Source of the DNA: Paramacrobiotus metropolitanus
Lineage: Eukaryota > Tardigrada > Eutardigrada > Parachela > Macrobiotidae
NCBI RefSeq assembly: GCF_019649055.1
Contig: NW_026570546.1
Coordinates: 1-50,037, forward strand
Length of the DNA stretch: 50,037 nt
Reading direction: 5' to 3'
Shown here: in pieces, positions 1-50,037 of the stretch
Layout: each line of letters begins with the position of its first letter
Numbering within the stretch: the first letter of the stretch is position 1
Program-made: the position numbers and the translations under genes
The notes under the pieces: model-generated
Databases searched by the model: none
Seen by the model: only the letters and a program-made list of their open reading frames with translations
Told to the model about the DNA's origin: nothing

Positions 1-1936
1 TAGTGTTTTTACTGCAAGATGGTTTCGTCCAAAGGCGCCGTTTGAACGCTTTTGGTGAATTTAGTCTTACCGACTCAGCCATAAACTACCGCATTGCTAC
101 CTTTAATTTGTGGAAATTGCACACTCACACCAACCTCGTACTGTACAGTACAGTACAGAAAAATGCGCTGAATTTAACGGTGTAGTTAATTTTTACTTAC
201 AACACAAGCTATCACCGCTACCTTCGTTTGCTAATATTCTCGCGTCGCCCATGACTGTACTGTATTAAAGTATTAAAGTAGTACTGTATTAAAGTATGAC
301 ATAGCTTCTAAGCCTTGACTGTTTCACAGAACAAAGTGACATACTTACAATTCATGTAGTGCTGGTGAAAAGTGTAATTAACGAAATTGACCTTATAATT
401 GATACGAAATTTGTGGACATGAACAGGAATTTCTGCTTTCGCGTAACCCGAAACGCATGTCAGAGTATTTTCATTTTACGATACTCAGTCTCAGTCCATT
501 CCACACAGAATATTACCACATGACAACGACTAGTGTGAAGAATATTACCACACCATCACACTAGTCGTTGTCAGCTTGCCACAAGGCGCAGTTTAATTCG
601 GGATTTGATACCGTATTACCCGAGCACCATAATTGTATAACAGCCCATTCGCCCATTAATAATTTGAAATTGTACAGTACAATTACCTCACTAATCTGAT
701 CTGCAAAAGCAACGTGATCAAACAATTTGTGCAACATTTAAGCACGTAGATCTTCTTATCGTACTTTTATATCTTTTCCGGATAGCCTTTGACCTGCCGC
801 ATTAAAAAATCGCGTAAACTAGTCACATCCAAAATGCTTTACGTTCTGTTATATACCGCTACAACTTTTACGAATAAGCAAGCAGCCTGTTAGCCTGGGT
901 ACCGTATAATACTTAATTACTTAATGGACGTATGATCAGCATGAGAACGGCGATCTGGACAGTACCTACAATATTATGCATTGGTATGGTTTTCTCGCAA
1001 CTACCACTGCAGATCCACGCGATTATCCAGACGAAAACACTGATGATGAATCCGAACCGGAAGGTGGGTTTGTTTAGGTTTTGAACTCATTTGCACCGAG
1101 CGCGAAGCGCGAGGTGCTGCAATAAGTCTTCGTCAAGAGCATAAAATTTGTCTGAAGCCACGAAGAGCGTACGTCACGCTTTTCCATTTCCACAATCCCA
1201 ATACCATTTCCCAGTGGTACTGGCGCTCGCACTCGTGCAGTAAGGTGGTTCGCAACCACCGCTAGTTAATATTAATACGCACTTTAAGCAGTAGCTACGC
1301 ATTTATCGATGATGTATATCCTTTTACTGATTAACAAACATATGCATACATTATGCTTGTCTGCAGGCGGGGAATACCAGACTGATCCACATTCCGCCGA
1401 GCGATTATCGGAGCGAAGCACATACAATGTACAGCACGACGATATCATGTATGCCGATTCCCACTCTGCCGTTTCATTGCCCAGTGGCACGGATGCGTTG
1501 AACGGTTAGTAGACGAAAATCGGCGTGTAACTATCGCTCGCTTTGCTACTTCTTCGGTAAAACGATTTGTGAGGACGAAGTACAGTATAAACTTCTAAAC
1601 TAGTATTAAAGCCGGCGAAACAGGTGTAAGTTGAAGATTTGGAGACGAAAGTCGATCGAACGCATTGAACAGTGGCTACGTAAAAGTGTGCAAACTTATT
1701 TTTAATACGCCACACAACGGCCGAAAATAACAAGCAGTCAGAAAAAAGGTGTGTGGCATGATAACGGTTTTGCTGAACTATGTAGTAAATTTTGGAGTCG
1801 CAAAAATTACAATTTTGACAATAAAACTTTTTGTAGGGAGGAAGGGCTTTGTTAAGGAAGTCAAAATGGACTGTATTTCGTCAAAGAATATCGTAAGCTT
1901 GAAATTGTCAAAATTAAATAACTTAAAGGTACTACA
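1..1936. other. Stretch without a recognised gene
   Basis: Only short open frames occur here and none shows a domain I recognise. Visible structure is limited to alternating GTACTGTA/TTAAAG simple sequence near 130-170 and 255-300 and the hairpin at 507-573. The bases are AT-rich and broken by stops in all frames. Nothing else can be supported. Confidence 0.6.
507..573. repeat. Perfect 18-bp inverted repeat with an overlapping 14-bp direct repeat
   Basis: The arms at 521-538 and 556-573 are exact reverse complements (left arm begins TGACAACGACTAG) around a 17-nt loop. The 14-mer AGAATATTACCACA occurs just before the left arm (507-520) and again in the loop (539-552). The combination of direct and inverted copies suggests a small fold-back insertion or a replication-slippage scar. 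No coding potential. Confidence 0.85.
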
Positions 1937-2355
1937 TTGGAAATCCTGTTGTGCGCGAGAGGAAATATCAGGAAAATGTTCGAACTGGAATTAAAAACAA
2001 ACCTATTGGCTTACGTGGAATACGCTTACGTGGAAAAGATGGGTTACGTGTTTTACGACCTGGCAGTCGAAACTTTTGGCACTTTCAGTTCGGATTTTAA
2101 GGAGCTCATTCGTTTCGCTGGCAGAAAGATCCGTGACGTGACAGGGGAACCTCGTTCTACTGCGTTTTTGAAGCAGAGATTAAGTCTAGCTTTAGTGAAA
2201 GGAAATGCTGCTGCTGTTTTGGGCACCTTGAATATGCGTCCTAGGATTTTTGATAGCAATAACGATTTTGGCTGTTTTACGTTTAAATTTGAATCATTTT
2301 AAGTAGTATTACGCGAATGCACTTTTTGTAACATTGATGGCCTTTGCCCAATAAA
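1937..2355 (+). mobile_element. Decayed 3' end of a LINE-type retrotransposon (copy 1)
   Basis: The open frame 1937-2302 encodes the far C-terminus of a reverse-transcriptase polyprotein family seen twice more in this window. Diagnostic pieces are LAVETFG, a TGEPRS..FLKQRLSLAL block, and the ending KGNAAAVLGT. In the better copy at 23.3-24.6 kb the matching region follows a Cys/His cluster and a DVTCVDT motif that I read as a PD-(D/E)XK-like endonuclease. Upstream of about 1937 the homology fades, as expected for a 5'-truncated, mutated copy. AATAAA lies at 2350-2355. The clade (R2/CRE-like or other) cannot be fixed without the RT domain. Confidence 0.75.
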
Positions 2356-2760
2356 ACATTTCAAGCTATTGGTAACTGGCCAACTAACTTGTAAACTAGT
2401 GTTAACAGTACACAAGAATTCGCACGGTATTCAACGGCCGGTATCTGGCAATGACTGCACATGTTTTCGCACAATTCAGTGCGTTCGATCGACTTCCGAC
2501 TCCAAACCATCAACTTACACGTGAATCGCCGACTTACTTGTACCTATGACAGAATGTCGGCATTCACTTACCAAACGAATGCGCGAACTTGGTAACTTTG
2601 GGTATTTCTTTAAGAAAGTTCCAGAAATATGGAAGCGATTACATATTGGCCAAATGGAAGAATTCCGTACGAGATCAGCTCCATGTTTGGTATGTAAAGT
2701 GTATTGTACTGGGTCCAGCTTTTTTACCAGCTAACACATCCACAATGGTATCATTGCCAG

Positions 2761-5700
2761 ATGGAGCCAGTGAATTCATTATCAGAGAATCAATGCATCT
2801 AATAGAGAAAGCAACATTTGGATGCATTAGTTTCGTACCGAGAAACAACCAGTCCAACTTTGTCGACTTTCAACCGGGTGAAAAGTAAGTGCGCAGTTCT
2901 CATTCTACAAAGCGCGAAAGCGACTGAGTGCTGTAATATCGTTTTCCGCGTTGTTCTTGATTCAATATCAAAATCGTAAGTAATGTTGAAAGCGACTGTC
3001 ATTAATGGGACGAAGTTGGGCGTTGAATATTAAAACGTTGAATGCAGACATGCATGCATGCTCTGTACATGCTCATTACTTATTAGGCTTGTCTGTAAAA
3101 AATACTACCGGAAAGCATTGCACTTATTTACTTGGACTTTGCAGTCTTTGGGACTGCAAAACCTTAACAGAAATTAATGAAAAACATTAGTGCTGGTAAA
3201 ATCATTTTCCGGTCGTCCCTTAATTGTACAAGTTCAAGCTGCATTATTGGATGGTTTTTCAGCTGTTCATCTTATCTGGGAATGCTTAACAGCAGCGACC
3301 ACCGCGGACAACCACTTTATCTGAACCAAGATACGAATTACAACTGCATGATACTGGGTATTGTCCAGCATGAAATCCTCCACGCCCTCGGCATGTATCA
3401 CGAGCACTGCCGACCGGATCGCGAGGCCTTTGTGGAGATTGTAGACGCCAACATTGCCGCTGGCTATCGAGATAATTTCAAAATCAAGCGCAGCGCACCA
3501 ACATACAACGTCGAATACGATCTGGAATCCATAATGCACTATGGACCATATGATTTCGCTGTGAATCCCAGCAGTAAGGTCATAAAGTTGAGAAGTGACG
3601 ACGGTAATCCACGTCCGACGCTGATGATGGGCCAGCGTTTACGTCTGAGTGTGCGCGACATCGCCAAGCTGCGGACTGCCTACCGCTGCCAAGTGGATGC
3701 CGGGGATTACGCTGATGGTACTCCACGCTTTCCTGACTTTCTGACGAGCAGCTTGAAGAAGGAGGAGTGCGATATGGAGTCAAACGAAGACTGCGGCAGT
3801 CCGAAGAAGCAGCGCTCGTGCTATTGGTATGGGAGACCTTACTTCACCATAGCGTGCCAACCAGGCGTCGATGTCGGCCGTTTGTGGCATATGGCTTCCC
3901 TGATGGCGCGTACACCATTGCGTGCCGTTCACATTGCCCTTGCCGAATCCGATTTTACTGTCCAGCCATTCGAGCCCATTGCCCAGCAAGTGACGAGTGT
4001 CTGGCTGATTAACTGTTCCACGCCGTACCCTGTAAGTCGACTGCGCTCGGTGGGTTTCGTATACCTGGCCGAATTCGGCTTGGAAAACTGCAGTAATGTG
4101 GCCATACAGAAGGATGATTTTCTGTATTCCCGGAAACTTCGAGTCATTAGCTTTCACGGAACCACGTTAACCTATATACAAAAAGGTACCTTTACCAATT
4201 TGGCGCACTTACGGCTTATCGTGTGGCACAACGGTGTGAACGCCACCAACCCCGCCTTCTACCGAAAGGTTACGTTTAATCAAGAAATGCAGGATTTTCT
4301 GAAATATATTCACTGCAGCTGCGAACTGGCATGGTTGCGACAATGGTGGAAGGAAAGCAATTTAGTAAAAAATCCAGATGATGTTGGTAACATCAAAATG
4401 CCACATAACTGGTTTCAGGGATGGCATTTATATCGTAGTGAACTTTTTCTTCCTGTCGACTGCTTAGCCCAGCCATTTCCTTCTAATCTTGGTATGATTA
4501 ATATGAGTCAGTGGGAGTTCTCTATTAACGAGCCATCCTGCGATGGATATTCAGAAAGTAAGAACGACGGTCGCTCCTCACCGTCCATTCTTATCCCGCA
4601 GATGGCCGCCAGTGCTGAGTTGCTTGACAGCCGCAAGCTGGCCGCCGATGAGTGCCTGGCACAGTTCGGGGACAAATGTCGTCCTGACGCGTGCTATCAG
4701 TGCCAGGCGGATAACAGTATATCGACTGTGGACTACTGTCAGCGCAGTATGGCGAATGACGAACGGATTAGCGTTATCCGATGCACCGCTGATGTGACGA
4801 GCCGCGAACTGCGGGATATGACCTTTTCCATGGCTAAACATCCAGTGAGAAGCACCGCGGTGGACGTGTTTGATGGAGATTATTTGGTATACCCGTCCTT
4901 CTCCGTCATCCGCCGACGTGTTCGTAGTCTGCGCGTGACGCGATGCGACACCGGCCGGACGACAGGTAAACTGCCAGGGCTGCAGTTTGACATGCTGCTG
5001 TTGTTGGAGTTAACGGCATGTCGAAGGCTGATTATCCAGAGAAATGATTTCCACGCGACGTATAAATTGGTCCTCTTTCAGCTGATTAACTCCACACTGT
5101 CGTATATGGATGCCGAATCGTTTGCCGATTTGCCGGCTCTACAACTGGCAACGCTGGACGCGGGACTAAGCCACATGGAAATGGAGTGGCCCAGCGATAT
5201 GAAGCAGCATCTTTGGCAGCTGCACTGCACTTGCGAATACTTTTGGTTTCGCTCGTGGCGGACTTCGCGGGTTCTACCTAAACTTTACTTTCCTCCAGTA
5301 GCCAACACGTCATTCACAACAGCAGACATTAATACCCAAAGTGTAAACGAACTCTGCAGCCGTCCTACTGGAACAAACGGACTGTCTCCTCTCGAGTCCA
5401 ATACGTTTGTGAAGAACTTGTTGAAGCACAGCGAATTGTGTAAAAACCGGGAGAACCTTTTTGTTCCTGTCGACTGCAGTAAAGAACGACGTTTCATTGG
5501 TACACTATCAACTAACGGCACCCAGTTACGCTTTTCGATCAACGAGCCCCAGTGCACAGGCAACGTAGATTTAAGTGCGAATGCAACAGTTGTTAAGCCA
5601 TCAAGAAACCCCAGCACCGTCAAGCCCCGTAAAGGTTTGTTTATTGCTCGAATTTCCCATTTACTGTCCATCCAAATTGACACTTCGTTAATTCGTCAGT

Positions 5701-6264
5701 GCAATCAGTTTCCATTTGTAAATTGGCTTCCTTGCTCGTCCACGGTTCAGTTGACCGTTGGCCTTGGATTGTTGCACGTATATAATACTGTGCTACGGGC
5801 CGAGAAGCCAGTTGGTCCGAAGAGGCAATGAATGCACTGGCAAAATCTTGGCGACGGATTTAAGTACTGCTCATCTTCTGACTTCCGCAATTTGCAGGGA
5901 ACTTTCGCGCTCAAGTTGCACAAGAGAAAAGATCGCAAATCTCCACAACCATCGTTAACGGTTTCGGAAAAACGGAATTCCAGGATGACCAGTGGTTAAA
6001 CTCCACCGATCCGGCTAATGAAAGTGGTTTCCTGTCTGCAGACCGGTTTTGGCCAAACAATACTGTACCTTTCATTGTTAGCCAGTCATTAGGTAAGATC
6101 GCCACACCCAAACGGAGGAGCAGCTGTATAATATACTGGCGGCTCCATAATTTTTAATCAATTGCTTTTTTAAAAATTAAGTTAAAAAGCGCATTTTCAG
6201 CGTAATTGTCACGTATTGCGAAATACTTATATTTGTTTATTCAGCGAGCCAACCAGAGAACTGA
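2761..6264 (+). CDS. Astacin-type zinc metalloprotease fused to two LRR/LRRCT modules
   Basis: Exon model: 2761-2884, 3263-5634, 5898-6092 and a short last exon (about 6245-6264); all junctions are GT-AG and in phase. One or more 5' exons (signal peptide, propeptide) lie upstream and are not resolved. The catalytic domain (M12A family) has the zinc site HEILHALGMYH at 3369-3401, followed by EHCRPDR, and the Met-turn SIMHYG at 3528-3545 with its tyrosine, so activity is expected. A Cys-rich region with leucine-rich repeats follows, closed twice by LRRCT-like blocks (CSCELAWLRQWW near 4310; CTCEYFWFRSW near 5225). Each is followed by a PVDC...FSINEP.C motif (about 4453 and 5468). It is probably secreted or cell-surface; the LRRs could bind a substrate or partner (inference). 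Exon 5898-6092 has no start codon of its own but is open and phase-consistent. The paralogue lies at 16.6-18.1 kb. Confidence 0.85.
2885..3262 (+). other. Intron of the astacin gene
   Basis: GTAAGT donor at 2885 and TTTTTCAG acceptor ending at 3262. Joining 2884 to 3263 gives ...FQPGEN-CSSYLG, matching the astacin pattern in which a Cys-x-Ser segment follows the first strand. The homologous intron in the second gene is 16751-16840, at the same codon position and phase. Confidence 0.8.
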
Positions 6265-6389
6265 CTGATCCGTCTATCAGGAATTTAAACATTCATATCC
6301 GCTGGTTTGCACTTCAAAGGTCACATACTAAAGTACATGAAGTCACAGTAAATTCTGTGACTGACATGTATCAAACACTTTCAAACAAG

Positions 6390-6395
6390 AATAAA
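6390..6395 (+). terminator. Likely poly(A) signal of the astacin gene
   Basis: AATAAA about 125 bp downstream of the inferred stop codon, in AT-rich sequence. Position and motif are the only evidence. Confidence 0.5.
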
Positions 6396-6784
6396 ATAAG
6401 TTATTGAATTTGTTATTGAATTTCAATAAGTTACTGAATTAGCTAAGACTATTAGCTAGAATGTTAGACTATTAATAACGGGAAATTCAGCCCCCCTCCC
6501 CAATTTATTCGGCTTCTGTCGATTTGATGTCGGCTTATGAAGTGATGTGCGCCGTCCTCACTACAAAATGCTCACATGCGCGGCAGTGTTTGCTGCAAAT
6601 TGCTTTCTAAATTGTTGGATTTGGTAAGAAAGTGTTTAAAAGGCTGTTGATTGACCTAAAGAGCAGCTTTTTTGTATATATATTCTTCATTTTGCTAATC
6701 TTCCCAAAGCGTTACCGCTCTGGTGGAAATGGCAAGGGGAATACAAATGTTGTCACTAACACATCGGTATTGGCGGTGACCGAG

Positions 6785-6889
6785 TGTAGCCGGCAAGAAT
6801 GTTAACATGTTCACGGTTCACGCTGTGAGCATATTCGACGGGCGAAAATGCTTGTGAGCATTTTTGACGGGCAAAAATGCTCACGAATG
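6785..6889 (+). repeat. Left TIR of the 9-kb element
   Basis: 105 bp matching the right arm with three substitutions. Its inner half holds two copies of a roughly 33-bp motif, TGAGCAT...GACGGGC...AAATGCT, each of which is partly self-complementary (TGAGCATTTTT with AAAAATGCTCA), a layout typical of transposase-binding subterminal repeats. Confidence 0.9.
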
Positions 6890-9023
6890 GTACAATGCAG
6901 TCCATAGGTACATTTTTTCTGCAAAGTTACAGATATTAATACCTCAGAAAATTTTATTACTGTAACAATATGAGTTTCCGTTGTAGGAAGTGCGCTTTCG
7001 ATAAAAGAATAATTTTTTGAACCCTTTCGCGCACGACGCAACAGTCAGGATGTACCAAGTACATGATCTGAATGTCACAATTCGCCCGAATAACTATTTG
7101 TTTGCGCAGCATCCGGTTCAAGATATTAGGAATTAAAGAACAAAATATTCTGTGTAAAAACCAGCTCCATAACATTTTCTTCACTACTGGCAGAATCAAA
7201 ATTAAAATTAAAAAAAATTCCTGTAAAAGGTTTGGGGAAGTACGATGAACATGTTTTATTCAGAATTTTTCTCTGTATGTACATACTTTTCACCAGGAGC
7301 AAAATTACAAGAATAAAAAGCAAAATTTAATTTGCGGGACATGACTGATCGTCTAATTTTTTTTGTTCGTTCCATTTTAGTATTTTCAGCAAGCGAATGT
7401 TGCGCGCTTGGACGGTTTTGAGAATAGAATCTAAATTATTATTTTGGCTGCATAATAGTTTTATGGTTTTTATCACGGTTCAGGTAACCTGGTAAGCACA
7501 CCAGACGCGCTGTTACTCCATATGATGCATGCAGCCAGTCTGCTTTATGCTCGTGAACATGGGTGCCGGGCGAGGATGTTCACGTTTGTGAGCGCGCGTG
7601 CCGGACTGGATGTTCACGCTTATAACAGTAATATTTAGTCACTATAGAAATCGAACTGAAAACCGCTGTTAATAAGGGGTAGGAAGCGGTAATTTTCGTC
7701 TACTCCTAATTTGTATGTTTGTACGATTTTTAGTCTGCAAATTTGCACTGAATTCGTGAATAACTGTGCCGGGTGGAGGTGTTCATGCTTTTAAATAAAA
7801 AACAGTGAATATCCAATTTGTTGATTTCGGATTCCTCTAGTTTTAGCTTCGCAAAAATCCCGCTGAATAAGTCCTTCTTTTATGCGATTACGTGGAGAGT
7901 TTCAGATATTTTAAACCGACTTATTCCTGTTTGCCGTGTCATTTGCGCTTACACGCGTACCAAACGGAAGTAACAATGACGGCAAAACTTAATAGCAAAA
8001 TTTTTCTAATACCGTGCTACATATTTCTGTCAATCCGCAGAGAAACTTGTACTCGTACATACGCCTGATTACATTGGCGGGATGTTTCGCCTTTAAAAAT
8101 GCTCACAAAAATTCTTCGTTGGTCAGAAATCCTTGTTATGTGTAATGTCGAAAGTGTTACGGAGGTTGCAAGTGTATGTGAAGGCGGCTTTGAAATTTTT
8201 TGTGCGTAGTATCAGAAGCCGCGGCCTTTTAGTTTGCGAAAGGTGCGAATTATTGCGAATTATTATTATTTTTACGAATTTGCGAAAGGAATTCAATCGT
8301 CCACAGACGGGACTGAAAGTTCCCATTAGTTAACGGGCCGAAGCTGTCACTAGCATCTTTTCGGCGTTTGCTTCGGTGTACAGTCGCCGCGCGATGTGTA
8401 TAATGCGGCTCTGGTGTTAATGGCACACCTAAACACACGCCACACTTGTCGTAGACACATACCTGTTCTAAACACAACCTTGCAAATCGGTTTTACTTAA
8501 TTACACAGTCAAGTTGACATAATTGCACCTGTTGGTTTCTGTGCAACCCATTTTTATCTCTATCCTTTGTTTTTCTGTAACAGCTTTGAAAATATATATT
8601 GTTTTTGATCACTTTGAAGGCTGACAAAGCTTTGGTTTTTTAAAGCTGGTTTTTCTCATTCTTCATTATAAAATGCATAAGCGGCTACGAAAGTGGTTTT
8701 GGGCTTGACTATGTCCATTTTACAGTAAATTTATCTGATCTGCCAGGTAGTCTGAATGCTGTTTCCATTGTGCTTGTAAACAAGGGCGCCGGGCGGGAAT
8801 GTTCACACTTTGTTGACATTGTGCTGAGCTGCGATATTACCGTTTTATGAACACATATTTGTAGCTACGCCGTAATCTGCTGTGCTTACCAGAGAACAGT
8901 TTTTTTACAGTACACAATTTTTTTTGAATTCAGCATTTTTTTCAAAAGCAGCTCTTTATCTTCCGCACTATCGAAGCTGGAAGCAGCACTGTGGAAATGA
9001 AATACAGTACACATCTGCAACGC
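6890..9023. other. Non-coding interior of the 9-kb element, left side
   Basis: AT-rich and without a recognisable gene. It holds scattered copies of the subterminal repeat: a compound copy at 7531-7619, and weaker single copies near 7768-7790 (GTGCCGGGTGGAGGTGTTCA) and 8785-8810 (GCGCCGGGCGGGAATGTTCA). Short open frames at 8.1-8.5 kb look like chance. Confidence 0.6.
7531..7619 (+). repeat. Internal subterminal repeat of the 9-kb element (left)
   Basis: Begins GCAGCCAGTCTGCTTTATGC and then alternates GTGAACAT/TGTTCAC with GC-rich CGCCGGGC-type cores. It recurs in reverse complement at 13754-13879, so it forms a second, inner inverted pair inside the element. Confidence 0.85.
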
Positions 9024-10538
9024 CTATTTGCCTCTGCACAGTTCGCATGCAAATGTTCCTTTTGCTGTTCGGGCTTGCTTAACGCAATTAACGTGAAACT
9101 GTTTTATAAGACACCCTTTGTAGCGGCAGGTGACAATTTCCTTAGCCGAATCTGGTTTTGGCAGTCTGCAAGTGCAGATAATGGGAAACCGGTGCACAAA
9201 TCGCTCGACATCGACACATGGCTCCAAAACCTTATTTGGACCGACGACATACGGGAAAGGGGTCATGAATTTGTTAACAACGCAGCTGTGAAGTGAAGGC
9301 GCATCTAAAAAATTGCACATTTCTTCAAGTAAGCTTTAACCAAGGTTAAGTCACCGGCTCCCGCCTCCTAAAAATTTTACTTATTGCCGGAAGGCGGAAA
9401 ATTGGTTAACCTTAAGTATGAATTTAAAAAAATTAATATCATCGGCCATGTTTGAGGGAGTGTTGCCAAACATGTTTCAATAGTCAAGCTTGCACTAGTA
9501 GAGTATTTATTTTACAATGAGAAATGAGAATGGGGAATACAAAACACGCATACAGGGTACCGTGCAATGTCCGAGTTTAGCACAAATACGTGTAATCATC
9601 AGTCAGATCCTTTGCTAGATGCTTCTATAATTTACTACTACTCAGTCAATTATCCATAAGATCTATATACAGTATGTTTTCGGAAATGGGTGGATTTCTC
9701 ATAAAAGAGTACCATACAAGGGTCGCGGTTGGCAGCGGCGGGAGCCGGTGACACAGCCCTGATATGCACTACATACAATATTCACATGCACTTCAGACAT
9801 GGAATCACAAACGGGAAACCGTAAGAAAATATGGCGCAGAGGTAAGGCAGCTATTCGTATACTTTATAGTAATAAACAGTGTAGCTAGCTTCTTACCAAA
9901 GATTTCTTAAAAGCGATGTTGCGCAAGTCCTGCCCATGACATGCGGCTGTGGCGCACGCCAAAACATATACCCCGCAATCGGAATAATTTGGCTGCTGGT
10001 CGCAAGGCTGCAGACGAATTTCAATTTCTGCCGAAGTCGCGTTAGCTAAAGCTGCGCTAATTTTCATTAACTCGAAATCTCTTGCTTTGCCCATTTCAAC
10101 TGCCAGGCTGTCATAGACATTCACAAGGAAAGGTGATTGTTTTCCATCTTGTTGCCCGACCCCTTGTAGCAGAACAAAATGGTTCCGATGAATGTACGAC
10201 ACTTGCAGAAAACTACGGTCACGGAAAAATAAGGAACGGCGAGTTGCAGATAATTCTCCTCTGTCGGTCAACGCTTCAATTGGCAACAGTCCATCAACTT
10301 GCGGAAACTGAGCTTTTAAAATCTCCGATACTGCTGAGACTATGAAGGTGGACAGTGGGGTTTTCGGTTGCAGAATGCTGGTTAAATCATTAATGGTTAA
10401 AGAGATTTTCGACAACGCCGCTAAAACGCTGTCAGAAAACGGGTTCGCTTTTGTTAAAAGCGGCAACTGTTCAGTACTTTCTGGCTCAGGTGATCCGTCC
10501 TCCGCTGCGGAATTATCGCCCAAGATAACTTTTAGTTC
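9024..10538 (-). CDS. C48/Ulp1-like cysteine protease with C-terminal PHD finger (frameshifted)
   Basis: Exon 10538-9897 (214 codons) starts after a TTTTAG acceptor and ends at TTG|GTAAGA. It carries the order expected of SUMO-protease-like C48 enzymes: His in NHFVLLQG, Asp in VNVYDSL, Gln in CDQQPNYSDCG, and the nucleophile Cys in SDCGVYVLA. The next exon (from 9304) opens MRLHF. The frame then shifts into a stretch with KFMTPFP and a PHD-like set C-x-C...C-x4-C...FHVNC...C-x2-C, ending at 9024. In invertebrate genomes the order DCG - MRxH - (C) - PFP - PHD is a recurring gene type (from memory). The phase-0 splice leads to a stop after 13 codons, so a one-base indel near 9275-9295 breaks the gene, unless it is a sequencing error. 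It lies inside the 9-kb element and may be element-encoded. The true start is probably in an upstream exon. Confidence 0.65.
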
Positions 10539-11108
10539 CTAAAATTTTGGAAATTCATTGATTTTGAAAGCAATAAGGTTTGATGCTCGTAAACTATAAA
10601 TGTCGCACAACAAGGTTGCTGCTTTACAATTTCATAGATCGGTTAGATCATCCGGCCGCCGGCCTATATATTAGTACATGTGACAAAACTAGCCATAAAA
10701 CGCTATCTATGTCTCTACCAGGTAAATGAAATCGATGTCGTGCATATGTACACTCGGTTACTATGAAAAAGGGTATCTTAATGGGAAAAAACCCCGAAAA
10801 TTCGTTAAATCAGTGTTAAGATTACGAAAATATGGTGCGACATCTTTCGGCTATTTTATATACAGAAAAAATGTACAGTTTTTACAAAACTCGCTATGTG
10901 TAGTAAATTTGGTATACCTGATCTAGTTCCAAAAAGGCTTTCTGTCTGGCCATTTTTAGGTTATTCAGGTTTTGTTGGGCTTGTTCTAGACGAGCGGCAT
11001 CGATAATTTCGATGTGGTCAGCTACGGCAGCCGACGAAGCTCATACACTCCGAGTATTATGACCATACGGTGGCAAACAAAAGGTCTTCATGTTGACGCA
11101 GCTGTTAA

Positions 11109-11719
11109 GGGATTTGGCCCGGTACATAGCACTGAAATCGTGTACATTGACGGGAATACGCGCTTTCGCGCACTTTCAAACACTTTTAGTTGTTTTTGAA
11201 ATTGTGTAGCCAAATGATTGGTGTACATAGGCGTGAAATCGTTTTGCGCAATATGGTTAGGTAAAATTTTTAGGTGTTTTTTTGTATTGTGTACCAAATC
11301 TTGCGCATAGCATGAAATCGTTTTGACATCGTTCACGATTCCAGCATGCATGTTTTCAAATTTTAAAATGAATTTCAAAAGTTTTAAAATTCATTTTAAA
11401 ATTCGAAAAAATCGTGGGAGTCTGGATCCGTGTCAAAACGATCTTCATGATTTTGTGCATTTACGCGCAAAATTTGAAAGGGATCGGTCCATAATGAGAC
11501 TTTTGGTACACCTGAATGCATTTAAACTTTTTGGAATTTTGGTACCCTCATAACTTCGCAACCGGATGTTGCGCGCGCAAGCGGTTTTCTCACCTAGGTA
11601 TACAGTTCTTCTGGCTACAAAATACCATAAAGCAATGCAAAAAAGTGTTTGGGAGCGCGCAACAGCGAAAGTTCCCCTGGATGTACACGAACTTGGTGCT
11701 ATGTACCGAGCCAAATCCC
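11109..11719. mobile_element. TTAA-flanked fold-back MITE (611 bp)
   Basis: TTAA tetramers at 11105-11108 and 11720-11723 flank GGGATTTGGC...GCCAAATCCC. The two ends match imperfectly for well over 100 bp in inverted orientation (both contain CGGTACATAGCAC and AAACACTTT). TTAA duplications are typical of piggyBac and Kolobok transposons. No transposase is visible, so it is non-autonomous. It sits in the gap between the C48 exon and the Pro-rich exon. Confidence 0.8.
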
Positions 11720-12050
11720 TTAAACCATTTTAGAAGCTCTTCTTCGCACCCCAACCTTTGGCCTGCTACCTGTACTCCACACAGCGACTCGCAGGCGTAC
11801 GCGATGCTGTGCGGATAGTTTAGAGGAAAACTGAATTTTCGGGAATTCGACTACAAGGATGCTCGAACTTTCTGGTGCAAATAGTGTCCAGTACAGGTCC
11901 ACCATAACTATATTGTGGATTTTGGATTGCCTTGCAAACTGTAATAAACCACCCGATACAAGGCAACAATCCTAAGGAATACAAATTCTACAATAATTTC
12001 GATTTTTTTGTTATTCCGAAAAAATTATGTCCTAAATAAACACTTCGTAC

Positions 12051-12428
12051 TTCAGAAATTTTTGAAACGGTAACCTCTGTTTTGGAAGCGCTTGAGTTCG
12101 GTGCTATCGTCTGGGTGTCGACGTTTTGACCCACGGTAACAGTTGGTGTCGCCTGTGCGAAGAATGGGGGCGGCATATAGTGTCCGAATGCATACGGCTG
12201 GTACGCTGGAGAAATACCTCCAGGAAAAACACCACCCGCATACCACGGTGTACCATATGGCGGGTAATTTGCAGAAGCCGGGGGGGTGGGAAAGTATGGA
12301 TTATACATCGGTGGGACAAACGGTCCGACAGTAGCTGCTGAAGGTCCCCCAGCAGCATCGGTTGTTTTTGGCATTCCGGCGGCATGCCCATTAAATACCC
12401 AAGGGATGTTACCAGGCAAATGATACAT
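12051..12428 (-). CDS. Pro/Tyr/Gly-rich coding exon
   Basis: An ATG at 12428 opens 126 codons that end in phase 0 at a GTACGA donor (12050). The product is rich in Pro, Tyr, Gly and Ala (MYNPYFPTPP, PAYQPYAFGHYMPPPFF), with no catalytic motif, like low-complexity N-terminal regions of nuclear or RNA-associated proteins. The C48-like exon further along the same strand begins in the same phase (at 10538), so the two could be one gene with a 1.5-kb intron that contains the TTAA MITE. That join is inference; the exon could equally belong to another gene. Confidence 0.5.
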
Positions 12429-15400
12429 CGCGATCCACAACGTCCCACAACAGATGGTAAATCTTACAGTAAAAATTGATCATAAGATTATCGCCACAAT
12501 AGTCTTTACTTGAATTTACTCAAGAATTATCCGCTAGAAACCACTTCGTTTATTGTAACTTGCAAATGACACGAGCTCTTTATTCGCGCAAAGGATTATC
12601 AGGATTTCCAGAGTTGTAAAGCAACCGCACCGTCTATCCATTCATTCACTTTCTTAACAAGAGAAGCAACACAATTCTACCGGTACAGCTGATCTCATTG
12701 ATACAGAGCAGACAGATTCTCGATCTAAGAAGATGATGTTCCTCAACACCACGGTACAGTTTCTGCTTACACATTATGTAGCGATGCCGGGATAAAAATA
12801 GTGAGCAGTGCTGTAGATTGAGGGAGAGAGAGGAAGTTGTTAATTGTTGATGGTGCTTTATGATACTCTGCCGTGCTACCGCTTCCATTCTTTTGCAAGT
12901 GCTCATCAACATCTATTTGTAATGACCAAAAGTCCTTAATACACGCTTATTAAATGTGACGGCATAACAGCGGTAAAATATAGCGACTTAACGCATTATT
13001 TACATAACAGATCATTTGGGTACCACCTTTTCGTGAGCTTGCCTTTTCTTGCATACACCGAATTTGTTAATATGAGATGTTTTTTCCTAGTATAAAATTT
13101 ACAGTTATTTTGAATTTAGTATCTAAGATTTAAATACAAAATAAAAGTTTTAAAATGCAACTGCTTAACTAGTCCTGCACAAGACTAGTTCCATTAGCGT
13201 TCCGAATTAGCAGCAAGACATATCCCGTCTTGTGTTGTGCGGTGGTGCAGATATCAGAGAGCAGTTGTGCAATTTCCGCTCTCTTCTATCTTACATATTA
13301 CATTCATCAGGGAAACCTAAATCGGGAGGAGGTATTACTTCGCGCACATCTTGTAGATTTTTATGTTGTGTTATTACTACCTCTGCTTATTTACAAAACA
13401 TGTTTTGAAAACTTTGCGCGTTTATTTACTTTAATTTTTGTTTTTCGGGCCCACCAAAACACTTTTGTTTTATGTTTAGATTCGGCCGCCAAACGATCTA
13501 AAATGTTCATACATATATCGGTTATATAGCGCGTGTTATTTTTTGCATGCCGAGATATGACAAAACAAAGCACAACTTACGCTCTTTTTAGTCAATCAGT
13601 CCAATACGTTACTAAATTTTTTTTAAATTTTCCCCCAATTTAACTCTGAGACGTACCGGTATGGAGGATTCTCAATCAAAATTGGGTTATTTACTAATTT
13701 TAAAGGTTTCACATATGTACTAAAAGTTTGTAGAATTATTTAACGTCTAAAAGTACGTGAACATCCCCGCCGGCACGCGTGTTCACAAACGTGAACATCC
13801 CCGCCGGCACGCGTGCTCACAAACTTGAACATCCTCGCCCGGCACCCATGTTCACGAGCATAAAGCAGACTGGCTGCATACAGCCGCGCAAAGTGATAAT
13901 TACCTCTGATCTGCTTCAAAGTGCGGCTCACATCAACGGTATCCGATTACTGCACAATAGCAAACGTGAGCATCTCTGCTTGGCACCATGCTCATTAATG
14001 CAATAAGGAGGCTGATCAATAATCATTCAGTAATTCAATGTTTATCCAGTGCTACTAAGAAAATCCCTTAGTGAGAAAATTACTATTATCCAGAAACAAA
14101 CAGCATCCCCATTACGCACTTCATAAGAGCGACAGCCGGGAAGGAATATTCTACCGGATGCACCGCCGCGTGTGCTCAAACGCATAACCGTGTGATGCTG
14201 TTGCAGTCTTCCAGTTCGAGTGTGTAACTTCTCCCTCTGCCATTCAGAATTCGGTTCAAAATAGTATGAAAATTCACTTAAATTTAAAGAAGACTAGTTT
14301 TTTATGCGAGTAACGTTTTATTTCCCAATTACCGGGTGGCCTAACAAAACGTCACCCTGGATTACTAAGGTGCACTGGCCCTATCCAGTGCTTGATTGGC
14401 ATGATTTTAGTTTCATTCGAAAGAGCAACTTCCATAACACAAAAAGGTTAAGTCAAACCAACAATGTAAATGAGTCTTCTTTTTTCCTGAATTATTTTGA
14501 AAAAATGGGTGGAGTTGAGTGATGTCCCGGAAACAAAAATTCCAGTTTCCCTATTTCTGAATTTAAATTGTAGATATTCAGCAGAGTACGTTATTGTTTA
14601 TGACGTTACTGTTTCAAAAAGAGGGATTCTTCTTGATTTTTTCAATGTATAGAATAACGACATCCTAGTGACCCTGACTGCCCAAGAAGCGAAAGATTTG
14701 ATACTCATTACATTTGATTCTCATGAAACGGGGTAGCAGACTTTTTGAAAACACTTTGCAGGCCATCGCTTTGAAAGCAGTCCTGGATCATACCCGTGTT
14801 TGGAAGGGTAATAACCCACCTACAGTTGTCAGTTGAAGCGGCGCTCTTCGTTTCACCCTGTACTGAGCAAACAATTGTAACCAAAATGCTTAAAAAAACG
14901 GACAAATAAACTCATTATTTTTTCGAACAGTCAAGAGGTTGCTTAGTGCATAGCTAATCCAGCGCATGCACCATCCCAACAATTTTTTCCCGGCTGAACA
15001 AAAAAGTGCTATTCTAGATAAAACAATTAAAAAATTTAAAATAATGTGCAAGAACAAAAACTGAGGCGCAATTGTGACCTTTGAGAGATGGGATACTAAA
15101 AATTTTGACACGATTTCACTTGGCGCCATTGTCAACGAGGGGCACAACTTTTCAGAAAAATGTTTTATTGTTTTTGGTAGCTTATGAAATTGTCTATCGG
15201 ATGAGTTTATCCGGTTTAAATTACGTTAAGTGGTTCGCGCAGGGCAAAACAAACGCGGAGGGTGACATTTTGTTCGGCCACCCGGTAATTGAAGCCATAC
15301 TTTACGTATGGAGAACATAGATATATCCGCCTTCGAATGGGACGATGGGGAAAATTAACACAACAAAACATGTGCAAAAAAATTAACACGTGCATGATAG
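12429..15400. other. Non-coding interior of the 9-kb element, right side
   Basis: No domain recognised. It contains the inner inverted repeat at 13754-13879 and a weaker copy near 13963-13990. A minus-strand open frame at 14708-14905 contains NCRWVITLPNTGMIQ, faintly CUB-like, but has no supporting exon. The rest is AT-rich. Confidence 0.5.
13754..13879 (-). repeat. Internal subterminal repeat of the 9-kb element (right)
   Basis: Reverse complement of 7531-7619, with one extra unit. Two adjacent units share GTGAACATCCCCGCCGGCAC followed by GCGTG(T/C)TCAC, so each unit can pair its ends. The right arm therefore has an expanded repeat number. Confidence 0.85.
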
Positions 15401-15492
15401 CATTCGTGAGCATTTTCGCCCGTCAAAAATGCTCACAAGCATTTTCGCCCGTCAAATATGCTCACAGCGTGAACCGTGAACATGTCAACATT

Positions 15493-15931
15493 AGATTGTA
15501 GTCGCCATAAGGCTACGATAGACGGTAAACGATGTACGGTGAGTGCCGACCGCATCGGAAGTGCACCGGCAAGTGCTTTGTGTTGTCGCAGGCGTCTGCG
15601 GTCGTACGGTATACGATCACCTTTCAAGATGTTTTTATTTTTTTTATATAAACAACCTCGATCCAACGAAATCAAGAATCTATAAACAACCAATTAGAAT
15701 TCTTGATTTCGTTGGATCGAGCAGAACGCACATTCACGTACATATCGCCGAAGGCGGCTGCAGTTTCGCAGGTTCAGACGTTACGCCCACAGAAACGATA
15801 CGATAGGATCACCACTTACCGTCTTACTTATCGTCAAACGGTCCGATAAGGGTACGCCGTTATGACGTGCAAGAGCCTACCGTATATCGTACCGTCTGTC
15901 GTAGGCTCTTTTTTGCGTGCGACTACAATCT
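15493..15931. mobile_element. 439-bp MITE inserted in the right TIR
   Basis: Perfect 13-bp terminal repeats (AGATTGTAGTCGC / GCGACTACAATCT) with a 3-bp ATT duplication on each side. The pre-insertion site is preserved in the left TIR, which confirms both borders. A block near its right end (from GGTCCGATAAGGGTACGCC through GAGCCTA, about 15839-15880) recurs at 29345-29385, so the element at 28.7-29.4 kb belongs to the same family. No coding capacity. A 3-bp duplication suggests a Harbinger-like group, tentatively. Confidence 0.85.
15657..15721. repeat. 23-bp perfect hairpin inside the MITE
   Basis: Arms 15657-15679 (begins CTCGATCCAACGAAATC) and 15699-15721 are exact complements with a 19-nt AT-rich loop, near the middle of the MITE. 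Confidence 0.9.
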
Positions 15932-15953
15932 ATTCTTGCCGGCTACAACCGAG

Positions 15954-16626
15954 CACAAGTTACATGTGGCGTGAGTCTTTACGCCCTCCGTGCATGTGAG
16001 CATCCGGTAACTAACGCCACCGTGCATATTGTTGCGTCTGGCGGTGGTGACTTACGCACAGACGCTACGTTTTCTAGACGTGCTGAAGATAGACGACCTC
16101 CGCTACGCTTCGGTCGAAAATCGTATCCGACCTACTTTACCGGAGTTTGTATGCTGTAATTCGATTTACGGTACAGCAAGGCAATCTGAATCGGAATTCA
16201 CCGTGAGATAAAACCGTCCGAGTGAAAATCCGGAGACAAACAACTGTCTCACGATGTTGAGTAGTGTATACAAAACGAAGAATCCGAGAAACTTACGGGG
16301 GTGATGGTTGAAGGCGCCATACCTAGAGCAATAAGAGAAATTCTAATGAAATCCGTGTGGTGTAGCAGCGGCTAACTGGTGGCTGGAGTACGGTGGTGGA
16401 CAAAAACAAGTAGATGTTTCGTCTGAGGTTAAACTGCTTTTGAGGCACATTGGTGCACCAAACACGCCCGTGTTCCTGCACGTGTTGACGGTTTGTGCGC
16501 ATTGGATTTGTTGCTGTCATATAGTATTTACTGGTTTATTAAATCAATTTTTGAATGCCGACCGACTGGCCGATTTCGGCTTACTATGGTCGGACTTCTC
16601 CTATAACCAAAAAGAATCATTTCCAG
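15954..16626 (+). other. Upstream region of the second astacin gene
   Basis: Lies between the mobile element and the first recognisable astacin exon. Open frames at 15917-16159 and 16029-16211 show no domain. The 5' exon(s) of the second astacin gene (signal peptide, propeptide) should lie here, but I cannot place them. Confidence 0.4.
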
Positions 16627-18101
16627 ATTGGCGGGACAACGGGATAATTGCAAATTCCCTTCGCCATATCCAAATCAAAACGATGCAGTGTCTGCGCTTC
16701 GTCAAGAGAGAATTCGAAAACGACTTCATAATATTCGAGTCAACGACAGCGTAAGTGAGCAAGATGCAGAGGATAATTAACAGCATCTCTTGTAGGACGC
16801 CACCAGTGCATACCTGATTTTGATGGGTTCGAATCTCTAGGTCCACCGGCTGCCGGTCCGCTGTCGGGCGTCAAGGAGGCCCACAGGCGATCACTTTATC
16901 ACCGGCATGTCTGACGCGTGGCATTATCCAGCATTTGGTACTCCATGCTCTCGGAATGTTCCACGAACATCAACGCGATGATCGTGAGCAGTACGTGCAT
17001 TTCTACCCTAACCGCACAACGGGTAGTGAAGCCGCTGCGGCGGCATTCCGCACATTACCAGGGCTACGTAAATACGGAGCGGGATACGATGTGGAATCGA
17101 TTATGCATTTCGGACCTTTTGATTTCGCGACGAGCCAGCAGCAGCCGGTGTTGGTGATGAAAACTCACGGGAACAGTAAAATGGGCCAACGGCGCACACT
17201 GAGCGTGGGAGATGTGGCGAAACTCAGTGCCGCATATCACTGCAACATCAACTCTACACGAGCAGATTCCGAACCCTTTCCGGAATTTAACAGGGACGTG
17301 TTCACCAGCGAACAGTGTGCCTTATTCCGTGCGTTATTACCGTGTTGGTCGATACCTGATCAATTATCGCACGAAGTCTGTGCGTCTCGCAATTACCATC
17401 AGATCCTATGTAACCGCACAAACCTGCCTAAAGCGGACGTTGATCGGCTAGCGAGAACTATTAGTAGATCACTGCACTTAGTTTCCATAAAAATGCCGGA
17501 AGCGTTAACATGCCACTCGGAAAAGTTTGCGCCCATACGTCGGCAGGTGACGCATCTCGTCCTGACTAATTGTACGTCCAGACGATCAACCAGAGATGTA
17601 GCTGGTTTTCAGTTCAGTAACCTGCTGGAACTTTGGTTCGAGAGCTGTACCGATCTCGTTGTCGAGAAATCGGATTTCACCGGATTAAACCGACTAGAAG
17701 CTCTGATTTTCCATTTGACTACCGTGTTTTCCCTGGATATCAGAGCGCTGCACAATCTGCCATCTGTGGCAAGTATCAGCCTGGATTATACAAGTAATCA
17801 TGCAGAGAGGCTGCAGTTGTTCAAAATCCAGGGATATGTGAAATATTTGGAACTCCTGAATTGCAACTGCAGATTTGCTGATTTTCGCTCCTGGAGGCAC
17901 AATAACAAAACTATCCAGCCCCGGTTTTACCATCCAGAAAAGTATCGCTGGCCCGGAATGGCTGCCAAGCCGGCATATCCAGCGCTTGGGCAACTGTATA
18001 TTCCTGTTGATTGTAGCAAGATGCCATTCTCCTCCACTGGGGATTTCGTCCAACAGCCACGTAAAGCATATTCAGCTAACGAGCCGAACTGCAACGTGTG
18101 A
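16627..18101 (+). CDS. Astacin/LRR paralogue lacking catalytic residues (probable pseudoprotease)
   Basis: Exons 16627-16750 and 16841-18101 give 461 residues in phase with a 90-bp intron. The first exon is 124 nt, the same length, phase and boundary codon as exon 2761-2884 of the first gene. The catalytic fold is clear: GCRSAVGRQGGPQAITLSPAC, then GIIQHLVLHALGMFHEHQR. The zinc motif reads HLVLH (16932-16946), so the catalytic Glu of HExxH is Leu. The Met-turn reads SIMHFG, so the usual Tyr is Phe (17109-17111). All three zinc histidines and the conserved cysteines remain. One LRR region and one LRRCT-like block follow (CNCRFADFRSW near 17865), then PVDC...SANEPNC before the stop. The rest of the frame is intact, which argues for a retained non-catalytic binding role over a dead gene (inference). 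A tandem duplicate of the 2.8-6.3 kb gene. Confidence 0.85.
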
Positions 18102-18463
18102 CACGGTTGAATCCCCGAAGCTGAAGTCTAATTAAAATCAGTCTAACTGAAATCATTCCAATTGAAATTCTTTTTAACAGTTCGGTCGGCTTCGCTGAAC
18201 GTGTTTGGAAAACTCGATTTTCGAGAAATTCGTTTGGTATGCCTTAAGTCGAAAAAGAACTTTCGCATATATTCCAGTAACCCTATTTGCTTTTTTCGGT
18301 AATTGCAAATTACAGCACTTGCCAGAGCATTCAACCCCACGTAACGCGTTCCCCGCTAACGTGCGACGGTACAGACCGTACAGCAGAACACGAAAAAAGT
18401 CATCCGCGCATAACAGAGAAGCGTATGCAACGGCAAACAGATTGCCGAGAGCACAGACCGCAA

Positions 18464-20334
18464 TCAAAAAGTCCACCATCCCTTTAGAGTCGTTTCTCGC
18501 GTCCACTTTTGAAGATTGACGAGGAGATGTAGGGTGATGCGCGACAATTTCTCCAACTGCAAATCTTGCAGACCAACCCGGCACCACTTTTTTCCGCGGT
18601 AGTGCGAGGACGGACGCGGATCAGCTGACTGTGCCGCGCACAGCGTCTGTAAGAGCCACTATTCATAAGGAGCATTTGACAGGCACAACCGTTCTTTCTA
18701 CCTTGCACACGGCGTTTTCCATTTTGCGGTTTTTATAGAAATCCCCGTCCACTTGGAAGCGCTGGTGTAGCGCGTGCAGCGCCTGCTCACTTAACCCCGG
18801 CAGCGCCGCCTCAACTGCATCCCAAAACGCGCAGTCGAACCCACTGCCCAGCGGCAATCGCGCCGTACCGATGTGCACCTGCATCTCCGTTATGAACTCC
18901 ATGGTTGTGTACCGCCGGTGCTCCGCGTTGATCTGAAAGCTGCAGACCAGGTAAACGAGGCAGTTGGTCATGCGAAGAACGGTGCCGCTGGGCAGATTGC
19001 GGCATCGCTTGACGAAATCCTCCAGCCAAACATAATCGTAATCCTCATTCGAGCGTGATTGGTGCAGGCCGCATTCGGGATGCTGTTCACGGCGCAGTGC
19101 TGTTCACGGCGCATTGAACCAAAAAGTCAAACTGGACACGGTGTAGATGAATACTTGGCAAGTGGATAGCGGTTTGATGAGCAGCAACATAGCGTATCAT
19201 GTCGCACGCTATCAAGGCGTAATCATAGCCGATCCGCTCTTTCAGGGGCGTTATGACAACCCGTTGCGTGTCGGGATGTAAGCATTTGAACACCGTCGCC
19301 AACCAGAGAAACTCATTTCGATCCTTGTTGCGGATGTTGTCTTCCTCCATGCGGATGACGATGATGGAACGCAGCGCTGGCGTATCCATGATACGGTTCC
19401 ACGATATACACACAGTACGCAGCTTCATCTGCATTACGGTGTCCAAGTGAGAAAAGACTTCCTGCCACAATTCCAGTGGCAACGGTAACTGCGCCATCTC
19501 GTCATCGAATACATCGACAGACTCAGAAAGATTCAGGATCAGGCTACCCTGCTCCTCGTGGAGACGGATAAGACTTTTCTGAGAACCACGAAAAACATTT
19601 TATAAACATTGCTGTATTAAGCTATTCCAAGTTTTCATCTGCTAGATGACGGTAAAAAATCTCGTAAAAATTTAACAGCGTAGCATTCTTCTTACCGGCA
19701 AAGCGTCTTTCAAGAAGCACCGTTTTTCTTTAGAATTCGGCTGACAGATGTACTTCAGCTCGCCGCCTACGATTTCCACTACGTAAATCCGTTCGTTGAT
19801 ATGGAAACGCTGGAGATTCAATCGCTGAATGAGAGCCTCGGCTGCTTCCGTGGACAGCGAACGGAATTCCTTGCCCAGCTGCACACAGCGCTTAATGAAG
19901 GCTCCTCGGTCGATGCGATCTCGAGGTGAAGGGTGAGCAGCTTTTCTGTTGGCATCGCGAAGCAGGCGAACGCGATCCATGGGGACGAAGTCGGTGCACG
20001 CTTCTTTCGTGTCTGGGCGCTGCCAACGGATCACGCCAGCCGTTTCGTAGTAGTACGACCCAGCCCGCCTTACGCAGCTCATTTCAGCTGCGACCCAAGT
20101 CCACGGATCCGCTGCAGTCGCCCGCAGGACCTGCACCGGAAGGTTGGTCATTTGTTTGACAGAGATTCCGTACAGGTTGCAGCTCCTTGGGCGCGGAAAG
20201 AAAACACTGCCGAATGGCGCATGTTCGCGTGGCCGACTGGGACAGAGATAGACGAAGACCCCGTCGTCGGCCACGTCGACGACGCGCCCGAAGCGCGTCT
20301 GTTAATCGCTGTCCACAATGTACACGGCCAGCAT
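18464..20334 (-). pseudogene. F-box family copy A (Tudor-like N-terminus, F-box, LRR-like C-terminus), broken
   Basis: Exons 20334-19696, 19578-18702 and 18646-18464, with GT-AG junctions in phase 0. The N-terminus keeps the tandem Tudor/Agenet-like pattern (GRVVDVADDGVFVYL; NLPVQVL; WTWVAAEM; CTDFVPMDRVRL). The second exon has the F-box (LPLELWQEVFSHLDTVMQMK...RTVCISWN). The last exon has the family signature QSADPRPSSHYRGKKWC. Two lesions are visible: a TAA at 20302-20304 (codon 11, where copy C has Gln), and a 17-bp tandem duplication at 19081-19114 that shifts the frame in the LRR-like part. Beyond the shift the frame continues with good family similarity. It faces copy B head to head across about 220 bp. 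Confidence 0.75.
19081..19114. repeat. 17-bp tandem duplication that breaks F-box copy A
   Basis: TGCTGTTCACGGCGCAG at 19081-19097 is repeated at 19098-19114 with one mismatch in the last base. Seventeen is not a multiple of three, so it moves the minus-strand reading frame of copy A. Confidence 0.9.
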
Positions 20335-20556
20335 TCTGTTTGGTGCGGTTGACGACGTTGGGCACTAACCGGATATACACTGCCAGAGCTGAAGTCAGCG
20401 TGTCGATGCAGGTAGTTGCAGTGTTGTCTTCGATAGAATTTTTATCCCTAGATTCTGCACTTTTCCTTGCTTGCACCACTGCTTCTAATAAACCTGTCAA
20501 TCAGACGTGCTGCTTTGTTGTTCTTTGTCACTTTTGCCCAAAATCCACCGACAACC
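20335..20556. promoter_or_regulatory. Intergenic region between divergent F-box copies A and B
   Basis: 222 bp separate the two start codons, so any promoter must be shared or back to back. I see no clear TATA box or repeated motif. The call rests only on gene orientation and distance. Confidence 0.35.
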
Positions 20557-22500
20557 ATGTCCCGGATCGGGCCAGATGAAGTCAACGTTGTGGACGCCGG
20601 CAACGCCCTGCTGTACGGGCCGCGTGGTGGACCTAGCGGACAACGGACTCTACATCGACCTACAGCCTCCCGAGCGTCGCCGCGAGTTCGTCCCCTTCGA
20701 CCGAATCTTCCTCACGGTTCCTTCGAAAGACTGGGTGCTCGCTTTCCCAAATGGCAGGATGGTGCGCGGAAGAGCGTTTCAGTGGAAGTGCTAAGCCGCG
20801 AAAACTACGGCGATGCGGGGCGCTGGTGGCCCGCGGAAATGCTGAACTCGCACCCGAAACTAGCGTGCGCCGTCGTTCAGGGACGAAACGACAGCGGCGC
20901 CACCTGGACGGACATCTTCCCACTGCACCGCGTGCGCTTGCCGGTACCGGATGGCTAGGGACAGCGTAACCAGCAGCCGGAGGCGGGGGAGATGACCACG
21001 CCGCCCCGGCCCATTCAACCGGCCGATATGGAGAAGGAGCGTCTGCCGCTGCCGGGCGGATGTAGTGCGGCGTCCGCAGCACAACTCTGGCAGGCGGTGC
21101 AGGAGCTGCAGTGGATGAACCATCGGGCCGTCGGCATCGACATTGCGGATGGGCAGCAGCAGCGTGTTGTGTACCGAGTCACGGTAGACGACGGTGAATA
21201 AGAAGCGTTCCCTACGCTGGTTTTTGTACGATATCTATAAGGACCGCCGCTATCAGGTTTGTCTCGTTCTTTAATTTCTCGTGCTACTTGAAACAACCGC
21301 ATTCGCCTGCTTCCATTGGCGTGCCGAATTTGTTGATTTGATTTATTCGGGAAGAGCTTAAAGAATTGGAAGAGGCCCTGAATCCGCTGATCCGCCGTCT
21401 AGCGGACATTCTGCGCCGACCGTGGGTTTCTGTGGAACGCGAGACGCCGGAAGCTTGGCGGGCGGTGCCGACGGATGTGTGGCAGCAGGTCTTCGCCCAA
21501 CTCGACACCCTGACGCAGAATAAGCTGCGCGCGGTGTGCGCAGCGTGGAACGCCCTCCTGGACGCCCCGTTTCTAACGGGCAACATCGTCATCCAGGCGA
21601 GCACCGCCACCCGTAAACCGTTGCCGCATATCTACTATTACTATCTAACGGCGTCCCTTTTTAAATGTCTGGGTCCTTCCACTAATCGTCTCATCTTCCA
21701 CGGCATCAGCGCCGAGGATTTTCAGCCGTGGCGGACATGCTTCACTACATGGCACAGACGCATTTCGGAATCCATCTTCCGGCGCTCTATGTGGTCGGCG
21801 GCACGGACTTCCTCCCGGAACTTCAGGTGCTCGGACTTCCTTCCTCCAGCTGGCTGGATTTATACGACAGCCTGTTTTATAATGCGGGCCGCTGCATGGT
21901 GCACAGTCGCAGGGTCTGCCGTGTGGGACGATGCATCTGGTCGGGTGTTCGGTGCACCAGCGATACTACAGCGTGCAGCTCTCATCCACCACTGTCAAGA
22001 AGCTGGACTACCCGTTGCCGGTGGCGCGTCTCCCGCTGGGCGGGGACTGGGCGTCTACACTCTGGGAAGCGATGGGGGGAGCGCTGCCTGAGCCCAGCGA
22101 AGATTAGCTGCGGATCCTGGCCGAGTGGTTGGCGGTGGTCGCTGCAGAGAAAAAAAACGTTTCCTCGCGGAGGCCGTCTGCAGAGTAAGTGTTGTATTTG
22201 AAAATCCAGGCGGTTTTGCTCCACACACAACGCTTGCCACAACGACTTGATTTGTTTCTAGCGTTGAAGCCTCTTCGATTTCTAAGATTTTCTTAGGCTG
22301 CTAGCCTGTATTTTCTTGTTAGGTAGGCTTTGTGCGCTACCCAGTCCGTTGATCCGCGTCCGTCGGCGCACCGCCGCGGGAAGCGCTTGTGTGAGGAAGG
22401 ACTGCAGGAGCAGCGCTTGAACATTCTTCCCCGTACCGCCCTCCGCTTCCTTCTCGTCATGCCAGAAATTCTGTGTCAAGCTAGCGAGGAACTCCCACGG
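20557..22500 (+). pseudogene. F-box family copy B, multiply broken homologue of the intact copy E
   Basis: Close relative of copy E (45.2-47.3 kb). The first part (20557-20958) keeps VVDLADNGLYIDL, FVPFDRIFL and WWPAEMLNSHPK but needs two frame changes (near 20620 and 20740). A TAG follows VPDG (20956-20958), where E has Trp. The acceptor before the F-box exon reads TTATTCGG instead of TTATTCAG (near 21350). The F-box exon has WQQVFAQLDTLTQNKLRAVC, then a frameshift near 21725 and a TAG after EPSED (near 22105). A degenerate last exon lies at about 22325-22500. It is a true pseudogene with several independent lesions, and its 3' flank also resembles that of E. Confidence 0.8.
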
Positions 22501-23281
22501 CAGTAAAGCGTCTGTGAAGGGACGGGATGGTTCTTCTCCTCGTTCCAGTTCAATGTTTCCTTTAAAAAGATATGGATCCTGCAATACCTAAATTATTGTC
22601 TTTCCGGTTGTGTAGTAAGTATTTTCAGGACAACCCCGGCGTCTCCACTAATGTTGCTGTAGTTTGTTTTTAACAAATGCTTTCATAACGGAGTTTCTGT
22701 ATCTTGTGACTCTTGCGCTTACCTTCAGTGCATATTGATAATTTTGTAATTTGTTGCTTCTGTAAGTATTTGTTTGGTAGCTTGGCTCCGAATAATTTCA
22801 CGTACGAAACGACTGCAGAACGGAGAAGACGTCGTTACGGGTACTCGTCAGGTGCTACCGTGCGTTCTGTTGATATTTGCGTTTCATCAACACTGCAACT
22901 GACCAGATGTAATGCGTAGACCGGTGCTATAAAGATCAGCCAAACTTCTGGAGGTTGATTTGCTTCCGTAAAACGACTGCGCCGAAGATGCTGCTCTCAA
23001 ATTTTTTTTAAAAGAAAATACAACTGTTTTTCCTATTATTCACGTCTTAATGTAGTAACAGTGCATATACTTTTGTTAGTTAACTTGTAAAGGTGATGGT
23101 CTGTTTGTCTTGTGGACGTCTCGAGATTGCAGCACTCTTACTCCGAATGCAGTTTTCTACCGTTTCTAAAGTGCAGCTTTGTACAGATTTCTTTGCAGTC
23201 ACTTCTTCGTTGTTTGTTCTCTACTCCGAGTGTACCGTGTCCATTGTTAAGTAATCTTGCAATGGTGCCATTGGTCCAGCC
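22501..23281. other. Stretch without a recognised gene
   Basis: The segment about 22858-22910 (CGTTCTGTTGATATTTGCG... CACTGCAACTGACC) resembles 47572-47620 downstream of copy E, so the duplicated block extends past the F-box genes. Otherwise nothing recognisable. Confidence 0.5.
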
Positions 23282-24602
23282 ATGGCCGAGAAGTGCTCAT
23301 CTTTAAAACTAGCTTGCGAGCGACTGGAACTTTTGCCTCGGCATCACGCTCTGTTCCTCCTGAAAAGCTGTCTTGGAGCTCCAAAAATTATATACATGCT
23401 GCGCTGCTGCAACGCCTGGAAACAACCGCAGCAGCTGTACCTACTGGACGAAACCCTGAGGCTGTGTTTCCAGTCTCTGTGCCATGTGCGCACCGGACAC
23501 GATGACTACCCGTGCTGGCGGCAGGCGACACTCCCAGTAAGCAGGGGCGGTATTGGCATTCGTAGAGCGGAGGAATTAGCACTTCCAGCCTTTCTGGCTT
23601 CGATTCATTCCGCATCCGACTTGGTGCCGCTGTTGCTTCCTGGTCACCCCGTTGCAGATGTTACAGGCGCCTTGGAATTGTGGAAGAGTAAAGCGCGTCT
23701 CCCAGACCTTTCCGAACCAGCTTTTCGTAAAGCACAGCGCACATGGGACCTCCCGCTGTGCAATGTGTCTTTGTCAGCTCTGCTGGACATTTTTCGCGAC
23801 GATGAAGTCAACCGTGCTCGCTTAATGGCTCAATCAACCTCGGAAGCAGGCCTATCTATGGTTGAATGCCTTACCCTCCGCACACATCGGAAATCTCCTT
23901 GACGACGACACAGTGAAGATTTCGGTCGGTCTGAGACGGCGTAAAGATCTGCGAGCCACATTTATGACAATTTTATGTGCGAAGTGTCACAAGTCCGTGG
24001 ATGCGTATGGCCACCACGGCTTATTTTGCTCTTTTTCCGCTGGGAGACACGCACGCCACGGCGGCTTGAATAGCATTGTGTTTAGATCGCTAGTGTCAGC
24101 CGGCATCCCGGCTACGCTGGAACCCGGGGAACATCCCACACGTCCGATCGTCGTCCAGATGGGTGCACAACCTTTGCCTGGAAGCGCGGTATGTGCCTGG
24201 CATGGGACGTGACCTGCGTGGATACCGTTGCGATGTCTCATCTGCAGTCTACGTCAGTTACCGCAGGAGCTGCTGCTGCGCAGGCCGAAGATAAAAAAAT
24301 ACGACTGTACTCGTTTTTGGAGGGTAGATATATCTTCACTCCACTAGGTTTCGAAACCCTTGGACCATGGGGGAAGGTAGCCATACTCTTAGTGAAAGAA
24401 ATCGGCAAACGACTTCAGCTACACACGGGTGAACCTCGCTCCCATGAATTTCTCCGCCAACGGTTGTCACTAGAAATTCAGCGGGGCAACGCAGCTTCAG
24501 TACTCGGAACAGTGGATGGAGCGGCAGCTTTAAATGAAATTTTGTTGTTGTGATTTTACTGTTCCTTTTCAACCTTTAATCTACTCGCGTTTATGAAATA
24601 AA
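23282..24602 (+). mobile_element. 5'-truncated LINE-type retrotransposon (copy 2, best preserved)
   Basis: Three overlapping frames, needing two shifts, give a continuous C-terminal polyprotein. A post-RT segment comes first (RHHALFLLKSCLGAPKIIYM; RQATLPVSRGGIGIRRAEEL; ALPAFLASI). Next come NALPSAHIGNLLDDD and a zinc cluster CAKCHKSVDAYGHHGLFC, then an endonuclease-like core DVTCVDTVA...SVTAGAAAAQAEDKK, and GFETLGPWG. It ends QRLSLEIQRGNAASVLGT...NEILLL-stop at 24553, with AATAAA at 24597-24602. The catalytic RT motifs (YADD) lie upstream and are absent. The order is that of elements with a C-terminal restriction-like endonuclease (from memory), but the clade is not certain. Confidence 0.85.
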
Positions 24603-25017
24603 AACTACATATCTTGCAATTCAACTTCTATTCTACAGGCAAAAAACTAATATGCGCCAAGCATATAAGCACTGTTATAGTCTAATGTGTTCCTTTTCTT
24701 GCTTATGCATTGCGTTTTTTGATTTGACCAATAAAGTTTATGAGCACTGTCACAGCTACAAGCAAACGCACACTTCTTTTTTCCGAAACCGATTTGAGCA
24801 GATGGGAAGGGAGTGAGTGCGTAAAAGGTGTTTATTCCAGCTGGAAGAGATTGGTCGCATTCCTCATCCGCGCCGGAAAGAAACGATCTCTCTTAGCGTT
24901 ATTTGCCCTAGCCTATAAAATCCTTATTTACTCCTTGCCTTATTATATCAGAAAATACTTTATCGAGCGGGCGAGCGAAGCGAGCCCGCGTTTTTTTCAA
25001 TATAAGCACTTTGAGGT

Positions 25018-25650
25018 TTTAAGACACGGCGACCTTTACCTTCAGGTTCCTCACACCCCGAAACTGCGGTTCTAAGACACGGCGACCCTGACCTTTGGGT
25101 CGCCGTGTGACCTTTAGTGACCTTTAAGTTTCCGACACCCCGAAACTGCGGTTCTAAGACACGGCGACCCTGACCTTTGGGTCGCCGTGTGACCTTTAGT
25201 GACCTTTAAGTTTCCGACACCCCGAAACTGCGGTTCTAAGACACGGCGACCCTGACCTTTGGGTCGCCGTGTGACCTATAGTGACCTTTGTCCCCTTTAG
25301 GTTCCCGACACCCCGAAACTGCGGTTCTAAGACACGGCGACCATGACCTTTGGGTCGCCGCGTGACCTTTAGTGACCTTTGTGACCTTTAGGTTCCTCAC
25401 ACCCCGAAACTGCGGTTCTAAGACACGGCGACCCTGACCTTTGGGTCGCCGTGTGACCTTTAGTGACCTTTGTGACCTTCAAGTTCCCGACACCCAAAAC
25501 TGCGGTTCTAAGACACGGCGACCCTGACCTTTGGGTCGCCGTGTGACCTTCCGTGACCTTTGTGACCTTTAGGTTCCCGACACCCAAAACTGCGGTTCTA
25601 AGACACGGCGACCCTGACCTTTGGGTCGCTGAGTGACCTTTAGCGACTTT
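25018..25650. repeat. Hairpin minisatellite, 82-91 bp period, about seven units
   Basis: Units start AAGACACGGCGACC at 25021, 25074, 25156, 25238, 25329, 25420, 25510 and 25600 (spacing 53, 82, 82, 91, 91, 90, 90). The longer units contain an extra TTTGTGACC-type 9-mer. Most units contain ACACGGCGACCC-8 nt-GGGTCGCCGTGT, a perfect 12-bp stem, and three or four TGACCTTT octamers. The unit near 25329 has a G-to-A change in the stem (GACCATG) and a CGCCGCGTG arm. The minus-strand open frame across the 90-bp units is a by-product of a period divisible by three. Confidence 0.95.
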
Positions 25651-28600
25651 ACAGTTCCCGAAACCACACAACCGCGATCCTACGGAGCTTAAATTTCTCA
25701 ATCTTATGTGCTTACACAGCAAACTATACCTCTTGATTTTTGGTGTGCACGTTAGTGTTGCAGTAATCAGCATTATGCGTCATTTCTGAATAAGATGGGC
25801 TACTTTTAGCATATTATGAGATAACGTTTAACATAACGTTTCTCTTAATGCAGGCGACTACAGACCATAATATCACGTTAAGGCGTAACGCAATGTTGTC
25901 GTAACGAGCCGCGGGTACTGTGACACAATGGCGATGCTACAACTTTAAGCTACAATTTATTTACCATGAGGGATATCACGTTACCTCAACAGATAACGTG
26001 AGCGTACAAAGCTGCATTTATTGCATTTAATGCATTTATCCGTGTTTCACTGCTTCTTGCCTTAACTGGCTTAAGTTTGCGTTATTGTGACTGTTAGCTA
26101 TAACAATGAAAGCAAAAATCGTAACTGCTTTACTTCGACTCACCCGAACTGCAAGAGGTTATCGCAAATGCAGCTGGCTGACGTTACTTTAATCGGTTGT
26201 AGTTAACACAGCGGTTCGTTGTAATGGGCCACCACTAATAAGTTTAGCCTTAACTAAGGTTACGGATTTGCGTTACAGGGACGTTTGTTGTTTGATAATA
26301 ATGAATTTAATGCCTTCTGCAACGGTACAAAGTCGCCTCACGCACACAATAAGATAACACGCATATAACTGGGGGCAAAACTGGACAAAATCAAACTCAA
26401 AATTTGCGTACTCTAACGTAATAATTCAAAATTACCGTGGGAATAACAGCTATCGCACCGATCTGCAGTGCGGTAGACTGATTTTTGTTATTTTCGAGAC
26501 TGGCTTTAGTTGCTGTAACGAGCGATGGTAACTGTTACGGGCTTCCTCAGCATAATGAACCACGGTCTCAGTCACCGCTACCATGGAAGTCTAAGGTTAC
26601 CGTAAGGGATTCGCACTAACGACACGCCTACCCACATATCGTTTCTGCCAAAATCTGCAGACTTATCCCATTAAAAACTGCAGTTCCCGTACCAGATCAC
26701 CGCTATAGTAGCAAATTACAGCACATTGAAACGATTGCTGCTGGGACATTATTCTTTTAACGTTTCCGAATGCTTGCTAACGTAATGGGCTCAAGAAACC
26801 ATAAAAGGATACGATACTGTTATGTAATGTTTTACCGCTGTGCTAAGCAAATTACCGTGAGCGTAACGTTTTCTCTCGTCAAAAATTTACGGTTACAATG
26901 ACAGGTCATAGAACGCTTACGGAAAGCATATTTCTTGCGCAACATCCTGCTTTCACTGGTTGGTGGATAGCGTGTAAAGTACCTGATACCCTTCATTAAA
27001 CTTATAACTGTAAAATAGATGGTTAAAACATTACAAGAAGAAAACCTTCCATATAAATACATTAATTATCGCATTTTTGGCTCCCGGAAATAAGAGCCCC
27101 ACTGCATCAAGCGCACCTCACCTAGCCTGTATAATAACACCTCCTCTCGAAATTACGCCCTAGGGAGGCATTTATAAATATAAAGCCTTGCAGGATGATA
27201 AGAATGCTGCAAGTTGCCTCACAAAAGTTGTTGCAGTTGTGAGCAAACAATGAACATTCTTTTGCAGAATTTCTACGTAACTAAATATATGCTGACAATA
27301 TTGCTGGCACGATTAGGCGGTTGCATGTTCCGGCAACTATTATGTTCGCGTTTGCTAGAACAGAATGCGCAGTCTTATAAACTACGGTGTCTTTCCCAAA
27401 ACATATCGTTCAAGAAACAATGACACCTTCCGAGATTGCGCCCTTCCCAAAATAAGCTCCCTGTGTCATAGCCTTAGGCTTATATGTACCCCAAGGCCGC
27501 GGATTCCCCAATTACAGTAAGAAATTTTATTGATACGTTTCGGTGGAATATCTTTTGCTCGAACGCAAACACAGATTTCGCTATAACTTTAAGTTGCACG
27601 CTAGCGTTCTACATATCGAGTTTAAGCTTGATTTAAAGCAGACTTTATGTAGAGCCACTGTTCAGTGGTTTAAAAGGTTAGTTAAATTATAAGCGGATTT
27701 TGAATGTCTAACGCTCCCGTTTCGTGAGTGAGTTTGCTTTCTATCACAGCGGCAACAAACGAAGAAATAATTTGCGCAATTCAGTTGCCCGATGCACATA
27801 TCTGCGTTATATTCTACTGCTTATTTAGTAATTAAATTCACTGTATTTTAGGCCCTTTATTTGAAGTGAAATTGCAGGTGTTTTAGAACTGAAATCAGTT
27901 AGGCCTTGCTGATTTGCATACCCACTTATCCCAGGAACTCTTTTCGATAAATATACCCCACTTAAACGAAAGCATCAGAAGGACAAGACAGATTCAGTCG
28001 ACCAGTACAGAGTTTCAGTATGCATCTTTTCTTGATGGGTGTTACAGATCATATTCAAAATAATTAAATTTAATTTTAAAAAAACTAAGAAAACAATTTA
28101 ACAATAGACACTTTAACTGAACTTTGTTCGCTTGCGTATCAAAGTTGCACACTTCGTTTATGTTAATATTAGTAGTAAGTAAAAGTAAACTTTGTAATTT
28201 GTTTGTTGCGGAGGTTCAACTAGCTGCTAATTTCAGTTTAAAAATCAAATGACCATTTTAATCTTGTCATCCAATGTTTTCTTGAATGTCTGGCTTGGAC
28301 GAAAAGGTTTGTTTCGAAACGTTTCTTGCAAAGATTTGTTTTCATCGCTTTTGTTTATTCCACTGAATGTATAGTACATACTTTATTGTATTCTGCTTAC
28401 TTTATTTACTGCTTTACAACTTGATCACCTCTGGCTGCTATTGTACTAAAATTATGAAACAGATTTTTTGGTTCAGAGGGTAAACTGCACGAGTGATACA
28501 AGGCAATCATCCTCACAGAATAAGCAACATGCCGGACGGCTAAAAGAAGTGTTGAACGTCTTTATCTGTTGTTTGATAAACTGGGTGGATTTTGAAAAAA

Positions 28601-28711
28601 ACAAGAACTTAAGATACCCTTTTTCAGACAACAAATTGTAACTCAGCCATGTATAATAATTTGTCTCATGTTGCTGCTTTGGGGTGAGCAGTCGGTTAAC
28701 TTGATGTAGTC
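25651..28711. other. 3-kb gene-poor stretch
   Basis: No frame longer than about 80 codons and no recognised domain. AACGTTA/TAACG-like words are frequent between 25.8 and 26.9 kb, but I could not define a repeat unit. Confidence 0.55.
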
Positions 28712-29436
28712 GGTTGTGTTCGCGACACGCCAACGATAGACGGTCCGGTGTACGACACGATCGAACGCCGCACCGTAATCATATCGCCGGTGATTTATTG
28801 TGTTCGCTCTCATCACAACCGACAAACGATAAACGCTATATGGTCGAGAGTTGCCTCCGAAATGAAACGTGAAATGTTTCAATCAGCCTTGGCGCTTTTG
28901 TTTGTGCGAAATTGGTTCTAGCTGCGAAGCCGATGAAAATTAAAATTATAAATTATTTTTTGACAACAAAGCTGCTAGATTTGAGCGCCAATGAGCGTTG
29001 TTATGAACATTTGAGTTAAAACAGGCGTCTACGGAGTTCGAGTAAAAAGTTCGCACTGAGTACTTCAACGACGCCGTAAGCTTCGAATGTTAAATTCAAA
29101 TAGTTGCAAAACCGTTTGTTTTAGGACAAACTCTCCTCATTTGGAATCAAAAAACTTATTCTGATTTACTTCGCTTGCTAATCAACAATCATTCGAACTT
29201 ATTCTGATACCTCAAAAGTTTCGTGATTTGGTAACTGCTGCCGTTCTAATCGATGCATTCGCCACGAGAGCGGTTGCTATTTCGCAGAGCTGTAGGGTAA
29301 GCTTGACGATATCTATGCTTTCTATCGTCAGTGGTATCGTCAGACGGTCCGATAAGGGTACGCCATGAAGACGTGCAAGAGCCTATCGTATATCATACCG
29401 TATATCGTAAGTGTTTTTGTGATTGCGAACACAACC
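28712..29436. mobile_element. Inverted-repeat MITE related to the one at 15.5 kb (about 725 bp)
   Basis: GGTTGTGTTCGC (28712-28723) and GCGAACACAACC (29425-29436) are perfect 12-bp ends. The inner part near the right end (ACGGTCCGATAAGGGTACGCC... GACGTGCAAGAGCCTA) matches 15838-15880 almost base for base, so the two belong to one family although their termini differ. I could not define a clear target duplication. No coding capacity. Confidence 0.65.
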
Positions 29437-29861
29437 TAATTGCTAAATTCTGACGAAGGTGTTTACCCAGTAAACGGAATAAATGGGATTGCACACAAGT
29501 AAGTATATTTCGCAAAGGGGACAAGAAGAACTTTACAAATGCTTTTTTGGGCCGACGCCTGAAAAACTTTCCTGATTCAATAGTTTTGTTGCAAGTGCAA
29601 CTTTTGTGAGCTACATTTAAATTCATACCGGCCTTTTTTTCCTTTTCCGTCAATGTTACTTTGGGCTAAATGGTCAACTGATCAAGAGGAAGTGGCCGAA
29701 GAATTGCTATGATCACAAAGGTGACAGTAGCTTAGGGTAGTGCCCTAAGTTTTTAAAAACGGAGCGACAGTGGCTGAAGGGGGTGAAAGGGGTGACAATA
29801 CCCGTTTCCAGCTTAACTGCTTATTCAGAAAGGCAAAAATTTAAAGCAAAAAAAATATATA

Positions 29862-30071
29862 CTGTACTGCTACCCTGCACTTGTCCAGACTTTTGTACGG
29901 TTTGAGCCTACTGCACTGTAGGCGAGTGAGAGCTAAAGCCGCTCGCGTTCAGTCAGCTGCCTGCTCTCTGCACGCAGTTGCAGGCCGTGTATGTGAATCG
30001 TGAATGGGCTGATACAACGTACGTGCGCCTGCACTGCAAAATAAATGGACAAGTGCAGGGTAGCAGTACAG
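29862..30071. mobile_element. 210-bp MITE with perfect 26-bp TIRs and TA flanks
   Basis: The ends CTGTACTGCTACCCTGCA... and the exact complement ...TGCAGGGTAGCAGTACAG span 29862-29887 and 30046-30071 without mismatch. Each is flanked by TA, the duplication used by Tc1/mariner elements. The perfect TIRs suggest recent activity. The short interior is non-coding. Confidence 0.8.
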
Positions 30072-31714
30072 TAACTTAACGTATTAAAATGCCAAACACA
30101 TACGATTGTAAGTTACGAATATGCAGCTTTGATATTGCAAGTTTCTACCTAACTAACATGACGGAATATGTCAATGTACGGTAGCAGCAATGTACGTACT
30201 TCTATAATATCTGTACTGAGGTGCTCGTACTTTACGGCTATATTAATTTGTACTTTCTGGCATTTCTCTTTTGCTTGAGGTAATACTTTTGGCTTTGCTA
30301 ACCGGATGCGTTTCGCGCCTATATAAGTCCGAGGGTTGCAGTATTTTTAGCATCAGTTCGTTCTAATTCTGAGTATGGCAGTTTCGGAGTTTACTATCAA
30401 AATATATCTTCGGAATGCAATCGTATACTCGCTTCGCGTAGATCGTAGCTTATGCACATTCTGTTTAGTTATGCCACATTAAAATTATCAGCTCATTCCC
30501 TGTCGTTGAGTAAGATCGGTAGGGTTGACATTGCGTTATCATTTTATTTTTATTGCGTTATTATTATATTGCGTTATCGTATTCGTAACTCGTCTCTCGT
30601 CAAAAATAAGACCTCTACTTTCTACATGAAAAGCTTAACACCGCCGCCCGCTCGCCCTAAGGGCGGTTACGCCCTTCTATGCTAGTTGTAATTGATAAAC
30701 AACCGTAGCAGTTTCCGCTATGTAAACAGAATTCTGGCAATCGAAGCGCAATGCAGCGGCATCGTGAGAATTCGAAAGAAAATATAAAGTCAACAGTGCG
30801 AGATAATGATCACATAAAACGGATAAAAGCTCTCATACAAAGAATCAAATAATATCTGAAAGTCAATTTTTAAGCACAAGTCCTCATCTAGGTGAGCACA
30901 TCATGCACATGCACCTTTGCGTGAGCACATTATGTGCTACGTGGGCACAGGTTTTTAGGCCCTGATTTAGTCTGAGAAGCCTTTCAATGAGACGTGGTCC
31001 TACCCATTTCAGACAAACGTTTCTCTAATACGATTCGCTCGCATGGCCGCTGATTGGTTGCTGCTCTGCTACCGTAGCTAGAGGACGGTTTTAACACTCC
31101 GCCTGTTTTCGATCAGACCTTGCGCCGCACCCCGATTTTTGGGGGGGCTTGGGCATCAGATAACCTTCCTCTCCTAAACTTAACGTGATGAAGATTCAGC
31201 GATTCTGCAGGTATTTCTCAAAGTTTCTGAAGAATGGTTTTTTGGGTGGTTTAGTGGCGAGATGGGTTGCCAATGATGGTGCTGGTGAGTTGTCATGAGA
31301 AGGGCATACCGTTGTAGAGTGTAACTGGTTGTAGTGCTGCATGTATGCAGTTTCAGCGAGGCATTCGACTGTAGATCACCAAATTCTGCACATTCGCTGC
31401 TGCAGTTGCTCTCAACAAGAACGTCCGTTGAGCGAAATGTTTCACGATAATTTCTTAGCAAAATTCTCGTACTTTAGGGTTTTTTTTGCAGAGACTGGAG
31501 GCTTTTATTCCAAATAAAAATGCAGTAGCGATGCGAAACGAAAAGCAGATTACGAAATACAGAGACTCAGATCGAAAGGAGCAAGCTAGCGCAAACTAAC
31601 TACGAGTAATTTCATTTCGGCCAAAAAGTGTCTACTGTTGCTCAACACCTGATAGGCTAATACGCACGGAGGATACCGCAAAACGTGAGCAGATAGTGCA
31701 GGTGTTTCTACCGT
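30072..31714. other. Stretch without a recognised gene
   Basis: Only short frames occur. CGCCCTAAGGGCG near 30655 is a small palindrome. A segment near 31165-31210 (CCTCTCCTAAACTTAACGTG... ATTCAGCGATT) resembles 44970-45015 upstream of copy E, suggesting shared duplicated sequence. Confidence 0.45.
30320..30357 (+). promoter_or_regulatory. Possible core promoter (TATA plus initiator-like TCAGT)
   Basis: TATATAAG at 30320-30327 and TCAGT at 30353-30357, about 35 bp from TATA to the putative start. Both match insect-type core promoter elements, but no recognisable gene follows: the first ATG opens only about 35 codons. It could be chance. Confidence 0.2.
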
Positions 31715-33558
31715 TCACCTTTTAATCCAGGCTGCCCACTCCTGTAGTTGCACGAGGAAGTGCAGGGACATGCGCGACAACTTCTCCAACCGCAAACCTC
31801 CCAATCCGTACACGCATCACTTCGCCCCGTTGTAATGCGCCGACGGATGCGGTCCGGCCAACTGCAGTACGCCCAGCATCTGCAAAACGAATCGGCACTG
31901 TAGCGACTTTCAAGTTGTAACAGAAATCGGATGCAGAACAGGCAAATCTACCTTGCAGAAAACTCTTTTCACTTCTTCCTCGTATCTCGGGTTCCCACCC
32001 ACTTTCAACCGCTGAAGCAGGTTTGGCAGCTGCTGCAGTTTCTCCTCACTGGGTAGCGACAGTGACGCCTCCATCGCCTTTAACAATGCGCCGTGGAAAG
32101 CACCACCAAGCGACAACCGAACGTTGGCGAAGTTGACTGACAGAAAAGCTTCATAACCATAGTAAGAAGTCCAGTTCAAAGAGACATTCCCGTTAACGAT
32201 GTGGAGGGTCTCGCATGACAGATTGTGGCCGACGGCGAGCGAATCCTTCAGCCAATAAAAAATTAAAATCCGGCTTGGGCCGACCTCTGGGAACTCTTCC
32301 GCGGCGCCGTGTATCAACAAGCGAAGTTCGGCCTTAAGCAGATGCAGGGAACGCAGTCGGATGCCGGGATGTTGGTCCGCCACGTACTGGATCATGTCGC
32401 ACACCAGCATCGCATAATCCATGCCCTTCAGCTTCTCTGACAAACGCTTAACGAGAACACGCTGCGTGGCGGGGCGTAGGCAGTGGTGCAGCGTCGCCCA
32501 GCCGAGGAAAGCGTCCGTTCCGCATGTGGCGGTTCGGATGACGATCAGGGCTCGCAACGCAGGTGAATCTATCATCTGATTCCAGGTAGAGCAGACCGCA
32601 CGGAGCTTCGTCTGTTCCACAGTGTCCAAGTGGGAGAAGGCTTCCTGCCAAAATTCCGTCGGCAGCGCCACCAGCCCCACCAGCGCCATCTCGTAGTCGG
32701 TGGCGAAAGTCTTGTTAGGAAGCCTCCGGGCCGCGCGGATAAAATCCCAATGGGAGATGTCACCTTCACTCTGAAAAAACACAGTCACCCACGGTAGTGG
32801 AACATCGCCGATACAAATGAGCGCTTCGGTTTAATAACCAGTTCACCACCGAACTGGGAAAATTGCTAATTGGAGCGATAAAGCGACCTCTGTTATTCTG
32901 ACACCTGAAAACCAGCGCTCTCTTACCGACGCGTCTTTGGATTCTTCAACCTCGTAAATGTATCGCAACTTCCCGTTCACGATATCCACCGCGACGGCGA
33001 AGGGGAAGCGGGGAATCCGTTCGTCTCTATTTAGCCGTGTGATGAGCACCGCGGCTTCTTCCGCAGGCAGTGAGCGAAATTCTTCGCCCATGTCCACAAT
33101 GCCCTGCTTTAACACGCCGGCGTGACGGAATCAGAGTTGTGGCAGTCTTGGCGATATCCGCGAACGCGGTCGATAGGGACGATGTCGGTATGCGGCATTC
33201 CCGTGTCGGGATTGCGCCAGCGGACAATGGCTGCGTTGAAATATTCAGTTGTAAGACCGCGTCCGATTTGAAGCAATTCAGCTGTCTGCCACACCCAGGG
33301 ACCCGCTGGCGTCTCCGGCACCAGAACCTTCCCCGGGACGATGGAGCGGTGCGGAACATTGCGGAGCGGCGTGGACCAGCAAGGACTCATTGGAATCTCT
33401 GGATTTGCGAAGTAGACGCGGTCGAATGGCGCGTATTTACGGCGCCGATGGGGACAGTGCATGTCGATGAAGAGACCATCCTTCGTTACGCCCACGACGT
33501 GGCCGCAACGCGTCCGCTGGTCACTTCCCCACACGAATAGCGCGTTGAACCTGGACAT
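31715..33558 (-). pseudogene. F-box family copy C, lightly broken
   Basis: Exons 33558-32927, 32770-31952 and 31879-31715, with GTAAGA/TTTTCAG-type junctions. The first exon starts at an ATG and holds both Tudor-like halves (GHVVGVTKDGLFIDM, KYAPFDRVYF; WVWQTAELLQIG, HTDIVPIDRVRG). Its length, 632 nt, leaves two bases over, and the frame changes near 33115 between DSVTP and GVLKQGIVDMGEEF, so one indel is present. The second exon is open with an F-box (LPTEFWQEAFSHLDTVEQTK; RAVCSTWNQMI). In the last exon TGA at 31817-31819 replaces the Trp of the family motif GKxWC. Both lesions are single events, so sequencing error or a very young pseudogene are both possible. It faces copy D across about 740 bp. 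Confidence 0.75.
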
Positions 33559-34300
33559 TCCGTTGGGGCATGGTAGACGATGCTTTATCGTGAAATGGAA
33601 TACACTGAAGTTGGCTACAACGGATTACACTTCACCGAATTCTGAATTGTAATCTTTCAAACCGGTAACGCACGAGTCGGAATATCAATGTTATGCTACC
33701 AAAAAAAGAATCAGCACGCTATGCCTATGGTGTAATTCATCGATCAAGTAAAAATAGCGGTTGAAAATGAGCCGCCAAACTGATATGTGAGCACGAAGCG
33801 GCTGGCTACGATCGTTAAATACAGTACTTAAATGCAGAAACAGTGTATGAGTGCAAATGTGTATCCGTAATTAAAACGTACTATTCTACTTGCACTGTAC
33901 CATTGTTTCAGAAGAAAATGGTGAAAAGCACTTTTTAAAGTGGAACCAGATTACTGATACCACTCTGATTGGTCCGTGGAACGTCGTTCCAAGTGCAACC
34001 GCTGAAAAGGACCGTACCGGTGCAACCGCACAAATCAAGTTGTTGTGCGAGCAGAGAAGCAAATTTATATCGAATGTACAGGCAAATACCACTTGTATTA
34101 AAGCAAATGCGCATGCAGGTTCTGAACGGACTGTGCGGAGCTGCGATTTACGATCACAGATCGCAGGTGGTGGTATCGTAACCCGTCATTATCGATTATC
34201 TGAGCACAATTTGTACAGAAAACCAATATCCTGAACGCTTCGTTATTTCTCATCTGTTTTTCTTCGTAACAGTTGCGCTTCTACCGTGTGCGCATTTCAG
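33559..34300. other. Intergenic region between divergent copies C and D
   Basis: No domain recognised in either strand. The missing 5' Tudor-like exon of copy D would be expected here, but I do not find it. Confidence 0.4.
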
Positions 34301-34301
34301 A

Positions 34302-35908
34302 GGTTTTGACGGAGACTGCCCAGTGCGCACTGTATTCCGTTACGCCCCTCATTTCCCACGGAACTCCATTTTATCTTTCGAGTGCCCAAGCGGATCCAAC
34401 GTACGCCGCGGAATGCACCGCGCCAACGGAATTCCGCGCCCCGACGTTCTTCCTATTCACCGCCCTCACCGCGAGCCGGATCGCGATGAGAACGCCTCCC
34501 TCCGCGAATCCGTCAGTCCCGGGACCTTTATCCTGCTCAGTGTGGATCTTGGCCTAGAATTCCACTCGCTGTCCACAAAAGACACCCGGGCCCTCATTCA
34601 GCGACTGAATGCCGCCCCGCTGCATTCCGACTGCGGTGATTTCTCCGTGGTCGGTCTCGCGGAAGGGATGCATTTGCAAGCTGGCTGCGACAGAAGAACT
34701 GGATTGGTCGGAAAGCCATTTTTCTGTAAGACAAGTCCTTCCTTTATTCTTTCAATGCTCCGCTCATTATGGGTGCTTCTGCTGCAGGGATACGTTGCTT
34801 ATTTACGAAATGAGGTGTTACGCATAATCAAGTGTCTGCCTAACCACGTTCCGGCAACTGCTGACGGCACGGCGATGGGGCTGCCGGCAGAGTTGATGCA
34901 GGAGGTCTTTTCCCACCTGGACGCTTTAAAGCAGACGCAGCTTTGGAATGTGTGCGCCCGGTGGAGCCGGATCATGGAGGCGCCTACGCTGCGTTCCACT
35001 CTCGTCATTCGAATGCAAAACAACGGAATTACCGAAGGAGTCTTCGGCTTGCTGACGGTGCTCCATTGCCTACGTTCCACAACACAACGCCTGATCCTAA
35101 CATCTTCCGAGAACGGGATGTGCGACACCGAGTTCGTCATGATTTTGTTCGACAAAGTCCTTCAGCTGGCCGCACATCACGCCGGCATCCGACTGCGCGC
35201 CATTCATCTGCACCGCGTCCGCCTCAGTTTACTGATCAGTCGCGCTGTAACTGGCAATGATAACGCCTGCGGTCAACACCAGTCCTTTCCTGTATACAAC
35301 AATCCGGAATGGGGCTACTATCGGATGCAGGATTTCGTATCCGTGTGTCGCCGTCTCCCCTGCGATACACTTCACATCGGACCGAACACGGTTGCGGCGT
35401 TGGCCTGTGACTTTTACACTGATCCGTTGCGAATCTATCGAAAGAAAGCGGAAATCGACATCCACAGAACGCGCCTGCCGCTGGATGGCGGTTTCGGCTG
35501 CGCGTTGTGGGAAGCGATGGAGGCCGCACTGCCGGTACCGAGCGATTAGGACGTGCACGAATTGTTCCAGCGCTTCAAAGTGGGCGGGGATCTGCGTCAC
35601 GAAGAAAAGCGGGAGGCACTCCTCTGCACGGTACTGTTGACAGTTTATCCTTCGTTCTGCTCAGACTGGAAAAATTCGTATTGCAGGCGTTGTGTTCGCT
35701 GCAGTCGGCCGATCCGCGTCCGTCGTCGTATTACCGCGGGAAGATGTGCTGTGTGGACGGTTTGGAAGAGGTGCAGGTGAAGAAGTTGTCGCGCATCAGT
35801 CGGCACTTGCTGATTAAACTGCGAGAGCTGCTGGTGGAACGGCAATGGATTACTTTTGAAGGGTCTGCACAGCGCTGTTCCGTGGAAGATTTGCCTTTTC
35901 GCCGCTAA
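34302..35908 (+). pseudogene. F-box family copy D, one in-frame TAG
   Basis: A long exon up to 35630, a 56-bp intron (35631-35686), and a last exon 35687-35908 (74 codons including stop). The frame is open from about 34302. Its N-terminal part aligns only with the end of the Tudor-like region of the other copies, so the first half is missing or unrecognised. The F-box is clear (MGLPAELMQEVFSHLDALKQ; WNVCARWSRIM). The C-terminal LRR-like region includes CRRLPCDTLHIGPNTVAAL. A TAG at 35547-35549 sits between VPSD and DVHELFQRFKV, exactly where copy G has CAG (Gln). Apart from this single change both exons are open to the normal stop. Confidence 0.75.
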
Positions 35909-36592
35909 TCTGGATGTGCGTAAAGATTTGTCGCCACCTGGCGTCTCTATCGCTTTATTTAAATTGCAGGAATTTAGTCGTTCGGAATTTAGTTTGGAAC
36001 CTACTTCTTAGAGTGTATAACTTGCGGAAATTTAGTTGCTTTTTTAGCCTGCTGCCTGGGAAACTGACTCATTATCATTTTTCCCCTTCATCTATTCATT
36101 TAGCTTCTTATGTTTCGCACCGTTACTAGATCCTTATTTGGCTGTGATTTGTGAAAGAACACTCGGTATAGCTTGTGCAGCGGTTTTATTCTACACTGAG
36201 TTTTATGGAACAGGTTCCGAAAAACTAATACTAAGTGCTTCCCTTATCAATTGAATGGATACAAAGTAAATCATTACGGGGTAGGCGCGTATTCATTATT
36301 CCACAGAAGCATTCATGCTAAAGAAGTACCGGTTTAGTGTGTTACCGCGTGTTTGCATTTTCTTGTAACCATTCAGCAAATTTAGTGAAAGTAGGGCATA
36401 AAATTCGATTATGCTGCGGTTATTGATCTTGTACAGGATACGTATCAATGCCCTTGCCCGTATCGTAAACTCGATGACGCTGTTGTAATTGCCCTTGTAC
36501 GTGCTAAAAATAACGCTCGAAGTAAATTTAACAAACGGGTAATAGAGCGAAAGGTCACAGGAAATCCTCGATAGCCGCAGGTATTCTGATGG
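35909..36592. other. Stretch without a recognised gene
   Basis: AT-rich sequence downstream of copy D and of the minus-strand membrane-protein gene, thus between two convergent 3' ends. Nothing recognised. Confidence 0.5.
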
Positions 36593-39386
36593 TCACTCGT
36601 TTATTCGCGAGTACGGGATCGTTGTCGCGCCATAGTTTAAGAGCGTTTCGTGATTGGTATTCACGGGCAGGGGAGCATTGGACACCGCCGCACTAGATGC
36701 CCCGTGGCTGTCATCTAGCGCTAAACTTTTAGTTTTGTCCGTATCCTTAGGATTTGAATCAGGATATACTGAAAATATAATCGCGGCTGTTTTGTTAAAC
36801 AACGATAATATTACAAAAGACCACTTTAGGAGCGTTTCCAGTACAGACCTAGTTCGTTCCATGCGCGACCGTTTCGGAACGCGATTTTTGCTGTGCGGAA
36901 CAAAAACCATGTTGTGATACCGCGAGCGAAAATAGCCGCACCTCCAATAATGAAGACGGCTGTATGCAACGAAAGCGTACTGAGATATCCAGTGTCATTC
37001 TTGAGAGCGTCACTCTTTAGAGTCATGATTGAATCGTAGAATTGATAGGAAATATAAAACACCTCCGCCATTACGCTGCCGGATGCTACGCCAGCCAGGT
37101 ATTTATCCTGCCGCTTCAGCTGAAAATCATCAACAACATATAACACAGAATTATAATGGTCCTGAGTAATGGCTGCTCTATTTAAATTTGATTGCTGAAT
37201 TAATAGACGTACGCTTGTGGTTACGGCGCAGACCCAGATAAGGATGAAAAAAGCGCGAAACGCCACAGTCACCTTCTCCAAAGTAGCTAAATGAAATTCC
37301 TCAGCATGGAACAAAATAAGTACCAAAAAGGACACCTACAAACATGAACTCCCAATGTATTTGTGTAGATTGTATTTAGCATTTTTTGGGTTGCAGGGGT
37401 AATACCTGAAACTGCACGCTGAAGGTGCGCAGAGATCGTGTCAGCAAAATCAGCTTACAATCGTCCATGATTTTTTGTGTTTCCTCACTTTCCTGTCCTC
37501 GTTTCCCATCATGTATTTCGCCCTGTCCCTGTTCTCCATCGTGCTGCTCGCCCTGTTCTTGCTCTCTATCGTGCCTCTCGCTGACGGATGCTTGATCATT
37601 GTCCGCTGCTGCAAGCAGCGGCTCCGTTGCGCTGCCACTAAGACAATAATAATATGCGGTACTACACAATAAGACAATATTAATAAATGTAGTAAATCTG
37701 CTTAAATATTAATACAGTACCAGCAATGCATAAGTTCTATTTGCTTAAGCAGTAGCTATACATAAGCGGTACACGATATGTCACAACAACCGAGCTCTCT
37801 TGCTTAGTTTACAACAACCAGTCACCGTGATCATTCTGTTCTTCGTCCCTCTCTTTTATCAGTTAAGGAACAGGGTACAACCGCAAAATGGTTCAGGTGA
37901 AAATCTGGATTCACTTCCTTTTTTATATGCTATTGCGACTGACAAGTGATGTCAGCAGTTAATAGCGTACGTAAAACTCCACATCGGGACTGAAATTTGA
38001 AACATAAGTACGAGTGACCGGTTGTTGAGAAATGCCGAAGTATACATTTTATCAGTGGTTTGACCGAGAATAATTCGACCCTTCTTTATGTTGTAATGCG
38101 CCACAAGACAACCAATTAAGGCGGTAATGACTGTCATTCCCAGGAACACTAAACGGGCCTGTAGGAAAAACGCAAATTTTATTGCTTTATTCTTTAAATT
38201 GCCTTGGATAACAGACCAGCGACGACTTACTATTTTAATCTTAAAGATATGATGGTGTACCACATTAGCCGGATGGGTCTCCTGCATAAGGATATAGAAA
38301 TCGGCCCCACTATACAGTGAACGAAGCACTGTGTTCCACGCAAACACGTACAGCTCGTACCATCGTCCCCTGAATGACACAAGTAAGTATCTGTGATATA
38401 CTGCAATTGACAGTTGATGTGAACCGCAACAATGTACGTACTTATTACAAATATTTGAATAACTGCAGTCAAGAAAACGAACCCTAATAAGGCTTCCACT
38501 TTAAGCTAAGCGTAGTCAGTAGAGACGATAATAAAGTGTAAATAAGCAGATAAATTTAGGTGATTTATATAAGCACTGTAGCGATCTGTAGCGATCTTTA
38601 CTGTTGATGGTGAGAAAATAGCATTAGCAAAATACTGTAGATATTGTTTTACTAGCCGTGCGTTCTATTTACGGGCAGTGCACACTTGCAAGCTTTGCGA
38701 GTGTCATCTCATTTAACAACTGTGTGGTCTAACTTGCGAAAATTGCCCCGCTACCGGTTTTTTCATTAGGTTTTGTTCGGAGAATCCCGCAAAAAGCCAG
38801 GGAATTCCTCTGTTGGGGCGCTTACCAGAATAGTCCATGCCAAACGTAGAAGAGCGAGAACAGACAATGAATAATGATCAGCAAACGAAACGTGAACTCC
38901 GCTGCACATTGCTTATCCATATTATCCAGATAATCGGTCGTTATATTGGCAACTAGGTTGCTGATACTTATATTGTCCCGGCAGTGTGAAGCAGCGACAT
39001 GTTCGAATCGCTACAAAAGTTCTCGTACCGCAACCATGCCGAACATCATTACCCAGAATAAAATTTCCTTGAATGTGTAATGAAAATGAATCAGTATATT
39101 ATTCGTACGTACCTCACTAGTTAAGATTATGCTGATAGCAAGGAACAACGAAGCCGAAAACAATATGCCAAACTCCCATGGTGAAAAACTAGAGCATTTT
39201 CGTACCTGTGGCAAAGGATACGAGGGAATTAAGAAACACAAGTCGTAAAATTATTATTTTAATTATTTTACTTACAAAACCCAACATTTTGCAGTCTACC
39301 ACATCATTTTTGGGTGACCGGCGATGGGATGGCGTTCCTGAGATGTTGTTTTCTACCGACGTAGCACTTTCGCGATTGGACATCAT
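36593..39386 (-). CDS. Multi-pass membrane protein, receptor-like, family unknown
   Basis: Hand-built exons: 39386-39276, 39205-39053, 39010-38826, 38369-38231, 38158-37971, 37661-37406, 37335-36849, 36768-36593. All phases agree and give 564 residues from ATG to stop. Hydrophobic spans include GILFSASLFLAISIIL, FRLLIIIHCLFSLFYVW, LVFLGMTVITALIGCLVAHY, VSFLVLILF, FRAFFILIWVCAVTTSVRLL and SLHTAVFIIGGAAIFA, so roughly seven or eight membrane segments. Exon 37661-37406 adds a hydrophilic loop of near-repeats (HDREQEQGEQ, HDGEQGQGE). The tail is cytoplasm-like and Ser/Asn-rich. The layout recalls invertebrate chemoreceptors of the gustatory-receptor type, but I find no TYhhhhhQF motif, so that is only a guess. 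The short intron 39052-39011 (42 nt) is the weakest junction. Confidence 0.6.
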
Positions 39387-41414
39387 GTTCGAGCAGCGCT
39401 AGCTAGCTGCATACTTCGTCTGCTTTCGCTACTATTACAGTAAATGCTACCAAGCGCCGGGTATGTTGTCCTTATGAAGGTTTTTAGCCAAAGGCCTGCA
39501 CTGCTGACTTGATGCGCCAGTAGCTTATCGGACGCCTTACAGTAAATGCATAGACTGCTGATAAGACTTTCAAGTTTAGGCACCATTGTGGACCAAGTAC
39601 ACAGAGACTTCGGGCAGTGTGAAAAGAATGTAAATCCAAGTAGCCGTAATGTCGATCGGTGATATCACGCAGCTTAACAATAGTAAACATGGCGTTCACG
39701 GAATTGACGGAATAGTAAATAAGAGATTAATGCAGTAAGTATCGCGTTCATTTCTGGCGTAGAATACTAAAATTTGCTCGAATGTAACGGTAAGCCATAG
39801 TTTATATAGTGTAGACCCATCCGGCAACCGTTCCGAAGATTTACAGATATCGTTTTTTTATTGTTCACCGTACAATAGTACTGACTACTTCCCGGCTACG
39901 CCTGTTCCTGGAAAAACCACCGGTAAAATGCTTCAATATGTTATATAACTTCAGTGATTTTGAGTATCAGAATAGCATGTGCACTGAATAGAGCGAACAT
40001 GACTCTTTGAACAAGAAATGTTCGCTTTCGGTGAACACACCACAACGAAGCCACACAGCTTAAAAGTCACGGGAAAATTAAGTAAATTTCTAATGAAGTG
40101 TAAGTAAATTGGGATAAAAGCTGACGAAAATTGCACAGCAGAGGCATTGACGGAGAAGACTAACCTGCTATCTGAGCAGGTATAGTGATCAGATTCACAC
40201 ACTTCCTTTCTACGATTTAGCCATTTCACATCACTAGCAGTTATACGAATAAATATGTATAAAACAAATGAGGACAGCGAGAATGATGTTTTGTATTTTT
40301 GTTATTGTTACTTCTGTAATACGCGATGATCTTTTATTAAAATCCGGTACATCAGAAAAAAAAATGAGGACATTCGAATGCTATGATAATGATGATTAAG
40401 GGACCATTTATTTAATTGTATCATAATGTTTTCTTCCACTGTATTAGGTAGGAATAAGCTCAATAAAACCACGTTGTGGTTGTAGCAGTCAATCGTAGAT
40501 GCGGTGGCGTAGCCTATGATGCCTATCATACACTCGCATCAGAGCGGGGAGTATTCTCTCGCTTTTGCGACGACCTTGGCGTAAAAAATTCGCAACGTAC
40601 TGAAATTAACGCGATATTTGTAACTTTTCCCGCGTGGTAAGCAATCACATCAACGAAAATGTTAGGATCTTAATCAAGGATTTGGTTCAGAACATAATTT
40701 AATATTTGCTCGGTTTTGCCTCCAAGTTGAGATTTCCGCTTTTTTCTTAATGTTTGCGACGTCGGTAACAGAGATCGCCTTACCAGTATATATATCTGTG
40801 GCCATTTAACGTTGTATGGTTTTAGAAGCATTAGAGATTTTTAGGGATAGTCTCCGCCAGTCACGCCTTTGTTGGGTCGGCTTAAATTTGAGATGTGGTA
40901 GAAGTATGGCCGGAAAGCACTGCAGAAAGTACAACTGCTCAACACCCTGAAAACTGCACTACGAACGTTGTAATCGTAGTTCCCGTTTCATGAATGCGAT
41001 TTGTTCAACATTAATTTTCTTACAACGAGGTATGGACCTAGCGCTAGCATAACGCGCGCTAGTAGCTCATAAAAGGAAATTTCTTGCGCATATTTTATGA
41101 ATGCCTTAACGAGGCGTTTTCAGTGCGAAAACATCGAGCTATATATATCGGGAGCCATATAAACTGAAACCATTGAGGGCAATGTCATGGACACTGCTTG
41201 TACATTACTCGTACGAGTGCTAAATTAGTAGGTCACTGATACGTCTTTGTATTTTCAGTTTTCATGTAGTTGTAATTAAGTGCGCGGTTATAACTTTGGG
41301 TCACACTATGTTTGGGGTGGCCCACCCCAAACACCCCCGTTTCTTATAGCCACCCCTTTTCCGCACCCAGTTAAGGCACCCTTTTTTAATTAATTAATTT
41401 CTTTTTTAGACACC
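39387..41414. other. Stretch without a recognised gene
   Basis: Minus-strand frames at 39484-39699 and 39951-40229 have no recognised motif. They could be 5' exons of the membrane-protein gene or of a second relative, but no junction supports this. TATA-like words occur near 41140 and 41157 without a following gene. Confidence 0.4.
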
Positions 41415-42764
41415 ATGGTCTATCCCTGGGATGTGATCACCCTCATCCCGTGGAAGCGCGGAAAACCGCTGGCAGTGGATGTTACCTGCGTGGACACGCT
41501 GGCGGCCTCGTATCTCGACCGCACTTCCGTGAACGCCGGCGCAGCAGCCAAACTCGCTGAAAGGAAGAAACTAGCGAAACACGCTTGGATGCAAACAAGA
41601 TACGATTTCGTTGCTGCAGCATTCGAAATTTACGGACCTTATGGAGATGGTACTAAAACGCTACCCTAGTAGAAACGGTTGGAAACGGTATAGCGACTTC
41701 AACTGGCCAAAAGCGGGCGAAAGAGTTTTTTAAACAGCGAATATTGATGCAAATACAACGGGGAAAAGCGATTTGTGTAATGGGTACGATCCCCGATAAG
41801 GATAGCTAAGGAACGAAGATCCAAGGAAAATGGAATTCCACGGTGGAATTCCATTTTCCAAATCCGCGCTCCAGGCGACATGCTTGGATTTGGAAAACGG
41901 AATTTAGGAAATCCGCGGAATTCCACTTTTCGAATGGAAATCCAAATTACTGTATTTGGATTTCCAAACGAACGAAAACTTTCAAAATTATCGAAACTCA
42001 CCCGGCAGTTTCTCACTTTTTTGCCATAAAACGCATGTCAGTTTCGGCAGTTTTAAATTTTTTTGCTGGCATGGAAACAAAACATTCACTGTTTATATTG
42101 CCACGACCCAAATGCCAGCGCTCTAGCATTCAGTGAGTTAAAGTGCGAATACTGTAGTACTACACTGTCGCCCACCCGGTACTGACTCTGAGGATTACAT
42201 AGGGCACTAATAAAATAATTTGAAAAACGGATAACGCTACACGACTTTCGCTATTACTTACATGCGAGATTTCGAGCCGATAAATTGAATGAAACTTTTC
42301 TGTTATAATAGTGTTATTTAACTCACCGTTAACAAGTCCGCACAGTAAATTTGTATTTAAAATTTTTAGTACAGTAATTAGTCGTTAATATAGATTCACG
42401 TTTCAAGAAGCAGAGCCGGTTTAGTGGTCTGGCAAGGATGATGAACGAGGTAGTTAGAATCATGCTTGAAGTTGAAATTAAAACTATGAATCTACAGCGA
42501 ACAATTAGATGGCATTAATCGAAATGGTGTTTAATCGGTAGCCGCGTTACATTGGGCAACTATCTCTAGGAAAACAAAGCTAAAAAACTATTTTCCAACG
42601 ATAATCGTAAAATCCTTGGATTTACGGAAATCCAAATGGATTTCCGTAAATCCACGGAATCCATGGAAATCCATGGCAATTTCCTTTCCAAATCCTTTCC
42701 ACGGGCCCGAACCCGTGGAAATTCGTTCCTTAAGGATAGCATAGAAGAAGTGTTTCTTTTATAA
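41415..42764 (+). mobile_element. 5'-truncated LINE remnant (copy 3) interrupted by a hAT-type MITE
   Basis: The first part (41415-41667) reads WDVITLIPWKRGKPLAVDVT then CVDTLA...SVNAGAAAKLAERKK, the endonuclease-like core of this family. After a frame change it continues EFFKQRILMQIQRGKAI-CVMGTIPDKDS to 41806. The coding end resumes after the MITE at 42741: IEEVFLL and stop at 42762-42764, matching NEILLL-stop of copy 2. Removing the MITE and one 8-bp duplication gives an uninterrupted reading frame here. Confidence 0.85.
41807..42732. mobile_element. 926-bp hAT-type MITE
   Basis: Terminal repeats TAAGGAACGAA (41807-41817) and TTCGTTCCTTA (42722-42732) are flanked by the 8-bp duplication AGGATAGC (41799-41806, 42733-42740). 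Eight-base duplications and ends of the YARNG type are hallmarks of hAT elements. Subterminal zones are dense in GGAAATCC/GGATTTCC palindromes at both ends (41818-41970 and 42605-42715). No transposase. Confidence 0.9.
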
Positions 42765-42904
42765 ACGCCGTTTTGTTCTGGTGCATAGTTTGTACTCGTA
42801 CCATGATACTTATTAAAGGTTGTAGGGCTCTGTTTTTTTTATAGGCACCTCTTTACTAAGTGAATTTTCGCACAGAGTACTTAATTATACAACGATACAA
42901 AGCT

Positions 42905-44577
42905 TGTACGACTCAGTACGAGTATTCTTAAACGTTAGATACTGTAATACCTGGGTGATGCGCGACAAGTTCTCCAACTGCACAACCTGCAGGTCGTCGC
43001 GACACCACTTCTTCCCGCGGTAATACGAGGACGGACGCGGATCGCCCGACTGCGCCGCACACAGAACCTGCAGAATCAGTGCGTCATAACAGTACAAATC
43101 GTGACCGAGCATTTGGGAAGATGCAACGATTTGGGCAATCTAGCCCACAGCGATTTCCATTCTGTCGTTTTTACTAAACTCGCCGCCCACTTTCAAGCGC
43201 TAGTGCAATGTGTACAGGTCCCGTTCACTCGCCGCTCCCATTGCATCCCTGTCCGCGCTCCCGAAACCGTCATTCAACTTCAATCGGGTGGTGCAAATGT
43301 TCATCTGCGTCTCCGTTACCAACTGGTGAGTCATGGAACTCTTGATCCTTCGGTCGGATATGAAGGCTGTAGACGATTGAAGCCAGGGGTTGGTCATGCA
43401 AAAAACGGTGTCGCTTGGCCGATCGCGGCAGCGCTCAACGAAATCTCCCACCCATGAGTAATTGTACTCCGTGTTCGAACGTGTCTGGCACAGGCCGCAT
43501 TCGGGATAGTTAGTGCTGTTCACCGCGCACTAAACCAGACAGTCCAGCCGACAACGGTGCAAGTGAATGGTAGGCAGTCGGATCCCGGTCTGGGTATACA
43601 GTATTATGCATCGACCCCAGCGCGATCGCCTCTCACCATTTTTCCATAATAACATTAACATATCGCAACCGTACGAATTACTTCATCGAAAGTGTTAACT
43701 CATCTGTGCTGTTTCTTGTGCTGATGGTTGTTTTTGTTTTTGCTTTGTTCATTTTGCATGTCGTCATAATAATATTCATGTTTTCATGGTACCACCTCTC
43801 CTGTTAGCGTCATTTTATGCCGCATAACACAGACATCATGCATGAGAAGTAATAATTAATTTTTGCACCATCCGCTCGATGGTCGAGCAAAAGCCAGCTG
43901 AATTTAAGTTCAGTGTAGCATTTTACTCACCGCCAAAGTCTCTTTAGAACATTGCTCTTCTTCAGAACTCTTCTCGTAGACGTACTTCAGCTCGCCGTTC
44001 ACGAGAACATAAAAGTGTTACCACCATATAAACGTGAGCGTTGGCATATAAAGGTTAGATATCTAACCGCTGGATGAGCGCTTGGGCTGCCTCCGTGGAC
44101 AGCGAGCGGAATTCCTTGGCCAGATGTACACTGTGCTTGATGAAGGTGCCTCGGTCGATGCTATCGCGAGGAAAGGCTGGACAACGTCGTTATTGGCATC
44201 CCGAAATAGGGAACGCGTTCCATTGGGACGAAGTCGGTGCAGGATATTCCCCTGTCGGCGCTATGCCCACGGACGACGGACGATTTCGTGGACACGCGGC
44301 TTAGCGCGCTTCACAAAGTTTATTTCACCGGCGACCCAGATCCACCGACCCGATGGCGTCTCCCGCACCAGAACTTGCACCGGATTTTTGGTCAGTTGCT
44401 CGACTGGGAAGTTCAGGTCGTTGAACGCATGGGGCGTGGAAAAGAGATACTGCCGAATGGCGCATATTTACGTGGCGCACTGGGATATAGATAGACAAAG
44501 AGACCGTCTTCGGCCACGTCCACGACGCGCCCGCAGCGCATCTGCTGATCGATGCCCACAACGTAAAAGCCCTACAT
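42905..44577 (-). pseudogene. F-box family copy F, badly decayed relative of copy A
   Basis: Reads from an ATG at 44577 whose second codon is TAG, then CGRVVDVAEDGLFVYL and the Tudor-like parts to about 44200 with frame changes. The F-box itself is not recognisable: the part that should contain it is missing between about 44050 and 43530. The LRR-like part resumes at 43523 (NSTNYPECGLCQTRSN; VGDFVERCRDRPSDTVFCMT). The last-exon signature QSGDPRPSSYYRGKKWC lies near 43050. The YPECGL and VGDFV blocks are closest to copy A, so A/B and F/E are equivalent divergent pairs. Confidence 0.7.
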
Positions 44578-45223
44578 TCCTCTGCTGTGATTGATGAAGT
44601 TGGGCACAAAACGGAGAACACTGTTCTGCTTAGGATGGACTCAGCGGACTTGATTTACGGGCGCAAAACGTATTTGTCGTCCGATATGTATCTGAACCAC
44701 TCTTACTTATTTTCATCAGAAAAAATCAGAAACTTTCGGAAGATGTTTATAGAAGTCCAACCCTTCCTGCGGTTTTTTTAACTTTTGGTAGTTTGTTCGA
44801 CAACGCTGATTGATTGGCGGTCTATAGCCATTAGCCACTACCGTGGGCCCGTGGCAGTGGCAACAGCCCCAGTTGTAGGCTTTACGGTAGCCTTCTAAGC
44901 TCCAGTAGCGTCGTGATCTGAATTGGTCACGCCCCACACGTCACTAATTTGGGGAGGAGCAGCAGAAGTCCTCTCTTCCGAACTTGACGTGCATCTGAAA
45001 ATTCAGCGATTTTCCAGATTTTCTGCTTGCGGAGAAGTTATTTATATTTTCGGATGTTTTAGAGACCAGAATAAATGAGTTTCAAGTGGTGGTGACTTGG
45101 TGTGAAGTGTTAAGTATTTTATTGGTTAAAGTCTGAAGAGCACTACGTGCCCCTTCGTGGTTTGCTTTTCGATCTGTCTAATTTGTTTGCTTTGTCCGTC
45201 TGGTAACAAACCCATCGTCAGCC
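44578..45223. other. Intergenic region between divergent copies F and E
   Basis: Longer than the equivalent A/B gap (646 against 222 bp). It contains a GC-rich self-complementary patch (CCACTACCGTGGGCCCGTGGC near 44836) and a segment shared with 31165-31210. No gene recognised. Confidence 0.45.
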
Positions 45224-47274
45224 ATGTTGCGTGTAGGACATGAAGATATCAACGTTGTGGACCCCGATAACGCCCTGCTGAACGGCCGCGTTGTGGGCTT
45301 GGCGGACAACGGGCTGTACATCGATTTGCTGTCTGCCAACCGCCGCCGTGATTTCGTGCCCTTCGACCGCGTTATCCTAACGGATCCATTCAGAACACTG
45401 GATGCTCCCTATCACAAATGGCCGGAGGGTGCGTGCAAGACCGTTCCGGTGGAAGTTCTGCGCCACGACGATCGCAGCGGTGTGTGGCGCTGGTGGCCCG
45501 CGGAAATGCTGAACTCGCACCCTAAACCAGCATTGGGCGTCGTCCAGGGACGGGACGACAACGGCGCCACCTGGACGGACATTTTTCCGTTGCGCCGCGT
45601 GCGCTCGCCGGTGCTGAACGGCTGGGGACAAAGTTGCCAACTACCGGAGGCGGCGAACACGACGGCGCTGCCTCGGTGCCTTCAACCGGGCGATCTGGAG
45701 ATGGATCGTGTGCCGCTACCGGCCGGGTGTCTTGCGGCGTCCACAGCTCAGCTGTGGCAGGCGGTGGAGGAGCTGCGTTGGACGAACGAGCGGGCCGTCG
45801 GCATGGACATCGCGGATGGAGAGCTGCAGTGTGTTGTGCACCGCGTCACGGTGGACTATGCTGAATATGAGCAGTACTTCCTAGGCTGCATTCCCTACCA
45901 GTACTATAAGGACCACCGCTATCGGGTTCGTCTGGCTACTCATTTCCTCATCTCACCTGAACATGCCACGCTGTTTTAGCTGGTGTGTCTAACTTATTGA
46001 TTTAATTTGTACAGAAAGAGCATAAATCGTTGGAGACGGCCCTGAGTCCGCTGCTCCGTCGTCTCACGAGGATTCTGCGTCGACCGTCGCCGCATGTGGA
46101 ACGGGAGACCCCGGATGCTTGGCGTGCCGTGACGGCGGACAGTTGGCAGCAGGTCTTCGCCTGTCTCGACACGCTGACACAGAATAAGCTGCGCGCGGTG
46201 TGCTCAGCGTGGAACGCCATCCTGGATGCCCCGGTTTTAACGGCCAACATCGTCATCCAGACGAGCACGGCCACTCGGGAACCGCTCATGCCTATCTGCT
46301 ATTACCATTTGGTGGCCCCCCTCTTTAAATGCCTGCGAACCTCCACCCAGCGTCTCATCCTCTACAACCTCAACGGACGTGATTTCTCCACCGTGGTGGA
46401 CATGCTGCACAACACGGCGCAGACCCATCCCGGAATCCATCTCCTGTCGCTGTATGTCGTCGGTGGCACGGACTTCCTCCCGGCACTGGGCCGTCTCGAT
46501 TTCCTGCCCAACATGTTTTCCAATGGGGACCGCTGCACGGTACACGATTTGGACTACCAGGGACGTCCATATCGTGCAGCCATGCAGGACTTTATCAGCG
46601 TACTACAGAGTGTACCCTGTGCAACGCTGCATCTGGCGGGGTGCAAGGTGGGCTTGTGGTACAGCGTGTATCTCGCGGCTCCGAATGTCACGCACCAGAA
46701 CTTCCCGCTGCCAGTGACCCGTCTGTTGCTGGGCGGGGACCGGGCGTCCGTCCTGTGGGAGGCGATGGAGAAAGCGCTGCCGGTGCCTAGCGAGGACGAG
46801 CTGCGGGCCTTGGCCGAATGGTTGGCGGGGATCCCTGAAGGGAAGATGAGGAAGTTTTATCATGGGGCTGTGTGCAGAGTAAGTGCTGCATCTGAAAATC
46901 ATGGCGGTTTTCCTTCACACACGATTGCCACACCGACGTTTCTAAAGGTTTGGTCAGTTCGCGTAAACGGTTTCTCCAACCGATCTCCACACATTACGTC
47001 TTATACGAAGTATACAATTTGAATTCGTTCACGATCATTCAGTCTTCAACAATCGGTCGGCATTCTGCTTGTTGGACAGGCATTGTGCGCTACCCAGTCG
47101 ATGGATCCGCGTCCCTCCGCGCACTACCACGGAAAGCGCTGGTGCCTGGACGGGCTGCAGGAGCTGCGCTTGGACCAGCTGTCGCGTACCGCCCTGCGCT
47201 TCCTCCTCATTCTGCCGGAATTTTTGCGTCGAATTAGCGACAAACTCTCACTGGAGTACCGGAAGCAACTGTGA
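45224..47274 (+). CDS. Intact F-box protein with FMRP-like tandem Tudor/Agenet N-terminus (copy E)
   Basis: Exons 45224-45925, 46015-46878 and 47080-47274, all phase 0, give 586 residues with no lesion. Residues about 10-125 show two Tudor/Agenet-like halves: first NGRVVGLADNGLYIDL...DFVPFDRVIL, second VPVEVL...WRWWPAEML...TWTDIFPLRRVR. This is the spacing and key pattern of the FMRP/FXR tandem Tudor region (recognition by eye). A linker with PLPAGCLAASTAQLWQAVEE follows. The second exon opens with an F-box (DSWQQVFACLDTLTQ; KLRAVCSAWNAIL) and continues as an LRR-like region (TLHLAGC; LPVTRLLLGG). The third exon holds QSMDPRPSAHYHGKRWC. F-box proteins recruit substrates to SCF ubiquitin ligases through Skp1; Tudor-type modules bind methylated ligands. 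A role in degrading a methyl-marked or RNA-bound protein is inference. ATG context and downstream ATTAAA are plausible. Confidence 0.85.
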
Positions 47275-48149
47275 GCTGACGGCTTTGTGCCTCGTCCCAC
47301 TGCATTTCCGTCTTCCCTGGTGGAGCGTTGGGAGTATACAATATGCGAAATTATTGTTTTTTCGTTGGGAAGTAGTTTCAAGATGGTTTATTTGGTGGTT
47401 CTCCTCTAATGATTGCGTTGCTGTAGGTTATTTCTGTGTAGCGTAGTTTGCGTAACGGGTGACTCCTGTCATTTGGGTTTCATGGACTGATTATTTGCTT
47501 CTTTTGCCAGTATTACTTTGGTTGTACATTAATTAAAGATTCGAGAACTGAACAGACGTCGGGTGCTATGTGCGTTCTGTTGATATTAAATTTTCCGTTT
47601 TATAAACACTGCAGCTGACTAATCGTTACTAGTAAGTATCGCTGCTGTAAAGAACAACAGAACTTGAAGAGGTCGATTTGCGCCATACAAGTAAAGTAAA
47701 CGAGCCAAACATGTTGTTTAGAGCGCGTACTTTTACCGGAAAGATATTTTTTCAATGGATGTTTTACTGGAGAAACGATATACCTTTGCACCGACGAACA
47801 AAATTTCTAGCTTCACGGAAAGCGGTACAAGTCGCCGCAAAGGAGAACAAGAAATCATTGACTTCCAATTGGTACGTTACAGCACCGTATTCCACACATT
47901 TTCATTTCGGGATGCGTTTCCATCAAACCGAACGTAGAAGAAAATGCAGAGCAGAAGTTTTATCAAATGTTCTTCCAAAGCCGAATAAAAATCCAGAAAA
48001 GTAGCGAAACCTTAGGAGCACAACATATAGAGATGAAGGACATAAATGATAACGAGACTACAGCATCAGCGAGATAAAGCAGATTATATGAGCCACTAAA
48101 TTCCTTAACGAAACACTAGTTGCTGACCAAATCATGATGCTCACGCAGA
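47275..48149. other. Stretch without a recognised gene
   Basis: Includes the 3' flank of copy E, with the segment 47572-47620 that is shared with the flank of copy B. The frames at 47678-48004 have no recognised domain. Confidence 0.5.
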
Positions 48150-49690
48150 TTAGTGTCCTAACGCCAAAACAGACACGGAGCAGTGCCGTGCAGACCCTTC
48201 CGAAGGAATCCAATGCAATTCCACCATCAGCTCACGCAGTTGATCGAGCAACTGCCGACCGATGCGCGACAACTTCTCCAGCTGAACATCTTCTAAGCCG
48301 TCCACGCACCACTTCTTCTCGCGGTAGTGCGACGAAGGACGCGGATCGGCTGACTGCAGCGCGCACAGCGCCTGCAAAAAGAGTTTTTACAGTCTGAGCA
48401 GAACGAAGGATAAACTCTCAATAGTACCGTGCGGAGAGTGCCTCCAGCTTTTCTTCGTGACGCAAATCCCCGTCCACTTTGAAGCGCTGGAAGAGTGTGT
48501 GGACGTCCTGATCGCTCGGTACCGACAGCGCCGCCTCCATCGCTTCCCATAATGCACAGCCGAAATTACCATCCAGGGGCAGTCGCGTGCTGTGGATGCG
48601 GATTTCCGCTTTCTTTCGATTAATATTCCAGTTCAACGGATCTGTGTCAAAGTCACAGGCCAACGCCGCCACCGAGTTCGGTCCGATGTGGAGTGTATCG
48701 CAGGGTAGACGGCGACACACGGAGACGAAATTCTTCATCGAATGAAAGCCCCATTCCGGATCTTCGTACACAGGAGAAGACTTGTGTTGACCGCAAACAA
48801 CATTATTGCCAGTAACAGCGCGACAGATGAGTAGATTCAATCGGACGCTGTGCAGATGAATGGAACGCAGTCGGACGCCGGGGAGAAGGGTCGCAACCAG
48901 AAAGACCTTGTTGAACACCCTCACGACGAAGTAAGTGTCGCACATCCCGTTCTCGAAAGATGTTAGGATCAGGCGTTGTGTAGTGGAACGTAGGCAATGG
49001 TTGACCGTCTGCAAGCCTAAGTACCCTTCGGCAAATCCGTAATTTCGCCTTCGAATGACGATAGTGGAGCGCAGCGTAGGCCCTTCCAGGATTCGGTTCC
49101 ACATGGCGCACACATTTCGCAGCTGCGTCTGCTTTACAGTGTCCAGCTGGGAAAACACCCCCTGCAACAACTCCGCTGGCAGCCCCATCACCATGTCGTC
49201 AGCCGTTGCCGGATCGCGGTCAAGCAGGTACTTGATTTTGCGGAGCACTTGATCACGGAGGTACTCAAGAAAACCCTGCAGCAGAAACATCCACAAAGAC
49301 CTGAACATTGGCGAGTACAGGAACGAGTTGATCCTTACCGGCAATTCAGCCGTTTGTGTTTCGACCAGCTTGCAAACGCCTTCCAACTTTCCCTCCACGA
49401 GACTGACCACAGAGAAGTGCCTGCAGTAAGGATGCAGCAAGGAGCCGTTCAGTCGCTTGATGAGCGCCTGGGTGTCTTTTGCGTACAGACAGCAAAATTC
49501 TTGGCCAAGATTCACACTGAGCATGATAAGGGTCTCTGGGGCAACGGAATTGCGGAGGGCGGCGTTTTCATTGCGATGCGCAACTAGACGAGTGCGACGA
49601 GTGGGAACGAGGGCGGTACGACGCGCGATTCCGTTGGTGCGGTCTATTCCGTTGCGTGCGTTTTGCCCGTTTGGGCACGCGAAATGTGAA
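48150..49690 (-). pseudogene. F-box family copy G, closest to copy D, one-base deletion
   Basis: The main exon is open from about 49690 to 48428 and the last exon is 48371-48150, separated by a 56-bp intron of the same size and position as in copy D. The F-box is intact (MGLPAELLQGVFSQLDTVKQ; RNVCAMWNRIL), as is CRRLPCDTLHIGPNSVAAL, and the codon that is TAG in copy D is CAG here. Near 48430-48440 one base is missing relative to D (CACTC-TCCGCACG against CACTCCTCTGCACG), so the splice to the last exon falls out of frame. The last exon itself is open (LCALQSADPRPSSHYREKKW). The first Tudor-like half is not visible. The lesion could be a sequencing error. Confidence 0.75.
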
Positions 49691-49818
49691 GCAGAATTCC
49701 GTCGTCAATCAATTGCCTAACGTAATCCAACGCGCACTGGAGAGTCTCCGTTAAAACCAAAGCACACGCGTCAGAAGCCCAATAAGTACGAGCGACAATA
49801 TACAAAAAGATAAATTAA

Positions 49819-50037
49819 TTAGGCTGTTGGTTTTCTGTACAAACTGTCCAAAGAAAAATCTAGGAAATTCCATCTGCTGTGATCGTAATTCGTCGTTCTG
49901 CAGAAAGTGCTCAAAATGTGCCCGTACAACTGGTTCACTACAATAACCTGATTTCCCTGGCGGGGCTGTTTGTATGGTTGCAGCGGAGTTGGTTTTTTAG
50001 CGGATGCACTTTGTACGGTGTGCAACTGACCAATCAT
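49819..50037 (-). other. Open frame running off the window edge
   Basis: 72 codons are open on the minus strand to the last base, ending RWNFLDFSLDSLYRKPTA. No family recognised. It might be the end of an exon that starts outside the window, or chance. Confidence 0.2.

Follow-up and report, generated by a model that had tools for sequence, protein, structure and literature searches.

The F-box domain is an established route into SCF ubiquitin ligases, which it joins by binding Skp1. Lineage-specific F-box families have been described in animals, and the Caenorhabditis F-box A2 genes carry at their N-terminus a HTH captured from a Tc1/mariner transposase (PMC12062965; this and the other papers cited here are drawn on in part). 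Fragile X proteins have also been connected to this machinery, as SCF-Fbxo4 acts on FXR1 (PMC5688124), and the tandem Agenet of FMRP interacts with FUS (PMC5430443). In the main text of the F-box A2 report, the terms tudor, agenet, FMR1 and tardigrad are all absent. No description of a fusion between a fragile X-type module and an F-box, or of an F-box expansion in tardigrades, was found among the papers listed in literature searches (subscription papers and preprints excluded); the preliminary description of the present locus had called the architecture unfamiliar from model animals.

The window analysed here is a stretch of 50,037 nucleotides (bases 1-50037 of its contig) from the tardigrade Paramacrobiotus metropolitanus, whose genome was searched as 169.8 Mb in 533 contigs. 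It holds seven copies (A-G) of one gene family, among which copy E very probably encodes an F-box protein with a fragile X-type N-terminal module. This gene, as predicted from the best splice model of the genomic DNA, lies on the forward strand between an ATG at 45224 and a stop ending at 47274, exactly the bases first proposed for it. The joining of 45224-45925, 46015-46878 and 47080-47274 results in 586 amino acids with no inner stops, so that copy E, which had been described as intact, does look intact in its predicted form. Three open frames lie behind the model: one at 45182-45979, which holds the ATG at 45224, a second one at 46006-47022 with the F-box, and a last one reaching the stop at 47274.

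Exon 1 (45224-45925, forward strand) encodes Tudor1-like (residues ~8-55), Tudor2-like (~72-127) and KH0-like (~155-217) regions, and its assignment is based on the open frame, the profile match to the genome's own FMR1, Foldseek and the placement of the donor site. The inferred first intron (45926-46014) reads GTTCGT...ACAG. Of 13 relatives inspected, 6 have a CAG followed by GTT[CTA]GT close to where exon 1 ends; this simple pattern gave no match in the remaining 7. Exon 2 (46015-46878) contains a linker helix, the F-box (~40-80 of the exon) and a tail that is LRR-like at best, as derived from a Pfam F-box match, the alignment with other copies and weak AF2, Foldseek and VIA results for the tail. 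Exon 3 (47080-47274) encodes a short conserved C-terminal end of the DPRPS.HYRGKKWC.DGL type.

The relation of exon 1 to Tudor proteins is seen through profiles. As a single sequence, exon 1 of copy E found no Pfam match at E<=1 and just two ferritin sequences in the PDB (E 1.4), and therefore family profiles were needed. The motifs first noticed in copy E are indeed there, with VPF at residues 45-47 and VPVEV...WRWWPAE...TDIFPLRRV further on, and most of them are conserved among 32 family members: L79 and W90 in 32/32, P46 in 31/32, and F47, E77, W88 and D119 in 29/32 each, with V45 being variable (V in 9/32, I in 12/32). Against the N-terminus of the genome's own FMR1, a 13-row family profile gave an hhalign probability of 93.5 (P 2.2e-7, 146 columns), and the 32-row profile a collinear match with a probability of 95.1 (P 3.2e-8). 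A 19-row profile scored 46.0 against FMR1, compared with 29.1 for the best of 200 FMR1 shuffles and 12.8 for the reversed protein; the 19-row family HMM did not reach the FMR1 locus in HMMER at E<0.01. When the domains were compared separately (32 rows), P was 9.8e-8 for Tudor1, 0.0091 for Tudor2 and 0.059 for KH0, and thus support at this level is strong for Tudor1 and weak for either Tudor2 alone or KH0 alone.

Among PDB sequences, the 13-row profile placed the tandem Tudor of FXR2 at rank 1 (E 0.2), and the 32-row profile (177,635 sequences searched, 13 matches at E<=10) placed FXR1 (E 0.025), FXR2 (0.026) and FMRP (0.075) at ranks 1-3, both printed alignments being collinear over the two Tudors and none of these fragile X E-values passing 0.01. 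The similarity to FMRP/FXR Tudors anticipated in the preliminary description was thus recovered by profile search, with modest PDB E-values (0.025-0.075).

Structure prediction gave a more uneven picture. The AlphaFold2 model of exon 1, built from ten window sequences, has a mean pLDDT of 50, with 74-84 over residues 71-130 (barrel 2) and no more than 55 in barrel 1 and KH0 (ten-residue blocks). In Foldseek, ranks 1-6 of this model were all FMRP Tudor-Tudor-KH0 chains (E 4e-5 to 2.5e-4, 208-223 columns), followed by FXR1/FXR2 at ranks 7-9. TM-scores to FMRP were low (0.18-0.24), which, together with the poor overall model, indicates that the Foldseek match rests on local structure. The pair of barrels first proposed is then borne out by modelling in its second half, whereas barrel 1 is poorly modelled and rests mainly on sequence. 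Taken as a whole, the match to the own FMR1, the PDB ranking and Foldseek support a relation of exon 1 to fragile X proteins specifically, as the initial label of an FMRP-like tandem Tudor had implied.

A different reading takes the N-terminal exon for a tandem barrel of the Royal family (Agenet or another Tudor type), whose FMRP likeness would be either convergent or very old, and not derived from FMR1. When the 32 members were scanned singly against Pfam at E<=1, Agenet was touched by three (best E 0.043), S1 by two, KH_9 by none and Tudor_FRX1 by one (E 0.001), the latter being probably L022, a locus itself retrieved with the Tudor_FRX1 model. For barrel 2, VIA also ranked PHF1, TDRD3, SGF29 and further Tudors on a par with FMRP, generic Tudors reaching up to Z 6.4 and FMRP (4ova) Z 5.7 (rmsd 6.6, 63 aligned), with some non-Tudor barrels scoring close to the Tudors. 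However, the fragile X proteins fill the first ranks in both the PDB and Foldseek searches, the collinear match extends into the start of KH0 of the own FMR1, and two loci bridge the family and the Tudor_FRX1 model (see below), all of which makes a Royal-family origin quite improbable. The name Agenet is not preferred, as it fits worse than FMRP in the PDB and Foldseek rankings; from the original "Tudor/Agenet" label we keep the FMRP-type Tudor, whereas the Agenet part is the weaker one.

In exon 1, the Tudors are probably followed by a KH0-like domain. This region falls inside the Foldseek alignment, and its evidence in sequence is the above-mentioned comparison with the own FMR1. None of KH1, KH2 or RGG was detected in copy E (Pfam at E<=1 for exons 2 and 3, RGG by eye), and the F-box is the only Pfam model matched by exon 2. 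The absence of these three elements indicates that the family of copy E is not an FMR1 gene.

The own FMR1 is the only KH_9 match in the genome (G000:C5:3431600-3434600, reverse strand), and also shows Tudor_FRX1 and KH_1 Pfam matches. Compared with the PDB, it matches the FMR1 protein with an E of 4.1e-46 (2qnd), and its N-terminal module with 2.3e-35 to 6.7e-35. Its coding region reads as a single uninterrupted frame of ~570 amino acids from an ATG before the Tudor region, which means that a capture of the 5' part in the form of one exon would have been possible. Between FMR1 and the family stand the two bridging loci, L025 and L026, which pass Pfam Tudor_FRX1 (30.5 and 27.3 bits, cut-off 25.9) and are also matched by the family HMM (E 0.008 and 5e-5). 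They belong to a set of loci (L021-L031, 11 of the 20 places matched by Tudor_FRX1) that was chosen with this same model and is therefore a biased sample. In this set, the family HMM also matched L021 (2e-7), L024 (6e-6) and L028 (8e-5), and left L023, L029, L030 and L031 unmatched. An F-box is present in L022 and L027, and partial F-box-like matches occur downstream of L021, L030 and L031, for which the label "without F-box" is not firm.

Fragile X Tudors are readers of methylated lysine in the case of FXR1, whose pocket residues include V66, Y95, W97 and E104 (PMC2970552, consulted in part). When these columns were placed by the 3kuf alignment numbering, in which W97 falls on an Ala and is not placeable, V66 was found as V in 25 and I in 4 of the 32 rows, and E104 as D in 29 and E in 2. 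The Tyr95 column holds Gly in 13 rows, Trp in 13 and Tyr in none, and so the fragile X pocket, as defined by the V66, Y95 and E104 columns, is not reproduced in these 32 rows. Copy E has Gly at the Tyr95 position, and for this reason it probably does not read methyl-lysine in the fragile X way; judging from the same column, the members with Trp might do so.

The F-box first proposed for copy E is detected by Pfam at 18.3 bits, under the cut-off of 20.5, and in copy C (32555-32665) at 34.8, over it. The tail after the F-box is also present as described, although its LRR identity is weakly supported and unproven. The tail of copy E has no Pfam match at E<=1, its model reaches a pLDDT of 52, and its best matches are the LRR of tropomodulin in Foldseek (E 0.046) and NLRP9 in VIA (Z 4.6, rmsd 5.2, 122 aligned, from a poor model); none of the three methods could demonstrate a genuine LRR tail. 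The terminal exon is well conserved among relatives, and a Pfam scan of it gave no match at E<=1.

The joining of the F-box to the N-terminal module, first seen in the window, turned out to be systematic in the genome. In 20 loci randomly drawn from the best 150 scored exon-1 matches, family HMMs found an F-box downstream in 18 and the terminal exon in 17, the loci without an F-box match being L037 and L050. Six loci (L035, L041, L044, L048, L049 and L050) were not new to the draw, and some of them had trained the HMMs; in the 14 new ones, both the F-box and the terminal exon were present in 13. A chance neighbourhood of Tudors and F-boxes was also considered and discarded, as at least 75 of the best 150 Tudor matches have a same-strand F-box within 3 kb downstream among the matches listed, compared with 10 that have one upstream and 5 for which the downstream F-box lies on the other strand.

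These figures bear on whether the proteins still work with a ligase. It could be argued that this role has been lost, and that the F-box is kept for Skp1 binding or structure in proteins that would act as FMRP decoys or RNP scaffolds. Roles of F-box proteins outside SCF are known, and the F-box of copy E falls under the Pfam cut-off. The regular presence of the F-box in the random loci, the recurrence of its LDT..Q..LR.VC..W pattern across copies, and the four Skp1-family matches in the genome all point the other way, and we see such a loss as very unlikely. An adaptor role in an SCF ubiquitin ligase seems to us the somewhat better bet for copy E, and naming any particular target for its family would be less safe than that.

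The genome-wide census suggested at the outset gave homologues of exon 1 in at least 221 distinct places on 60 contigs. This lower bound is the union of two scored sets: the best 150 of 589 candidates found with exon 1 of copy E (weakest E 5.3e-11), and the best 150 of 930 found with a distant member (weakest E 8.4e-22). Dense clusters lie on contigs C35, C8, C82 and C121, with at least 21, 19, 14 and 13 of the best 150 copy E matches. The initial term of a "local" cluster understates a family that is genome-wide. F-box candidates in the genome amount to 1080, and all of the best 150 scored pass the cut-off, indicating that the expansion of F-box genes is wider than the fused family, which belongs to it. 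For 135 of these 150 best-scored F-boxes, no match among the listed Tudor places lies within 3 kb upstream. Other F-box families have probably also expanded in this genome.

Within the window, N-terminal matches are found in copies A, B, C, E and F. Copy A (19087-20301, reverse) keeps a Tudor-Tudor-KH0 exon (20301-19675) and an F-box exon (19599-19087), and copy C (31910-33624, reverse) a Tudor-Tudor part (33624-33112), a KH0-like one (33130-32846, E 0.0013) and an F-box exon (32830-31910). Copy B (20557-22525, forward; N-terminal match 20557-21198) has an interrupted frame and is 76.9% identical to copy E in DNA over 1286 columns. Copy F (42885-44623, reverse) is a broken relative of A with its N-terminal match (44571-43913) in pieces. 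Copy D (34182-35908, forward) comprises a weak KH0-like part, the F-box and the tail, but lacks Tudor1 and the greater part of Tudor2, and copy G (48128-49847, reverse) is like D in lacking the N-terminal part. Both are matched weakly and from the KH0-like part onward (D, 34182-35546, forward, E 1.4; G, 49704-48421, reverse, E 0.013), keep at most the end of Tudor2 (from the match and by eye), and are 77.3% alike over 1744 columns. Copies A(-)/B(+) and F(-)/E(+) form head-to-head pairs, with A and F 72.0% identical over 736 columns. The divergent pair appears duplicated as a unit (18532-22963 and 42953-47681), and one member of each is broken (B and F) next to the intact-looking E, which suggests that the cluster grew in part by duplication of divergent pairs and that copies decay. 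The window also contains a direct-repeat array with shifts of ~80-90 bases in self-comparison (25031-25682), frames that resemble by eye astacin metalloproteases with further extracellular segments behind them (3168-5831 and 16824-18101), and a frame resembling, also by eye, the C-terminus of a reverse transcriptase from a non-LTR retrotransposon (23255-23902).

Broken copies of this kind would be expected if most of the family consisted of neutral birth-and-death duplicates with no common specific function. Four of the seven window copies are either broken (B and F) or devoid of the N-terminal part (D and G), and large plant F-box families have been read as genomic drift (PMC3030570, consulted in part). 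Yet dN/dS of the N-terminal module is below 1 in all of the 25 closest pairs shown (0.22-0.60), 13 of which involve a single locus (L033, 39-45 codons each), and stop-free matches make up 133/150 of the best rows with the copy E query and 143/150 with the distant member (hand count). An expansion by drift is for these reasons unlikely. As read from the aligned codons, the coding sequence is on average constrained; the F-box reaches a dN/dS of 1.01 in one pair. A FastTree of 43 Tudor regions separates 32 family rows from FMR1 and nine other paralogues, and the F-box-bearing L027 is the nearest to the latter (supports 0.73 and 0.84, with many weak nodes), a topology that is compatible with a single fusion followed by expansion, without proving it.

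Altogether, the likely explanation is a large F-box family in which exon 1 was copied from the N-terminal module of an FMRP-type protein. The copied part would comprise Tudor1-Tudor2(-KH0) and end before KH1-KH2-RGG. The F-box would bind Skp1 and anchor the protein in an SCF ubiquitin ligase, and the FMRP-type head together with the tail would either bind target proteins or guide the ligase to RNP complexes. In this way ubiquitin would be attached to FMRP-like binding partners, or to proteins that an FMRP mimic encounters. The interaction of the FMRP tandem Agenet with FUS, as reported in the paper cited above, suggests that such a head could have protein-protein roles. More speculatively, and with more doubt than confidence on our side, a whole animal lineage could have built hundreds of different ubiquitin-ligase adaptors with an FMRP N-terminal recognition head, each one mimicking the front end of FMRP to find RNP-associated or modified proteins (of the host, transposons or viruses) and mark them for destruction, and diversifying like the nematode F-box families. 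If the fusion is true, the N-terminal module of fragile X proteins can be taken out of its RNA-binding setting and serve repeatedly as the head of a ubiquitin-ligase adaptor, in what would be a natural experiment on the binding partners of the FMRP Tudor-Tudor-KH0 region. With the HTH-bearing F-box genes of Caenorhabditis, it would also provide a second animal case of an F-box expansion following the gain of an N-terminal module.

Compared with the known systems, the family resembles FMRP, FXR1 and FXR2 (4qvz, 4qw2, 4ova, 3kuf, 3h8z) in its Tudor1-Tudor2-(KH0) order, in the collinear profile match and in having them as its best structural matches. It differs from them in showing no KH1, KH2 or RGG, in the F-box that follows the module, in the column of FXR1 Tyr95, which is never Tyr, and in its number, with its many places in the genome against the one KH_9 match of the own FMR1. 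Like the FBXL (F-box/LRR) proteins, it has a tail behind the F-box, and the poor model of this tail bears a weak likeness to LRRs; unlike them, it has an extra N-terminal module, and its tail has no Pfam match and an unproven LRR identity. The SCF-Fbxo4/FXR1 pair, as far as reported in that source, also brings together an F-box ligase and fragile X proteins, which are there partners and substrates in trans, whereas here the module lies inside the adaptor itself. The nearest known precedent is the Caenorhabditis F-box A2 group, which, from the part of the report consulted, is likewise expanded in its lineage, with an N-terminal module added in one exon and under predominantly purifying selection, but with a HTH and a FTH tail there in place of the fragile X-type module and the different tail found here. 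We place the tardigrade genes among the F-box families that expanded within one lineage and carry an extra module at the N-terminus, a kind that was already known, here with a fragile X-type head for which no earlier record was found.
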